64,000 bases of DNA, from contig JAFXAU010000008.1 in assembly GCA_017516865.1 (NCBI GenBank), positions 1-64,000 on the forward strand, in the 5' to 3' direction. The notes under the pieces were generated by a model. That model was given only the letters and a program-made list of their open reading frames with translations. It ran no database searches and had not been told where the DNA came from. The DNA comes from Bacteroidales bacterium. GTDB lineage: Bacteria > Bacteroidota > Bacteroidia > Bacteroidales > UBA1715. Of this stretch, positions 1 through 64,000 are shown piece after piece; positions within the stretch are counted from its first letter, which is position 1; every line of letters begins with the position of its first letter. A program made the position numbers and the translations under genes.

Positions 1-68
1 CATGTCTTGTTACGATTTACGCTTGTTTTGATTTGCAACACTAAGATAAGTGAAAAATCTGACATGGC

Positions 69-99
69 AAAATCCTGAGCAACTTTTTGTTGCTCAGGA
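69..99 (-). terminator. Intrinsic terminator after the mini T9SS gene
   Basis: A perfect 10-bp stem (CCTGAGCAAC at 74-83, GTTGCTCAGG at 89-98) with a TTTTT loop lies just past the stop codon at 119. Read on the minus strand it is followed by TTTT, so it ends the 119-5701 operon. Confidence 0.8.
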
Positions 100-118
100 A
101 CTTATAAATAAAGTTAAA

Positions 119-607
119 TCAAAGTGTTGCGGAATTAAGGATTATTTTAAAATTCTTCAATACTGTATTCTTTTTACAAACATTCAAATAATAGACACCC
201 GGAATATAGTTCTGCATTTGAATATACGTCTTAGCATCAGTAATTTCCAGAACCTGGAGTGTTTTTCCTGTAGCATCATATAGTTTTGCCGAGCAACCAC
301 CTATTTCTTGCGAATCAGCCATAGACAATGACACTCCAGAAACGGTAGGATTCGGGAACACTTCCATTTGCAACGAAATCAACGGATAATTATCAATGCC
401 GACGGTAAGCACATCATATACGACTTGCACACCTTGACTAACGCTGCCGACACTCGATGTAGCATATTTTGTCGAGACCTGTCCTATGCTTCCACTCAAA
501 CTGCCTTTCGGCGAAGAGCTATCGCCTCCTGCCGACACAAACGATGACTGAGAAAATCCACATAAAGAACTTCCTACAAACATCATCAACAATAGTATTT
601 TTTTCAT
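119..607 (-). CDS. Mini T9SS-sorted secreted protein, unknown function
   Basis: 162 residues starting at the ATG at 607. That start gives a clean signal peptide (MKKILLLMMFVGSSLCGFSQ) and sits one base after the upstream stop, which suggests translational coupling; a start six codons earlier would run back into that gene. The mature part before the sorting domain is only about 65 residues and is rich in Gly, Ser and Val (GSLSGSIGQVSTKY, GSVSQGVQ). This Gly/Ser module is familiar from Bacteroidota secreted proteins but has no known function. The C-terminal ~75 residues (VFPNP, DATGKTL, GVYYLNV) are a type A T9SS sorting domain, so the protein should be exported and anchored at or released from the surface. 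It is the last gene of an operon with two larger surface proteins. Role unknown; a small partner of the FN3 protein is a guess. Confidence 0.75.
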   Translation of the reverse strand: MKKILLLMMFVGSSLCGFSQSSFVSAGGDSSSPKGSLSGSIGQVSTKYATSSVGSVSQGVQVVYDVLTVGIDNYPLISLQMEVFPNPTVSGVSLSMADSQEIGGCSAKLYDATGKTLQVLEITDAKTYIQMQNYIPGVYYLNVCKKNTVLKNFKIILNSATL

Positions 608-608
608 A

Positions 609-3600
609 TTACTTATAAATAACAACCGTTTTTACTATTGTTACACCTTCCAATGTAACTTCTACTATAAATAGTCCTTTTTTATTCAACTGAATAGATA
701 CATTATCGTTTACATTGTTCATTTTTGTAACAATGCTTCCGTTCACGTCGTACACAATCACGTCGGCACTTGCCTGAGAATTAAAGGAAATAAAGAACGT
801 ACCGTCCGACAATGTTGGGTAAACCGAAACATTGCCCTTTTCTACTTCGTCGATTGCTACATCAATTGTAGGAGCCGTAAACTGATATTTTGCCCAATCG
901 CTTGACTCGCAACCCTCTGCACCAACGCGAACATATAATACTAACTCTTTCGCTACATTTTCATATTCCGTATATGACACATGAAAACCAGGATTTGTAA
1001 TGCGTTGAATGTCATCTGCACCAACAGTATTATCCATACCTTCTGCAAATTCATATATTGCTACATCGAACCATTCATATTGTGGATTAGTTTCAGGATT
1101 TTCCCAAATTAATTCAACCGCACCACAGTTGCAAAGACAATTGCACCCGTTATAATCAGCTATAATATTTTGAACAACAGATTCAAACTTACATTCTGGC
1201 TCAATCACAATTTCTTTTTTCTCATATTCAAAAGAAACCTTTTGCCATTCGCTTGGAGTATTTTCGTCGGAAACCGCCCGAACATACACATCGTACGTTC
1301 CGTTTTCCAATTCTGGTATTTGATAATTGTTACCCGTAATGTGATATGACACAGCAGTATCTATGTCAAATCCCGACAATCCGTACGAAATCTCATATTC
1401 ATACTGCGAGTCGTTCCAAACAACATAATACGTTGAGTCTTCGTGTATTACGTTCAATCCTTCTACAGGATTCACCTGAACAATAACAGGTTCTGTCTTT
1501 TTCGTCGTAAACTCATATTTTGTCCATTCGCCGTCAGCATATCCTTCTTTGACAGCTCGCACGTAAACCACATACGACGTTTCTGCCAATAAGTTGTTCA
1601 ACTGATATGAAACGTCCGACAAGACAATTGGTTGCGACAAGTCGTATGCTTCATCAGACGGGACAAACACCAACTGATACGTGTATTCCGAAAGTGGAAC
1701 AGAAATTATTGCTGATGTATCGGTAATGGCAGTTACTTCTACACTGGAAACAGGTGCACAAGTTATCTTTTCTGTCACAAACGACACATTTTGCCACTCA
1801 CCGTTGTAAGCACCTTCGCGCACCGCACGGACATATACGTCATACGATGTATTGGCTGACAAATTTGCCAAAACATACGGCGAGGTTTCTATTTTGAGAA
1901 ATTCAGCATCGTCAATAGATACACCTTCTTCGCCAAAATATATCTCAAACGTGTTTCCTTCTTCGATAGATGTCCACGAAACAACTGCGCCATTAGTAGT
2001 AACATCAGAAATTGACACTTCAGAAACAGTTTCGCACGTTGGCATATCAAGCGTGGTGAATTCTATCTTTGTCCATTCGCTCGCGTATGCATTTTCGTTC
2101 ACAGCACGGACATACATATCGTAAGCCGTATTCATTACCAAATCTGACAATGTGTATTCGTTTTCCGTAACTGTAACAAATTTAGACTTTTCCAACACAA
2201 AACCGCTTTCGCCAAATGCTATCTCATAATTATTCGCTGATTCTGCCCAAGATACATTCGCCCAATTCTGTGAAACCTCAGAAACGACAAGTTCCGCAAC
2301 CGATTCACACGTTGGCAAGTCAAGCGTAGAGAACGATACCTTTGTCCATTCACCGTCATAATAGCCTTCTTTTACTGCACGCACATATACGTCATACGCT
2401 GTATACAATGACAGGTTTTCCAACACGTATGTATTTGTCGTCGGTTTTACGACTTCTGCCTGAGCAACATCAAATCCGCTTTCGCCATACGCAAGTTCAT
2501 AGCCAAATTCCGATTCGCCCCAAGAAATTGTTGCACCATATTGAGAGATTTCAGAAACTGACAATTCTGAAACAGCATCGCACGTCGGCAAATCCAATGT
2601 TGTGAATGAAACTTTTGTCCATTCTCCGTCATAATAACCATCTTTCACAGAACGAACATACACATCGTATGACGTTTGTAATGACAAGTTTTCCAACGAA
2701 TATGAATTTCCTGTCGGCTTTATGATTTCTGCTTCCGACAAATCAAATCCGCTTTCACCATACATAATTTCATAGTCAAATTCCGATTCGTCCCAAGAAA
2801 TTGTTGCACTGTATTGAGAGATTTCAGAAACTGACAATTCTGAAACAGCATCGCACGTCGGCAAATCAAGAGTGGTAAAAGAAACCTTCCCCCACGCACT
2901 TTTCAATTCATCAGAACAAACATTTCGAACATATACGTCATAATCAGTATTTGTTTGCAAATCCGACAACGTGATTTCATTTCCAGTTATCGATATAACT
3001 TCAACATCTTCAAAAGAAAAATCTTTTTCGCCGCTCACAACTTCATACGACGACCCCATATCGTTCCACGACACCACTGCCGACGACAAAGTAACATCTG
3101 TGACCAAAACATTTGTTACTGGTTCACATGCTGACAGTTGTGATTCTTCTGTTATAAATTCCACTTTTGTCCATTCGCTTCTATTGGTTTCTGAACAAAC
3201 GGTTCTCACATAAAACTCATATTCCGTAGCAGACTCCAAATTTGATAATTCCACAAAATCATCTTCAATAGAAACAGGAACAGCTTCCTCAACATTGAAA
3301 CCTTTTTTACCATAAGCATATTCCCATGAAAGATGACGGTTTTCGTCCCATGACAAAACAGCAGAATTTGACGTCACCTCATTCGCTACAAGATTTTCAA
3401 CCGCATAGCAATCTGAAAGCAAATAAAAATCATCCAAATACAATTTTGATTCATCGGCACAATTCGTCAGTCCCGACGACATACAAATAATTACCAGCGA
3501 ATCTGGTTCAACATCAACAAACGGTCTGTAATACACATCAAATTCTTCGTACGCAGTTGTAGCTGTATTCAAATCATTTTTATATCCACCTCCAACAATC

Positions 3601-4322
3601 AAACGTTTTTTTGCCTGTGAATCGTAATGAGTTCCAATCAAAATAACTTCGCCGGCATCGGACGCACTGTTGGACTTGTACATATATGAACCATGCAGCC
3701 GGGTTGGATAGAAGCCATTCAAGGCAAGCCCCCCTTCGACATACTTATTCATATCGTAGTTTTTGATAGAATCATATAGTTCTGCTTCATTTTTTTCTCC
3801 TCCACAACCAAGCAACCCAAAATTTACAATCTGCTTAATATACGTTCCGCTTCCATTTCTCGTAAGATTTCCCGTACTGATAATAGACGCACAAACCATA
3901 TCTGTCGTCAATCCATAACCTGCCAAGTTATCTTTCCCATATTGAATAGCAGTACTCGAAATCACATCATTTAACTGAAACGATGACAAACAGGCAGCTG
4001 CAGAACCTTCGGTAACTTTTTTCGTATATTTTGAAAAATTATGTATAGGCACATCTGTATCAATCGTTGCCGTAATGTTTATAATAACTTTTTTTGTTAT
4101 TGTTTTATTCATATGGTAATATGCCCTATTCCATTCTGATGGACGAACGTAACCACCGAAGAAATTCAAATTCGCATCAATCGGAGAGGTGTGAACTGTA
4201 TATCCACTTTCATTTATCCAATCCTCAAATCCTGAATTGGCGAAACGAAGCGTGTCTTGGGAATAGACTCCAAAAACGCCTAAAAAACAGAATAAAAATA
4301 TACAAAGAAGAAACTTTTTCAT
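609..4322 (-). CDS. Large secreted protein: PCMD-like domain, nine FN3 modules, T9SS tail
   Basis: 1237 residues with a signal peptide (LFCFLGVFGVYSQ). Residues ~25-300 begin with an NSGFEDW motif and end with a SKLYLDDFYLL strand. This resembles the PCMD-type beta-sandwich of Bacteroidota carbohydrate-utilisation proteins, but the match is tentative. About nine fibronectin type III modules follow, most starting with a Cys-x-x-Val pattern and ending in a YDVYVRAV-like strand. The ninth holds an odd Cys cluster (GCNCLCNCG). The last ~75 residues (VSVYPTLSDGTFF, IVTKMNN, GLFIVEV) form a T9SS sorting domain. No catalytic domain was recognised, so a cell-surface binding or adhesion role is most likely. 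The start codon overlaps the previous stop by one base (TAATG). Confidence 0.8.
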   Translation of the reverse strand: MKKFLLCIFLFCFLGVFGVYSQDTLRFANSGFEDWINESGYTVHTSPIDANLNFFGGYVRPSEWNRAYYHMNKTITKKVIINITATIDTDVPIHNFSKYTKKVTEGSAAACLSSFQLNDVISSTAIQYGKDNLAGYGLTTDMVCASIISTGNLTRNGSGTYIKQIVNFGLLGCGGEKNEAELYDSIKNYDMNKYVEGGLALNGFYPTRLHGSYMYKSNSASDAGEVILIGTHYDSQAKKRLIVGGGYKNDLNTATTAYEEFDVYYRPFVDVEPDSLVIICMSSGLTNCADESKLYLDDFYLLSDCYAVENLVANEVTSNSAVLSWDENRHLSWEYAYGKKGFNVEEAVPVSIEDDFVELSNLESATEYEFYVRTVCSETNRSEWTKVEFITEESQLSACEPVTNVLVTDVTLSSAVVSWNDMGSSYEVVSGEKDFSFEDVEVISITGNEITLSDLQTNTDYDVYVRNVCSDELKSAWGKVSFTTLDLPTCDAVSELSVSEISQYSATISWDESEFDYEIMYGESGFDLSEAEIIKPTGNSYSLENLSLQTSYDVYVRSVKDGYYDGEWTKVSFTTLDLPTCDAVSELSVSEISQYGATISWGESEFGYELAYGESGFDVAQAEVVKPTTNTYVLENLSLYTAYDVYVRAVKEGYYDGEWTKVSFSTLDLPTCESVAELVVSEVSQNWANVSWAESANNYEIAFGESGFVLEKSKFVTVTENEYTLSDLVMNTAYDMYVRAVNENAYASEWTKIEFTTLDMPTCETVSEVSISDVTTNGAVVSWTSIEEGNTFEIYFGEEGVSIDDAEFLKIETSPYVLANLSANTSYDVYVRAVREGAYNGEWQNVSFVTEKITCAPVSSVEVTAITDTSAIISVPLSEYTYQLVFVPSDEAYDLSQPIVLSDVSYQLNNLLAETSYVVYVRAVKEGYADGEWTKYEFTTKKTEPVIVQVNPVEGLNVIHEDSTYYVVWNDSQYEYEISYGLSGFDIDTAVSYHITGNNYQIPELENGTYDVYVRAVSDENTPSEWQKVSFEYEKKEIVIEPECKFESVVQNIIADYNGCNCLCNCGAVELIWENPETNPQYEWFDVAIYEFAEGMDNTVGADDIQRITNPGFHVSYTEYENVAKELVLYVRVGAEGCESSDWAKYQFTAPTIDVAIDEVEKGNVSVYPTLSDGTFFISFNSQASADVIVYDVNGSIVTKMNNVNDNVSIQLNKKGLFIVEVTLEGVTIVKTVVIYK
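2310..2855 (-). repeat. Tandem duplication of an FN3 module (2 x 273 bases)
   Basis: Modules at 2583-2855 and 2310-2582 are both exactly 91 codons and both begin CDAVSELSVSEISQY. By eye they are about three-quarters identical over their whole length, far more than the neighbouring FN3 modules, which points to a recent in-frame duplication. Confidence 0.8.
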
Positions 4323-5701
4323 TATTGTAAATTTTGAACCAAACGAACCGAACGACCATAGACACGATAACTACGATCGGTTGTAACACTTTTATCGTTA
4401 AACGAAATACTATAAGCAGAATATTCTCCCGAAGCCGTCGACGACCAATAAAATCCAGAAACGCCACCTTCTTTCACATTGGTATTGTAACGATTTCCGG
4501 CAGCAGGCAGAAATACAGCCCCCTGTTTTTCCATCAATAACCACTGTAACGTTGAATAAGCATTGTCGCTATACGAAGTTGCCGAGCTCTCAAAGTCACA
4601 TTCTTCGGGTTGCATCCAATTATCAGGTAAAATCACCATACCGGCAATCCCCGCCACCATAGCCAATCCTCTCAACGCTTTTGCATTTGGACGGTTAAAA
4701 AGCAAATACATCCATTCCGCACAGGTCATTGTCCGCCATTCACCCGAGGTACCCCCGCCTATAGCATTGAAAACGCCCCAATCGTAGCGTGTACCAGCAA
4801 TGTTTCGTTCCCCATCACCATATACGGAATACGAAGGTGTAACTGTATATGGAGCAACATCGCTGCCACTTGTTCCCCATCCGAACAAATCTATCCAGCC
4901 ATCATACGAAGACGACGCCATTGAATTTTGTCCTCCAGCCATATCAGACTGAGTTTCTGCAAAACGCCACGTATTTGTTGTTGCCTGATATTGCAAATTA
5001 CCTTTAGAAAAATACACCTGCGATGTGTCGTTAACTAAAAAACCTTTTGCTATTCTACCCTCCTTTTCGGTTATTGATTTCGTAACAAATTCTAACTGCC
5101 GACCGTAACTTGTGCCTTTTTTATTTTTTGCATACGAACGGACATAATACGTTGTATTTTCTTCTAAACCAGAAATGACCGCAAACGTATCTACAGTAGC
5201 AATATACATATCGTCGATGGTAGGATTTGTCGTCGTACTCCAACAAAATCCTTGCTCCTTAACCGGATTACCATAATCTTCCTTAACCGACATACGACAT
5301 TTAACCGATGCCGATGTCACACCCGACACATAATTCGTGATGTCTGCCAAACCCGATTTCTTTATGCGAGGAGATTGCTCTATTTTTACTTGTTGCATAA
5401 CACCATTTGTCGTTTTCACTGTCAAAATCGCCTCTCTGTCAACATTTGATGCCATAGCCAAGACAGTAATCTCCACTTCGCCATTCCCTTTCCCTGAAGA
5501 AGAAGAAAGAGCAATCCAATCTTCAAGTACTATGGTTTCCCATTCTTTATTAGACGTCACATCTATGTGAGCAACTCCACCCACAGAATCAATATAAATA
5601 GTTTCCACAGATAGTTCTAAGACCGTCGGGTCATTTTTCTTACATGAGGCCATTACGACTATCACAACAAGCCACACAAGAGCAAACGAAAATCTTCTCA
5701 T
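4322..5701 (-). CDS. BACON/FN3 lipoprotein with FISUMP-like C-terminal domain
   Basis: 459 residues starting at 5701. This Met begins a lipoprotein signal with lipobox VMASC, while an upstream Met 20 codons earlier would bury it. Residues ~25-110 look like a BACON domain (EWETIVLEDWIALSSSSGKG), a fold linked to glycan or mucin binding in Bacteroidales. Residues ~115-210 resemble an FN3-like module (GFCWSTTTNPT, YYVRSYAKN). The C-terminal ~240 residues, with GWIDLFGWGTSG, RYDWGVFNAIGGG and GFYWSST, match the FISUMP-like domain of Bacteroidota/Fibrobacter surface proteins. It probably sits on the outer membrane. It is the first gene of a three-gene unit, overlapping the next by one base, with a promoter-like site at 5730-5757. 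Confidence 0.75.
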   Translation of the reverse strand: MRRFSFALVWLVVIVVMASCKKNDPTVLELSVETIYIDSVGGVAHIDVTSNKEWETIVLEDWIALSSSSGKGNGEVEITVLAMASNVDREAILTVKTTNGVMQQVKIEQSPRIKKSGLADITNYVSGVTSASVKCRMSVKEDYGNPVKEQGFCWSTTTNPTIDDMYIATVDTFAVISGLEENTTYYVRSYAKNKKGTSYGRQLEFVTKSITEKEGRIAKGFLVNDTSQVYFSKGNLQYQATTNTWRFAETQSDMAGGQNSMASSSYDGWIDLFGWGTSGSDVAPYTVTPSYSVYGDGERNIAGTRYDWGVFNAIGGGTSGEWRTMTCAEWMYLLFNRPNAKALRGLAMVAGIAGMVILPDNWMQPEECDFESSATSYSDNAYSTLQWLLMEKQGAVFLPAAGNRYNTNVKEGGVSGFYWSSTASGEYSAYSISFNDKSVTTDRSYRVYGRSVRLVQNLQ

Positions 5702-5729
5702 AAAAAAACTTTTTATACTATTTACGGCA

Positions 5730-5757
5730 CAAATATATATAAAAAACATTTCCACAA
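5730..5757 (-). promoter_or_regulatory. Putative Bacteroidota promoter for the BACON lipoprotein operon
   Basis: On the minus strand, TTG (5755-5757), 17 bases, then TATATTTG (5730-5737) matches TTG-N17-23-TAnnTTTG. The start codon lies about 29 bases downstream at 5701. Confidence 0.5.
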
Positions 5758-5913
5758 TCATTTTTTACCCCAAAAACACAAACGTTATCGACAAAAATAG
5801 ACAAACGATATACTCTTAATTATCAAGAACATACAATATATAGTTATATAATGCCCACCACACAGGCTCTAACACATACAACCACGTAATAAATCACCTT
5901 GTTTTATACAAGT

Positions 5914-6960
5914 TCACAATTTAACGGAGAAGCAATATTTTGTTTCCGAAAAGTATTGTTGACCAGGGGTTAACAGCACAGACGGGAAATTTTTATGGTG
6001 AACAGAATCAGAAAAATGCTGTGTCTCGAATGCAAGTCCCGAATATTTTTGAAAAGTAACACCTCTTTTGTCTGATTGACCGCTTTGTAAAAAATTTCCA
6101 GTATAGATATGCACGGCCGGCTCCGAAGTGTAGATTTCCAAGACCCTTCCCGTATTTGGTTCTTCGCAACGCACAACTGGTTTCAACGACGACGACACCA
6201 AAAATTCATGATCGATACCACCTGCCAGAACAATTTGAGAATCTTTGCTCGTCAAAACCTTACCAACATGTTTAGGCAGAGTAAAATCAAAATCTGTTTT
6301 TTCTACAGGATTAAATGTTCCCTGAGGGACAAAATCTTCATTCAAAGGCAAATAAAAACTAGAATTCACTTGCAGCAAATGCTCCGTTATTGTTTCGGTT
6401 TGACCGGCCGATAGGTTAAAATAAGCGTGATTCGTCATATTTACGACCGTTTTTTTATTACATACAGCGGAATATTTGATAATTAGCTCATTTTTTTCAG
6501 TCAATATATAGAGTATCTCCATATTTAATTTTCCAGGATAGCCTTCCTCTCCGTCAAGACTGGATGCGGTCAAGCGAAGGGCATTCCCTTCTCTAACCTT
6601 TTTCTCTTGAATATGCCAGATTTTCTTGTTAAAGCCATTTTTCCCACCGTGTAGAGAATTGTTTCCTGAGTTTTTTGACAACCAATATGTTCGGCCGTCT
6701 ATCTCAAACTGCGCACCCGCAATTCTGTTTGCACATCGTCCAACAATTGCACCGAGATAATTCGAGTCGTTCAAATACCCATCTAAATTATCATATCCCA
6801 AAACTACATCGTCCATATTGCCGTTCTTATCGGGAACTATTATCTCAGTTATGACTCCTCCGTAATTTATTGCAGACACAACCATTCCCTGACGATTTAT
6901 CAAAGTATATTTATTTATGACATGTCCGTCGTCTAATGTCCCGAAATAGGTCGTTTCCAT
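5914..6960 (-). CDS. galM: Aldose 1-epimerase (galactose mutarotase)
   Basis: 348 residues from the ATG at 6960 (METTYFGTLDDG). An earlier Met would extend into the preceding transporter gene and lacks homology. The enzyme interconverts alpha and beta anomers of aldoses so that imported sugar can be phosphorylated. Seen in sequence: substrate-loop motif GRCANRIAGAQF, the catalytic acid His178 in TNHAYFNL, and the catalytic base Glu312 in FETQHFSDS. Length is normal for the family. No signal peptide, so cytoplasmic. It begins 2 bases after the stop of the Na+/sugar symporter, so the two are co-transcribed; this pairing supports an uptake-plus-mutarotation unit for galactose or glucose. Confidence 0.93.
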   Translation of the reverse strand: METTYFGTLDDGHVINKYTLINRQGMVVSAINYGGVITEIIVPDKNGNMDDVVLGYDNLDGYLNDSNYLGAIVGRCANRIAGAQFEIDGRTYWLSKNSGNNSLHGGKNGFNKKIWHIQEKKVREGNALRLTASSLDGEEGYPGKLNMEILYILTEKNELIIKYSAVCNKKTVVNMTNHAYFNLSAGQTETITEHLLQVNSSFYLPLNEDFVPQGTFNPVEKTDFDFTLPKHVGKVLTSKDSQIVLAGGIDHEFLVSSSLKPVVRCEEPNTGRVLEIYTSEPAVHIYTGNFLQSGQSDKRGVTFQKYSGLAFETQHFSDSVHHKNFPSVLLTPGQQYFSETKYCFSVKL

Positions 6961-6962
6961 AA

Positions 6963-8585
6963 CTAAAAGAATATTGTATAAATCACAGCCAATAAAACAC
7001 AAATAATATATGCACAAATGTTGAATACCTTGTCTGTCTTAAATAAATCGGCTGTCAACGGAATACCTTTTTCGTCCTCTTCGGTTGGACAAGACGTTAG
7101 ACTTACCATCATAATAATTACCATCGTGAACAAGAATGTATAGAACATTTGGTCCATAAACGGCATTTCAAATGGTAAAATTTTAAAAGCCAAAGCAATA
7201 GGTATCGAAAGTAAGATTCCCCATACGGCACCTTTATTAGTTGCTTTTTTCCAGAACAATCCCATGATAAACACCGCCAAAATTCCTGGACTTACCAAAC
7301 CCGTATATTCCTGAATATATTGGAACATTTGATCCATACTACTCAGTAACGGAGAAACCACAATTGCAACAAACAATGCGACAACTGCAGTTATTCTACC
7401 CACATTGACATATTTCTTTGATTCAGCAGTTGGATTTACGTATGGTTTATAAATATCCATAGTAAAAATCGTAGAAATTGAATTGAGCATCGACGCCAAC
7501 GACGAAACAATTGCTGCCGACAAGGCTGCAAGAACAAGACCTTTCAATCCCGTAGGCAACAACGTACTTATAAGCCATGGAAACGCTTTATCATTATTTA
7601 ATGTTCCATCGGGCAATTCAAATGCTTCTGTTGCACCAACATAACCTTCGCTATACATTACCCATGCAATAATTCCCGGTATGACAATAATGAATGGTAT
7701 CAGCATTTTTAAAAAAGCTGCGAATACAATTCCATGCTGTGCCTCAGAAATAGATTTTGCCGCCAACGTGCGTTGAATTATGTATTGATTAAATCCCCAA
7801 TAATACAAATTGGCAACCCAAAGTCCACCAATAAGCACATAGATTCCCGGTAGATTAGAATATTCAGGGTTATCACGAGACAAAATCATGTCGAATTTAT
7901 CGCCAGCGACATCAGTTACATGCGAAATGCCGTTTACAATTGACGAATCTGGAGAAACAGCCTTCAAAGCAAAAACTGTTGTAACAACACCTCCAAGTAC
8001 GAGCAAAATCACTTGAATCACATCGGTCCACGCCACCGCCGAAAGTCCACCGTATAAAGAATACGCCACCGCAACTATCGCTAAAATAAAAATTGCAGGC
8101 ATAATCAACGAGCCGTCACCTGTTCCTACTATTGTATCAATCGCCTTCCCTCCTAAGAATAAGATAGAAGTTAAATTCACAAAGATGAACAATGCCAGCC
8201 AAAACACAGCCAAAATAGTTTTTAAATTTGTGGAAAATCTTCTTTCAACAAATTCTGGAATTGTATAGATTCCTTGTTTTATAAAGATTGGGAGAAAAAA
8301 CTTTCCGACTATTATTAGTGTAAGTGCCGCCATAAATTCATACGATGCTATAGCAAGTCCACTGGCAAAGCCAGAACCCGACATTCCAATGTACTGTTCC
8401 GCAGAAATATTTGCCGCAATCAACGAAGCTCCTATTGCCCACCACGGCAATGATTTTCCTGCAAGAAAATAATCCTCGGTACTCTTTTCCTTACCTTTTG
8501 AACGAGAAAAAAAGAAGCCCAAACCTATAATCAATACGGCATAAACAGCAACAATAACAAAGTCCAATACTGCAAAGTTTTCCAT
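6963..8585 (-). CDS. Sodium/sugar cotransporter, SSS (SGLT) family
   Basis: 540 residues, almost entirely hydrophobic, with about 14 predicted membrane spans. The N-terminal half carries NISAEQYIGMSGSGF, which closely resembles the signature of the Vibrio Na+/galactose symporter vSGLT, and GGKAIDTIVG. It imports a sugar, likely galactose or glucose, using the sodium gradient. That fits the Na+-pumping NADH dehydrogenase encoded at the end of this window. The next gene, 2 bases away, is aldose 1-epimerase. Its promoter-like site at 8611-8639 lies between the ompA terminator and the start codon. The exact sugar is inferred from neighbours. Confidence 0.9.
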   Translation of the reverse strand: MENFAVLDFVIVAVYAVLIIGLGFFFSRSKGKEKSTEDYFLAGKSLPWWAIGASLIAANISAEQYIGMSGSGFASGLAIASYEFMAALTLIIVGKFFLPIFIKQGIYTIPEFVERRFSTNLKTILAVFWLALFIFVNLTSILFLGGKAIDTIVGTGDGSLIMPAIFILAIVAVAYSLYGGLSAVAWTDVIQVILLVLGGVVTTVFALKAVSPDSSIVNGISHVTDVAGDKFDMILSRDNPEYSNLPGIYVLIGGLWVANLYYWGFNQYIIQRTLAAKSISEAQHGIVFAAFLKMLIPFIIVIPGIIAWVMYSEGYVGATEAFELPDGTLNNDKAFPWLISTLLPTGLKGLVLAALSAAIVSSLASMLNSISTIFTMDIYKPYVNPTAESKKYVNVGRITAVVALFVAIVVSPLLSSMDQMFQYIQEYTGLVSPGILAVFIMGLFWKKATNKGAVWGILLSIPIALAFKILPFEMPFMDQMFYTFLFTMVIIMMVSLTSCPTEEDEKGIPLTADLFKTDKVFNICAYIICVLLAVIYTIFF

Positions 8586-8610
8586 AATATATTATTTATG
8601 AATACACCTA

Positions 8611-8639
8611 CAAATATACATGAATTTCCTAAATGGCAA
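8611..8639 (-). promoter_or_regulatory. Putative promoter of the symporter-galM operon
   Basis: Minus strand TTG (8637-8639), 18 bases, TATATTTG (8611-8618), 26 bases before the start codon. It fits the Bacteroidota consensus and lies directly downstream of the ompA terminator. Confidence 0.6.
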
Positions 8640-8640
8640 C

Positions 8641-8677
8641 AAAAAAGAAACGGGCGATCAGCACGACCTCCCGTTTC
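8641..8677 (-). terminator. Intrinsic terminator of the ompA-like gene
   Basis: Stem GAAACGGG (8647-8654) with CCCGTTTC (8670-8677) and a 15-base loop. On the minus strand it is followed by a run of six T, 22 bases past the stop codon. Confidence 0.8.
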
Positions 8678-8698
8678 CCTCTGAAAAGTATTTTTATT

Positions 8699-10309
8699 TT
8701 ATTTTTCCTCAACTACTTCAAGTTGCTTAAATACAACCTTGAATTCGACACGGCGGTTCTTAGCCTTTCCTGCTGCAGTCTTGTTGTCTGCCACTGGTTG
8801 TGTATCACCATATCCGTGAGCTACCATACGGTAATCATTTACACCTTTGTCAATCAAGTATTTGCGTACTGATGCAGCTCTATCCTCAGACAATTTCATA
8901 TTCTTTGCAGGATCGCCGACATTATCGGTGTGACCGTTGATTTCCAAATTGTATTCAGGGTTTTCTTTCATTGCTTTCACAACATCGTCAAGAATCTTGT
9001 ATGACGTAGGTTTGATTACAGCCTTACCAGTTTCGAACTGAATACCAGTCAACGCTTTTTCGAAGATTCTCAAAACTTCTTTCTTAACGGCAGGGCAACC
9101 CATATTTGTCTTCAAACCTGCAACTTTTGGACATTTGTCTTCATTGTCAGGAACACCGTCACCATCTGTGTCAGGACAACCGCCGAAATCTTTTGGACCA
9201 GCAACTTCAGGACATTTGTCTTCTGTATCAGGAACGCCATCGCCATCAGTGTCAGGACAACCTTGGAATTCAGCCAAACCAGCTTCCTGCGGACATGAAT
9301 CCTCATTATCAGGAATACCGTCACCATCAGAATCTGGACAACCGCCAAATTGAGCCAAACCAGCTTCTTTCGGACATTTATCGTCTATATCAGGAATACC
9401 GTCGCCATCGGTATCAGGGCAACCTTGAAATTCTGACGGACCTGCGACATCCGGACAACGGTCTTCGAAATCAGGAATTCCGTCACCATCTTTATCGAAC
9501 GGGCAACCTTTCTCATCTACTGCAATTCCGTAAGGAGTGTCAGGACATTTGTCTTTTCTGTTTACAACACCGTCCTTATCGCAGTCTCTAAAGCCAAATT
9601 TATAGACAAATCCAACCGTTACCGTACTGAACATATCTTGTAAAAATTTGTCGTTGTTGTCAGAAACGCAAGCATCAACCTTATCTGACTTCACCAACGT
9701 CATTGCACCATCTAGTGTAAACGACAAAGCATTGCTTACTTTCCATTCTGCACCAACACCAATAGGGAATTCCAATTCATGAGTAGGTGCTTTCGATACA
9801 TTACCTTTATATCCAAATGCGGCTATATCAGCTTTTGTTTCTGAATTTTTCAACTTGCTTCTGAAATTCATCAAGCCAACTCCGGTATACACATACGGAG
9901 CCACTTTCTTAGCACGCAAATTGTCGTTAAAACCAAACAAATCCAATTTCAAAGTAGTATTGATTTCTGTAAATTTATTTGTGAACGTCAAATTTGCAGG
10001 AGCACCGCTTTCATATTCATCTTTTGTCCCGCACAGATTACCATACGAGCCATTCAATCTCCAATACAAATAAGGAGTCAATTCCTTTTGAATACCAATA
10101 TTAATTATGGCACGAAGGTCCGAAGCCTTGCTCATTGACACATCGCCAAAGAACATTGTAGGACCAAAACTTGCGTTCATGCCCCAACCATTAGAAAACC
10201 ATTCATCGAATTTAGTCGGTTCTTTCTCTTGAGACTGACATGCCTCTTGTGCATTTGCGAATGAAAAGCCCGCCAATGCGAAAATCAATAATGTTTTTAA
10301 CCGTTTCAT
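8699..10309 (-). CDS. OmpA-family outer membrane protein with TSP3 repeats
   Basis: 536 residues. A signal peptide ends near ANAQ. Residues ~30-300 look like an eight-stranded outer-membrane barrel with alternating hydrophobic strands. Residues ~300-465 hold six thrombospondin type 3 repeats (DGDGIPD, GCP), known calcium-binding linkers. The C-terminal ~110 residues form an OmpA/MotB peptidoglycan-binding domain (NGHTDNVGDPAKN, LSEDRAASVRKYL, KNRRVEF). The protein probably ties the outer membrane to the cell wall. Monocistronic, with its own promoter (10332-10360) and terminator (8641-8677). Confidence 0.92.
   Translation of the reverse strand: MKRLKTLLIFALAGFSFANAQEACQSQEKEPTKFDEWFSNGWGMNASFGPTMFFGDVSMSKASDLRAIINIGIQKELTPYLYWRLNGSYGNLCGTKDEYESGAPANLTFTNKFTEINTTLKLDLFGFNDNLRAKKVAPYVYTGVGLMNFRSKLKNSETKADIAAFGYKGNVSKAPTHELEFPIGVGAEWKVSNALSFTLDGAMTLVKSDKVDACVSDNNDKFLQDMFSTVTVGFVYKFGFRDCDKDGVVNRKDKCPDTPYGIAVDEKGCPFDKDGDGIPDFEDRCPDVAGPSEFQGCPDTDGDGIPDIDDKCPKEAGLAQFGGCPDSDGDGIPDNEDSCPQEAGLAEFQGCPDTDGDGVPDTEDKCPEVAGPKDFGGCPDTDGDGVPDNEDKCPKVAGLKTNMGCPAVKKEVLRIFEKALTGIQFETGKAVIKPTSYKILDDVVKAMKENPEYNLEINGHTDNVGDPAKNMKLSEDRAASVRKYLIDKGVNDYRMVAHGYGDTQPVADNKTAAGKAKNRRVEFKVVFKQLEVVEEK
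9092..9590 (-). repeat. Six TSP3 calcium-binding repeats, about 78 bases per unit
   Basis: Coding repeats of about 26 residues, each with D-x-D-G-D-G-x-x-D, then CP and GCP. They form the linker between barrel and OmpA domain. Confidence 0.85.
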
Positions 10310-10331
10310 AACTACATATTTAAATTTGTCA

Positions 10332-10360
10332 CAAAGATATACAAGTTTTTTTTTATCAAA
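10332..10360 (-). promoter_or_regulatory. Putative promoter of the ompA-like gene
   Basis: Minus strand TTTG (10357-10360), 17 bases, TATCTTTG (10332-10339), 22 bases before the start codon. Both boxes match the consensus exactly. Confidence 0.65.
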
Positions 10361-10410
10361 CAGAAAATCTTTATTTTTTGAATGTCACCACTTTAAAATA
10401 ACAAACTCTA

Positions 10411-11127
10411 TCATTTTGTTTTTAACATTTCTTCTAATGGAATGTCTGTCAATTTAGTGGTTTGTTTAAAAATATGAAACATCACAACAACCAGTATAAT
10501 CGTGCACGGTACAGCAATAATAGGAAAACTCAATCCTGTCAACTTTCCAATTTCCTCTGTATACGCCTCTGTGCCAGGTTGACTCTGCAAAATAATTCGA
10601 GCAAGTGTAAAATTTAAAATGGAGGAAAGCAAAAACGATACAACAACCCAATATGAGGACGAACGAAACATTTTATCGAATTCTTCACGGCTATTGCGTT
10701 CGTCCAAAGCACTATAAATTCGGTCCACATCAACAATGTCTTCATTAAAAAAGAGGCTGTACACCACGTTTTTATCTAATTTTATTGAGACAAAAACAAC
10801 CACGGCAATAATAAGTGGGACTGATGCCTCCTTAATTGTCATGACAACAGGACTCAGTTCCATTAGCCCAAATACACCTGTCAGTAGCACGCTCACAAAT
10901 CCTAACACCGAAATAAAATTTACTTGTCTGCTTCGTACAAAGTGAACTATACCATATATCAAAGGGAACGAAACTGCAACCGCAAGACTAACTTTCGGAC
11001 CAAGAGCAAACGAACCTTCGGTTCCGTTCATTTTTGTCATCACTATTACAGGAATGACAATGTTAAACAAAATGCTTACGAGCGAGTTTTCTTTTTTCTT
11101 ATTAGATATTTCTGTACCCATTTCCAT
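10411..11127 (-). CDS. VC0807-family inner membrane protein
   Basis: 238 residues from the ATG at 11127 (MEMGTEIS). A GTG five codons earlier would lie inside the terminator hairpin of the preceding operon. Five to six membrane spans with a charged cytoplasmic loop near the middle (DRIYSALDERNSREEF). The pattern GTEAYTEEIGKLTGL followed by IIAVP and LTDIPLEEML matches the uncharacterised VC0807 family. Function unknown. No promoter is visible between the hairpin at 11131-11167 and the start, so it may depend on read-through from the SusCD operon or on a promoter inside the upstream gene. Confidence 0.7.
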   Translation of the reverse strand: MEMGTEISNKKKENSLVSILFNIVIPVIVMTKMNGTEGSFALGPKVSLAVAVSFPLIYGIVHFVRSRQVNFISVLGFVSVLLTGVFGLMELSPVVMTIKEASVPLIIAVVVFVSIKLDKNVVYSLFFNEDIVDVDRIYSALDERNSREEFDKMFRSSSYWVVVSFLLSSILNFTLARIILQSQPGTEAYTEEIGKLTGLSFPIIAVPCTIILVVVMFHIFKQTTKLTDIPLEEMLKTK

Positions 11128-11130
11128 ACA

Positions 11131-11167
11131 TAAAAAACACACCTGTCAAATACTGGCAGGTGTGTTT
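11131..11167 (-). terminator. Strong intrinsic terminator after the susCD operon
   Basis: Stem AAACACACCTG (11135-11145) with CAGGTGTGTTT (11157-11167) and an 11-base loop. On the minus strand six T follow. It lies 20 bases after the stop of the SusE-position lipoprotein and only a few bases before the next gene's start. Confidence 0.85.
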
Positions 11168-11186
11168 AATTAACAAATACTAAATA

Positions 11187-12152
11187 CTATTTATATTCTT
11201 TTGCTGAAAATACGTATTCTTTGGTATATTCACTTTTAACAATCTTCGATTTATCGTTAGGATATGCCTCATCAGCATTTGTCAGATAACTTGTATAGCC
11301 TTCTTCAACAGCACTCTGAGATGCTAAAACTAAAGTTTTAGGTGATGACAAATCAACATTCCAAGTATACGTACCAAATTTAACACTATAGGTTATAGTA
11401 CCATCTGAAACAAAAGGTATACAGTTATTGACCTTAAAGATTACTGATGCCTTTGCAGGATCCTTTCCCGCAGGATATGTCACACAAACACCTGGTTTTA
11501 TACCTTTCTCGGTATCCTCATATATCAACTCATACGAACCTTTTGCACCAGTTGAAGTGCTAGATATAAGAGATCCAATTTTAAAAGATAACGAATATTT
11601 CTGATAACCGCCTGAGTTATACGGATCAGCTGCATTCCATAAATCAGTCTGTGTATCAATTACTTCAATGGAGTATGGACCTGCTTTTACCTCAGAATAA
11701 TCTTGTTTCTCGTAATCATAGTTGCGAGCAGTTCCATACATTTGAAACGGACTACCTGCAGGAGAGATGGTAGAAAAATTATAATTCTTATAAAATCTAC
11801 CCATTCCATCCTTCGATGCAAGAGCAACACCTGCCGCTTTCTTCGAAACATTGTTCACAGTATCCTTTATCAAAGAATCTGGCAAAGAACGCATTGAATA
11901 TTCATGACCAACTTCACCAGTCCAAACTACGTACGCAGAAGCATCTGTCCCTTTTGCAACAAAAACCAATTCATCACTTAATTCTATTGTAGATGGATTT
12001 GCATTAGCTTTAGACAAGTCTAACATATTTGCATTATAATCCTCAACGAGATACCAATTAAATTCTGCGGTATCGGGTTCCTCTACTTTATTTTTACAGG
12101 AACTTAAACTTGCTACTAAAGCAATTAAAGCAAAAATACTATACTTTTTCAT
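11187..12152 (-). CDS. SusE-position surface lipoprotein
   Basis: 321 residues starting at 12152. GGAGGA at 12161-12166 is 8 bases upstream, an unusually clear Shine-Dalgarno for this genome, and decides between three close Mets. A lipobox (SLSSC) near residue 19 marks an outer-membrane lipoprotein. No family was firmly recognised; strand-rich sequence with many Tyr, Ser and Asp fits a surface glycan-binding protein. Its place directly after susD suggests the SusE/SusF role of holding glycan at the cell surface. It ends the operon. Confidence 0.7.
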   Translation of the reverse strand: MKKYSIFALIALVASLSSCKNKVEEPDTAEFNWYLVEDYNANMLDLSKANANPSTIELSDELVFVAKGTDASAYVVWTGEVGHEYSMRSLPDSLIKDTVNNVSKKAAGVALASKDGMGRFYKNYNFSTISPAGSPFQMYGTARNYDYEKQDYSEVKAGPYSIEVIDTQTDLWNAADPYNSGGYQKYSLSFKIGSLISSTSTGAKGSYELIYEDTEKGIKPGVCVTYPAGKDPAKASVIFKVNNCIPFVSDGTITYSVKFGTYTWNVDLSSPKTLVLASQSAVEEGYTSYLTNADEAYPNDKSKIVKSEYTKEYVFSAKEYK

Positions 12153-12172
12153 ATTCATATTCCTCCATTTCA

Positions 12173-13918
12173 TTAATAACCAAGATTCTGTTTCAAATTA
12201 CCGCCAGTATGAAGAATGATTTCAGACTGAGGAATCGGCCAACGACCAAGTGTGGCTGTATTAAATTTAAATGTGTTACCAGCTAAATCTTTTTCTCTAA
12301 ACGTGTAAGTATTTGTCGCCAATCCCCAACGAACAATATCCCAATAACGTTCTCCTTCACCATACATTTCAACTCGGCGTTCGTGTTTTACCGCATCTAA
12401 ATCAGCAGAAGCAATATCCGCAGGTGTAGCAGCAGGAGTGTATGTATAACATGCGGCAGACGATCCAGCAACTTTATAATCTATAGTACGAGCACTATTA
12501 CGAGCACGTTTACGTAATTCATTGATTAAGGAAGTCGCTTCCGTTGTATGTCCGCTTTGTACACCTGCTTCAGCAGCAATCAACATCACATCAGCCCAAC
12601 GTAATAGAATATAATCCTTTCCAGCAACCTGAGAGTTAAATCCACCATTACACAATAACGAGTTAACTTCAGCCTGCTTCATATTATAATAGCCTGTATT
12701 ACATTCGTGTTTGCCAATTGCATACCATTTATCATCACTCGAAAGGCTTGTAATTTTACACCACACAGCAGTATCAAGATTTAATTTTGTAATCGTAGCA
12801 TCTATTGTTGCATCTCCGTGAGGACTTGCGACAATCATTGTAGCACGTGCATCGCCAGCTTCAAATTCATCCAACAGATTCTGCGTAGGAATGGCAAATC
12901 CATATCCAATTTCAGAATTCTGCATAGTAGCTTTTTCTGCAGGATCCCAGAAATAACGAGGAGACACATACAAGCAACGGATAGAACCATTACCTTGACG
13001 ATTATACATTGTACCACTCATAAATTGAATTGAGAACACAACCTCTTTGCTATTTTCATGCGTTTCACCATAGATATCGAACACATCTTGATAATGTTCT
13101 TCCAACGCGTAGGTGGAACCATTAGCTTCGGTATACAACTGGTAGGCTGTTTGATATGCATTTTCATAATCAGAACTATTGCTGCAGAAATCTGCTCTGT
13201 ACAAATATGCTTTTGCCAAGAATGCACGTGCAGCACCATTTGTTACCTTTCCTACCGCAGACGCCGTCTTTGGTAAATCATCTTTTATTGCTTCAAGTTC
13301 ATCAATTATAAAATCATACTGTGCACGAACCTGTTTAGAACCAACATTGTCATCTCCTGACGCACGGTTACCCAAATTTTCAGCATCAGCAACCGAAACC
13401 GATTGTTTTACCAAAATAACAGGACCGAAAATTTTCGTCAATTGGAAATAATACCATGCACGTAAGAAACGAGCTTCGGCACGCATCACCTTATATTTTT
13501 CTGCATTATCACCAGAAGTCAAGCTCTCTGTTCCATTTAACAATGCATTAGCACGACCAATGGCAATATACAATGATTGCCAAAGAGACTGCATTGCACC
13601 ACTTCTGTCTGTTGCAGCGAACACTGCCAACTGACCACCTTTATTCCAGTCATCTGCAGTAAGATATGTTGACTTTACACCGTCACCACCACGTTCACAG
13701 TCATCAGTACAGATGTCGCCAATTTTCCAAATTAGCTCATCATGAATTTCTTGCCATCCAAGTGGGTCATACACTGCATTCAGAGCAAGCTGACATTGGT
13801 CAGGATCATTATAATACGATGCGCTACTGGAAACTCCTAGAGGATCCTTGGTTATAAAATCTTCTGAACAAGAATATAACCCGAGCGTCGCTATCAATAT
13901 AATTGCTATCTTTTTCAT
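12173..13918 (-). CDS. susD: SusD/RagB-family nutrient-binding lipoprotein
   Basis: 581 residues, lipoprotein signal with Cys in LGLYSCSEDF. Shows the SusD pattern: the N-terminal DFITKDPLGVSSSASYY, a TPR-like helical region with ARFLRAWYYFQL, LLRWADVMLIAAEA near residue 430, and the C-terminal RRVEMYGEGERYWDIVRWG. SusD proteins cap their SusC partner and deliver glycans or peptides to it on the outer membrane. It lies 18 bases after the susC-like gene. The ligand is unknown. The gene symbol denotes family, not a starch substrate. Confidence 0.93.
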   Translation of the reverse strand: MKKIAIILIATLGLYSCSEDFITKDPLGVSSSASYYNDPDQCQLALNAVYDPLGWQEIHDELIWKIGDICTDDCERGGDGVKSTYLTADDWNKGGQLAVFAATDRSGAMQSLWQSLYIAIGRANALLNGTESLTSGDNAEKYKVMRAEARFLRAWYYFQLTKIFGPVILVKQSVSVADAENLGNRASGDDNVGSKQVRAQYDFIIDELEAIKDDLPKTASAVGKVTNGAARAFLAKAYLYRADFCSNSSDYENAYQTAYQLYTEANGSTYALEEHYQDVFDIYGETHENSKEVVFSIQFMSGTMYNRQGNGSIRCLYVSPRYFWDPAEKATMQNSEIGYGFAIPTQNLLDEFEAGDARATMIVASPHGDATIDATITKLNLDTAVWCKITSLSSDDKWYAIGKHECNTGYYNMKQAEVNSLLCNGGFNSQVAGKDYILLRWADVMLIAAEAGVQSGHTTEATSLINELRKRARNSARTIDYKVAGSSAACYTYTPAATPADIASADLDAVKHERRVEMYGEGERYWDIVRWGLATNTYTFREKDLAGNTFKFNTATLGRWPIPQSEIILHTGGNLKQNLGY

Positions 13919-13936
13919 TATTCTATGCCTATTAAA

Positions 13937-16900
13937 TTAAAAACCTAAATTAACACCAAACACAAATGTTCTTGCTTGTGGATATACACCACGGTCAATA
14001 CCAAATTCAGGACCTTCCCAGTTCAAACCAGAATCACCAGTACCGATTTCAGGATCGAAGCCCGTGTATTTCGTGAATGTCAGCAAGTTTTGACCTTGAA
14101 CATAAAGACGAAGTCTTTGTAATTTGATTTTTTCCATCCACTTTTTCGGGAACGTATATCCCAAAGTTAAGTTTTTCAGACGGAAATATGAACCTTTCTC
14201 TACGTATGCAGAACTTGGATAATACGTACCAGTAAACCACGACGCATCAGTCGGTTCAGAAGAACCTTTATTGTCACTTGACCATACATCCAAACGACGT
14301 GTTGACATATTAGAACCCAAGTTTCCACCATCCAAGTAATACTTCATGTTGTTAAAAATTTCATTTCCTGCAACACCTTGGAATGATGCACCGAAATCAA
14401 ATCCTGCATAACCTAAATCAATATTGAAACCATAAGTAAAATCAGGGTTCGGATTTCCTATACACGTAATATCATTTGCTGTGATTTGTCCGTCGCCGTC
14501 AATATCAACAATTTTGAAATCACCAGGTTTAGCACTTGGCTGTGCCGATTTGTTGATTTCTTCGTAATTCGAGAATACGCCATCTACTTTATATCCCCAG
14601 AATGATGCTATCGGATAGCCTTCCAATGTACGACACGCGTATGTCTTACCTCCTGAACGGTCTACGTTACCACCATAAAGAACTGAACCACCTAATTCAA
14701 GAACCTCATTATAGTTGTGAGAGAAGTTCACTCCGACACTATATGTAAATAAGTATTTACTTGAATCGCTGAATTTGAAATTATCTTGATAAATCAAATC
14801 CATTTCATAACCACGGTTCAAAATCTTACCAGCATTTACAATTGGGTTGTTACCTTTATCACATCCGACAACCGAAGGAACTGCGATAGAAACAAGGTTG
14901 TCAACATTTTTCTTCACGAAATAGTCGAAATTGAATTGCAATTTGTTTTTAAAGAATGCCATATCCGTTCCTATATCCCACGAAGTTGCTTCTTCCCAGT
15001 GCAAATCTTCATTTGCAACACCCTTAGCCACGGCACCAGTAACTGCATTTCCACCAAAGTTATATCCTGATTCAGGATCTTGTACAACAGATGTTACATA
15101 TTGATAATTTGCAATGTTTTCATTTCCAATCTTACCCCAACCACCACGGAGTTTCAACAAGCTAACATTTTCTCTCAAGAATTCGTTTCTTTGGAAGAAC
15201 ATTTCTTTATTAACTTTCCATGCAAAACCTAAAGATGGGAACATACCATATTTATGAGAAGCTCCGAATCGTGACGAACCATCTCGACGCAATGTGAAGT
15301 TAAACAAATATCTGTCTTTAAATGAATACTCCATACGACCGATATACGAAATCATAGAGTGTTCATTTGGCGCCTGCCATGTTTCCGACCATACCGGTTG
15401 GTCAGGATCGGCCTCACCAGAAATAATGTAATGTTGATAATCTTCAGTACCAATATTAATTACTTTCGTATTATATGCATTTTGTTTATCATACAACGCT
15501 TCGTGACCTAACAAGAAACGGAACCCATGATTAACCTTATTTGTATCTACCTTGTCATAGATATTAAATTTGTATGTAAACATGTTCGAAACATTCCATC
15601 CACTACCACCTTGTACAGTATTTTTCAGATAAGGGATTGTGTTTCTTTGTCCATCTGATACATAATAATATGGTTCATAGACTTCTTGTCCATTTTCCCA
15701 CTTGCTATAATTGAATTGTGTTTTATATTCAAGACCGTCAAGCAAGAAGTCTAACTTGTAATTCAACCATGCGCCACCACCTATACCATAACCAGTCTTT
15801 TCGTTATCATAATACTGCAAACTTACAAGCGGGTTGCCATAGGTCTGTCCAGAAGAAGAGCTTGCTTTTCTATCTGTACCAGTCGCATCTGCAGGTATTG
15901 TTGGGTCAAACAACAAAGACTGACCAAGTACTGTGTATTCAGCTTGAGCACCTTCGTTAATAACATCTTGCGTATGTTGGCTATAACCCAAGTTAGCACC
16001 AATATCCAAACGTTTGTTTACTTTATACATTGATTTCAAACCGAAATCGTATCTGTTATAGTTCGTTTTTTTCACGATACCATCTTGGTCTTGATAGCCG
16101 GCATTGATACTCCATGAACTTTTTGCAGAACCACCTTCAGCCGACAATCTATATTTTTGAATAACAGCTGTACGGAATATTTGATCTTGCCAATTTGTAT
16201 TTGCACCACCGAAACCTTCTGCTGCCGTATTAGTTTTGGTACCACCTGAAACAATGTCAGCATATTCATCACCAGAAAGCACATCGATTTGTTTCCACGC
16301 TTTTTGCAAACCGCGATAACCATCGAAATTGATGTTTACATATTCATAATCTGCAACCGAGTTACCACCTTTTGTCGTGATAAGCACAACACCGTTAGCA
16401 CCACGAGCACCATAGATAGCACACGAAGAAGCATCTTTCAAAATGGTTAATGATTCAATATTTCCCGGGTCGCCACGGTATTCATATCCTTGAGGTATAC
16501 CATCAACGACGTACAACGGACGAGCATCACCAGTAGTACCACGACCACGGATAACGATATCCATACCTGAGCCTGGTGTACCAGAGTTAGAAGTCACACT
16601 CACACCCGACGCCTTTCCTTGCAACGCCTGGTCGATTGCCAACACTGGAGCTTTTGAAATTTCGTCACCGCCGAAATTCTTGTTTGCACCCGTTGCGTCT
16701 TCCTTCCTTGCAGAAGCATATCCAATTGCGATTGCTTTGTCAAGCACAATGGCATCTGGAGTCATCGTCACATTGAAAGACTTTTTAGAGCCTACTTTAA
16801 TTTTTTGTGTTGCCAAACCGAGGTACTCGAATTCAAGTACCGCGTCAGCACTTTTCACAGTCAACGACCACGATCCGCTACCGTCTGTATACGTACCATT

Positions 16901-17059
16901 TGTCGTTCCTGCCTCAGAAACCGTACCTCCAATTACTGGTACTCCGTTCTGATCGACTACCTTTCCCGATACTGCAATCTGAGCATTGACATACCCTGCA
17001 GAAAAAAGCGTAATCACAAAAATGGACAAGCATTTTTTGAGTTTAAAGATTTTTCTCAT
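13937..17059 (-). CDS. susC: SusC/RagA-family TonB-dependent outer membrane transporter
   Basis: 1040 residues. Signal peptide to about residue 26; a carboxypeptidase-regulatory-like beta-sandwich at ~29-103 (SGKVVDQNGVPVIGGTV); the plug at ~118-232 (APVLAIDQALQGKASGVSV, IRGRGTTGDARPLYVVDG, LKDASSCAIYGARGANGV); and a 22-strand barrel ending in RTFVFGVNLGF. It imports a glycan or similar ligand using TonB energy, with the SusD lid encoded next. There is no N-terminal signalling (STN) domain, so it is not an anti-sigma-linked regulator. Regulation may come from the propeller sensor immediately upstream. Confidence 0.95.
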   Translation of the reverse strand: MRKIFKLKKCLSIFVITLFSAGYVNAQIAVSGKVVDQNGVPVIGGTVSEAGTTNGTYTDGSGSWSLTVKSADAVLEFEYLGLATQKIKVGSKKSFNVTMTPDAIVLDKAIAIGYASARKEDATGANKNFGGDEISKAPVLAIDQALQGKASGVSVTSNSGTPGSGMDIVIRGRGTTGDARPLYVVDGIPQGYEYRGDPGNIESLTILKDASSCAIYGARGANGVVLITTKGGNSVADYEYVNINFDGYRGLQKAWKQIDVLSGDEYADIVSGGTKTNTAAEGFGGANTNWQDQIFRTAVIQKYRLSAEGGSAKSSWSINAGYQDQDGIVKKTNYNRYDFGLKSMYKVNKRLDIGANLGYSQHTQDVINEGAQAEYTVLGQSLLFDPTIPADATGTDRKASSSSGQTYGNPLVSLQYYDNEKTGYGIGGGAWLNYKLDFLLDGLEYKTQFNYSKWENGQEVYEPYYYVSDGQRNTIPYLKNTVQGGSGWNVSNMFTYKFNIYDKVDTNKVNHGFRFLLGHEALYDKQNAYNTKVINIGTEDYQHYIISGEADPDQPVWSETWQAPNEHSMISYIGRMEYSFKDRYLFNFTLRRDGSSRFGASHKYGMFPSLGFAWKVNKEMFFQRNEFLRENVSLLKLRGGWGKIGNENIANYQYVTSVVQDPESGYNFGGNAVTGAVAKGVANEDLHWEEATSWDIGTDMAFFKNKLQFNFDYFVKKNVDNLVSIAVPSVVGCDKGNNPIVNAGKILNRGYEMDLIYQDNFKFSDSSKYLFTYSVGVNFSHNYNEVLELGGSVLYGGNVDRSGGKTYACRTLEGYPIASFWGYKVDGVFSNYEEINKSAQPSAKPGDFKIVDIDGDGQITANDITCIGNPNPDFTYGFNIDLGYAGFDFGASFQGVAGNEIFNNMKYYLDGGNLGSNMSTRRLDVWSSDNKGSSEPTDASWFTGTYYPSSAYVEKGSYFRLKNLTLGYTFPKKWMEKIKLQRLRLYVQGQNLLTFTKYTGFDPEIGTGDSGLNWEGPEFGIDRGVYPQARTFVFGVNLGF

Positions 17060-17132
17060 GAATACATTTTTTTATTAAACATTACTTTGTTACTTGTTCT
17101 TTCAAACAATTTACACTATCCAAAAGAACGCA

Positions 17133-17162
17133 CAAATTTACAAAATTCATTCTTTTGAGCAA
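17133..17162 (-). promoter_or_regulatory. Putative promoter of the susCD operon
   Basis: Minus strand TTG (17160-17162), 19 bases, TAAATTTG (17133-17140). It lies between the sensor gene and susC, leaving a leader of about 70 bases. Confidence 0.6.
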
Positions 17163-17181
17163 GAAAAAATATACGAATATT

Positions 17182-20100
17182 TCAAACATTTAAAATTTTT
17201 GCCAAAACATCTTGTAAATCAGCAGATTTGTATGGTTTTGACACATACGTATCGAATCCTGCGTCGAAACATTTCAATTTGGATTCGTAATTACTATACA
17301 ATGTTTGAGCAACAATAGGAATCTGCTTATCAAACTTTCTAATTTCGACAACTGCCTCGAATCCATTCATACGAGAAAGCTGGACATCAAGAAGAATGAC
17401 GTCAGGAACGTATTTTTTTTGTTTTAGGTCTTCAACAAGCGTCAGCCCATCGGTTACGCGCAAAATAGATATATGCGTCGGAGCCAAGGCTTCGGTAATC
17501 AGCGAGAAACTTTCATCGTCGGAATCGGCGACAAGAACAGTTTTAGAACTCCAATCATAACGTTCCACAGATGGTTCATTAACAATTTCTTTTTCTGCAA
17601 CCCGAATTTCATTTTCCGATGTTGGAACCTCAACGGATTCAACTAATTCAAGACGGAACTCCAAAGCGATGATTGCACCTTTCAGATCGGTTTCGTATCG
17701 AGAATACTGACGGACATTTTTCTTATTGCCATCTTTGTCGAGTATTGTAAATTGAACTATTTCAGGTATTTTCCCTTCCATAACCAATGTACGATACTGC
17801 TTGACATTCTTTTTCTCCTCGTCGAGAAGCAGTGAGCGGAACGAAACTTGATTTTCCAAAAAATCTTTATCAGAATAACCCGTTAAATCTTGAACAGACG
17901 GACTTACATATTCTATTTTTTCTGACGGAAGCATCATTTTGAACACCACATCGTCAACATTGTTTTCATACAAATCGACTTTACGTTTCAATACAATTCT
18001 ATCGTGACTGAGATTGACCGTCCTCTGTTTCAAATCTTGAATCAAATCCTCACTTTTTTGCAATTTACCCAGCAAGACAGACAATTTCTTTTCCGCTCCC
18101 TCTCGTTGGTGTTCAGCCTCGGAACGTTGACGTGTTGCCGCATCGCGTTGCAGTTTAATCTGCATATTCTGTAATTCTATCTGCTGATTCTTCTGCTGAA
18201 TGTCTTTTATACGAAGTTCAACCTGTCGTTGCAGGCGATTTCGCATGCGAATCACACGTTGCATTCTTCTCATAAAGAACACTACAACCAGCACAAGCAC
18301 GAGCAAAAATATGGCAATATAGAATGACTTCATTTCCCACAACGCCTTGGCCTTATGAATTCGCAATTCTATTTTAGAATCCGATGAATCCATAAGATGT
18401 TTCACCCAGAAAACATAATCGCCGCCAGGTAAATTAGCATAACTGACGGTGTTTTCATCTTGCAGAAGCCGCCAATCGTTCTGAAATCCATCTAATTTGT
18501 AAAGATAATCCTTCGGTCGGGTTTCATCAAAATAGAAATCCGAAAACTTTATCGTAACATCACCCTCGTCATATGGCAAATCCAAATAATAAATGCCATC
18601 TTCATATTTAAACGTATATTTCTTTTTCCCACACGCAAAAATCGAGCGACCATGTAACAGAACATCTGTCAACCGGAGTTCCTGTAACCTGTTGTCTGAC
18701 ACAAGAACAGGAACAAACAACGATTTCACGTCTCTGTCGGTTCCGACATATAACTTATTTTCATCCAAACAAAGTGCATTTCGTTGAAATTCACCTTTTG
18801 ACAGTGCTGAAACAAATACAAAATTATTCGTCGGCAAATACACATACACCGTTTTCGGTGTTACAACCAACATGGAAGAATCTACCTGTGGAACTATGCT
18901 ACAAATAGCCAATCCATTCGAAATCTGGCCATTACTCAATGCGCAAATGGTGTCCTTATCTGCATCATAATAACTCAAGCCCTGCAACGAGCCGAACCAC
19001 ACCCTACCGTCTACGTTTTGAGTAATTGTTGTCACCACGGAACTTCGCATTCCGGGATAGGCGTCGTACCTATATATTTTAGTCGTACCCGACTCCGAAA
19101 TTTTTGTAATGCCATAATACGAACCTATCCATATATTATGGTATGCATCTTCAAAAAAACACGTTGAGCCATTACACGAAATATTTAAATTTCCGTCGTC
19201 TTCGTAACCCGTATAATGTCGTATAAACTTCTTCTGTTCCTTGTTAAACACATACACACCGCTTTCATACGTTCCAATCCACACATCCTGCCGTGAGTCA
19301 ACATATATAGTAGCAATACCTTTCTCCGGACATTGAGCCAACTGCTCCTCATACTGCAACGTTCCCGATTTTACCGAATAAGCATACACACCATGATTAT
19401 ACGTTCCAATCCATAGACAATCGCCGTCGGCAAACAACGAAGTAATCACATTGTCGAACGTTTTACCTTCCAGTCCTGTATTAAAATTAAAAACTTTACG
19501 ACTACGAGTTACTCTGTCGTACATATATAATCCTGCTCCATCGGTTCCTTGAAAATTCTTTCCTCCACACTCAGCGATAGCCAGAACCTTGCAGTTGGGA
19601 ACATTTTCAATAAAATCTTTGGAATTAAAATCGACCGAATTTCCTACTTTCAAAGAAACCCCGCCAAAAGCGTGACCGACCCAAATATTTCCGAAAGAAT
19701 CAGCCAACAACGACGTACAATTGTTATTGACAAGATTTGTCATATATCTTGATAAAGCACCGTCTGTCAATGACAACTCAAAAACACCGTCGGAACGAGT
19801 TGCGAGCAACAATGTAGAATCGGTCAGTTGCATTACATCATTCACACACGGATCTTGCAGATTTTTCAACGTATACATGCGCTTCTCTCCTTTTTTGAGT
19901 ACCACTACAGAGCCATCTATAAAGCAGACGCACACCGACGAATCACGCAAAGAGCACATGGACGAAACTGATGACTTTCCATCATACATCAAGCGGAATT
20001 CAGCATTTTTCGAAATAGAAGCAACCCTTCCCTGCTTATCTCCTATCACAACATAGTCGGCACTGTTTCTTACCGCAGCCATCACAAACGACTTCGGATT

Positions 20101-20613
20101 GTCATTCAACGGAATAATCGGACGAAGCGTGTCGTCGCCTGTTGCACAATAATACAAATACTTGTCGTCGGTCAGCACAAAACAGTCGTCATCGTTTGGG
20201 AAAACCTTCAACGCAGGCTTCATATTTATAGAACCCGACGCATTGTAAAAGTGGAAATGTTCAAACGAACCTTTCACTGGATTGAATCTATCCAACCCAG
20301 CCATTGTCCCTATCCAAATCGACTGGTTTATTTCAGGAGAAACTGCATTCACAAAATTGTGAGAGATACTATTTTCCTCGCTGGCAGAAGTCTGAAACAC
20401 ACGATAATCAAAGCCATCGCAACGAACCAAGCCGTTTTCCGTTGCAAGCCACACAAAACCTTGCTCATCCTGCGAAATCTGATGAATATTTCCATTTATA
20501 AGTCCCTCGTCAACAGTAAGATGTAACATTTTAGGATTCGACGCGGCCCACGAGGGCTGTACTGCGGCAAACCCTATACATAAACATACTATGACTATGA
20601 TCAAAAACATCAT
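17182..20613 (-). CDS. Propeller sensor with PAS and receiver domains but no histidine kinase
   Basis: 1143 residues. Signal peptide (~1-23); about 14 two-component-regulator propeller repeats (~28-670; FVWLATENGLVR, NIWVGHAFGGVSL, DVWIGTYESGVYV); a Y_Y_Y domain (~675-750; YLYKLDGFQNDWRLL); one membrane span (~762-785); a long coiled coil (~795-890); a PAS domain (~890-1000; YVSPSVQDLTGYSDKDF); and a receiver domain (1024-1143) with phospho-acceptor Asp1076, Thr1104 and Lys1126. Ordinary hybrid two-component systems continue into a His kinase, a receiver and an AraC domain. Here no H-box, no ATPase and no DNA-binding region exist, and the ORF is intact. It overlaps the DUF2027 gene by 4 bases and precedes susC, so it may signal glycan availability through an unknown kinase or partner. 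Confidence 0.9.
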   Translation of the reverse strand: MMFLIIVIVCLCIGFAAVQPSWAASNPKMLHLTVDEGLINGNIHQISQDEQGFVWLATENGLVRCDGFDYRVFQTSASEENSISHNFVNAVSPEINQSIWIGTMAGLDRFNPVKGSFEHFHFYNASGSINMKPALKVFPNDDDCFVLTDDKYLYYCATGDDTLRPIIPLNDNPKSFVMAAVRNSADYVVIGDKQGRVASISKNAEFRLMYDGKSSVSSMCSLRDSSVCVCFIDGSVVVLKKGEKRMYTLKNLQDPCVNDVMQLTDSTLLLATRSDGVFELSLTDGALSRYMTNLVNNNCTSLLADSFGNIWVGHAFGGVSLKVGNSVDFNSKDFIENVPNCKVLAIAECGGKNFQGTDGAGLYMYDRVTRSRKVFNFNTGLEGKTFDNVITSLFADGDCLWIGTYNHGVYAYSVKSGTLQYEEQLAQCPEKGIATIYVDSRQDVWIGTYESGVYVFNKEQKKFIRHYTGYEDDGNLNISCNGSTCFFEDAYHNIWIGSYYGITKISESGTTKIYRYDAYPGMRSSVVTTITQNVDGRVWFGSLQGLSYYDADKDTICALSNGQISNGLAICSIVPQVDSSMLVVTPKTVYVYLPTNNFVFVSALSKGEFQRNALCLDENKLYVGTDRDVKSLFVPVLVSDNRLQELRLTDVLLHGRSIFACGKKKYTFKYEDGIYYLDLPYDEGDVTIKFSDFYFDETRPKDYLYKLDGFQNDWRLLQDENTVSYANLPGGDYVFWVKHLMDSSDSKIELRIHKAKALWEMKSFYIAIFLLVLVLVVVFFMRRMQRVIRMRNRLQRQVELRIKDIQQKNQQIELQNMQIKLQRDAATRQRSEAEHQREGAEKKLSVLLGKLQKSEDLIQDLKQRTVNLSHDRIVLKRKVDLYENNVDDVVFKMMLPSEKIEYVSPSVQDLTGYSDKDFLENQVSFRSLLLDEEKKNVKQYRTLVMEGKIPEIVQFTILDKDGNKKNVRQYSRYETDLKGAIIALEFRLELVESVEVPTSENEIRVAEKEIVNEPSVERYDWSSKTVLVADSDDESFSLITEALAPTHISILRVTDGLTLVEDLKQKKYVPDVILLDVQLSRMNGFEAVVEIRKFDKQIPIVAQTLYSNYESKLKCFDAGFDTYVSKPYKSADLQDVLAKILNV

Positions 20614-21656
20614 CTATACACTTTTCGCAAATATACCAATGTTGCCCCAAACTTATACTTTTGGAACGACGCATCTTGATAATAATACTGTGGATAGTCC
20701 CTATCTAAACACCCTCTAATTTTCGCCTTGAGAATGCCATTTCCGACACCATGAATAAACACTATTTTTTCAATTCCGTCCTTCACTGCCTTTGTCAACT
20801 CGCGTTCAAACGTTTTTACTTGCAAGTCGAGTTTTTCGGCAGGCGACATTGTTTCTTCATTATCAACCAGTTCGCCAATATGTAAATCTACTTCTCGTAC
20901 CGATTCCTCATTTTTCTTAACCTGCGGTTTCGGATTTCCCTCAGATTTTTGTTTTTCGACCATTGCCTCGCGAATTTCTTCGACATTGACTTGCCGCAAC
21001 TGCTCACGTTGTTGCTCTTTCACAACTTTTTCAGCATCGTACAAATCAATCACATACGCGTCTTCGTCAAAAAAATCATTCACTACAAACACGCCTGGTT
21101 TGTAAAACTTGACAGGATTAATCGCCACCTCCGCATCAAAAACAGACTGCGAAGCGTAAGGTTTATTTTTATATAAAATACCTTGTAACTGCACTTTCGA
21201 CAATTTCGAAATTGCATCATACGACAAATCAGCCACTTTGATTTTTGCATTTGCTTCCAACATTCCCGAAGCAATACATTTCGACAATTCTTCCGACGGA
21301 GTGTACAATACATATAATAAATTATAGTTGCAGTCATTTATCAGATATGTCTCGAAAACTGCAGAATCTTTTGCATTTCTAACAAAAGCGACAAAAAGAT
21401 GCGGATTGTCGTTACCTTCTATTTCCTCATCTTCGACTTCTTCAACTGTTTCCGTAAAACTCTGCGTAGTTTTCGCAACGGTTTCTTTTTTCGGAGTATT
21501 CGGTCGTTCCACCAAAACCAACTCCTGTACACGAACTGGCATATCGAACCCAGATTCATCATGAATTTCCACAAGATTTTCGTTCAGAACCTTTGTCACC
21601 GTTCCGCCTCCAACCGCATTCAGATAACGAACTATATCTCCTACTTGCAATTTCAT
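20610..21656 (-). CDS. DUF2027 and Smr domain protein
   Basis: 348 residues, cytoplasmic. The N-terminus (MKLQVGDIVRYLNAVGGGTV) and middle beta-rich region match the Bacteroidota DUF2027 family. The C-terminal ~85 residues are an Smr domain with the DLHIG motif and the HGVGNG loop, a nuclease-like fold found in MutS2 and in proteins that act on RNA or branched DNA. A charged, Gln/Glu-rich linker (~205-255) joins them. It may act on nucleic acid, but no specific role is known. First gene of a two-gene unit with the sensor, transcribed divergently from queA. Confidence 0.85.
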   Translation of the reverse strand: MKLQVGDIVRYLNAVGGGTVTKVLNENLVEIHDESGFDMPVRVQELVLVERPNTPKKETVAKTTQSFTETVEEVEDEEIEGNDNPHLFVAFVRNAKDSAVFETYLINDCNYNLLYVLYTPSEELSKCIASGMLEANAKIKVADLSYDAISKLSKVQLQGILYKNKPYASQSVFDAEVAINPVKFYKPGVFVVNDFFDEDAYVIDLYDAEKVVKEQQREQLRQVNVEEIREAMVEKQKSEGNPKPQVKKNEESVREVDLHIGELVDNEETMSPAEKLDLQVKTFERELTKAVKDGIEKIVFIHGVGNGILKAKIRGCLDRDYPQYYYQDASFQKYKFGATLVYLRKVYR

Positions 21657-21678
21657 AGCCTACCATTTTTTTAGAACT

Positions 21679-21696
21679 CAAAAGTACGTACTTTTG
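21679..21696. promoter_or_regulatory. Perfect 18-bp palindrome made of two divergent -7 boxes
   Basis: CAAAAGTACGTACTTTTG is perfectly symmetric. Its right half contains TACTTTTG (21689-21696, plus strand) and its left half the same box on the minus strand (21679-21686), each a TAnnTTTG match. It lies between the divergent DUF2027 and queA genes, so it may be a face-to-face promoter or an operator. No clear -33 box is seen on either side. Confidence 0.55.
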
Positions 21697-21713
21697 TCAA
21701 AATTTCGTAGAAA

Positions 21714-22919
21714 ATGTTGCCAAAGAATTTATCCACAAAAATATCGGATTTTTCGTACACTCTTCCCGATGACAGGATTGCCAAGTATCCGCTGCAAGAC
21801 CGCGATGCGTCAAAATTGTTAGTTTACAAAAAAGGAGAAATTATTGACGAAAAATTTACAAACTGTCCGAATTATCTTCCAGAACAATCACTTGTGATTT
21901 TCAACGACACACGTGTGATTCATGCACGAATCATCATGCAGAAAGCCACAGGCGCACGAATCGAGATTTTATGTTTAGAGCCTAATTTTCCTGCCGACTA
22001 TGAACAAAATTTTGCCCAGACAAATCACTGTTCGTGGAAATGCGTAGTGGGAAACGCAAAAAAATGGAAAGACGGTGTTTTGACCGCGACCATCGGGAAT
22101 GAAGAAAAAATTCATTTTTCGGCAGAAAAGAAAGAACAAACGGACGACGGCTTTATTGTTGAATTCCAATGGGATAACGGGCAAACATTTGCCGAAATTC
22201 TCGAAACGATAGGAAAAATTCCAATTCCACCATATTTGAACCGCGAAAGCGAAGAAAACGACAGCGTCCGCTATCAGACAATTTTTGCAGAACGAAACGG
22301 TTCGGTAGCCGCCCCGACTGCCGGACTCCATTTCACGCCATACGTTATTGACTCTTTAACGAAACACAACATTGAAATTGACAAAGTTACCTTGCACGTT
22401 GGTGCGGGAACATTCAAACCAGTAAAAACAGAACAATACACCGACCACGTGATGCATCAAGAATTATGCATTGTAAAAAAAACGCTCGTAGAAAATATTT
22501 TACGTCATTTACCAAACATCACAGCAGTCGGGACCACATCGGTGCGGACGCTTGAATCGCTCTATTGGTTTGGTGTGAAATTATGTTGTAAAAAGACCGA
22601 CTTGTCAACGCTAACGCAATGGGAAGCATACGAACTCGCCCAAAATATTTCCGCACAAGAATCATTGGAAGCCATTGTTGCATACATGGAAAACAACCAT
22701 TTGAACGAAATACAATACCACACGCAGATTATGATTACGCCTGCCTATAAATTTCGTCTGGTACAATCAATGTTCACGAATTTCCATCAGCCACAAAGTA
22801 CATTATTATTATTAATCAGTGCATTTATTGGCGACGCATGGCATTCCATATACGACCATGCACTTGCCAACGGCTATCGATTCCTAAGCTACGGTGACAG
22901 TTCGCTACTAATGCCGTAA
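21714..22919 (+). CDS. queA: S-adenosylmethionine:tRNA ribosyltransferase-isomerase QueA
   Basis: 401 residues, somewhat longer than the E. coli enzyme. It transfers the ribosyl part of SAM to preQ1 in tRNA, making epoxyqueuosine in the queuosine pathway. Family motifs: FSYTLPDDRIAKYPLQDRDASKLL near the N-terminus, NDTRVIHAR, and in the second half GSVAAPTAGLHFT, LHVGAGTFKPV and a C-terminal QPQSTLLLLISAFIG. Cytoplasmic. Tgt, which inserts preQ1 one step earlier, is at 53860 in the same window but not in the same operon. Confidence 0.95.
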   Translation: MLPKNLSTKISDFSYTLPDDRIAKYPLQDRDASKLLVYKKGEIIDEKFTNCPNYLPEQSLVIFNDTRVIHARIIMQKATGARIEILCLEPNFPADYEQNFAQTNHCSWKCVVGNAKKWKDGVLTATIGNEEKIHFSAEKKEQTDDGFIVEFQWDNGQTFAEILETIGKIPIPPYLNRESEENDSVRYQTIFAERNGSVAAPTAGLHFTPYVIDSLTKHNIEIDKVTLHVGAGTFKPVKTEQYTDHVMHQELCIVKKTLVENILRHLPNITAVGTTSVRTLESLYWFGVKLCCKKTDLSTLTQWEAYELAQNISAQESLEAIVAYMENNHLNEIQYHTQIMITPAYKFRLVQSMFTNFHQPQSTLLLLISAFIGDAWHSIYDHALANGYRFLSYGDSSLLMP

Positions 22920-23029
22920 AACCAAACATTTGTCACAATTCTTCACCTCGTAACATTTACATTTTCTTACAAAGCGAAAATCTCATTTTATAATTTTAAC
23001 ACATCTCTCTTAATTCTTAATTAAAAACA

Positions 23030-23037
23030 TATCTTTG
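23030..23037 (+). promoter_or_regulatory. Putative -7 box ahead of tyrS
   Basis: TATCTTTG fits TAnnTTTG and lies 16 bases before the tyrS start. No convincing TTG box was found at the usual distance, so support is partial. Confidence 0.4.
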
Positions 23038-23053
23038 CAAAAATTTTGAAGCG

Positions 23054-24346
23054 ATGAACTTTATTGAAGAATTAAAGTGGAGGGGCATGCTCCAAGACAT
23101 CATGCCAGGAACTGAGGAACAACTTCAGAAAGAAATGACGACTGCATATTTGGGAATTGACCCAACAGCAGATTCTTTACATATTGGTCACTTGTGCGGA
23201 GTGATGATGCTTCGACATTTTCAACGATGCGGTCACAAGCCTATCGCATTGCTTGGCGGTGCAACCGGAATGATCGGCGACCCTTCAGGAAAATCGGCTG
23301 AGCGTAATTTGCTTGACGAAGAAACTTTGAACCACAATGTGGCTTGCATAAAAAAACAGTTGGAACATTTCTTGAATTTCAACAGCACTGAGCCGAATGC
23401 TGCCGAATTGGTCAACAATTACGAATGGATGAAGAACTACACATTCCTCGATTTTGCCCGAAACGTCGGTAAGTTGATTACGGTAAACTACATGATGGCG
23501 AAGGATTCCGTGAAGAAACGTTTCAATGGCGAGTATTCCAATGGAATGAGTTTCACAGAGTTTACGTACCAATTGCTTCAAGGCTACGATTTTGTGTATT
23601 TGAATGAACACAAGAATTGCAAATTGCAAATGGGCGGTTCCGACCAATGGGGAAACATCACCACTGGAACAGAATTGATTCGCCGTATGACGGGCAGAGA
23701 AGCATTTGCACTCACTTGTCCGCTTATCACCAAAGCCGACGGCACAAAATTCGGTAAGACAGAAAGCGGGAACGTTTGGTTAGACCGCCGTTACACGTCA
23801 CCTTACGAATTTTACCAATTCTGGCTCAACGTGAGCGACGAAGACGCAAAACGCTATATCAAAATCTTCACAATGCTCTCGAAAGAAGAAATTGAATCCT
23901 TGATTGCAGAACACGAACAAGCGCCTCATTTGCGTGCATTGCAAAAACGTTTGGCTCAAGAAGTTACAATAATGGTTCATAGCAAGGAAGACTACGAAAA
24001 AGCTGTTGACGCATCGAATATTTTGTTCGGAAATGCAACAAGTGAATCGTTGCAAAAACTTGACAAAGATACGTTCTTGTCTGTTTTCAAAGGCGTGCCA
24101 TTATTCCAATTACCGAAAAGCGAAATCGAAGCAGGAATGCCGATTTTGACGTTGCTTGCAGAGAAAACAAATATTTTCCCAAGCAAGGGCGAGGCACGAA
24201 AAATGATTCAAGGCGGCGGTGTGAGTATGAACAAATCAAAAATTGAATCTGTTGATTTTCAAGTATCTGCCGATGCAATTTTGAATGGTTCGTACATTCT
24301 TCTTCAAAGAGGTAAAAAGAATTATTATATCGTAGAGGTCAAATAA
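23054..24346 (+). CDS. tyrS: Tyrosyl-tRNA synthetase
   Basis: 430 residues, class I aminoacyl-tRNA synthetase charging tRNA-Tyr. The HIGH motif is at residues 43-46 (LHIGHLCG). The KMSKS-equivalent KFGKT is near 232-236, and the substrate-binding [10 protein letters not shown] is also present. The C-terminal ~70 residues form the S4-like RNA-binding domain ([16 protein letters not shown]). Length and motif order are normal. The DEAD-box helicase starts 9 bases downstream and is likely co-transcribed. Confidence 0.97.
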
Positions 24347-24355
24347 TCCTATTGA

Positions 24356-25624
24356 ATGACATTTGACGAGTTCAATATAGACGAGACGCTTCTTGATGCA
24401 ATTTCGTACATGCATTTCGAAAAAGCGTCTCCCATACAAGAAAAGGCAATTCCCGTTGCTTTGGAAGGTCGTGACGTATTGGCGTGCGCCCAGACAGGAA
24501 CAGGGAAAACTGCCACGTTTCTGCTTCCAATTTTGCAAGATTTAGTGAAAAACGGAGCACACGGCACAACATCGTTGGTAATTGTCCCCACACGTGAACT
24601 CGCAATTCAAATAGACCAAGAATTACAAGGTTTTTCGTATTTTACAAATACAAATAGCAAAGCTGTTTATGGTGGAGACAAAGGGAAAGATTGGGACGAA
24701 CAAAAAAAAGCGTTTACCGAGGGGACAAATGTCATTATAGCTACGCCAGGTCGCCTCATTGCACATTTGCGGTTGGGCTACGTAAATTTCCGACATTTGC
24801 GTCATCTTGTTCTCGACGAAGCCGACAGAATGCTCGACATGGGTTTTATTGACGATATACGTCAGATACTGTCGTACGTGCCTGCAAAACGCCAGACCAT
24901 GATGTTCAGTGCAACTATGGCTCCGGAAATTCAGAAATTGGCAAAAACAATACTGAACAATCCCGAAACAATTCAAATTGCAATTGCAAAACCAGCCGAA
25001 GGTGTTACACAATCGGCTTATATGGCTCATCCACATCAAAAGATAGGACTGATTACACATATTTTAGCACAACATCCCGATTTTGAAAGTGTTCTTATTT
25101 TCACTTCGACCAAAAAGAACATTTCTTCGATTGTTTCTGCTATTAAACGGGCGATTCGGGGAATTCAAGTTGAAGGAATTTCTTCGGATTTTGAACAGAA
25201 CGACCGCGAAGAAGTTCTGCTTCGTTTTCGTGCTAAGCAAACAAAAGTGTTGGTGGCTACCGACGTGTTGAGTCGTGGAATTGACATAAAAGGCATCAAT
25301 TTGGTGATAAACTTCGATGTTCCCCGCGATGCTGCAGATTACGTACACCGTGTCGGTCGTACGGCCCGTGCCGATGCAAAAGGCGAAGCAATCACCTTTA
25401 TCAGCGAATCGGACATACCACGATTTGTACGCATTGAAACATTGATAGAACGTTCTGTTGACAAACTGCCGTTACCACCAGAATTGGGTGAAGCACCCGA
25501 ATGGAAAGTTGTGGAACGGAAACCTCGAAAGAAAAAGTTCTACGGCAAAGGCAATCGGAACAAAAAATCCAGTGGAAACCACAAACCATTTTTCCGCAAG
25601 AAAAAACAAAACACGGAGAAGTAA
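24356..25624 (+). CDS. DEAD-box ATP-dependent RNA helicase, RhlE-like
   Basis: 422 residues. Q-motif region at the N-terminus (ASPIQEKAIP), Walker A AQTGTGKT (45-52), PTRELA, the DEAD box at 154-157, SAT, and in the second domain VLVATDVLSRGIDIKGI and HRVGRTAR. The Lys/Arg/Asn-rich C-terminal tail (~385-422) probably binds RNA. Such proteins unwind RNA in ribosome assembly, RNA decay or cold adaptation; the precise role is not shown. It follows tyrS by 9 bases and ends 64 bases before the convergent GH74 gene. Confidence 0.95.
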   Translation: MTFDEFNIDETLLDAISYMHFEKASPIQEKAIPVALEGRDVLACAQTGTGKTATFLLPILQDLVKNGAHGTTSLVIVPTRELAIQIDQELQGFSYFTNTNSKAVYGGDKGKDWDEQKKAFTEGTNVIIATPGRLIAHLRLGYVNFRHLRHLVLDEADRMLDMGFIDDIRQILSYVPAKRQTMMFSATMAPEIQKLAKTILNNPETIQIAIAKPAEGVTQSAYMAHPHQKIGLITHILAQHPDFESVLIFTSTKKNISSIVSAIKRAIRGIQVEGISSDFEQNDREEVLLRFRAKQTKVLVATDVLSRGIDIKGINLVINFDVPRDAADYVHRVGRTARADAKGEAITFISESDIPRFVRIETLIERSVDKLPLPPELGEAPEWKVVERKPRKKKFYGKGNRNKKSSGNHKPFFRKKKQNTEK

Positions 25625-25688
25625 GAGATTGTTTTTATCGGTTCTCCTTCAAATATACTATCAATTAAATTATTTTGATACCAACTAA

Positions 25689-28600
25689 TTACCACTCTAC
25701 CGTGGTATCAGCAGAGACATTGATGAAATAAGCCTTCCCTGACTCTAACTCTGTTATTGGAGAATCAGTCAAATCCTTGACTTGTGTTACAGAAGACGGC
25801 AAATCAGAGACTGCCTTCGACGTTTTTTGCGGCACGCCGACCAAATTCCAACCTGAGTGTAATTGAGTAATGTAATGCTCAAGCGGCGTACCCTCCACCG
25901 TCAATTGACTTGCTTCGTTAATATAGACAAGGTATCCTTCTCCTGCCTGTATCGTCGTTAAACTCTGCAAATGTAAGTCATTCCACGTATAATAAAAGCC
26001 GTCAAGATTTTTTATAATTGAAAAATCAACGGTTAGCACAGACATAACTTTATTATCGTCCGGTTCCACATACAACGAAATTAGATTCCAACCTTTCTGT
26101 AGCAAAATTGTCTGTGTTTCAATTTTTCGAACAACAGATACGGATATTTCCACCAGCTCACTTTCGCAACCAAGAATAGTTTGCGAAACGTAAAACACAT
26201 ACTCATCAACGTGGTCGGTCTGAGGCACTGGTGCCGATGTCAAAAGTTGTTTTTCGGCATCGTACCATCGTAAATTTTCTCCTTCCGCCGTCAGTGCAAT
26301 TGACTCATCTCCGACGTTATATGTTATCTGTGTGGTAGTTTGTGGGACATCGGTGCCTATCGTCTCAAATGTTCCAGAGAGAAAATCCGAGAAATTTCCC
26401 GCCTCGTCGTATGCCCGCACACGGACAACATATTCCGAACGGCACGCCAAATCCTCCACCGCAAACGATGTTTCCGTAGTTGTATATGTTTCATCACCAA
26501 CATACACTTCGTAACCTACAACGCCAACATTGTCAGTTGCCTGAGTCCATTCAACCGTAAAAGCATTTTGTACGATATTTCTGGCTATTAACTCTCCCGT
26601 CATCACAGGACTTTCCGAGTCGGTAACCTTGTCAACTACACCGCAAATCACACCACGGCCGACAGTACTCATAAACACGGTGCCGTACACCGCCATATCG
26701 CCCATCACAAATTGTCCGTTACCCGGTCCGCCAAACTGATGCAAGTCATCATTTATGCGAACCCAAGAACTACCAGCGTCGTCGCTTCTAAACAATCCTG
26801 TAACCCCCGAAACCGTTCCCCATATATACACGGCAGGAAACGTTTTTCCTTCGGCTGCTTTACCAAAACCAACCGCATCGCACGACGCCACACTTGACAA
26901 TTTAGAGAAACTCGTTGCCGAGTTGGTGGAACGATACAAACCATTCGAGCCGCACGGAGCCCATATATCGCCTTCGACACCCGGAACCGCCCTCATTTTG
27001 TAATAACTCGTATAGCCCGTAGAACCTTTTGCCGAGAAATTCCTTCCTCCGTCGGTGGAAACATACACGGTATTGCCGTTCGTAATATAAAATTTATTGG
27101 AATTTGCTCCGTCAGCGACGGGATAAGCACCATTTATGGAAATACCGTTGCACTGTGTCCACGAAGTTCCCCTGTTCGTAGAATAATACACGGTGCTACC
27201 CGTTCCGTCATACGAATATCCATTATAACTATTCGGACAATGAAGAATTATGGAGCCGTTTGCCGAAACCGCCACATGTCCGCTTCCTTCTTTTCCTCCC
27301 GAACAGTAATTCCACGTTCTTCCCTTGTCGGTTGAATACTGAACAAACGACGACTTGCTCCCCGCACGCACCACCAACGAACCGTCAACCGAAGCTGCTA
27401 TGCCGTGGGTCGTTCCCATTTCGGGCGTATGAACCGTTGACGGATACACATCGTACGAGCCATCCTGAGCCATATACAAACCGCCATCGTAGTCACCCAC
27501 CACGGTAATGACTTGTCCCGAAGGCAAACTCACCATATCCAAAGGAACGGTTTCTTCCAAACCCTTCACCATAAATTTCAAATCAAACGTGTTTGTGCTG
27601 AGATTATCGGACATAAACAAACCATTTCCCGAAATAAAGAAACATCTTTTCGAATCGAAAGGATCCAAAGTAGCACAGCCAGTCCAGTGCATTGCGTGGT
27701 CTTTCACCCAAGGAACGGAATTGGCGTCAAAAGTGACTTTACAATTCGAAAACATTGCATTCCACGAAGAACCGAGATTGTCGCTCACAAAAATTTCGTC
27801 GCCCCACGTCGCCGTCTGCCAATCACATCTGCCGTCCCACGACTGCATTTTGTAACAACCGACGCTCGTTACGACGATTCTATTTCCTACAATTGAAATA
27901 CCTCCATAATTGTAATCCGAAGTATTGTTCGACGGAGAAATATTCGTCCACGAACCATTGTACTTATACACATAACCTCCCGCCGAGCCGATTCCCGGAC
28001 CTGCACCATTGGCATACGTCACGAAAAGCGTACCATTTTTCATTGCACAACGATGTGGAATGTACTGCGTCGGCTGTCCCGACACCGCCGACCACGAATT
28101 TCCCCCGTTGGTCGAGACATAAATGGAATTGCCCGTTTGCGCTGTTCCAACGTATATTTTTTGCGTCACGCCATTCGAAACGCTCGAAGATTCGTCAAAT
28201 TGCACAAAATTGATTCCTACACCGTTGCTTGTAGTTGTCACAGGAAAACTCACACTATTCCACGTACGTCCGCCATCGGTCGATTTGAAAAGGCCATTTG
28301 AGCGTGTTCCGCAATAAATCACGTTGCTATTTTTAGGGTCAACAGCCAAACGCTCGCCCATCTGACGACCATCGCCGTTTCCGTGTGCCTTGAATTTCGA
28401 CGTGACATCAATAACCGTAAAGGTCTCACCATAATCATCAGAAATCAAAATGGCAGTTTTTCCGTTGCTATAATACGACGTTCCCACCAAAGCATACAAC
28501 ATTTCTGGTTTCTGCGGGTCAACGGCAATCGCCTCAACGCCGTACAAACCTTGGTCGGCTACAGAAATAAAGTCCGTCAACGGTTTCCACGATTTTGTAG

Positions 28601-28802
28601 ATTCTATCCAACGATAAATTCCACCCACGTCAGTACGGGCATAAAAAAGATTTTGTTCAGTGGGATGTGCAATCACGGCAGTCACAAAACCACCGCCGCC
28701 AAGTGGGAGACTCCCCCATTCGTATTTTTCATCTGCCATCGAACGAAAAACCGACAACAAACATAACACGCATATTCCAACAATACGAACAATCAATCTC
28801 AT
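25689..28802 (-). CDS. GH74-like xyloglucan-active glycoside hydrolase with FN3 and GWNL domains
   Basis: 1037 residues with a signal peptide. Residues ~30-730 form tandem seven-bladed BNR-type propellers with strong GH74 signatures: FVTAVIAHPTEQNLFYARTD (Asp58, the conserved N-terminal catalytic Asp), GVEAIAVDP, GERLAVDPKNSNVIYCGTR and GLFKSTDGGRTW. GH74 enzymes cleave xyloglucan, internally or from the reducing end. An FN3 module (~735-820), an Ig-like stretch, and a C-terminal ~130 residues with two GWNL motifs (QKGWNLISLYV, HSGWNLVGVPQ) follow. No T9SS tail is visible, so it may stay periplasmic or be exported another way. A TATTTTTG box (28822-28829) precedes the start. Confidence 0.85.
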   Translation of the reverse strand: MRLIVRIVGICVLCLLSVFRSMADEKYEWGSLPLGGGGFVTAVIAHPTEQNLFYARTDVGGIYRWIESTKSWKPLTDFISVADQGLYGVEAIAVDPQKPEMLYALVGTSYYSNGKTAILISDDYGETFTVIDVTSKFKAHGNGDGRQMGERLAVDPKNSNVIYCGTRSNGLFKSTDGGRTWNSVSFPVTTTSNGVGINFVQFDESSSVSNGVTQKIYVGTAQTGNSIYVSTNGGNSWSAVSGQPTQYIPHRCAMKNGTLFVTYANGAGPGIGSAGGYVYKYNGSWTNISPSNNTSDYNYGGISIVGNRIVVTSVGCYKMQSWDGRCDWQTATWGDEIFVSDNLGSSWNAMFSNCKVTFDANSVPWVKDHAMHWTGCATLDPFDSKRCFFISGNGLFMSDNLSTNTFDLKFMVKGLEETVPLDMVSLPSGQVITVVGDYDGGLYMAQDGSYDVYPSTVHTPEMGTTHGIAASVDGSLVVRAGSKSSFVQYSTDKGRTWNYCSGGKEGSGHVAVSANGSIILHCPNSYNGYSYDGTGSTVYYSTNRGTSWTQCNGISINGAYPVADGANSNKFYITNGNTVYVSTDGGRNFSAKGSTGYTSYYKMRAVPGVEGDIWAPCGSNGLYRSTNSATSFSKLSSVASCDAVGFGKAAEGKTFPAVYIWGTVSGVTGLFRSDDAGSSWVRINDDLHQFGGPGNGQFVMGDMAVYGTVFMSTVGRGVICGVVDKVTDSESPVMTGELIARNIVQNAFTVEWTQATDNVGVVGYEVYVGDETYTTTETSFAVEDLACRSEYVVRVRAYDEAGNFSDFLSGTFETIGTDVPQTTTQITYNVGDESIALTAEGENLRWYDAEKQLLTSAPVPQTDHVDEYVFYVSQTILGCESELVEISVSVVRKIETQTILLQKGWNLISLYVEPDDNKVMSVLTVDFSIIKNLDGFYYTWNDLHLQSLTTIQAGEGYLVYINEASQLTVEGTPLEHYITQLHSGWNLVGVPQKTSKAVSDLPSSVTQVKDLTDSPITELESGKAYFINVSADTTVEW

Positions 28803-28832
28803 TACTCAATCTTTATCATGCCAAAAATAAAA

Positions 28833-28871
28833 AAAATAGCGACTTCTTTATATCTTGAAGTCGCTATTTTT
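28833..28871 (-). terminator. Strong intrinsic terminator after the CotH/Big_2 giant gene
   Basis: A 14-15 bp perfect stem (…TAGCGACTTC at 28833-28846 with GAAGTCGCTA… at 28857-28871) and a 10-base loop. On the minus strand a long T run follows. It separates the giant gene from GH74. Confidence 0.9.
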
Positions 28872-28890
28872 CAACTATTTTCAAATAGTG

Positions 28891-31800
28891 TTATTTTAAC
28901 ACTATCCTTGTGGTTTTTCTACCATTCTTTGTTTCAATTGTCACATAGTAGATTCCTTTGTCGTATTCGCTTAAATCGAAGAAGTATGAATATTCTCCAT
29001 CAACGAATACTGATTCCGAAACAACTTTTTTACCTGTTGTTGAATAAATCTCAACCGTACAATTTTCGGCAGATTCTGTTTCAAAGGTAACGTATACAGG
29101 TCCGTTTGTCGGGTTTGGATATACTGCCAAATTGCGAATGTCAATAGTTTCTATTGCATCACCACCGCCACCTTGTCCTTTACCGATAATAGTAAATGAG
29201 ACTTTCGCACTTGTCTGCAACCCTGCACTATTCTTTGCATAAACCGTCATTTCTTGCGTGCCACTCCACGTTGAATCGACAATTAAGAAGGTAACAATAC
29301 CCGCACTTGTTACTTGAGCCTTGATATTATCACCACCTTGATCTATTGACCAAAGTAACTCATCACTTTCATCAACAAAGTAATCATTCAAATCTATTGA
29401 TACCAATGTTTCTCCGTCATTCAGATTTACCACTTGTTCAGGAATTGGCATAATTTGAATCGGAGCATTTTGTGAAGAAACAATACATGAAATTTCGCAA
29501 TAAACACCACTTGATGCTGTTGCACGTATAAGAGCCTGACCATCGCCCAAAGCAGTCAATTTACCATTTTCAACGCTTACAATAGATGGATCCGATGATT
29601 TCCATGTAATTCCATCAGTTGAAGCATCGGCTGGTTCTATAGTCAATTGAACTGTCACAATATCGCCTTTCTTCATGCTCAGATTCGAAACAGACGGTAT
29701 GATTTTCGTAATCGGATTATCAATCACCGTAACCTCGCACCAAGCACTCTTATTAGAGTTATCATTTGCCGTTGCGGTAATCATTGCCGTACCAACAGAT
29801 TGGGCATATACAACACCATTTTGACTTACATACGCAACAGACGGATTCGATGACGTCCATGTTACCGTCTTACATGATGCGTTATCAGGATTTACTGTAG
29901 CCGTCAATGACTCTTGTGAGTCTATTACAAGTTCCATTGCAGTTTTATTCAGACTTACACTTGTAGCCAAAATCGGACTTACAACAATATTGATTGACGT
30001 ACTTGAATTCGAAGACAATGCCGTTGCCGAAATTGTAGCCTTTCCTGCAGCAACAGCCGTCAACATTCCGTTATTGAGAACCACAACAGCTGGAGCTCCA
30101 TAATCGGGAGTTTGTTTTGTTATTTCAAACTTCATAGACTTATTTGTCGCATTTTCAGGAACAAATACTATTAACGAAGCCAAATCTACCACATCACCAA
30201 TCTCAACTTGAGTAACTGAATTAGTGTAAATGTACTTAACAGGGATAGCCGTTGCCTGAACTGTAACCTGAGCCGTACTCTTCACTCCATTCGATGCGCG
30301 AGCCGTCACTGTTGTAGTACCTTCGGCAACGCCAGTGATTTTACCAGTATTTTCGTTAATTGTAGCAATTGACGCATCACCGACCGACCACGTAAGAGTC
30401 TTATCAGTTGCGTTACTTGGCGAAATTTGCACAGGAATAGTCTGCGACTCGCCAACAGCAAGTGACACATTCGACATCGTTATTGTTTCAACCTCAATTT
30501 CTCTTACCGTGACGATACATGTACCATAAATATTATTTGTCGCCGACGTTGCCGTAATTGTAGTTGTTCCAACTCCGTTAGCAGTTACATTACCGTATTG
30601 GTCTACCGTTGCCACAGATGTAAGACTTGATGCCCATACGAGAGACTTATTCGTGGCATTAGTAGGAGTAATGACAGCCGATAACGAGGAATTTTCATTT
30701 ATATGCAATACCATTGACGATGGTTCTATCGTTACCTTTGAAACCGCAATGACATTTCTTGTCACATTCACAACGCAACTTGCAGTCTTACCGTTTGACG
30801 TAGTGGCAATAATTGTAGCCTCGCCAATTGATTTTGCTGTAATCTTTCCGTTTACATCAACCGAAACAATTGACGGATCTGTTGACGACCATTCTACAGA
30901 TTTATCAGTTGTTTTTTCTGGTAGAATCGTTGCAACAAGTTGTTGTTGCTCATTTTCCAACAATGTTGCAGTTGTCGTATTCAACGAAATAGAGGTTGCA
31001 AGCATAGGATTTACCGTTACAGAAACTGTCTTTTTCAACCCGTTCCCTGTAACCACTTCAACTATTGTAGAACCTGCGGCAATCGCCTTTATTACACCTC
31101 TATTGACCGTAGCAACATTTTCATCTTTTGAAGTCCACGTTAAAACCGTATCCGTAACATTTGCAGGAGCAAGTGTAGCAGATATTTCCTTAGTTTCATC
31201 GATTTCCAACGTACAATTAACAGGAGACAACGTAATCGATGTCGGTTCTATATGATTTACGGTCAAAACACACGTTGCAGTTTTTGCATTCACCGTTGTA
31301 GCTGTAATTTCCGTAGTTCCGACCTTTTTAGCCGTTATACGTCCATTTACTACAACTGCAACCGCTTCATTCGACGATGCCCATGTGATTGTTTTATCGG
31401 TAGCATTCGACGGAGTAATGGTTGCAACTAAATCTTCTTGACCATTTACCAACAATGAAAGTTCGGAGTAATTCAACACAATTTTTTCAACCTCGACAGG
31501 TTTTGCTGTTATGACGCACGATGCAGCCACACCATTGTTAGCCGTTGCTGAAATCGTTACAGTTCCTGCCGCAAGAATTGTAACGTTACCATTATCATCA
31601 ACAGTAGCCTTGGTTCTATCCGACGTCGTCCATGTCAATGTTTGGGTTGTAGCATCGTCTGGCGACACAGTCGCTGATATCTGGAAGTTATCACCAATAT
31701 ATTTCACAGCTGAAGTCTGATTGAACGTAACCGAAGATACAGGAATTATATCTTTTATAACCGAAACTCTCACCATTTTTTGGAATGTTGAATATCCATC

Positions 31801-34800
31801 GGATACAGTTACTGTTATGATAGTATTACCTTCTGCAACAGGTGAGATTTTACCTGTTTTTGTAACCGTAGCACAAGCTGCATTTGAGCTTTCAAACAAC
31901 GTATATTCCGTACAAGCGTTTATTGGAGTTATAGAAACATTTACTTGTGCAGAACCTGTTTTTGTAATTTCAATAGATTCATTATCAACACTGATAGAAG
32001 AAATTCTTGTAGTACAACCTGTCAAAACAACTGGAATTGTTGCAGTTTTCTTAGTTCCATACATATCGGTAACCTCAGCAGTGACAATCACGGTTTGGGT
32101 ACCGTACATCAAGTTGTTTGTTATGTCGCCATCTTGGTCAACTGTGGCACCTGTACCAGAAACGCTCCATACTATAGATTGTGTAGTAACCGATGTCGGA
32201 TTCAACACCAACAGCTTTAACAAGTCGGCAGACTGATTGATTGCCAATGCCACCGACGATTCTGAGAACGTAACCGATGTAATGGCTTGGTAATCAACCG
32301 TGACATTAACATCTTCCGTAACCTCATTTGCCGAAGAAACAGTTATTACAGCCGAACCTTGACCAACGGCCTTCACAACACCATTCGACACGGTTGCGAC
32401 TTGCGGATTTGAAGAAGACCACGTCAATGTCTTGTTTGTTGCATTATCAGGGTTAACTACAGCAGTCAAAGTCTGCGTATCGCCTATCTTCATTGAAAGC
32501 GACGCTGGCGTTACGTCAATTGAACTAACGGCAACAACTTCAGATTCAACATTAACAGTAATTACTTTTGTGACATTATTCTTGGTTGAAACAATAATTG
32601 TTGTAGTTCCCTCTCCTACCGCTTCAATCAAACCGTCAGCCGTCACAGTCGCTTTAGTTTCGTCTAACGACGACCAAGTTAATTCCGTGTTTGTCGCATT
32701 TTCTGGTTCAAAAGACACCGTAACTTGTTGTTTATCACCTATAGTCAATGTAACTTCTTCGATATTTAACACAATATTTGTTATTTCAATATCCAAGATT
32801 TGAAGTGTATAATAATCTGAAACTCCGCTTGCTGCAGTTGCGGTAATAGTTACATTTCCGCTTGCCAATGCCGTAACAACACCTTTATCCGAAATAGTAG
32901 CCTTTGTCAGATCTGACGACGACCATGTAATTTTCTTATCGTCTGCATCATCAGGTGTAATTGCCGCCGTCATTGTTTGTGTCGAGCCAACATACATCAT
33001 TTTTGCCTGTGGAGTCACACTAATATCGGTAACCTCTTTTTCTGCCACAGTCAAATTACATTCTGCGTATGAATCTGCATTTTGTCTTGCAGTAGCACGA
33101 ATCACAGTAGTACCATATTTTAATGGTGTAATTTGACCATCTTCAACGGTAGCAACCGTTTCATCTGACGACGACCACAGAATTTCTTCGTCACAAGGAT
33201 TGTTCGTTGTGATTTCAGCCGTCAATTTAAGCGTTGACGTCTTGTAAATTGTTTTTTCCGTCTCGCTCATCACGACCTCAACCGCACCTGAATTACAATC
33301 AGAAGAAACATTTACCGTACAAGTCGCCTCGGTAACACCGTTACCCGTCGTTGTAGCTGTAATTGTCACAGGTCCCACGCCCACCGCATTGACAATGCCA
33401 TTCGACACTGTCGCAACTTGCGTATTTGAGGAAGTCCACGTCACAACATTGTTTTCCGTACATTCATCATTTGGAGTAATTGTAGCAATCAACTGTTCAT
33501 ATTGCCCTTTTACCAAAGCCAACGATGATTTGTTCAAACTCAATGTAATATCGCCAGAACAGTCTTTTGACACATTTACGCGACAAACAGCGGTCTTAAC
33601 AGAAAATCCATCGTTTACCGAAATGGTAATATCACTGTATCCTTTCGTTGTCAAGGCAGTCACTTCACCTGTTTCCGACACAGTTGCAACCGATTTGTCA
33701 GAACTTGAATATGTCACTGATTTAACACACGCGTTCGATGGTGTTAATGAATACGACATTTGTGCCTTTTCTCCATAGAACAAATTAAGATTTGCATCTG
33801 TGCTAACCAATGCAACCTCCGTAGGACAACCTGTAAGAGTAGCTTCTATCGTTTTTGTATATAAATTACCACTCTTGTCTGTTACAACAACTGTAATTAT
33901 AACATCCTCAGTTCCATACGCCAATTTGTTTGTCAAAACACCAACACCATTCACCGAAGCAGACTGAACATCGGAAACAGACCAATCATACGATTCTATC
34001 GTAGCATTACTTGGCACAAGCGACAGATAACTTGCTAAATTTACTGTTGCATTTTCCGAAACATATACTTTCGATTGCGAGAACGAGACAGATGTCAGAG
34101 GAACTTTCAATTCTTCTACTGCGAATGTAATGGAAACAATAGAACTTGCACCTTCACTATCTGTAGCACGAACTTTTACTATGTCGGACCCTATCCATTC
34201 GTCATCTTTTGCAGTTACCGACAAGACACCCGAAGTGATTGTCACATTAAGATATTCCGACGGATTTACCAACTCGTATGCCAGAGCCGAAGATTCTGTA
34301 ACATCGTCGCTTGCAAAGTTCGTCAAGTTAATATTTATGAACGAACCACCTTGCTGAATTGTTTGCTCAGGAATTTCAGCCCAAACAGGAGCGGCGTTTA
34401 TCGTAATTTCAACATCTGTACCAAAACGTAATTCATCAATCGTGATTGTTCCCGATGCCGAAGCGGAAGAACCTTTATCGAAATACAACTTCATACCATA
34501 TATTTCAGACGAATTTGCATTTGCAAATTTTCCTGTAAAATCAAATGTGTACGTCGTATATTCGTGACCAGCAGAACATTGTGCGGCAGCAACCGAAGAT
34601 GCCGTTGTTTTGCCATTGGCATCAAACAATTCAACATAAAGCGATGTTGGTACTGTTGTTTTCAACGTAACCGACGCATACGGATTTGAAGACAGATCCA
34701 ATATCTTATAGTCCTCATCTACAAGATTATACGTAATGGCATCAGAACCGGCACCTGTTCTGCTATACGCAACTTGCATATCGCCGCCATTGTAGTGCAA

Positions 34801-37800
34801 AGCATACAAATCCGACGACTCGCTCCACCCTTTCACAGCAGGACGAACAACGTAATCCGTATAACCATCGATAACCGAAGGAGTTACAACATATTGAATC
34901 TCATATTCATTCACATTGGTCAAATCCTGCGAAATAACTTTCACGTATGCTGTTCCGTCAAGACTTGAGGCCTGTGTGACTTCCAAATAAGCAGCATCAT
35001 CCGAAGCCACTGCCGAAACAGTAGGAATCGTCTCCGTACCTGCTGGCAACGTAACCGTATAAGAATGAACGTCTTTGTTAAATGCCAACGACAATCCTCC
35101 ATTCAACGAGATAGACTGCAAATCGGCATTGTCAGACAATGTAACAACGGTTTGCTGACCTGTAGCAACTCTTGGCCCTATTACCAAATTGTCTATGTAC
35201 GCAGCTTTTTTACGAGCTTTCCTTGTATCGCCAGGACCATACAAACCAAATCTAACCGCTACAATTGCTGTTTTTGTTATATAACTTGCTGTTGCGAAAT
35301 TCAACGTTGTTGTTCCTGTTGTAGAAGAATTTATTGTTTCGGCTGGTGTAATATAATCCGACACGTTGCCATACACATCGACCAAGGCAACATTGAACGG
35401 GAAATATTCATTATCTACTGTTACTCCGTTCAATGTTTTTCCATTTGCAACGCCAACAATATCTAAAGAAACATTCAATGCAGAAGAACCATCTAACACA
35501 TAACCTGTTGGAAGGTGATATTCTACATAACCATATTCTTGTTCTGTTCCCTTTTCATCCAATGCAACTCCAAGTTTGTATTCTTTCGTCGTGACTTGAC
35601 CTGGTCCCATTCCTGTTGTTGTCGTTATCGTTTCCCAACTAACTTTGTGTATGTCATTATTGGTACTTACATTTCCAATACCTGTCGTAAAATCATCAGA
35701 CCATTCTGTCACAATATTTTGCGATGAAGCGGCAGTATATGTTATCTCATACTGCTTCGTCGAACCATTTTCTGCCGTAACAGTAACAACAGTTGCCTCA
35801 GCAAGCGTTTCCGCATAATCAATATCAACCATTGCATTCGGGTCGGTGGCTATGGCAGTAAGATACGGCACATACGTCGTGTATAGTCTTGCAACATATT
35901 GATATACTGTAGGCGAGAATGCAGGTGAAAGTTCACCACCACCAAGTTCAAGTGTTGCAAGCGTTGCATCCGAAGAAGCAGCAATCTTGAAACTTACCGT
36001 ATATGTTTCACTGTTATATCCATTTGCAGAAATTACCTTCACAATTGCCTGTTCGCTCAACGATGTTGCTTGTGTAATCGTTACCGACGCTCTTTCGTGA
36101 ACCGTCGTTGCAGAGATAGTAGGAACCTGTGTTGTTCCTGCCGGCAACGCACATTCATACGCCAAAACCGAAGTAGAAACAGAAGGAGTAATTTCGCCTA
36201 TCGAAGCCGTCAGTGTTTTGAGAGCCACACTGGAATTTACCGACTGGTTTTTCGCCTTATACGTCGGCGACATTTCTTCCCAATTATCAGCCAATTCCGG
36301 ATAACGACCATAACTTACGTTTTCGGTCTGAACGTCAAATGAGACTTGGTCGATTATTTCAATTTCTCCATTAGCATTAATCTGGCTCAAAACCACATCT
36401 TCGCCAGCCGAACCACTTAAAGAAAAATCGAGGTGATTTGCACCAAGTTCCGGCTTGCCGTCAGCCCAGAAGGTAATCCATTTTCCTGCCTGGACAGTCG
36501 TAAGTGCAGAATTTGTCGTCGGGATTCTATAACGCAACGAATAACCTAACGAATCGCTGACAAACAAACCTCCGAGGTCTATTGCCGAATTTGTTCCATT
36601 GTAGAATTCAATGTAATCGCTATATGCGCCTGTTTCGTCAGCCACAATCGAAGTATTTACGGCAAGAACTTCGTTGATTGTCACGCCCGAAACTTCGTGT
36701 ACCGAAGCCGTATTTGCATTTTGTGCATTTGGAGTCGGAGTCAGCAAATAACGGAACTCAGACTGAGGGTTCGGATACCGTCCGTAAGCAATGTCATCAC
36801 CTTGGTTTGAATACGAAATTTGGTCTATGACATAATTTTCGGAACCACGCAACTGCACGATGGCAATATCACCTTTTTCGGCAGGCAATTTAAAATCAAC
36901 GTGATTAGGATTGATGGCCGTCTGCTTATCACACCAGAAAATATAATATCCGCCAGCTCTAACCGTTGTTTTTGTCGGCTCGCCTTTTGGTATCATATAT
37001 TTGTTCAGGTTGTTCAAATCGTTTGTCACGAACAAACCACCCAAGTCAATATCTTTATCTGTTGTATTATAGATTTCGAACCAATCGGCATACGAACCTG
37101 TTTCTTCTCTCACTGTCGAGCTATTCTTCGACATAAATTCATTGATTACCAAACCATCGACGTATGTGTCGGAAACAATTGTATTCGATGCATTTGGAGT
37201 GGTCTGAGTAAAGATAATCAAATTTGAGTTTCCATCAGGATAACGACCGTATGAAACGTCTGTATTTTGTTGAGAATAACGGATTTTGTCAATAACAGTC
37301 ATTGCTCCCGAAGAACTTTTCTGCGACAAGATAATAACACCTTCTGAACGGTCTAATTTAAATGGCAGATGTAATGCTCCGTCTTGCGGTTCATTGTCGG
37401 CCCAGAACAAAACATATCCTTTTGATGGAATCCTCGTTTTATCCATTGAACCATACGGAATTTTATATTTTTCAAGATTGGTAGTATCATCTGACAAATA
37501 AAGACCAGCCAAATCTATAGTAGAACTGCCGCCATTATATATTTCAATCCAATCTTCGTGTTTGTTATTTTCGCTTAAAACATCGGTGCTATTTGAAGCA
37601 AGGAATTCATTTACGTACAAATTCTTTTCTGTCGAACGATTAGAGAAAACAGCCGTAATTGATGTAGTATTTGTTATCGTTACAAAATACTCCGGATCGG
37701 TTGAAACGGTCGTATTTCCATTTTTCCAAGCCGAGAACACATATCCGTCTTTCGGTTCGGCAGTCAGACGAATTGCACGGCTTTTCTGATGAGTCGCCGA

Positions 37801-39951
37801 ATATCCATTAGAAACTGGAATTGTACACACGAACACTTGTCCTTGCGATTCGGTGTAACTTATATTTAATGTAGTAGTTCCTTTTGAGTCAAATTTAGAA
37901 TTGACATAATCTTTCATGTGACCAACACGACTGTCGGCCCACGATTTCATACCTCCTGCTCCATAGCCCCAAGAATCGCCGCCGTTTAACGTACACGTCC
38001 ATTCATCCATCAATGCGGAACGTTCCGCAGACAACTGATTTTCTATATTGTTGACAATAGACTTAAAAATAGAAGATTGGTACACTGTTGCCATCATAGC
38101 ATAAAAACGCTGTACAAACTCCGCTTTAAACTCTTCATTTTCAAGCATATAATTCAACATCGCAACAGATGTTTTTTTCTTATAACCCGATTTATCAAAA
38201 TTGTCCCATGGATTGGTTGATGCCTCACCACCCCACAAGCCATAGCCAAAATCGGCATCGTACCACGGAAACCGGAATTTACCATTTTCCGTACGAGGTC
38301 GCCACATTCTCATATTGTTCGTCGGCCAGTCTGTATTTTGAGAGAACAATTGAGCTATATAGTAGTTAATCATATTATCAACATCAATATAATGATTCTT
38401 CACATATTGATAATTCGCGTCATCGCTCATTGAGTTATTAGCCAAATATGTCATCAATTCACCGAGACGTTTGGTATCGCCTTTTTGTGCACGGAAGTTG
38501 TACGAACTGTCATTACAATACTTCAACAAGTCAATGTCATCGGCATAATCATAATACCCAGCAAAGTAATCTTCGCCAAATCGTTCTCGCATGTTTATCA
38601 AGCCCCAATACTCTCCATTAAGATACATGACAACTGGCTGAAAATCTTGAGTTTCCAAATCAACTTTTCCTCTCAACACTTGTTGAATAGCAGCATCACG
38701 ATACTTGCTTCCCTGCTCCCAGTCATTTCCCGCATTACGCAAGACAAACGATTTATACGTAGAAAGACCATCGTCGCCAAACAGCGGATATGCGATTTCT
38801 CCGTCCTCGTATTTTTTCTTCATCACGATATTCAGCGACTTCATATCGTAGTTCCGCGATACAGCTCCCATGGTACTTGCACCTGCCGAGACACCAAATT
38901 GACGGTTCCCATTCATATCGAAGTATTCAACGAATACCTTTCTCTCCCAATCCTGACGCCAGTTTGCCGTTACATAGCCATCATAGAGTCCATTTACACC
39001 CTGAATATAAATACCAGTATCTTTATTGAAGAAATTATCGAAATCTGTTGAGATAGCAACGACAGGAAGCGAACGAGCATTTATGTTTATAAAATAAGTA
39101 TTCGCCTCAGTCAAACTCGGCACATAATCGTCGTGAAATACTTTTGCCTTAATCACAAAACCATAATCGCGATTTCCTGTATATTTAGATGATGGATAAT
39201 CCAAAGTCGATGGATAGCCATAGTGTTGAACCCCAGTTTTATCCTCCCGATTGTGACCATATTTTTGCGTTACCTTGGTTTCTTTTTTTGCAGTAATTGG
39301 ACCCGAATAGATAGGAGAATTTTCGGTCGGTTCCGAGCCGTCGGTCGTATAACGAATAACCGCACCACTCAAAGTTGTTGACAACGAAACTGTCTGTTCC
39401 TTGTTAAAATAACCACCCTTAATTGAAAAGACCGGCTTCGGAGCCAAACCTTTCACCGTAGTGGATACATTCGCTGCTCCCGGTGTCGGTCGCGAAAGCG
39501 ATGCCCACGCACCCGTTCCATTCACCTGACGACCATACGTATAATCAGTTTCAACATCCACAATGCTTACAGAATCCAAAAGCAACATTGACGACGAATA
39601 CATATATAATTTGTCACCGCTTGTCGACAATTTGAAATTCGTGTGCATAGCCTTACCCGTCACATCCTCTCCATCGCAATAGATAATGACGTATTTACCA
39701 GCGCCAATCGACTGTCCATTTGGCACCTGCCATTTACGTGGCTTGTCTTTGTTATCGGTAATGTAATATCCACTTATATCAACCGACGACGAAGATGTAT
39801 TATACAACTCAATCCAATCTTTATACTTATAAAAATCAGGATCCATTTGAGTTTTTGAATTCGACGGCTGAACTTCGTTGAACTTTACCTGAGAATACGA
39901 AAGCATCGAAAATCCCAGGATACACACAATTTGTAATATAAATGATCTCAT
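28891..39951 (-). CDS. Giant T9SS surface protein: lamin-tail, CotH kinase and 18 Big_2 modules
   Basis: 3686 residues. Signal peptide; lamin-tail domain (~22-165); chitobiase-like sandwich (~170-235; IRYTTDGSEPT); CotH kinase-like domain (~285-640) with NMRERFGEDYF near 450 and PWYDADFGYG near 569; an InlB-type repeat (~715-770; GYVFSAWKNG); three more lamin-tail domains (~780, 937, 1087 onward); cadherin-like and galactose-binding-like sandwiches (~1240-1940); about 18 Ig-like Big_2 modules (~1947-3490); one more Ig-like domain and a T9SS tail (VYPNPTNGPVYV, KGIYYVTIE). CotH homologues phosphorylate extracellular proteins in spores; a similar role here is inference. Otherwise it is probably a long stalk for adhesion or for holding a catalytic head away from the cell. 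Single gene with its own promoter and terminator. Confidence 0.88.
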   Translation of the reverse strand: MRSFILQIVCILGFSMLSYSQVKFNEVQPSNSKTQMDPDFYKYKDWIELYNTSSSSVDISGYYITDNKDKPRKWQVPNGQSIGAGKYVIIYCDGEDVTGKAMHTNFKLSTSGDKLYMYSSSMLLLDSVSIVDVETDYTYGRQVNGTGAWASLSRPTPGAANVSTTVKGLAPKPVFSIKGGYFNKEQTVSLSTTLSGAVIRYTTDGSEPTENSPIYSGPITAKKETKVTQKYGHNREDKTGVQHYGYPSTLDYPSSKYTGNRDYGFVIKAKVFHDDYVPSLTEANTYFININARSLPVVAISTDFDNFFNKDTGIYIQGVNGLYDGYVTANWRQDWERKVFVEYFDMNGNRQFGVSAGASTMGAVSRNYDMKSLNIVMKKKYEDGEIAYPLFGDDGLSTYKSFVLRNAGNDWEQGSKYRDAAIQQVLRGKVDLETQDFQPVVMYLNGEYWGLINMRERFGEDYFAGYYDYADDIDLLKYCNDSSYNFRAQKGDTKRLGELMTYLANNSMSDDANYQYVKNHYIDVDNMINYYIAQLFSQNTDWPTNNMRMWRPRTENGKFRFPWYDADFGYGLWGGEASTNPWDNFDKSGYKKKTSVAMLNYMLENEEFKAEFVQRFYAMMATVYQSSIFKSIVNNIENQLSAERSALMDEWTCTLNGGDSWGYGAGGMKSWADSRVGHMKDYVNSKFDSKGTTTLNISYTESQGQVFVCTIPVSNGYSATHQKSRAIRLTAEPKDGYVFSAWKNGNTTVSTDPEYFVTITNTTSITAVFSNRSTEKNLYVNEFLASNSTDVLSENNKHEDWIEIYNGGSSTIDLAGLYLSDDTTNLEKYKIPYGSMDKTRIPSKGYVLFWADNEPQDGALHLPFKLDRSEGVIILSQKSSSGAMTVIDKIRYSQQNTDVSYGRYPDGNSNLIIFTQTTPNASNTIVSDTYVDGLVINEFMSKNSSTVREETGSYADWFEIYNTTDKDIDLGGLFVTNDLNNLNKYMIPKGEPTKTTVRAGGYYIFWCDKQTAINPNHVDFKLPAEKGDIAIVQLRGSENYVIDQISYSNQGDDIAYGRYPNPQSEFRYLLTPTPNAQNANTASVHEVSGVTINEVLAVNTSIVADETGAYSDYIEFYNGTNSAIDLGGLFVSDSLGYSLRYRIPTTNSALTTVQAGKWITFWADGKPELGANHLDFSLSGSAGEDVVLSQINANGEIEIIDQVSFDVQTENVSYGRYPELADNWEEMSPTYKAKNQSVNSSVALKTLTASIGEITPSVSTSVLAYECALPAGTTQVPTISATTVHERASVTITQATSLSEQAIVKVISANGYNSETYTVSFKIAASSDATLATLELGGGELSPAFSPTVYQYVARLYTTYVPYLTAIATDPNAMVDIDYAETLAEATVVTVTAENGSTKQYEITYTAASSQNIVTEWSDDFTTGIGNVSTNNDIHKVSWETITTTTGMGPGQVTTKEYKLGVALDEKGTEQEYGYVEYHLPTGYVLDGSSALNVSLDIVGVANGKTLNGVTVDNEYFPFNVALVDVYGNVSDYITPAETINSSTTGTTTLNFATASYITKTAIVAVRFGLYGPGDTRKARKKAAYIDNLVIGPRVATGQQTVVTLSDNADLQSISLNGGLSLAFNKDVHSYTVTLPAGTETIPTVSAVASDDAAYLEVTQASSLDGTAYVKVISQDLTNVNEYEIQYVVTPSVIDGYTDYVVRPAVKGWSESSDLYALHYNGGDMQVAYSRTGAGSDAITYNLVDEDYKILDLSSNPYASVTLKTTVPTSLYVELFDANGKTTASSVAAAQCSAGHEYTTYTFDFTGKFANANSSEIYGMKLYFDKGSSASASGTITIDELRFGTDVEITINAAPVWAEIPEQTIQQGGSFININLTNFASDDVTESSALAYELVNPSEYLNVTITSGVLSVTAKDDEWIGSDIVKVRATDSEGASSIVSITFAVEELKVPLTSVSFSQSKVYVSENATVNLASYLSLVPSNATIESYDWSVSDVQSASVNGVGVLTNKLAYGTEDVIITVVVTDKSGNLYTKTIEATLTGCPTEVALVSTDANLNLFYGEKAQMSYSLTPSNACVKSVTYSSSDKSVATVSETGEVTALTTKGYSDITISVNDGFSVKTAVCRVNVSKDCSGDITLSLNKSSLALVKGQYEQLIATITPNDECTENNVVTWTSSNTQVATVSNGIVNAVGVGPVTITATTTGNGVTEATCTVNVSSDCNSGAVEVVMSETEKTIYKTSTLKLTAEITTNNPCDEEILWSSSDETVATVEDGQITPLKYGTTVIRATARQNADSYAECNLTVAEKEVTDISVTPQAKMMYVGSTQTMTAAITPDDADDKKITWSSSDLTKATISDKGVVTALASGNVTITATAASGVSDYYTLQILDIEITNIVLNIEEVTLTIGDKQQVTVSFEPENATNTELTWSSLDETKATVTADGLIEAVGEGTTTIIVSTKNNVTKVITVNVESEVVAVSSIDVTPASLSMKIGDTQTLTAVVNPDNATNKTLTWSSSNPQVATVSNGVVKAVGQGSAVITVSSANEVTEDVNVTVDYQAITSVTFSESSVALAINQSADLLKLLVLNPTSVTTQSIVWSVSGTGATVDQDGDITNNLMYGTQTVIVTAEVTDMYGTKKTATIPVVLTGCTTRISSISVDNESIEITKTGSAQVNVSITPINACTEYTLFESSNAACATVTKTGKISPVAEGNTIITVTVSDGYSTFQKMVRVSVIKDIIPVSSVTFNQTSAVKYIGDNFQISATVSPDDATTQTLTWTTSDRTKATVDDNGNVTILAAGTVTISATANNGVAASCVITAKPVEVEKIVLNYSELSLLVNGQEDLVATITPSNATDKTITWASSNEAVAVVVNGRITAKKVGTTEITATTVNAKTATCVLTVNHIEPTSITLSPVNCTLEIDETKEISATLAPANVTDTVLTWTSKDENVATVNRGVIKAIAAGSTIVEVVTGNGLKKTVSVTVNPMLATSISLNTTTATLLENEQQQLVATILPEKTTDKSVEWSSTDPSIVSVDVNGKITAKSIGEATIIATTSNGKTASCVVNVTRNVIAVSKVTIEPSSMVLHINENSSLSAVITPTNATNKSLVWASSLTSVATVDQYGNVTANGVGTTTITATSATNNIYGTCIVTVREIEVETITMSNVSLAVGESQTIPVQISPSNATDKTLTWSVGDASIATINENTGKITGVAEGTTTVTARASNGVKSTAQVTVQATAIPVKYIYTNSVTQVEIGDVVDLASLIVFVPENATNKSMKFEITKQTPDYGAPAVVVLNNGMLTAVAAGKATISATALSSNSSTSINIVVSPILATSVSLNKTAMELVIDSQESLTATVNPDNASCKTVTWTSSNPSVAYVSQNGVVYAQSVGTAMITATANDNSNKSAWCEVTVIDNPITKIIPSVSNLSMKKGDIVTVQLTIEPADASTDGITWKSSDPSIVSVENGKLTALGDGQALIRATASSGVYCEISCIVSSQNAPIQIMPIPEQVVNLNDGETLVSIDLNDYFVDESDELLWSIDQGGDNIKAQVTSAGIVTFLIVDSTWSGTQEMTVYAKNSAGLQTSAKVSFTIIGKGQGGGGDAIETIDIRNLAVYPNPTNGPVYVTFETESAENCTVEIYSTTGKKVVSESVFVDGEYSYFFDLSEYDKGIYYVTIETKNGRKTTRIVLK

Positions 39952-40054
39952 TTACTTTGTTTTATTTAAAAGACAAAAAAGAACGAAAAAACCCTAAATA
40001 AAATCCATCAAGACCTAAAAATGAAAAAAAATTAGGGCATTTCTTTCAAGGAAA

Positions 40055-40083
40055 CAAAAATATAAAAATATTCATTCCACAAA
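40055..40083 (-). promoter_or_regulatory. Putative promoter of the CotH/Big_2 giant gene
   Basis: Minus strand TTTG (40080-40083), 17 bases, TATTTTTG (40055-40062). Leader about 100 bases to the start at 39951. This 253-base gap also carries the divergent GH5 promoter. Confidence 0.55.
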
Positions 40084-40136
40084 GCCGTTTTTTTCTAAAA
40101 TTTACCAAACAGAAAATAAAAGTCTCAAAACAAATC

Positions 40137-40163
40137 TTGTTTCATTTTTCTTTCCTATATTTG
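40137..40163 (+). promoter_or_regulatory. Putative promoter of the GH5-GH5-GPH operon
   Basis: TTG (40137-40139), 16 bases, TATATTTG (40156-40163), 41 bases before the start codon. Confidence 0.5.
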
Positions 40164-40204
40164 CAAGGTTAAGAGGTTTTTCAAAAAAATTAAAATTCGT
40201 AATT

Positions 40205-42637
40205 ATGAAACATTACAAAACTCTTTATTTACTTATAGTTAGTGTAGTTTTTACACTTTCGTCGTATGCACAAAATGAAATGCATAATTTTATAAATCAC
40301 CGTGGTCAGGATTTATTTCTCAGTGGAATAAACGTAGCATGGATGAGTTATGGTAACGATTTAACCGCTTTCGACAGCAAAAAATGGGAAGCGATATGCG
40401 ACGATGTAGTTGAAGCAGGAGGAAACTCCCTACGTTGGTGGATTCACGTGGACGGACGTTCTACACCAACTTACGACGCTGAAAATGACACTGTTATCGG
40501 CATCAGCGAAAAAGCTCTTGACAATCTTGCTCTTGCTATGGACATTGCTGCCGCCAAAGGCGTAGTCGTTAGTTTGTGTTTGTGGGCTCACGGAATGCTC
40601 TGCATTGACGACGGCGACGGAGGTACAATCCAAGCAAAAAACCGTATTCGCAGAAATCAATTGCTTTTAACCGACTCGGTTGCAACGCAACGTTACATTG
40701 ATAACGCTCTAATTCCTATGGTCACTCGCCTGAAAAACCACACGGCTATTCTTTGTTGGGAAATCTTCAACGAACCCGAAGGAATGACGGAATTTGCACA
40801 TTGGAGCAACTTTGTTCACGTTGACATCAGTGACATTCAACGATTTGTAAACATGTGCGCCGGCGCCATACACAGAACCGACCCAAAAGCAAAAGTTTCT
40901 AACGGTACATGGAGACTCGCCTACGTTTCGGACTATAATGGTGGTACAAATTTTTACACCGATTCTGCATTATTTGCAAACGGTAAAGATAAAGACGGAT
41001 ACCTTGACTTTTACATGTTCCACTACTACCCTAACGAAGTCGGTTCAGACGGTTCGCCGTTTCACAAAGATTTTTCTACTTTCAACTTGGAGAAAAATAC
41101 TATCATCGGTGAATTTCCGGCTTATGGAATTGTCAAAAAACCAGGAAATACGTTTATTCCTCGTAAACAACTTACGACTACAAATGCAATGCTATGGCTT
41201 TACAACAACGGATACTCCGGAGGCTGGGGTTGGACGTACACCGCCCACGATGGTAACGGAGGACTCGACGACATGCGCGAAGCACTTGACACATTACGTA
41301 AATTATATCCCGAGCACATCATAGTAAAACACGATCCTGAATTCAATTACATTCCTCGTATTACGGCAACTATGCCTGACACCGTTTTATTCAAAAATTC
41401 AGCAACGGTTTCAAATTACTTGAATGCTAACAATTTCTTCGAAGATGATGAAAACGATGTCTTGACTTATAGCCTATCATTCACAGGAGAAATAACAGCA
41501 GAATTGTCGGAAGACGGATACGTCAACTTTACACCGATAGCAGACAAAACTGGCTACGGAGATATTACAATAACAGCGACCGACAAGGGTGGAAAAAGTC
41601 TTTCGCAATCATTCTCCATTTTAATTCGCGAAGAGGTTAACTCTTCTGACAACAAATTATTGAACGCTTTTGTAACATATTCCAGTTTGGAAGACGAAGC
41701 TTACAAGCAGTATTATGCAAACGACGGTGACTACAACACGCGTTGGAGTTCTAAATACAACGACGATGAATTTATTTGCTTTGACATGTTGAAAGAAGAG
41801 GAAATCCGCCGCATTGTACTTTATTGGGAATGGAACGAAGATGAGAAAAAAGGCGCTTACGCTCAGGCTTACACAATTGAGGTTTCTTCTGACAACAAAA
41901 ATTGGGAAACGGTTTTCACCGTAAAACAAGGGCAAATTATTAAAAGTAACATCGTTCTCCGCAAAGACGACGAAGAACCAATAAAATGTCGATATGTAAA
42001 GATTCACTTTACCGAACGTGCCACTAGTTGGGGATATTCGCTTACGGAGGTTGAGGCATACGATTTCGACGACCATGCAAACAATGCTTCAAAAATAACG
42101 ATTTCAACACGTACACGCTATCAGGCAGCCGAAGCAAATCAAGAATTTTATTATCAAATTCTGCGTTCGTTCTTTGTTGATGAGAACAATGATATCTTAA
42201 CAATTTCTGCATCTCCGCTTCCTGACTGGCTTATGTTCGACCAACTGACATGTGCTTTTTCAGGACTACCTTCTCCGAAAGATACGGGAGAATATTTGGT
42301 AACTGTAAAAGCGGAAGATTACTTTGGCATAAATAAAAGTTACGACTTAAGAATAAAGGTATGGCCGTCGCAAACTGGTATAGAAACTATCGACAATATT
42401 TCGAGCATTTTCCCGAATCCATGTAAAAACGACTACGTTACAGTATCAATTGGAAATTACAGCGGAAATGTAAGTATTTCGTTCTGCGACCTTTACGGAA
42501 AAATTCTTACCGAGAATACTATTCAAAGTTGCAACGGTGCGGCAATCTGCAATGTGGCAAATCTTCCGAAAGGATTGTACATAGTAAAGATTTCGGCTAA
42601 CAACAGTGTTTATTATCAAAAACTTATTATTGAATAA
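40205..42637 (+). CDS. GH5-family endo-mannanase/glucanase with F5/8C domain and T9SS tail
   Basis: 810 residues, signal peptide ending near SYAQ. Residues ~25-385 are a GH5-like barrel with acid/base Glu190 (WEIFNEPEG) and nucleophile Glu303 (IIGEFPAYG), and conserved FHYYPNEVG. Overall pattern fits beta-mannanase-type GH5 enzymes. Next come a cadherin/Ig-like module (~390-480), an F5/8 type C (CBM32-like) domain (~485-625; YYANDGDYNTRWSSKYNDDE), another Ig-like putative module (~640-725), and a T9SS tail (IFPNPCKNDYVTV, GLYIVKI). Secreted, probably surface-bound, cutting mannan or a related beta-glycan. First of three genes joined by one-base overlaps. Confidence 0.88.
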   Translation: MKHYKTLYLLIVSVVFTLSSYAQNEMHNFINHRGQDLFLSGINVAWMSYGNDLTAFDSKKWEAICDDVVEAGGNSLRWWIHVDGRSTPTYDAENDTVIGISEKALDNLALAMDIAAAKGVVVSLCLWAHGMLCIDDGDGGTIQAKNRIRRNQLLLTDSVATQRYIDNALIPMVTRLKNHTAILCWEIFNEPEGMTEFAHWSNFVHVDISDIQRFVNMCAGAIHRTDPKAKVSNGTWRLAYVSDYNGGTNFYTDSALFANGKDKDGYLDFYMFHYYPNEVGSDGSPFHKDFSTFNLEKNTIIGEFPAYGIVKKPGNTFIPRKQLTTTNAMLWLYNNGYSGGWGWTYTAHDGNGGLDDMREALDTLRKLYPEHIIVKHDPEFNYIPRITATMPDTVLFKNSATVSNYLNANNFFEDDENDVLTYSLSFTGEITAELSEDGYVNFTPIADKTGYGDITITATDKGGKSLSQSFSILIREEVNSSDNKLLNAFVTYSSLEDEAYKQYYANDGDYNTRWSSKYNDDEFICFDMLKEEEIRRIVLYWEWNEDEKKGAYAQAYTIEVSSDNKNWETVFTVKQGQIIKSNIVLRKDDEEPIKCRYVKIHFTERATSWGYSLTEVEAYDFDDHANNASKITISTRTRYQAAEANQEFYYQILRSFFVDENNDILTISASPLPDWLMFDQLTCAFSGLPSPKDTGEYLVTVKAEDYFGINKSYDLRIKVWPSQTGIETIDNISSIFPNPCKNDYVTVSIGNYSGNVSISFCDLYGKILTENTIQSCNGAAICNVANLPKGLYIVKISANNSVYYQKLIIE

Positions 42638-43701
42638 TGCGAAAGACACTGCTCTTTTTTTTCTCGTTAGTTCTTTCCCTATCGATTAACGCACAACGGA
42701 TTTCCATCCAAGGAAATTCGTTTGTCTGCAATGGGGAAAAAATATTTTTTGTTGGAACCAACACGCCGTGGGACAATTGGAACGATTTCGGAGGAAATTT
42801 CAATCCTCAATTTTGGGCTGACGAGTTTGCAAAACTTGAAAAAAACGGCATCAATAGCAGCAGAATATGGATTAGTTGCGACGCCGCAGGTCAACCTTTT
42901 GTTGATGTCGAAGGTGTTACACATCCTGCCACGCAACAATTTTGGGACAATCTCGACTATTTGATGAATTTGGCGACAAAACATAAAATCTATGTCATCG
43001 CCACCATATCGTCGTTCGATAATCTTGACGAGACAAAACCTGCCTCAAAAAATTGGATGGCGCTGCTGAACTGTACCCAAAAACTCCAACAATACTGCGA
43101 CACGTTCCTCAAACCTTTGATAGAACGATACAAGGACAATCCATATTTTTTTGCAATCGACATCTGCAACGAACCAGAATGGATGCACGAACATAAAAAA
43201 TACGGCAAAATGGAATGGGATTTTATGCAGATGTTCGTGGGAATGTGCGCGGCGGCAATCCACTCCTATAACACACAAGTGCTTGTAACTGTGGGCAGTG
43301 CGTCGGTTAAATGGAGTTGCGACAAATTTGAAGGCAACAAGTGGAGCGACGCGATTTTACAAGATATTACAATGAATCCCCTCGCCTATCTCGATTTTTG
43401 GCAGATACATTATTATGAATGGACAAACCAATTCGGTAATCCGTTCCACGAAACGCCCGAACATTGGGGACTGGACGACAAGCCGTGCATTATAGGCGAA
43501 ACGCCTGCAAACAATAAAATCTACGGATTCCCAATCTCTTACGACGAAATCTATTCGCTCCCCTATTCGCTCGGCTACGACGGCGTGTATCCGTGGACAT
43601 CGAACGGAGCAGGAACGGGAGATTTCGGAACACTCAAGAATTTTGGAGATGCGGCAAAAAGAATGTCTCAACAAGTAAATAACTCTAAATCTAAGAAATA
43701 A
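42637..43701 (+). CDS. GH5-family glycoside hydrolase, single domain
   Basis: 354 residues, signal peptide ending near NAQR. A single GH5-like barrel with acid/base Glu179 (IDICNEPEW) and nucleophile Glu288 (CIIGETPAN), plus FWQIHYYEW on the strand between them. No sorting tail or lipobox, so likely periplasmic; it may process oligosaccharides released by the larger GH5 enzyme. Its ATG overlaps the previous stop (TAATG at 42635-42639), and its own stop overlaps the transporter start the same way. Substrate (mannan-type or glucan-type) inferred from family and context. Confidence 0.88.
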   Translation: MRKTLLFFFSLVLSLSINAQRISIQGNSFVCNGEKIFFVGTNTPWDNWNDFGGNFNPQFWADEFAKLEKNGINSSRIWISCDAAGQPFVDVEGVTHPATQQFWDNLDYLMNLATKHKIYVIATISSFDNLDETKPASKNWMALLNCTQKLQQYCDTFLKPLIERYKDNPYFFAIDICNEPEWMHEHKKYGKMEWDFMQMFVGMCAAAIHSYNTQVLVTVGSASVKWSCDKFEGNKWSDAILQDITMNPLAYLDFWQIHYYEWTNQFGNPFHETPEHWGLDDKPCIIGETPANNKIYGFPISYDEIYSLPYSLGYDGVYPWTSNGAGTGDFGTLKNFGDAAKRMSQQVNNSKSKK

Positions 43702-45392
43702 TGGAATTAAACGACGGTAAACTTTCATTCAGAGAAAAATTCTGCTACGGATTCGGCGACTTGGCTTCGTGTCTGTACTGGCAAACATTTATGTTGTACT
43801 TCACGTACTTCTACACCGACGTATTCTTGCTTCCAGCGAGCATTGCAGCCACAATGTTCCTCATAACCCGAATCTTCGACGGCGTGAACGACCCTGTAAT
43901 GGGTATGATTGCCGACAGAACTGAAACGAAATGGGGAAAATTCCGTCCGTATCTACTCTGGTTCTGCATTCCGCTCGCCATTGCAGGATTTCTCACATTC
44001 ACCACGCCAAACTTTGGCCTGACGGGAAAAACCATCTGGGCGTACATCACGTTCTTCCTTGTGATGATTATCTACACAATCATCAACATTCCTTATACTT
44101 CGCTGCTTGGCGTGATTTCGCCGAACTCCAACGAACGTACGAGCGTGTCGTCAATCAAGTTCATTTTTGCATTTGCCGCAGGAATCATTATTTCTGCCAC
44201 ATTGTTGCCTGCGACGCAGAAACTGGGCGAAAACGACGAATCAATCATTCGTGCCGAAGTTGTTGACAAAACACTCACCATCAACGAACAAGATTCGCAA
44301 GGATTTGCAAATCTCACGCTTGACAATGGTCAAACCACCAAAATTATTGACGTAACCATTTTCAACAAAGAAGACAACTATGACAACGATACGCTTTACA
44401 CCACGCCTACGGGCATGGTCGTAAAACTCAAGGAAGGATTTGGCACAAAATCCATCGCACTTGATGAAGTTTTTGCCGAAGAATCACCGATTTCTATTTC
44501 AAAAATATCGGTTCCAGCCAAAGGTTGGTCGCGGTTCTTTATGATTGTCGGCGTGTTTGCGGTGCTGTTTTTCTTCATCACGTTCAAAGGCACGAAAGAA
44601 CGCGTTCACCCGCCTAAAAATGTTGCAAAGAATTCCGTTGGCAAGGATTTGAAAGAACTGTTCACCAACAAACCATGGCTGATTTTGGTATTCGCCACAC
44701 TTACATTCATTCTTTACACAGCTACAAAAAGTAGCGTGACAGTGCATTACTTCAAATATATTGTTCAAAATCAAACACTTACACTTCCGTTTATGGGCGA
44801 ACAAACGTATGACTACAACACGCTCGTTTCGATTTACAACGTCATCGGACAACTTTCGTCGTTGCTTGGCGTGCTTATCGTAAGTTGGCTTGCAGCGAAA
44901 TTCGGAAAACAGAAAGTGTTTGTCGCATTCTTCGTGATTTCAATAATATCAACGGCTTCGGTGTTCTTTTTAGACGCAAGTCAATTGTTCTTATTGTATT
45001 TCTGCCAATTCTTAGGTTCGGTAACCGGCGGTCCGCTAAGCGTGCTTTTGTGGGCTATGTACGCCGACATTGCCGACTATTCGGAGTTGAAGAACGGTCA
45101 GCGTGCCACAGGATTGATTTTCTCGGCATCAACCATGTCGCAGAAAATTGGTTGGGCAGTTGGCGCATACATCGCACTTACGTTGATGGCATCGGTAGGA
45201 TTCTCGCCAAACGAAGTACAGACGGCAGAGTCAACACGCGGTTTGCTGATGATGTTCACGATCATCCCTTCTATTCTTGGCGTGATTTCCATCATCATTT
45301 TTTTCTTCTACCCTCTTTCAGACAAGGTTGTTGCCGAAAATGAAAAAATATTGAAGGAAAGACGAGCAAAAGAAAACGAGACGGAAGAATAA
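43701..45392 (+). CDS. GPH-type sugar:cation symporter with an inserted extracytoplasmic domain
   Basis: 563 residues, 12 membrane spans. GPH-family motifs: FGDLASCLYWQTFMLYFTYF, RIFDGVNDPVMGMIADRTET, and in the second half FLGSVTGGPLSVLLWAMYAD and GQRATGLIFS. It takes up oligosaccharides with H+ or Na+. Members are normally about 450-480 residues. Here ~90 hydrophilic residues (~180-272) are inserted after span 5, rich in Asp, Thr and Val and strand-like (TLTINEQDSQGFANLTLDNG). They would face the periplasm. The gene is last in the GH5 operon, so it probably imports the products. Confidence 0.85.
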   Translation: MELNDGKLSFREKFCYGFGDLASCLYWQTFMLYFTYFYTDVFLLPASIAATMFLITRIFDGVNDPVMGMIADRTETKWGKFRPYLLWFCIPLAIAGFLTFTTPNFGLTGKTIWAYITFFLVMIIYTIINIPYTSLLGVISPNSNERTSVSSIKFIFAFAAGIIISATLLPATQKLGENDESIIRAEVVDKTLTINEQDSQGFANLTLDNGQTTKIIDVTIFNKEDNYDNDTLYTTPTGMVVKLKEGFGTKSIALDEVFAEESPISISKISVPAKGWSRFFMIVGVFAVLFFFITFKGTKERVHPPKNVAKNSVGKDLKELFTNKPWLILVFATLTFILYTATKSSVTVHYFKYIVQNQTLTLPFMGEQTYDYNTLVSIYNVIGQLSSLLGVLIVSWLAAKFGKQKVFVAFFVISIISTASVFFLDASQLFLLYFCQFLGSVTGGPLSVLLWAMYADIADYSELKNGQRATGLIFSASTMSQKIGWAVGAYIALTLMASVGFSPNEVQTAESTRGLLMMFTIIPSILGVISIIIFFFYPLSDKVVAENEKILKERRAKENETEE

Positions 45393-45480
45393 AGTTTCCA
45401 TCTCAACTTTTTATAAATATTCGATTTCATAGGGGAAGCATTACGAGACCAGCAAACACAAGGTCAAGTATTCTGAAAAC

Positions 45481-45513
45481 AAAGAAGGAAACGACCACAT
45501 CGTTTCCTTCTTT
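45481..45513. terminator. Bidirectional terminator between the GPH transporter and glyA
   Basis: A 14-bp perfect stem (AAAGAAGGAAACGA at 45481-45494 with its complement at 45500-45513), 5-base loop. T-rich sequence lies on both sides, suiting the two convergent genes. Confidence 0.8.
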
Positions 45514-45559
45514 ATTATAAACTTGTACGTTAGTCTATCGAATAACGAAGTGAAAATTC

Positions 45560-46840
45560 TTAGTACGCAAACAACGGATATTGTGCCATCATTTCGTTTA
45601 CTTGTTTGCGGACAGAAGCGATATTGTTTTCGTCTGTCGGTTTTTCCAGAACTTTGTCAATCAAGTTTACGATTGTACGGATTTCGTTTTCTTTCACGCC
45701 ACGAGTTGTGATTGCTGGTGTGCCAAAACGCAATCCCGAAGTTTGGAATGCGCTACGAGTATCGAATGGAACAAGGTTCTTGTTCGTTGTAATATCGGCA
45801 GCGACCAATGCTTCTTCAGCAATTTTACCCGTCAATTCTGCATTTTTCGGACGCAAGTCAACCAACATAGAGTGGTTGTCGGTTCCATCGGAAATGATTT
45901 TGTAGCCTTTTGACATAAATGATTCAGCCATCACTGCTGCATTTTTCTTAACTTGTTCTTGGTACGTTTTGAATTCTGGAGCGAGTGCTTCACCAAACGC
46001 AACGGCTTTTGCCGCAATCACATGTTCAAGCGGACCACCCTGCATTCCTGGGAATACAGCGGAATTTATCAATTGACCCATAGTTTTTACCACGCCTTTC
46101 GGTGTTTTCTTTCCCCATGGGTTTTCGAAATCCTTGCCAATCAATATAATACCTCCACGAGGGCCACGCAATGTCTTGTGTGTCGTAGACGTAACGATGT
46201 GAGCATATTTCACAGGGTTTTTCAACAAACCTGCAGCAATCAAACCAGCAGGGTGAGCCATATCGACCATGAAAATAGCACCAACTTTATCGGCGATAGC
46301 ACGCATTCTTTCATAATCCCATTCGCGGCTATAGGCAGAACCACCACCAATAATCAATTTTGGTTTTTCTGCCAATGCGATTTTTTCCATTTCATCGTAA
46401 TCAACACGACCAGTTTCTTTGTTCAAGAAATATGGAACTGGATGATAGATAAGTCCCGACGTATTTACTGGAGAGCCATGAGACAAGTGTCCACCGTGGT
46501 TCAAATCCAAACCCATGAATTTGTCGCCAGGATTCAAAATTGAAAGCAGAACCGCACCATTAGCCTGAGCACCAGAGTGAGGTTGCACGTTTACAAACTC
46601 GGCATCGTACAATTTTTTCAGACGTTCTATTGCCAATGTTTCAATTTCGTCAACAACTTCGCAACCGCCATAATGACGTTTGCCTGGGTAACCTTCAGCA
46701 TACTTGTTTGTGCAGTACGAACCCATTGCCTGCATAACTTGGTCACTTACAAAGTTTTCCGAAGCAATAAGTTCTATGCCCCGCATCTGTCTTTGATGTT
46801 CTTTTTCGATTAAATCAAAGATTGTATTGTCTCTATTCAT
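45560..46840 (-). CDS. glyA: Serine hydroxymethyltransferase
   Basis: 426 residues, PLP-dependent enzyme converting serine and tetrahydrofolate to glycine and methylene-THF, the main one-carbon source. Seen: [11 protein letters not shown] near the N-terminus, [13 protein letters not shown], the cofactor-binding HPAG region, and the Schiff-base Lys222 in the [13 protein letters not shown] motif. Length and order are normal. Cytoplasmic, single gene, with a TATTTTTG box at 46867-46874 upstream and no clear -33 match. Confidence 0.97.
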
Positions 46841-46866
46841 CCGTGTAAATTTTTATTTTGACGTCA

Positions 46867-46874
46867 CAAAAATA
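46867..46874 (-). promoter_or_regulatory. Putative -7 box of glyA
   Basis: TATTTTTG on the minus strand, 26 bases before the glyA start. No TTG box was identified, so this is only a partial match. Confidence 0.35.
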
Positions 46875-46940
46875 TTAAAAATGAGATACCATATAATATC
46901 TGAACGAACGAAGATATTAACAATTTTATGACGAAATTCA

Positions 46941-48797
46941 TCATATTTCGTCGATATCGACTCGCAGGTTTTCCATAGTGAAATTCTGTCTTTCTGGAGT
47001 ATTGTCACCCATGTAGAACCTCAGAATATCGTTAATTGGCGTGTCGTGGTCAATTACCACAGGTTCCAAGTGTATATCTTTCCCGATGAATACCGAGAAC
47101 TCATCCGGCGAGATTTCACCCAAACCTTTGAATCGTGTAATTTCCGGATCCGAAATTGATTTCAAGGCAGCCAAACGTTCTTCTTCCGTATAGCAATATT
47201 TTGTCGTTTTTTTATTGCGGACACGGAACAACGGAGTCTGCAAAATGTACACGTGTCCTTCGCGAACAAGGCTCGGGCAATATATTAAAAAGAACGAAAT
47301 CAACAACATACGTATGTGCATACCATCAACATCGGCATCGGTGGCAATTACAACTTTGTTGTAACGAAGATTTTCCAACGAACCTTCGATGTTGAGTGCC
47401 GCCAAAAGAAGATTTAACTCTTCGTTTCCATATATGTCTTGTTTCTTTGCCTTGTACGCATTCTTGGGCTTCCCTCTCAAACTAAACACAGCTTGCGTCG
47501 ACGCATTTCTTGATTTTGTAATCGAACCGCTGGCCGACAAACCCTCGGTAATGAAAAGACTCGTCTCATCGCGGAGTTCATGATTTGTATTGTAATGCAC
47601 ACGACAATCGCGGAGTTTCGGATTATGCAAACTTGCACGCTTTGTCATTGCCTTGTTGCGCACGACATCGATGGCCTTTCGTTCTTTTTCGGAATCTTGG
47701 ATTTTCTTCGCCATCACCTCGGTAATTTCGGGATGTTTGTGCAAGTAATCGTCAAGTTCCTGTTTCACAAAATCGTTCACAAACTTGTTGACGGAGATAC
47801 TGCCCTCGGTAGGTGCCATATCGCGCGAACCAAGTTTCACCTTAGTCTGACTTTCGAAGACTGGTTCCTCCACATTGAGTGCAATAGCTCCGACCACGCC
47901 GTTTCTAATATCAGAAAGTTCTTGATTCTTGTTGAAAAACTCCTTTATCGTTCTACCAATAGCCTCTCTATACGCCGCCTGATGCGTTCCTCCTTGAATT
48001 GTATGCTGACCGTTTACAAATGAAAAATACTCTTCGCCTATCTGTTCCGTATGAGTCAGTACAATTTCAATATCTTCGCCTTTAAGATGGATAATCGGAT
48101 ACAAAGGTTCTATCTGCTCTTTCGCAAAATTCTCGGTCAGCAAATCCCACAAGCCATTTTTTGAGTTGAACTTCTGACCATTATAATTTATTGTCAATCC
48201 CGTGTTTAGATACGAGTAATTGCGCATCATCGGTTCTATAAACTCGTCACGGAACGCATAATTCTCAAAGAGTCCTTTACTTGAATCCGGCTCGAATTCA
48301 ATAAGCGTACCTTGTGGAACGTTACCATCAGCTTTTATAACTCCCGAATCAGAATCAAGTTTCCCCTGCTTGAACTCAATCCTACGCGTCTCCCCGTTAC
48401 GGAACGACTGAGCAGAGAACTTCCACGAGAGTGCATTGACAGCCTTAGTACCAACACCGTTCAATCCGACTGATTTCTTAAATGCCTTTGAATCGTATTT
48501 AGCACCTGTGTTCAAAATCGACACGCAGTCAAGCAGTTTTCCCAACGGAATACCACGTCCATAGTCGCGAACAGAAACCTTGCCGTCTTTCACTGTCACA
48601 TCAATCACCTTTCCCGCCCCCATGCGGAATTCGTCAATAGAGTTGTCGATAACTTCCTTTATCAACACGTAAATTCCATCTTCAGGATGAGAGCCATCGC
48701 CAAGTTTGCCAATGTACATACCCGGACGAAGCCGAATATGTTCAACACCCTCGAGGGTTTTTATGTTTTCTTCGGTATATTCTAAGGTTTCTGCCAT
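46941..48797 (-). CDS. parE: Type IIA DNA topoisomerase subunit B, ParE-like
   Basis: 618 residues. GHKL ATPase domain ([40 protein letters not shown]), transducer domain ([13 protein letters not shown], ~265-380), and TOPRIM domain with [13 protein letters not shown] and [11 protein letters not shown]. It pairs with a ParC/GyrA-type subunit to pass one DNA duplex through another. The size and lack of a long insertion fit ParE rather than GyrB. The usual motif here is EGDSA; this protein has EGLSA. The catalytic Glu and the DxD pair are kept. No parC lies next to it: glyA follows, and the GmhB operon is on the same strand upstream. Confidence 0.9.
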
Positions 48798-48820
48798 TTG
48801 CTATCTTCGGAATTTTATGG

Positions 48821-48828
48821 CAAATGTA
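48821..48828 (-). promoter_or_regulatory. Putative -7 box of the parE-like gene
   Basis: TACATTTG on the minus strand, 23 bases before the start codon. No clear -33 box. Confidence 0.35.
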
Positions 48829-48902
48829 CTTTTTCCTCCCGAAACGAAAGAATTTCTCGAACAGGAATAATTTACGAGTTATGAACAAGTGAAAATCGTT
48901 TC

Positions 48903-49397
48903 TTATTGACTAATTATTTTTCTGCAATATGGCACTATAGACTCGTTTTTACCAATTTTTACACCTGTAATCCCCGCACGACGGGCAGCTTCAATGTCGC
49001 GTTCTCCGTCGCCAATGAGGAATGAGGATGAACGGTCGACGTTGAATTGGACTACGGCATCGTCAATCATTTTTGTTCCAGGTTTACGACACTCGCATGG
49101 CCCTGATATTTCTGGATAATGCGGACAATAATACACGGCAGCAATTTCAATTCCACGTTTTTTTAGTTCGTCACACATATACGCATGGAGATTTTCAACA
49201 TCTTTTTCAGTATAAATCCCCTTGGCAACGCCTGCCTGATTGGTTATGACAATAAATATAAAGCCGGCATCGCGAAGCATACGCAAACCAGTAAAAATGC
49301 CTCGATTGAATTTAAAATCTTCTTTTCGATACGTATAATATAATGTACCGTCGTTAATAACACCGTCTCTATCAAGAAAAATTGCCTTAACTCCCAT
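48903..49397 (-). CDS. HAD-family GmhB-like histidinol/heptose-bisphosphate phosphatase
   Basis: 164 residues, cytoplasmic. HAD motif I FLDRDGVIND (nucleophile Asp9, acid Asp11), motif II VITNQAGVAKG, and the zinc-binding loop CPHYPEISGPCECRKPG typical of GmhB/HisB-N type phosphatases; motif IV GDGERDIEAARRAG. GmhB removes the 7-phosphate of heptose bisphosphate during LPS core synthesis. No heptose genes are nearby, so the natural substrate stays open. It begins 3 bases after the PhnP-like gene and ends the HD-MBL-HAD operon. Confidence 0.85.
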   Translation of the reverse strand: MGVKAIFLDRDGVINDGTLYYTYRKEDFKFNRGIFTGLRMLRDAGFIFIVITNQAGVAKGIYTEKDVENLHAYMCDELKKRGIEIAAVYYCPHYPEISGPCECRKPGTKMIDDAVVQFNVDRSSSFLIGDGERDIEAARRAGITGVKIGKNESIVPYCRKIISQ

Positions 49398-49400
49398 AAC

Positions 49401-50177
49401 TCATAATTCTATTGTAAGTCCATCATACGCCAGATGCACATTTTCGGGAAGTCCCCGACTTGTTTCCACATACAAACCGATATCGTGACTGCAATGTGTC
49501 AAATAAGCCTGTTTGGGCTTAATTTTTTCTATAATTTCCAACGCCTGTGCAACACAAAAATGAGAATAATGTGGTTTGAACCGAAGAGCATTTATCACCA
49601 AAACCTCAACATTTTCAAGCAGTTTCATTGTTTCATCGGAAATACTCGAAGCATCGGTTATATAGGCAAACTGTCCTACTCTATAGCCAAAAATCGGCAA
49701 TTCTAAATGTTTCACCCGCAACGGCTGAATCTTAATTCCCTTATAATCAAATGCCTGCTCCGTTATTTCATGAATATCCATCATCGGAACGCCAGGATAG
49801 GGATGATCGGAAAATACATACGAAAATTCCCGACGAATTGCATCGGCGACACGTTTTTCGGCAAAAATCGGCATAGGCTGCATTCGCATGAAATTAAACG
49901 GCCGAATATCATCAAGTCCAGCAAGATGGTCTTTATGTTCGTGTGTAATCAGCAGAGCATCAAGCGATTCAATTTTATGCGCCAACATTTGCTGACGAAA
50001 ATCACAGCCTGTATCAATCACAAAATGTACCCCATTGACGTCCAAATAAAACGCCGTACGAAGACGACTGTCACGAGGGTCGGAAGATTCGCACACTGCA
50101 CAATGACAACCAATCACAGGAACACCTTGCGACGTTCCGGTTCCGAGAAAAATTCCGTGTATTGAATATCGTTCCAT
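49401..50177 (-). CDS. PhnP-like metallo-beta-lactamase-fold hydrolase
   Basis: 258 residues, cytoplasmic. The N-terminal FLGTGTSQGVPVIGCHC holds Cys24, Cys26 and Cys29 of the structural zinc site seen in PhnP-like proteins. The active-site motif THEHKDHLAGLDD supplies His79, His81, Asp83 and His84 for two metals. The C-terminal THCSHDIGL and AYDGLTIEL strand complete the fold. Relatives cleave cyclic phosphodiesters or process modified nucleotides and cofactors; the true substrate is unknown. Start overlaps the HD phosphodiesterase stop by one base, so they are co-translated. Confidence 0.88.
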   Translation of the reverse strand: MERYSIHGIFLGTGTSQGVPVIGCHCAVCESSDPRDSRLRTAFYLDVNGVHFVIDTGCDFRQQMLAHKIESLDALLITHEHKDHLAGLDDIRPFNFMRMQPMPIFAEKRVADAIRREFSYVFSDHPYPGVPMMDIHEITEQAFDYKGIKIQPLRVKHLELPIFGYRVGQFAYITDASSISDETMKLLENVEVLVINALRFKPHYSHFCVAQALEIIEKIKPKQAYLTHCSHDIGLYVETSRGLPENVHLAYDGLTIEL

Positions 50178-52261
50178 TATTTCTTATCTTCATCTTCGGG
50201 ATATGGGACACGAGCATGATACAAGTTTATCAACTTCTCGACGAACACCGATTTTACAATATCTAAATCCTTGAGCGTGATGTCGGCATATTCCAACTGC
50301 TTACTTTGAATTAGATGGTCGACGATTTTTTGCACCAGGACTTCGATTTGTTCACGTGTTTCCAAGTGCGCACTCCGCGAAGCCGCTTCAACCGCGTCTG
50401 CTATCATGATAACCGCAAGTTCTTTATTCACAACCTTCGACGTTGGATATTGGAACATTTTTTCGTCAAATTCCTCACCCGGATGCATTTTTTTGTACTT
50501 GTCAAGGAAAAACATTGTCTTTGAGTTTCCGTGATGACCGTAAATAATTTTCTCCAATGAATACGGCAAGCCATTTTTCCGAGAAAGTTCACGTCCATAA
50601 ATCACATGGTTGATAATAATCTCCGCACTTTTCTCAGGAGGAAGGTTATCATGAGGATTTTCCTTAAATGTCTGATTTTCAACAAAAAAAGCTGGATTTT
50701 TCAATTTACCTATATCGTGGTACAAACCGCCAATTCGTCCTAATAGCGCATTTCCTCCAATTTCACGTAATGCGACCTCAACAAAATTTGCCACCTGCAA
50801 CGAATGTTGGAATGTTCCTGGAGCCTTGTCTGACAATTCACGCAACAAACCACGACTCGTGTCCGACAACTCAAACAATGTTATGTCTGATGGGAAACGG
50901 AATATTTTTTCAAAAATAAAAATCAACAAATACGTTGTCAGCAATAGCACACAACTTGCCAAGAACCACAACAGCTGAGTCCAGTCAATATCGGAAACAC
51001 CACCCAATTTGACTAGCGAAAGTCCGAAATATATAATTGTATACGAGACAAAACTCAAAATTGCCGTCCAAAACAAAAAACTACGCTGATAGTGGTTTCC
51101 CAAACTATAAATGGCTATGGCACCGACGGAAATTTGCAAGAAAATAAAATCGAACGGATTCGGTGCGATGAAACCGATAATCATCATTGTGACTATATGC
51201 ACGAACAATGCCACACGCACGTTCATAAAGTTTTTTATCAGTATCGGCAATGCCACATACGGAATCAAATAAATGCTGATGTGGTTGAATTTGAGCGTTG
51301 CCGTAGCCAAAGCCACGAACATCACAACCACCGTGACGAGGAACAATGAATTTTTCACGCTGGTGAATGCTTCAAGGTCGGAATATTTTATCAGCAGCAG
51401 CAGCACGATAAACGAGACGAGCAACAAAATCAGATGCCCCGTCAGAATTGCAATTTTGCCGTCGAACGTAACATTTCCCGATTCGTATTCTTTTTTCAAA
51501 GAATCAAGAATTTTCTTGTCTTTTTCCGTCACAACGGAGCCACGGCTGATTATTCGCGTGCCTTCACTCACGTAACCGTGTTTTTCGGAGACCGTCGAAA
51601 GCAATTTTGCCTTTTGTTTCGACGATTCTTCTTCTTCATATAATGTATTCGGCACAAGCGAAGAATAAATAATTTCCTTGAAACGAACGCGCTGGAGTGA
51701 ATCGAAAGACGCAGGGATTTCCTGCATCAAGTCGCCATGAGCTTCGGGCAACGTGAGGACCGAATTGATTGAAATTTTCTTCCGCAGCGGAATTTTTTCA
51801 ACAACAAGCGTTTTGTATGGTTTCTGCACATCAATGATTCCATTAGCATAAATCGTCCGCAACTTTTTCTCAAAACCGTTCATCCCCTGATTTACCATCA
51901 AAGAATGAAAACTCGGAACATCAACCGTATCTGGAATTTGAGAACCGAAAACACGCATATACTGCGAATAAATTGAATCACACACTTTCGCATAAATTGT
52001 CGTGTCGAAAACGTAATACGGCGAAAAAGTTTTCATCACACTATCGCGTTGCGACTGAATTTCTTCTTCAGTTTTGTCTATCGAAAACGTAAACGGCGCG
52101 TACAAATCGTCGTGAAACCACACCTTGTTTTGCTGATATTCATACTCAAATTTCTTTTCGTTTGGCAGCAGCAGAAGTATCATTGCCATGCCGAACGAGA
52201 ACAAAATGACCGATAAAATTTCGACCTTGTTTTTCCGTAAAAAGAAAAAAAATTTCCTCAT
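50177..52261 (-). CDS. 7TM-HD membrane phosphodiesterase, PgpH-like
   Basis: 694 residues. One N-terminal membrane span (~15-32), an extracytoplasmic 7TMR-HDED domain (~40-270), seven membrane spans (~275-460), then a cytoplasmic HD domain with GRIGGLYHDIGKLKNP (HD near residue 515), IINHVIYGRELSRK and IIYGHHGNS. PgpH of Listeria breaks down cyclic-di-AMP with this architecture, and Bacteroidota homologues are common, so c-di-AMP turnover and osmotic control are a fair inference. It heads an operon with an MBL hydrolase and a HAD phosphatase; all three act on phosphate esters. Confidence 0.9.
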   Translation of the reverse strand: MRKFFFFLRKNKVEILSVILFSFGMAMILLLLPNEKKFEYEYQQNKVWFHDDLYAPFTFSIDKTEEEIQSQRDSVMKTFSPYYVFDTTIYAKVCDSIYSQYMRVFGSQIPDTVDVPSFHSLMVNQGMNGFEKKLRTIYANGIIDVQKPYKTLVVEKIPLRKKISINSVLTLPEAHGDLMQEIPASFDSLQRVRFKEIIYSSLVPNTLYEEEESSKQKAKLLSTVSEKHGYVSEGTRIISRGSVVTEKDKKILDSLKKEYESGNVTFDGKIAILTGHLILLLVSFIVLLLLIKYSDLEAFTSVKNSLFLVTVVVMFVALATATLKFNHISIYLIPYVALPILIKNFMNVRVALFVHIVTMMIIGFIAPNPFDFIFLQISVGAIAIYSLGNHYQRSFLFWTAILSFVSYTIIYFGLSLVKLGGVSDIDWTQLLWFLASCVLLLTTYLLIFIFEKIFRFPSDITLFELSDTSRGLLRELSDKAPGTFQHSLQVANFVEVALREIGGNALLGRIGGLYHDIGKLKNPAFFVENQTFKENPHDNLPPEKSAEIIINHVIYGRELSRKNGLPYSLEKIIYGHHGNSKTMFFLDKYKKMHPGEEFDEKMFQYPTSKVVNKELAVIMIADAVEAASRSAHLETREQIEVLVQKIVDHLIQSKQLEYADITLKDLDIVKSVFVEKLINLYHARVPYPEDEDKK

Positions 52262-52328
52262 TGAAAATTTGTTTTAAAATTCGCAAGTAAAAATATATAT
52301 TTACGAGCAATTTTTAAGCATAAATCGA

Positions 52329-52997
52329 ATGACAAAATTACGATTAGTTTTCAACGTAGAGGAAGAAGTACTTACAAACGAGAAGTATTTCATTCAAAAA
52401 GACATGTTAAACCACATTGCAATGGTGTTGTCGAACATTCGCAACAGCGAGAACGACGTCATACTCGTCACGGCTGGTGCAATTGCCTCCGGTATAGAAC
52501 AGGCAAGGATTTCAAAGTATCCAACGGAGTTGAGTGACAAACAGGCTCTCGCCGCAATCGGGCAAGTTGAGTTAATCAAACGCTATCAAAATATTTTTGA
52601 CGAATATACTCAAATGATTGCCCAAGTTTTGCTTGCAAGAGACATTATTGACAATCAAAAACAGCAATTCAACGCACGAAACACGTTCAAAAAATTACTT
52701 TCGTTAGGAATAATTCCCGTCATAAACGAAAACGACACTATTTCGACAGCCGACATTCAACAAGAAAACAACTATGATTTGACGGTTCTTGTGGCAAACA
52801 TTATTTCTGCTCATGCCTTAATTCAAATCAATAAAGACTATTCTTTCAACGTACTTTTCAAAGGAAACAACTATTATTTCCATTGCAAAGACAAAGACGA
52901 ATTGTTCCGTTTCATTCGCGAAACGAATGCGAAAAAGACTATCAACAAGGCATTTCAATATCCTGCGGTATTCCCGACACAAAGCAAGAATTTTTAA
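52329..52997 (+). CDS. Degenerate glutamate 5-kinase-like protein
   Basis: 222 residues, much shorter than glutamate 5-kinase (~250-370) and lacking the C-terminal part. The amino-acid-kinase fold is clear: VTAGAIASG (47-55), SDKQALAAIGQVELIKRY (69-86), AQVLLARD (98-105), NARNTFKKLL, and VINENDTIS (131-139). But the phosphate-binding segment usually read as VKIGSSxLT is here FNVEEEVLT: Lys becomes Asn9 and GSS becomes three Glu. The GDND motif becomes ENNY (146-149), losing both Asp. The ATP-site Lys region downstream is absent. It probably cannot phosphorylate glutamate. The ORF is intact and coupled to the next gene, so it may have a structural or regulatory role. No proA is nearby. Confidence 0.75.
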   Translation: MTKLRLVFNVEEEVLTNEKYFIQKDMLNHIAMVLSNIRNSENDVILVTAGAIASGIEQARISKYPTELSDKQALAAIGQVELIKRYQNIFDEYTQMIAQVLLARDIIDNQKQQFNARNTFKKLLSLGIIPVINENDTISTADIQQENNYDLTVLVANIISAHALIQINKDYSFNVLFKGNNYYFHCKDKDELFRFIRETNAKKTINKAFQYPAVFPTQSKNF

Positions 52998-52999
52998 CG

Positions 53000-53806
53000 G
53001 TGGCAAAAAATTTCTGCATTTATAATAATGAATTGACGAAAATCGAAACGCTCAACAAGGCACCGATTTTCGTTGTGAACGAATGTGAAAAAGAAGACAT
53101 CAGACTTTACAACACACGTCCGTTCTGTCTTTCGGCACACGTCGAGAATATTTGCAAAAGGCTAAAAAAAAGAAATGTAGAAATTTCCAATGCAATTACC
53201 ACCCAAAACATTGACCATCAAATTCATCGATTGCTTAATGTAAATAAAGTTTACAAAGGCGGATTTTGTCAATTGCTTGTGTTTTGGCAAATTTACCCTG
53301 AAAAAAGTAGCGTAAATTATTGTCTGTTCGTTTCCCCTTTAGACGAAGAAAAATATTTTTTCAACCGTGAAGGTCTTGTCATTCAAATTGATACAACGGC
53401 AAAGACGATCCAAACAACCGACAGAATTTCGTCATTCACTTTGCCAGAAGAAAAAAATTTTTCGTGTTATTGCGACAAAACCGACAGACTTTCGGACATT
53501 GAAGGTGCCGACATTCTTTTTTTACAGAACGACACTATTTTCGTCACCGACAACACGTTACCGTTCACAAAATTATACGTCAGTTTTCTTGAACGAAACA
53601 GCTGGAACGTTTCTCGGAAAGAATTTCTTACAAAAAACGATTTACTGCAATGCAACGACATAGTATTATGCAGTTCGTTCATCGGTCTGCAATGGGTAAG
53701 CAAGGTGCTATACTGTGAAAACAGCACAATAGCCACGTCGTATCACAGTTATGATTATGCCCGGACATTACATGCCGAAATGCAGAAGTTTATCACGGAA
53801 TTATAA
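53000..53806 (+). CDS. Degenerate class IV aminotransferase-like protein
   Basis: 268 residues starting with GTG at 53000, 2 bases after the upstream stop; the reading frame is open further upstream, but only as an overlap with the kinase-like gene. The start VAKNFCIYNNELTKIETL and IRLYNTRPFCLSAHVENICKRL resemble branched-chain aminotransferase and 4-amino-4-deoxychorismate lyase N-termini. ILFLQNDTIFVTDNTLPFTKLYV resembles their C-terminal part. The block between, where class IV enzymes carry the catalytic Lys and the E-x-S-x-S-N-x-F motif, is shortened and holds neither. PLP chemistry is therefore unlikely. It probably works with the kinase-like neighbour. Family placement is tentative. Confidence 0.6.
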   Translation: MAKNFCIYNNELTKIETLNKAPIFVVNECEKEDIRLYNTRPFCLSAHVENICKRLKKRNVEISNAITTQNIDHQIHRLLNVNKVYKGGFCQLLVFWQIYPEKSSVNYCLFVSPLDEEKYFFNREGLVIQIDTTAKTIQTTDRISSFTLPEEKNFSCYCDKTDRLSDIEGADILFLQNDTIFVTDNTLPFTKLYVSFLERNSWNVSRKEFLTKNDLLQCNDIVLCSSFIGLQWVSKVLYCENSTIATSYHSYDYARTLHAEMQKFITEL

Positions 53807-53837
53807 CAATCTGTTTTTCACCAGTCAGAATAAATTC

Positions 53838-53845
53838 TATCTTTG
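53838..53845 (+). promoter_or_regulatory. Putative -7 box of tgt
   Basis: TATCTTTG, 14 bases before the GTG start of tgt, in the 53-base gap after the aminotransferase-like gene. No clear TTG box. Confidence 0.4.
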
Positions 53846-53859
53846 TCAAAAATTAGTCT

Positions 53860-54990
53860 GTGCAGTTCGAAGTTCAACATACAAGCAGTCATTGTAACGC
53901 CCGTGCAGGACGCATTACAACCGACCACGGAGAAATCCTTACGCCGATATTCATGCCCGTCGGAACGGCAGGAACGGTTAAAGGCGTTCACATTAGAGAA
54001 CTGAAAGACGAAGTAAAAGCACAAATCATTCTTGGAAATACATACCACCTATATCTTCGACCAGGGTTGAGCATACTTAAAGAAGCCGGTGGACTCCACA
54101 AATTCAACGGTTGGGACAAGCCAATATTGACCGACAGCGGCGGTTTTCAAGTCTTTTCGCTTACCGAAAACCGAAAACTTACCGAAGAAGGGGCCCATTT
54201 CCGTTCGCACATCGACGGGTCAAAACATTTGTTCACCCCCGAAAATGTTGTCGACACCCAAAGAATTATCGGTGCCGACATTATCATGGCACTTGACGAA
54301 TGTACACCAGGAACCGCCGACTACAATTATGCGAAAAAATCTCTCGACCTGACGCACAGATGGCTCGACAGAGGAATCAAACATTTCGACGAAACAGAAC
54401 CGCTCTACGGTTACAGTCAGACTTTTTTCCCGATAGTTCAAGGCTGCACATATAAAGATTTACGCATAAAATCTGCGGAATACATTACCTCGCTCAACCG
54501 CGAAGGGAACGCAATCGGCGGACTTGCGGTAGGCGAACCTGAAGACGTGATGTACGAAATGATTGAAGTTGTAAACGACATTCTTCCGAAAGACAAGCCC
54601 CGCTACCTTATGGGCGTAGGAACACCTGTGAACATTTTGGAAGCAATTTACCGTGGCGTTGACATGTTCGACTGCGTGATGCCGACACGAAACGGGCGGA
54701 ACGGCATGCTGTTCACATGGGACGGCATTATCAATATAAAAAACAAGAAATGGGAAAACGACTTCTCGCCCATCGAAGAAAACGGAGCCACGTTTGTCGA
54801 TACGGAATATTCCAAAGCGTATCTCCATCATCTTATTAAATGCAACGAAATCTTAGGCGCGCAAATCGCCAGCATTCATAATTTAGGTTTCTATCTGGCT
54901 TTGGTTTCGGAAGCACGCCGACACATTCAAAACGACACATTCTGTGAATGGAAAAATAAAATGGTAATTCAATTGTCTCAACGAGTATGA
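53860..54990 (+). CDS. tgt: Queuine tRNA-ribosyltransferase
   Basis: 376 residues with a GTG start. It swaps guanine-34 for preQ1 in tRNAs with GUN anticodons. Seen: substrate pocket LTDSGGFQVFSL with Asp in TDSGG, IIMALDECTPG, GLAVGEPEDVMYEM, YLMGVGTP, and MFDCVMPTRNGRNG with the catalytic Asp in DCVMPTR. The usual CxCxxC zinc site near residue 300 is not seen. In its place is FVDTEYSKAYLHHLIKCNEILG, so the metal site looks altered or missing. lptG follows with a 4-base overlap. Confidence 0.93.
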   Translation: MQFEVQHTSSHCNARAGRITTDHGEILTPIFMPVGTAGTVKGVHIRELKDEVKAQIILGNTYHLYLRPGLSILKEAGGLHKFNGWDKPILTDSGGFQVFSLTENRKLTEEGAHFRSHIDGSKHLFTPENVVDTQRIIGADIIMALDECTPGTADYNYAKKSLDLTHRWLDRGIKHFDETEPLYGYSQTFFPIVQGCTYKDLRIKSAEYITSLNREGNAIGGLAVGEPEDVMYEMIEVVNDILPKDKPRYLMGVGTPVNILEAIYRGVDMFDCVMPTRNGRNGMLFTWDGIINIKNKKWENDFSPIEENGATFVDTEYSKAYLHHLIKCNEILGAQIASIHNLGFYLALVSEARRHIQNDTFCEWKNKMVIQLSQRV

Positions 54991-56066
54991 TAAAACGACT
55001 TGACTGGTATATTATCAAAAAATTTCTTGGAACTTTCTTCCTTTCGATGGTTCTCATAATGGCAATTGCCATTATTTTTGACTTTCAAGAAAAATATGAC
55101 GACTTTATCTCGCACAAGGCGCCAATAAAAGCAATCATTTTTGATTATTACCTCAATTTTATTCCATACTACGCCAACATGTTTTCGTCAATGTTCGTGT
55201 TTATTTCCGTCATTTTCTTTACGTCGAAAATGGCTGCGAACAGCGAAATCATTGCAATGCACGCAGGCGGCATCAGTTTTCACCGTTTTCTTGTCCCATA
55301 TATGATTACGGCGGGATTTCTGGCAATTATATCGTGGGCTCTCATTCTTTACGTCATTCCAGAATCGAACAAAGTACGAATAGATTTCGAAGACAAATAC
55401 GTAGGAAACAAGTACCAAAACTGGGAAAAAAACATACATAGGCAAGTGCGACCTGGAATGTTCGTTTACATGGACAGCTACAACGTTGACTCTGAAAATG
55501 CTTTTAGATTTGCAATAGAGAAATTCGAAGACGGCAAACTTATATCAAAACTTACCAGCGACTATGCCCGATGGGATTCCACAAAAAACGTATGGACTGT
55601 TTATAATTACTTTATCCGCGACCTGAGCGGCGACGTGGAAAAACATATTAAAGGAGCACGCCTCGATACTGCCTGCTATTTGGAGGCAAAAGACTTGAAA
55701 ATGCGCGACTCCTATGTCGAAAAAATGAACATTGTCGCACTAAATGAATTTATAGAAACACAGAAATTACAAGGAACCGACAATATTGAGAAACTCATGA
55801 TTGAAAAGCACCAACGATGGGCCTTGCCGTTCTCGACATTCATTCTCACACTTTTGGGTGTATGTCTGTCCAACAAGAAAAAACGAGGCGGAACAGTCAT
55901 AAATATTGTTATCGGAACCACACTGTGCTTTACCTATATTTTGTTGTTGCAAGTTAGCACGACATTCACGCTGAATCTGGGCTTCAGTCCGTTCATTTCT
56001 GTATGGATGCCGAATTTCTTGTACGCAATAATAGCGTTCTTCCTTTATAAGAAAGCAACAATTTAA
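54987..56066 (+). CDS. lptG: LPS export permease, YjgP/YjgQ (LptG/LptF) family
   Basis: 359 residues, six membrane spans with a large periplasmic domain between spans 3 and 4. Seen: MIKRLDWYIIKKFLGTFFLSM at the N-terminus, FIPYYANMFSSMFVFISVIF, and FILTLLGVCLSNKKKRGG near residue 290. These permeases pull LPS from the inner membrane with the LptB ATPase and pass it to LptC/A. The gene overlaps tgt by 4 bases (ATGA), a pairing seen in many Bacteroidota. LptF and LptG cannot be told apart here. Confidence 0.88.
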   Translation: MIKRLDWYIIKKFLGTFFLSMVLIMAIAIIFDFQEKYDDFISHKAPIKAIIFDYYLNFIPYYANMFSSMFVFISVIFFTSKMAANSEIIAMHAGGISFHRFLVPYMITAGFLAIISWALILYVIPESNKVRIDFEDKYVGNKYQNWEKNIHRQVRPGMFVYMDSYNVDSENAFRFAIEKFEDGKLISKLTSDYARWDSTKNVWTVYNYFIRDLSGDVEKHIKGARLDTACYLEAKDLKMRDSYVEKMNIVALNEFIETQKLQGTDNIEKLMIEKHQRWALPFSTFILTLLGVCLSNKKKRGGTVINIVIGTTLCFTYILLLQVSTTFTLNLGFSPFISVWMPNFLYAIIAFFLYKKATI

Positions 56067-56071
56067 ACTAT

Positions 56072-56100
56072 TTTGTATTTTTACATCAAATTTAAATTTG
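56072..56100 (+). promoter_or_regulatory. Promoter of the nadC operon, overlapping a 16-bp palindrome
   Basis: TTTG (56072-56075), 17 bases, TAAATTTG (56093-56100) is a near-ideal Bacteroidota promoter. The -7 box is half of the palindrome TCAAATTTAAATTTGA (56086-56101). The nadC ATG begins only 8 bases after the box. Confidence 0.7.
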
Positions 56101-56107
56101 ACATATT

Positions 56108-56950
56108 ATGATTGACAATCCACTTATTGATGCTGTAATCGACATCGCATTTAAAGAAGACATAGGCGACGGTGACCACACAACCCTTTCGTGCATTCCT
56201 CACGACCTCGAAGGACGTGCACGCCTTTTGGTTAAACAAGACGGCATTCTCTGCGGTGTGGAATTGGCAAAAAAAATATTTGCAAAATTCGACCCGACAC
56301 TTAAAATGACGCAATATTTACACGACGGCGATGCAATTAAAAAAGGCGACGTGGCTTTTGTCGTAGAAGGAAAGACAATTTCCATTCTTCAGACAGAACG
56401 CCTCGTTCTTAATTTCATGCAACGATTGAGCGGAATTGCAACACAGACACACGAATACGTAAAAATATTGGAAGGAACGGGAACAAAAATTCTCGACACT
56501 CGTAAAACTACTCCAGGACTTCGCCTTTTGGAAAAATATGCAGTAAAAGTCGGCGGAGGCGAAAACCACCGTATCGGTCTGTACGACATGATTTTAATTA
56601 AAGACAATCATATTGACTACGCTGGTGGCGTTACAGCTGCAATCACAAAGACGAAAGAATATCTCAAGGCAAAGGGTAAAAATCTTAAAATTGAAGTTGA
56701 AGCCCGCACCCTCGATGAAATCAAGGAAATTCTTACTTTCGATGTAGACAGAATACTGATTGACAATTTCACTCCCGAAGAAACAAAAACTGCCGTTGCT
56801 CTTATAAACGGAAAATGCAAAACTGAATCGTCAGGAGGAATCACAAAAGAATCTATCCGTGCGTATGCCGAAGCTGGCGTAGACTATATTTCGGTCGGTG
56901 CGCTCACTCACCATATCAGCAGTTTAGACCTTAGTCTCAAAGCATTCTAA
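56108..56950 (+). CDS. nadC: Nicotinate-nucleotide pyrophosphorylase (quinolinate phosphoribosyltransferase)
   Basis: 280 residues. Makes nicotinate mononucleotide from quinolinate and PRPP in NAD synthesis. The N-terminal FKEDIGDGDHTT, the motif LDTRKTTPGLRLLEKYAV, and GGGENHRIGLYDMILIKDNH are diagnostic, as are EVEARTLDEIKE and ESSGGIT. Cytoplasmic, normal length. First gene of an operon with a pseudophosphatase, an outer-membrane protein and an FkbM methyltransferase; its stop overlaps the next start (TAATG). nadA and nadB are not seen. Confidence 0.97.
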   Translation: MIDNPLIDAVIDIAFKEDIGDGDHTTLSCIPHDLEGRARLLVKQDGILCGVELAKKIFAKFDPTLKMTQYLHDGDAIKKGDVAFVVEGKTISILQTERLVLNFMQRLSGIATQTHEYVKILEGTGTKILDTRKTTPGLRLLEKYAVKVGGGENHRIGLYDMILIKDNHIDYAGGVTAAITKTKEYLKAKGKNLKIEVEARTLDEIKEILTFDVDRILIDNFTPEETKTAVALINGKCKTESSGGITKESIRAYAEAGVDYISVGALTHHISSLDLSLKAF

Positions 56951-58602
56951 TGATTCGCAAAACTGCCCGATTTGTACTTACAATCCTGCTTTTGGCGGGA
57001 TTGTTTTCGTTCGGGTACGGTCAATCGAAAAAGCCCGAAAAACCTCGATTGGTAGTTCTCGTCATTGTGGAACAAATGCGTTACGAATATCTCGAGCGCT
57101 TCAGTCCACATTATTCCAATGAGGGTTTCAAAAAAATCATGTCGTACGGTACACAATGCATCGATGCACACGTGAATTTTTCCTATCCAAGCACTGCAAG
57201 TTCATTTGCCTCTATTTCTACTGGCACCACACCATCGCAGCACGGCATTATCGGAAACCAATGGTACAACAAAAATAATGGTTCTCAAATACACGCCACA
57301 GCCGACAAGAATTATCCCAACATAGGCTCGCAACCTCATGCCGAATACGCTGTCTCCGCAACAAACCTCATTGGTTCGACATTCGGAGAAGAACTTACTA
57401 CACAGACATTCGGACGTTCGCGTTCGTACACCATAAGTCTCGACCCGACAGCCGCAGTACTTTGTGCAGGACACAACGCCAACGGCGTGTTCTGGTTAGA
57501 TGAATATACGGGTGAATGGACAAGCAGCACCTATTATAACAAAGTACTCCCTGCCTGGTTCTACGCATTCAATAAAAAAGGACTGGCGAAACTCTACATA
57601 AACCGCACATGGAACACTTTCCTACCTATCGAAAAATACAAAGAATCGGCTAACGATAACTCAAAATACGAAATAGGCTTCCGAAATCAATCAACATTCC
57701 CCTATAATCTACAAAAATTCAAGGATTCATACAAACCTTATAAAATACTGAAAACCACACCGTTCGGCAATACATACATTAAAGATTTTGCCATAGAACT
57801 TATAGAACAGGAGCGCTTAGGAAAAAGTGCGAACAACACTGATTTTCTTACAATTGCATACACTGCGACCGAAGAAATAGGAAACAGGTTCGGCTGTCTT
57901 TCCAAAGAAGTTGAAGACACGTATATCCGCCTCGATTTTGAATTGACATTTCTTTTAAATTATTTGGAAACGCACATTGGGAAAGACAACTTTCTACTTA
58001 TTCTCACATCAAACCACGGTATGTCTTTTTCTCCCAAAAGCGACCAACAAAAAGCAACGAAAACGGGCATTTTCAAACCGAACGAAACAATGTATCTTCT
58101 TGACAAACACCTTGATGTGACATTTGGCGAAGCTGACTGGATTGAACATTATCAAGATTTGCAGATATATCTCGATAAAAAGGCCATAAAAAAATATAAC
58201 CGCACAATTGCCGAAGTCGAAGACGACTGTGCAACCTTCCTACTGTCGCTGAATAGTGTGCAATCGGCTGTTGGAGCAACGTGGCTTTCGTCACACAATT
58301 TCTGTTCCAACGAAACATTCCGATTGGTCGACAACGCTTACCACGGAGGTAGGTCGGGAAACGTATTCATTACACTCAAGCCTGGCTGGTGCGAGCAGTC
58401 GGTGGAAAGCGTCGGCACACACATGTCGCCCTACAACTTCGACACACACGTTCCCCTCATCTGGTACGGATGGAAAATGGAACCAAAAATCATGAGACAA
58501 CCAATAGAAATTACCGATATTATCGTAACTTTGTGCGATTTAACAAAAACGGCTAAACCGAACATGGCAACGGGGAAAGTCATAGAAAATCTTATCAGAT
58601 GA
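56950..58602 (+). CDS. PafA-like alkaline phosphatase superfamily protein, predicted catalytically dead
   Basis: 550 residues, signal peptide to about residue 25. The alkaline phosphatase fold follows Elizabethkingia PafA with a constant +3 numbering offset over most of the length. The nucleophile Thr82 (PafA Thr79) and Asn103 (Asn100) are kept. But metal ligand Asp38 is Glu41, Asp305 is Glu308, His309 is Asn312 and Asp352 is Asn355. Only His356 (His353) and the C-terminal His of DTHVP are kept. The phosphate-contacting Lys162/Arg164 pair is Asp165/Thr167. It is thus probably a periplasmic pseudoenzyme or binds another ligand. It overlaps nadC by one base and the outer-membrane gene by four. 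Confidence 0.85.
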   Translation: MIRKTARFVLTILLLAGLFSFGYGQSKKPEKPRLVVLVIVEQMRYEYLERFSPHYSNEGFKKIMSYGTQCIDAHVNFSYPSTASSFASISTGTTPSQHGIIGNQWYNKNNGSQIHATADKNYPNIGSQPHAEYAVSATNLIGSTFGEELTTQTFGRSRSYTISLDPTAAVLCAGHNANGVFWLDEYTGEWTSSTYYNKVLPAWFYAFNKKGLAKLYINRTWNTFLPIEKYKESANDNSKYEIGFRNQSTFPYNLQKFKDSYKPYKILKTTPFGNTYIKDFAIELIEQERLGKSANNTDFLTIAYTATEEIGNRFGCLSKEVEDTYIRLDFELTFLLNYLETHIGKDNFLLILTSNHGMSFSPKSDQQKATKTGIFKPNETMYLLDKHLDVTFGEADWIEHYQDLQIYLDKKAIKKYNRTIAEVEDDCATFLLSLNSVQSAVGATWLSSHNFCSNETFRLVDNAYHGGRSGNVFITLKPGWCEQSVESVGTHMSPYNFDTHVPLIWYGWKMEPKIMRQPIEITDIIVTLCDLTKTAKPNMATGKVIENLIR

Positions 58603-59345
58603 AAAAAATTATTACATCGCTCCTTATACTCATTTCGACTTTTGCGGCTTCTGCCCAAGAGAAAACAAAACGCGTGTATTTCACAGAACCGCTTGAATGT
58701 ATTCTGCAAATAGCACAAACATCATTTTCAGATAACAACCCCGCACGCGACGGAGTTCGTGCTACATGTTTCACAAACTTCCCCTATTACATGCACTTGG
58801 ATTTCGGCAAGACGTTCGGCATTGTTCCTGGTATTGCGATAAAGAATATCGGTATTAAAACTAAAGACGAAGAAATCACTCAAAACAGCGAAACAACGCA
58901 ATATAAAAAAATAAAACGACGTGTTTTTGCCGCAGGTGCGTCACTTGCAATCAAATGCGGTTCTCTGAAAAAAGAAATGTGGGCATACGGCGGCGGCGGA
59001 ATAGACTGGGCATTTCACTATCGCCAAAAATTATACAAAAATGGAAGTTCTCGCGATGTTTCAAAATCGGGAGAATGGACAAGCAATGCCACCCCGACAT
59101 TCATTCCATCGGTTTTCTTTGGAATACAGACTCCGTATTCTATCAACATAAAAGGAACTTATTATTTCAACGATTTTCTTAATCCAAACTATAATGGTTC
59201 CCTTGGGAACTTCAGCAATATCACTCAATCACAGTTATTTACATTGACAATTTCACTCGTGTTCAATACAGGAAACGATTCTAAAAGCAGTAACACTACC
59301 GAAGTTGACAATCAGTCCCCAAAAAACAAAATCTTTGAACTATGA
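58599..59345 (+). CDS. Predicted outer-membrane beta-barrel protein, unknown function
   Basis: 248 residues, signal peptide (MKKIITSLLILISTFAASAQ). The mature part alternates hydrophobic and polar residues with aromatic strand ends (MHLDFGKTFGIVPGIAIKNIGIK, SLAIKCGSLKKEMWAYGGGG, SINIKGTYYFNDFLNPNY), as expected of an 8-12 strand barrel. A hydrophilic tail (~228-248) follows the last strand. No known family was recognised. ATGA overlaps join it to the pseudophosphatase before it and the FkbM methyltransferase after it, so it is tightly co-expressed with both. Confidence 0.7.
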   Translation: MKKIITSLLILISTFAASAQEKTKRVYFTEPLECILQIAQTSFSDNNPARDGVRATCFTNFPYYMHLDFGKTFGIVPGIAIKNIGIKTKDEEITQNSETTQYKKIKRRVFAAGASLAIKCGSLKKEMWAYGGGGIDWAFHYRQKLYKNGSSRDVSKSGEWTSNATPTFIPSVFFGIQTPYSINIKGTYYFNDFLNPNYNGSLGNFSNITQSQLFTLTISLVFNTGNDSKSSNTTEVDNQSPKNKIFEL

Positions 59346-60073
59346 GACGTATTAAATTTCTGATATACAAGATATTTGGGCTAAAGAACTATCTTCGGAT
59401 TGTCAGTCGTACATATATTCGTCTCATCTCGTTGGGATACGGGAAATCGCAATATCCCGAGATTCACTACCTAAAAAGCATTATCCAGCCTAGATTCTCA
59501 TGTATTGACATTGGAGCAAATCTTGGATATTTTTCGTATTTTCTTAGTAAATATGTCGGCAAAAACGGCAAAGTATATGCAGTTGAACCTGTGCCGTTGT
59601 TTGGAGAAATTTGGAAAGGCAACGTAGCACGGACAAACATGAACAATGCAGAACTTCTTCCTTACGCTCTCGGAGGCGAGGAAACAACAGTTCAGATGGG
59701 AATGCCAGTTGTAGAAGGGACTGTCCATCACGGCATGACAAAAGTCATAGAAAATAACGATAGCTCCTACGAACAGACTTTCGAGGTGACAATGAAAATT
59801 CCCGACGAACTCTTTAAAAACATTGAACGTATTGATTTTCTAAAAATTGACGTGGAAGGCTACGAGCACAACGTATTTGCCAATATGCGTCAGACGCTTG
59901 CAAAACATCATCCTATGATACAAGCCGAATTGGGGGGCGAAGAAAACCGAAAAGAATGCTTTGCAATTCTCACTGAACTCGGCTACAAGCCTAACATATT
60001 AAAAAACGGAACACTACAAGAGATTTCTCTCTCCGAGATTGACACACACGGACAAGATTTTTATTTTGTGTAA
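59342..60073 (+). CDS. FkbM-family methyltransferase
   Basis: 243 residues. SAM-binding motif I IDIGANLGYFSYFLSKYVG (~54-72), acidic AVEPVP at the end of strand 2, and the FkbM signature IDFLKIDVEGYEHNVFANM (~167-185) followed by MIQAELGGEE. FkbM proteins methylate hydroxyls of sugars or polyketides. In Bacteroidota they often belong to glycan or cell-surface clusters. Here it ends the nadC operon with a 4-base overlap, so a role in modifying a surface glycan or protein is possible but unproven. Confidence 0.87.
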   Translation: MRRIKFLIYKIFGLKNYLRIVSRTYIRLISLGYGKSQYPEIHYLKSIIQPRFSCIDIGANLGYFSYFLSKYVGKNGKVYAVEPVPLFGEIWKGNVARTNMNNAELLPYALGGEETTVQMGMPVVEGTVHHGMTKVIENNDSSYEQTFEVTMKIPDELFKNIERIDFLKIDVEGYEHNVFANMRQTLAKHHPMIQAELGGEENRKECFAILTELGYKPNILKNGTLQEISLSEIDTHGQDFYFV

Positions 60074-60136
60074 AATTAAGTGTCTTCAATGATTATTTGC
60101 TAGCTTTACCAACAAAGGAAAATCAAAAGAATTGAC

Positions 60137-60844
60137 TTACTTTTTACCCTTTCCCCGAAGATAGCGAACAACAAATATTGCCGCAACTACGCAAACAATG
60201 ATAAGAATACCATAACCAAGTTCGTGGCTATATTTGTTTATTAAATCCTGTTGACCATGGGCGAAATAGCCCAATGCAGCCAACACTGTGTTCCAAATTC
60301 CTGCACCAAGCGCTGTAAATGTTATAAATGTCGGCAATTTCATCCGCGACAGTCCCGCGGGAATCGAAATCAACTGACGAACAGCAGGAATCAATCTTCC
60401 TATAAATGTGGAAACTTTCCCGTACTCGTTGAAATACTCCTCGGCATGTTGTACTTTCTCTCCACTCAACAGACACAAATGTCCGAATTTACTATCGGCA
60501 AACTTGTAAATAATTGGTCGTCCAAGCCAAAGCGAAAGAAAATAGTTTATAAGTGCACCAAGCAGTGATCCAAGCGTTCCGAACAACACGATGAGAATTA
60601 TATTCATATCGTTTCCTTCGTTGCAGGCAACGTATGCCGCAGGCGGAATGACTATTTCCGAGGGAAATGGAATGAAAGAACTTTCTATGGTCATCAACGT
60701 GGCTACTGTCACGTAGTTCATATTCTGGCTATACCAATCCTCTACTTTTGAAAATACTGATTTATTCGCATTTACCGTGTCAATTTGCGAAAAACTGCCG
60801 AATGCAATTAGCGAAAGGGCTACAATTAAACAAATACGTTTCAT
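60137..60844 (-). CDS. DedA-family membrane protein
   Basis: 235 residues from the ATG at 60844. An upstream TTG start would place the first codons inside the terminator hairpin of the nqr operon. N-terminal hydrophobic segment, then the DedA domain with ESSFIPFPSEIVIPPAA, GRLIPAVRQLISIPAGLSRM (the two conserved signature segments) and four to five spans. DedA proteins are scramblase- or proton-coupled flippase-like proteins affecting undecaprenyl-phosphate recycling and envelope homeostasis. The exact substrate is unknown. Confidence 0.9.
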   Translation of the reverse strand: MKRICLIVALSLIAFGSFSQIDTVNANKSVFSKVEDWYSQNMNYVTVATLMTIESSFIPFPSEIVIPPAAYVACNEGNDMNIILIVLFGTLGSLLGALINYFLSLWLGRPIIYKFADSKFGHLCLLSGEKVQHAEEYFNEYGKVSTFIGRLIPAVRQLISIPAGLSRMKLPTFITFTALGAGIWNTVLAALGYFAHGQQDLINKYSHELGYGILIIVCVVAAIFVVRYLRGKGKK

Positions 60845-60852
60845 TTTTTTCT

Positions 60853-60889
60853 CAAAAAAATAGAGACGTACACCATAGCACGCCTCTAT
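60853..60889 (-). terminator. Intrinsic terminator after nqrF, immediately before the DedA gene
   Basis: On the minus strand, ATAGAGGCGTGC pairs with GTACGTCTCTAT (12 bp with two G-U pairs) around a TATGGT loop, then a T run (60853-60859). The DedA ATG is 9 bases after the T run. Confidence 0.8.
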
Positions 60890-60935
60890 TCTCAATTAAT
60901 TAACCTTTTAAATTTTGCTTTCTCATGTTTTCACA

Positions 60936-62225
60936 TTATCCGCCGAAGTTATCGAAGCGAATCATGTTGCTTTCAACACCAAGGCTATCAAGCAAATCAA
61001 GCACTGTCTTAGCCATCATTGGAGGACCGCACAAGTAGTATTCAATATCTTCTGGTGCTTCGTGCTGTTTCAGATAGGTGTCGCCCATAACTGGAGCAAT
61101 GAAGCCCGGAGTATATTTAACGCCCATTGCGTCAGCCTTTGGATCAGGACGGTCAAGAGCCAAGTGGAAGTGGAAATTAGGATATTCTTTTTCCAATTCC
61201 AAGAAGTCTTCCATAAAGAACACCTCATCGATAGCACGTGCGCCGTAGAAGTAGTGCATTTCGCGGTCGCGGGTATGCAACGTTTTAAGCATGTGCATAA
61301 TCTGAGCACGCAACGGAGCCATACCGGCACCACCACCAACCCAAATCATTTCGCGTTTGCTGTCGAATACTGGATGGAAATCTCCGTAAGGACCGCTCAT
61401 CATTACCTTGTCGCCTGGTTTCAACGAGAAGATGTACGTAGAGGCAATACCACAAGGAACATCCATAAAGCCAGGGCCTTGGTCTTTCGGTTTGAATGGA
61501 GGCGTTGCAATACGAACTGTCAACGTCATAATATCACCTTCGTCAGGATAGTTGGCCATAGAATATGCACGAACTGTAGGTTCCGTGTTCTTCTGATGCA
61601 ACCCAAACAATCCGAATTTCTCCCAAGCAGGGATATACAAATCGCCAATCAAGCTCTTGTCGAAATCAGCATAGTTGATGTCGTATTCAGGAATTTTAAT
61701 TTGGGCATACGAACCAGGAAGGAAATTCATGTGTTCGCCAGCAGGCAATTTAACCTTGAATTCCTTGATGAATGTGGCCACATTCTTATTGGAAATAACT
61801 TCGCATTCCCATTCCTTAATACCAAGAACAGACTCTGGAATCTGAACATGAATGTCGTTTTTAACCTTCACTTGACAAGCCAAACGCCAGTTATCACTTT
61901 GCTCCTTACGGCTGAAGAAGTCTTTTTCTGTCGGCAATATATCGCCGCCACCTTCAGTTACACGGCAACGACACATACCGCAAGCTCCTTTTCCACCACA
62001 AGCAGAAGGAAGGAGGATATTTTGTCCTTGCATAGTACTCAACAAAGAACTGCCAGGATTTACTTCCATCGGCTCTTTGTCGTTAATGAATAACTGAACT
62101 TTTCCCGATGGTAACAATTTTGCCTTTGCAAACAAAAGCAACGCTACCAACAATATAATTATGAGCAGGAATACAAGAACACTTGTACCTATTACCAAAC
62201 CTGCTGAAGCATCACATAATATCAT
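60936..62225 (-). CDS. nqrF: Na+-translocating NADH:quinone reductase subunit F
   Basis: 429 residues. N-terminal membrane span (~10-33), then a 2Fe-2S ferredoxin domain with Cys76, Cys82, Cys85 and Cys117 (spaced C-x5-C-x2-C), then FAD and NADH domains (RAYSMANYP binding FAD, GGGAGMAPLRAQI binding NADH, YLCGPPMM). It takes electrons from NADH into the sodium-pumping complex in the inner membrane. Last gene of the operon, ending 47 bases before the terminator at 60889. Confidence 0.97.
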   Translation of the reverse strand: MILCDASAGLVIGTSVLVFLLIIILLVALLLFAKAKLLPSGKVQLFINDKEPMEVNPGSSLLSTMQGQNILLPSACGGKGACGMCRCRVTEGGGDILPTEKDFFSRKEQSDNWRLACQVKVKNDIHVQIPESVLGIKEWECEVISNKNVATFIKEFKVKLPAGEHMNFLPGSYAQIKIPEYDINYADFDKSLIGDLYIPAWEKFGLFGLHQKNTEPTVRAYSMANYPDEGDIMTLTVRIATPPFKPKDQGPGFMDVPCGIASTYIFSLKPGDKVMMSGPYGDFHPVFDSKREMIWVGGGAGMAPLRAQIMHMLKTLHTRDREMHYFYGARAIDEVFFMEDFLELEKEYPNFHFHLALDRPDPKADAMGVKYTPGFIAPVMGDTYLKQHEAPEDIEYYLCGPPMMAKTVLDLLDSLGVESNMIRFDNFGG

Positions 62226-62242
62226 TTCAGTCTATTTTTTAA

Positions 62243-62857
62243 TTATAACTTAATTCCCATAAAACTCATAAACGCAACACCCATCAAACCAGTTACGATG
62301 AAAGTGATACCAACACCTTTCAACGCATCGGGAACGTGCGAGTATTTGATTTTCTCGTTAATTGCGGCAATGCCGACTATAGCCAAGAACCATCCAACAC
62401 CAGAACCGAAGCCGAACACAGTTGCTTCGCCCAATGTTTCATAGCCACGCTGTTGCATAAACAACGATGCACCCAATATAGCACAGTTTACAGCAATCAA
62501 CGGCAAGAAAATACCAAGAGAAGAATACAACGCCGGAGCGTATTTTTCCACAATCATCTCAACCAATTGCACAAACGAGGCAATCACGGCTATGAAGATA
62601 ATGAAACTCAAGAAACTCAAATCAACATTGGCAAAACTGTCGCTCAACCATGTCAAAGCTCCCGCTTGCAAAACATATTTATCCAACATGTAATCAATAG
62701 GAACTGTAACTGTCAATACAAATGTTACTGCAAGACCAAGACCAGCCGCAGTACTTACATTTTTAGAAACAGCAATGAATGAACACATTCCCAAGAAGAA
62801 TGCGAACACCATGTTGTCTATAAAAATTGATTTAACGAATAAGTTTAACAAATCCAT
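62243..62857 (-). CDS. nqrE: Na+-translocating NADH:quinone reductase subunit E
   Basis: 204 residues, six membrane spans. NqrE signature: [18 protein letters not shown] near the N-terminus, [21 protein letters not shown], and [15 protein letters not shown] with the conserved Cys that, with NqrD, holds the intramembrane iron centre. 17 bases before nqrF and 21 after nqrD. Confidence 0.96.
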
Positions 62858-62878
62858 AATCGTAATCTTTTAAAATTC

Positions 62879-63538
62879 CTACTTCTTAATTAAATCTTTG
62901 TTGCGTGAACGTTGAATCCAGATGATGATTGCAACGATAATCAACGCCATTGGAGGCATCAGGAAGAAACCGTTGTTTTCGTATCCGCATTCGTATAATC
63001 CCTGTGGAATTATCTGCAATTCACCAATACCCGGCAACGTGATTGTTCCTGCACCAAACAGTTCACGAACAACAGCGATGATGACCAAAATCATACCATA
63101 GCCCAAGCCATTGCCAAGACCATCGAGCAACGAAGGCCAAGGTTTATTTGCCAAACCAAATGCTTCCATACGCCCCATCACAATACAGTTGGTGATAATC
63201 AAACCAACATATACCGAAAGTTGTTTGCTCACGCCGTATGAGAATGCTTTCAAAATTTGGTCAACCATAATTACCAAAGTGGCAACAACCAACAACTGAA
63301 CAATAATACGGATTCGGTTAGGAATTGTATTTCTCAGCAACGAAATCGCCATATTTGCAACACCGACAACGATAGTCACAGCCAATGCCATAACGATTGC
63401 CGACTCAACCTTTGCCGTAACAGCCAAGGCGGAACAGATACCCAACACTTGAACTGTGATTGGGTTTGATGAGCTCAACGGCCCAGTTAATAATTTTAAA
63501 TTGTTTTTAGAAAACAATGATTCTTTTTCTTCTGCCAT
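62879..63538 (-). CDS. nqrD: Na+-translocating NADH:quinone reductase subunit D
   Basis: 219 residues, six membrane spans. LTGPLSSSNPITVQVLGICSALAVTAKVESA and IITNCIVMGRMEAFGLANKP are typical of NqrD, including its conserved Cys in the fifth-to-sixth span region. Forms the membrane core with NqrB and NqrE. It begins 7 bases after nqrC ends. Confidence 0.96.
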   Translation of the reverse strand: MAEEKESLFSKNNLKLLTGPLSSSNPITVQVLGICSALAVTAKVESAIVMALAVTIVVGVANMAISLLRNTIPNRIRIIVQLLVVATLVIMVDQILKAFSYGVSKQLSVYVGLIITNCIVMGRMEAFGLANKPWPSLLDGLGNGLGYGMILVIIAVVRELFGAGTITLPGIGELQIIPQGLYECGYENNGFFLMPPMALIIVAIIIWIQRSRNKDLIKK

Positions 63539-63545
63539 TGCCTTA

Positions 63546-64000
63546 CTAATTTAAAGATTGAACATTTTTTACTGTATCAGCTGCCGCAGCCTCAACTTGA
63601 ACTGAATCAGCCACCGTTTCAACTGGAGCAGCAGAGCCACCCGCAACTGATTGGAAATATGCGGCATAGCCATTCAAACAATCGAACAACATTGCTGTAA
63701 CGCCATCGCAAGTTTTTGTAGAACCTGAAATAGCATCAACTTCGTTGTAATCGTTTGTGGCACCACCTTTCACAACCTTAACCGAAGTAAATTCACCATC
63801 TTTAAAGATGTGTTTTCCTTCGAATTGGCTGCGGAATTTTTCTTTCACGATTTCAGCACCCAAACCAGCAGTTTCGCTGTCGTGGTCGAACACCGTTCCA
63901 AGAACAGTGTTGCAGTCAGCTTTCGCAATCGAAATAAAGCCACGGATTGGTCCCCAAAGTCCGTTACCAGACAAAGGGACAACGAAAGAACCAACGCCGT
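63546..64000 (-). CDS. nqrC: Na+-translocating NADH:quinone reductase subunit C, C-terminal part
   Basis: Incomplete: the gene runs off the right edge, and about 150 C-terminal residues are visible. VPLSGNGLWGPIRGFI and the FMN-attachment motif DAISGSTKTCDGV are typical; the Thr of SGST is the expected covalent FMN site. The C-terminus is extended by an Ala/Val/Ser-rich tail (AVETVADSVQVEAAAADTV). nqrA and nqrB probably lie further right. Confidence 0.95.
   Translation of the reverse strand, partial: GVGSFVVPLSGNGLWGPIRGFISIAKADCNTVLGTVFDHDSETAGLGAEIVKEKFRSQFEGKHIFKDGEFTSVKVVKGGATNDYNEVDAISGSTKTCDGVTAMLFDCLNGYAAYFQSVAGGSAAPVETVADSVQVEAAAADTVKNVQSLN

Follow-up and report, generated by a model that had tools for sequence, protein, structure and literature searches.

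The propeller/Y_Y_Y receptors of the HTCS type in Bacteroides (4a2l, 3v9f) resemble the receptor described here in their propellers, Y_Y_Y region, single membrane span and neighbouring SusC/SusD genes, whereas the receptor lacks the dimerisation-His domain, the ATPase and the AraC domain and ends in a pseudo-receiver. A receiver counts as a pseudo-receiver when one or more of the five catalytic residues are missing, the commonest loss being that of the second acid (Bourret et al. 2025, PMC12632262). FrzS, CikA and ShkA (PMC12632262) keep, as does the receptor, the receiver fold minus one catalytic residue; in the receptor, however, this domain caps a kinase-free transmembrane propeller protein. 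The pseudo-histidine kinases DivL (PMC4211667) and BT4236 (PMC11253607) have likewise lost catalytic parts while the protein was retained, but both keep the kinase fold, which in the receptor has been deleted. Receivers can act by binding, as described for the VirA receiver with VirG (PMC4705274) and for FrzS (PMC12632262), and the switching of bacterial pseudo-receivers and pseudo-histidine kinases is regarded as a largely open question (PMC12632262). We consider the receptor a variant of these already known kinds, pseudo-receivers and pseudo-kinases, to which it adds the combination of a deleted kinase fold, propellers and a pseudo-receiver. A limited literature search found no transmembrane propeller receptor with a deleted kinase fold and a genus-wide pseudo-receiver, and no publication in the literature searched was found to join "two-component regulator propeller" with "receiver domain".

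The receptor gene lies within a window of 64,000 nucleotides, by which we mean the whole stretch of DNA that was analysed (Table 1). An earlier, sequence-only reading had called the N-terminal half of the protein HTCS-type, and there the label holds: periplasmic Reg_prop and Y_Y_Y regions precede a membrane span, and the propellers are related to the solved HTCS sensor domains 4a2l/3v9f (1e-48). Beyond the membrane the label does not fit, as the HisKA/HATPase_c core is absent and the C-terminus is a receiver rather than the AraC-type HTH of an HTCS, which is missing from the receptor and from its kinase-bearing orthologues alike. The same reading had described a cytoplasmic half without dimerisation-His, ATPase or AraC regions and had proposed an HMM search for HisKA, HATPase_c and HTH; with Pfam at E<=10, none of these was detected in the whole protein or in the cytoplasmic third alone. 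It had also allowed for a HATPase domain that structure prediction might reveal. In an AlphaFold2 model of residues 782-1143, built from seven orthologues (pLDDT 80), the cytoplasmic half consists of a helix 100 residues long, a sheet resembling that of PAS domains and a receiver of (beta-alpha)5 fold, and the best 50 Foldseek matches of this model are nearly all receivers, with no kinase ATPase domain among them. No missed kinase was found with Pfam and NCBIfam at permissive E, in the fold model or in the PDB fold search, and the description of the cytoplasmic half is borne out. The open reading frame proved intact and joined to the DUF2027 gene, as that reading had stated.

Table 1. Features of the receptor locus, with positions counted from the first nucleotide of the window.
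Feature	Position	Strand	Basis
DUF2027-Smr gene, upstream, 4 bp overlap (ATGA) with receptor gene	20610..21656	(-)	conserved synteny
Kinase-less propeller receptor, 1143 aa	17182..20613	(-)	ORF intact; in 7/7 genus members
Periplasmic beta-propellers, residues 25-645, behind N-terminal hydrophobic signal sequence	18679..20541	(-)	Reg_prop 4e-24
Y_Y_Y region, residues 646-757 (Pfam 703-747)	18343..18678	(-)	Pfam
One membrane span, ~residues 763-781	18271..18327	(-)	hydrophobic stretch in sequence
Coiled coil, residues 786-885	17959..18258	(-)	conservation and continuous helix in model
PAS domain, residues 886-997 (Pfam PAS_3 901-973)	17623..17958	(-)	Pfam and model
Linker, kinase-loss junction, residues 998-1022	17548..17622	(-)	alignment with sister genera
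Pseudo-receiver domain, residues 1023-1143 (Pfam 1026-1137)	17185..17547	(-)	Response_reg 5e-19, fold, clade
Ser1031 at Mg-binding second acid position (DD2)	17521..17523	(-)	receiver alignment
Asp1076, phospho-acceptor position; Ser in G004	17386..17388	(-)	receiver alignment
Lys1126, conserved active-site lysine	17236..17238	(-)	receiver alignment
TAAATTTG, -7-type element before susC	17133..17140	(-)	conserved in 7/7 genus members
SusC/RagA TonB-dependent transporter, directly downstream	13937..17059	(-)	TIGR04056 5e-237
SusD partner lipoprotein	12173..13918	(-)	1 of only 2 SusD-like_3 (PF14322) matches in genome

The same kinase-less architecture is evident in all seven genomes of the receptor's genus (the named records are of uncultured Bacteroidales, chiefly from rumen, reticulum and horse faeces); the other six members encode open frames of 1123-1189 aa with 48-53% protein identity to the receptor in the window. 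There is next to no chance that an assembly or frameshift artefact stripped the kinase from an ordinary HTCS, an objection that the sequence-only reading had itself raised, because the in-frame kinase-less form is repeated in seven separate genomes, six of them at this degree of divergence. The architecture search across Bacteroidota suggested in that reading was carried out in 395 genomes for homologues of the PAS-receiver junction; among these the junction was seen in the genus only, and outside it the matches at E<=1e-23 comprised the receiver only. At the DUF2027 locus, the sensor is absent from G009, G010, G013 and G015, a set that covers g4, the second genome of g2 (G010) and one outgroup (G015).

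Gene order is constant throughout the genus (7/7), running from a divergent queA through DUF2027-Smr and the receptor to SusC and SusD. SusC/SusD stand directly downstream of the receptor in all seven genomes and in neither of the two sister genomes whose flanks were fully read. The element TAAATTTG before susC, which we take to be a -7 element of the Bacteroidales type (consensus TAnnTTTG), is promoter-like and conserved, so that co-transcription with the receptor is not necessary. No Rfam RNA was found in the region. On the minus strand at 10411-17059 of the window, SusC/SusD are followed by the gene of a 328-aa protein, which has no Pfam or NCBIfam match, and then by that of a VC0807-family membrane protein, an order that is also conserved in the genus.

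The origin of the receptor can be traced through positional orthologues in two sister genera (G007 and G008; 1384 and 1392 aa), which follow queA/DUF2027-Smr at the same locus, and through a third sister genome (G011) in which the orthologue is present as a fragment. These sisters show the propeller-TM-coil-PAS order of the receptor and a receiver of the same clade; unlike the receptor, they keep HATPase_c between PAS and receiver, while HisKA is undetected or partial, and all five catalytic residues are present in the two complete sister receivers. In the alignment with the sisters, all seven kinase-less proteins display a clean gap of ~246 residues at the PAS/receiver junction. The receiver tree unites the genus receivers with both complete receivers of the sisters in one clade (support 100/99). 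It sits within hybrid-kinase receivers; of the seven response regulators in the receptor's own genome, six fall elsewhere and the seventh forms a long branch of uncertain placement. This single clade indicates that the kinase core was lost and that no foreign receiver was added. Judged from alignment and tree, the receptor is a descendant of a propeller-PAS-hybrid histidine kinase, from which the genus deleted a kinase core of ~246 aa.

The phosphoacceptor His box SHEIR[TN]P is kept in all of the 15 outgroup hybrid kinases that were parsed. In the three sister orthologues the His is gone: the sequence that stands in place of the box is not conserved, and the ATPase still has its asparagine and glycine boxes. 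Such a loss is not unheard of, since the published HTCS BT4236 has Gln in place of the phosphoacceptor His (PMC11253607), and 0.9% of sampled HisKA domains are without it (PMC12632262). The simplest reading of these sequences is a stepwise loss, in which the His would have gone first (the sister state) and the kinase core second (the genus), although the two may possibly have been lost independently, rather than the sister state being an intermediate. The "reversed logic" that had been attributed to a transmembrane sensor ending in a receiver is better put as a hybrid kinase that gave up first the His and later the kinase core. A model of the sister cytoplasmic half reached a pLDDT of 54, too low for use. 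In G011, a low-coverage genome, the frame of the kinase-bearing orthologue (L066:1-2376) is broken inside the receiver, reflecting either decay or an assembly error.

The sequence-only reading was correct in placing Asp1076 and Lys1126 in the receiver, but it overlooked a defect in the acidic pair that binds the metal, which reads D1030-S1031 instead of E/D-D, so that the receiver departs from the canonical set (DD, D, T, K) at DD2. Among the seven genus members, the second-acid position is occupied by S, F, F, Y, D, A and A, and G004, the only member with Asp retained at this position, carries Ser instead of the phospho-Asp. Each of the seven (7/7) has thus lost either the acid pair or the phospho-Asp, while Asp1076 is kept in 6/7 and Thr1104 and Lys1126 in 7/7. 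The receptor shows the receiver fold and HMM match but not the full set of five residues, and from their sequences all seven genus receivers are pseudo-receivers as defined by Bourret et al.

Every segment of the kinase-less genes shows nonsynonymous change far below synonymous change, the synonymous sites being near saturation, and in all seven the PAS and receiver frames remain unbroken and subject to purifying selection. The distribution of this constraint differs with the state of the kinase: identity in the kinase-less pair G001-G002 is 98% in the coil, 76% in PAS and 81% in the receiver, as opposed to 72%, 94% and 93% in the kinase-bearing pair G008-G011. The interaction gave p ~1e-7 for this contrast and was significant in every pair of pairs tried (p from 1e-4 to 5e-13), values to be read in the light of few, non-independent genome pairs and of a G011 gene that is fragmentary with a broken frame. 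In the coil of G001-G002, pN is 0.02 against a pS of 0.77. Positions invariant throughout the genus make up 42% of the coil, compared with 21-29% elsewhere, with QIELQN.Q..LQRDAATRQR as an invariant stretch, and conservation of PAS and receiver does not exceed that of the propeller; the coil of the sisters is poorly conserved. These substitution patterns show that constraint moved from PAS and receiver in the kinase-bearing proteins to the coiled coil in the kinase-less ones. A profile of the coil matches only the receptor gene in its own genome, and among 295 genomes of the order it gave three weak matches outside the genus, of which the one that was read (L125) proved to be a SpoIIE phosphatase carrying a signalling coil.

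We lean slightly towards the receptor being a former hybrid kinase that now signals by conformation and docking and not by phosphate transfer, probably through partner binding by way of a rod-like stalk. After the losses of His and kinase core in the lineage, the metal site of the receiver would have decayed to that of a pseudo-receiver. A ligand in the periplasm, probably a nutrient of the glycan type because the SusC/SusD operon adjoins the receptor, would change the packing of a propeller dimer; this change would be relayed along the coil, whose exposed surfaces, with those of PAS/pseudo-receiver, may then bind or release a putative cytoplasmic partner, a docking step suggested by conservation. 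Docking was one of two options offered by the sequence-only reading; the other, phosphorylation in trans, is weakened by the loss of the second acid (6/7) or the phospho-Asp (1/7). Such a gene family would present successive stages in living lineages, from a kinase minus its His to no kinase and a broken receiver, together with a measurable transfer of selection onto the coiled coil, and it provides a defined orthologue set for testing the change of the receptor from phosphotransfer to binding.

Several alternatives have to be weighed against this. The receiver might still be phosphorylated, by one among the few histidine kinases of the cell or by a small phosphodonor, and thereby alter the receptor or drain phosphate from a different pathway; the intact receiver fold in model and Foldseek search and the retention of Asp1076, Thr1104 and Lys1126, which exceeds what a wholly free receiver needs and so speaks against docking, would agree with it. 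We nevertheless judge this improbable, since a broken acid pair or a lost phospho-Asp makes phosphorylation of the receptor by another protein unlikely. The kinases found in the receptor's genome (PhoR-like, VicK/PhoR-like, NtrY-like, LiaS/NarX-like and LytS-like) also argue against it, as they adjoin or classically pair with their own response regulators, the NtrY-like kinase being paired with a distant NtrC-type regulator by homology and not by adjacency. An orphan kinase acting in trans was rejected as a candidate on the same grounds.

Alternatively, the cytoplasmic output could be vestigial and its domains decaying, with only the propeller of importance (e.g., in binding glycans or aiding SusC/SusD). 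The successive disappearance of the His, the kinase core and the metal site of the receiver, as well as PAS and receiver domains no better conserved than the propeller, would be expected in this case, whereas a coil that is the best conserved segment, and PAS and receiver frames held intact by purifying selection in every member, would not, and we regard a vestigial output as rather unlikely. The coil could also be a mere structural stalk of strict sequence, which would count against docking, as loosely similar signalling coils also precede SpoIIE domains. A further-reaching version of the docking reading, in which the receptor stands outside two-component chemistry, the newly constrained coil grips or releases a cytoplasmic partner and thereby governs the adjacent SusC/SusD uptake operon, and the receiver serves only as a docking fold, is offered tentatively and is itself doubtful.

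Other observations concern the same genome and the remainder of the window. A 1001-aa propeller/Y_Y_Y membrane protein, encoded at G000:C31 ~271930-274940 (L073:7933-10938, minus), ends in an HD domain and not in a kinase. Within the window, a 7TMR-HD protein (7TM receptor with intracellular HD hydrolase) is encoded at 50177-52261 (-), and a single uninterrupted ORF of 3686 aa occupies 28891-39951 (-). At 40205-45392 (+), the genes for a T9SS-tailed GH5-like protein, a 354-aa protein unmatched in Pfam and an MFS sugar transporter are tightly spaced.
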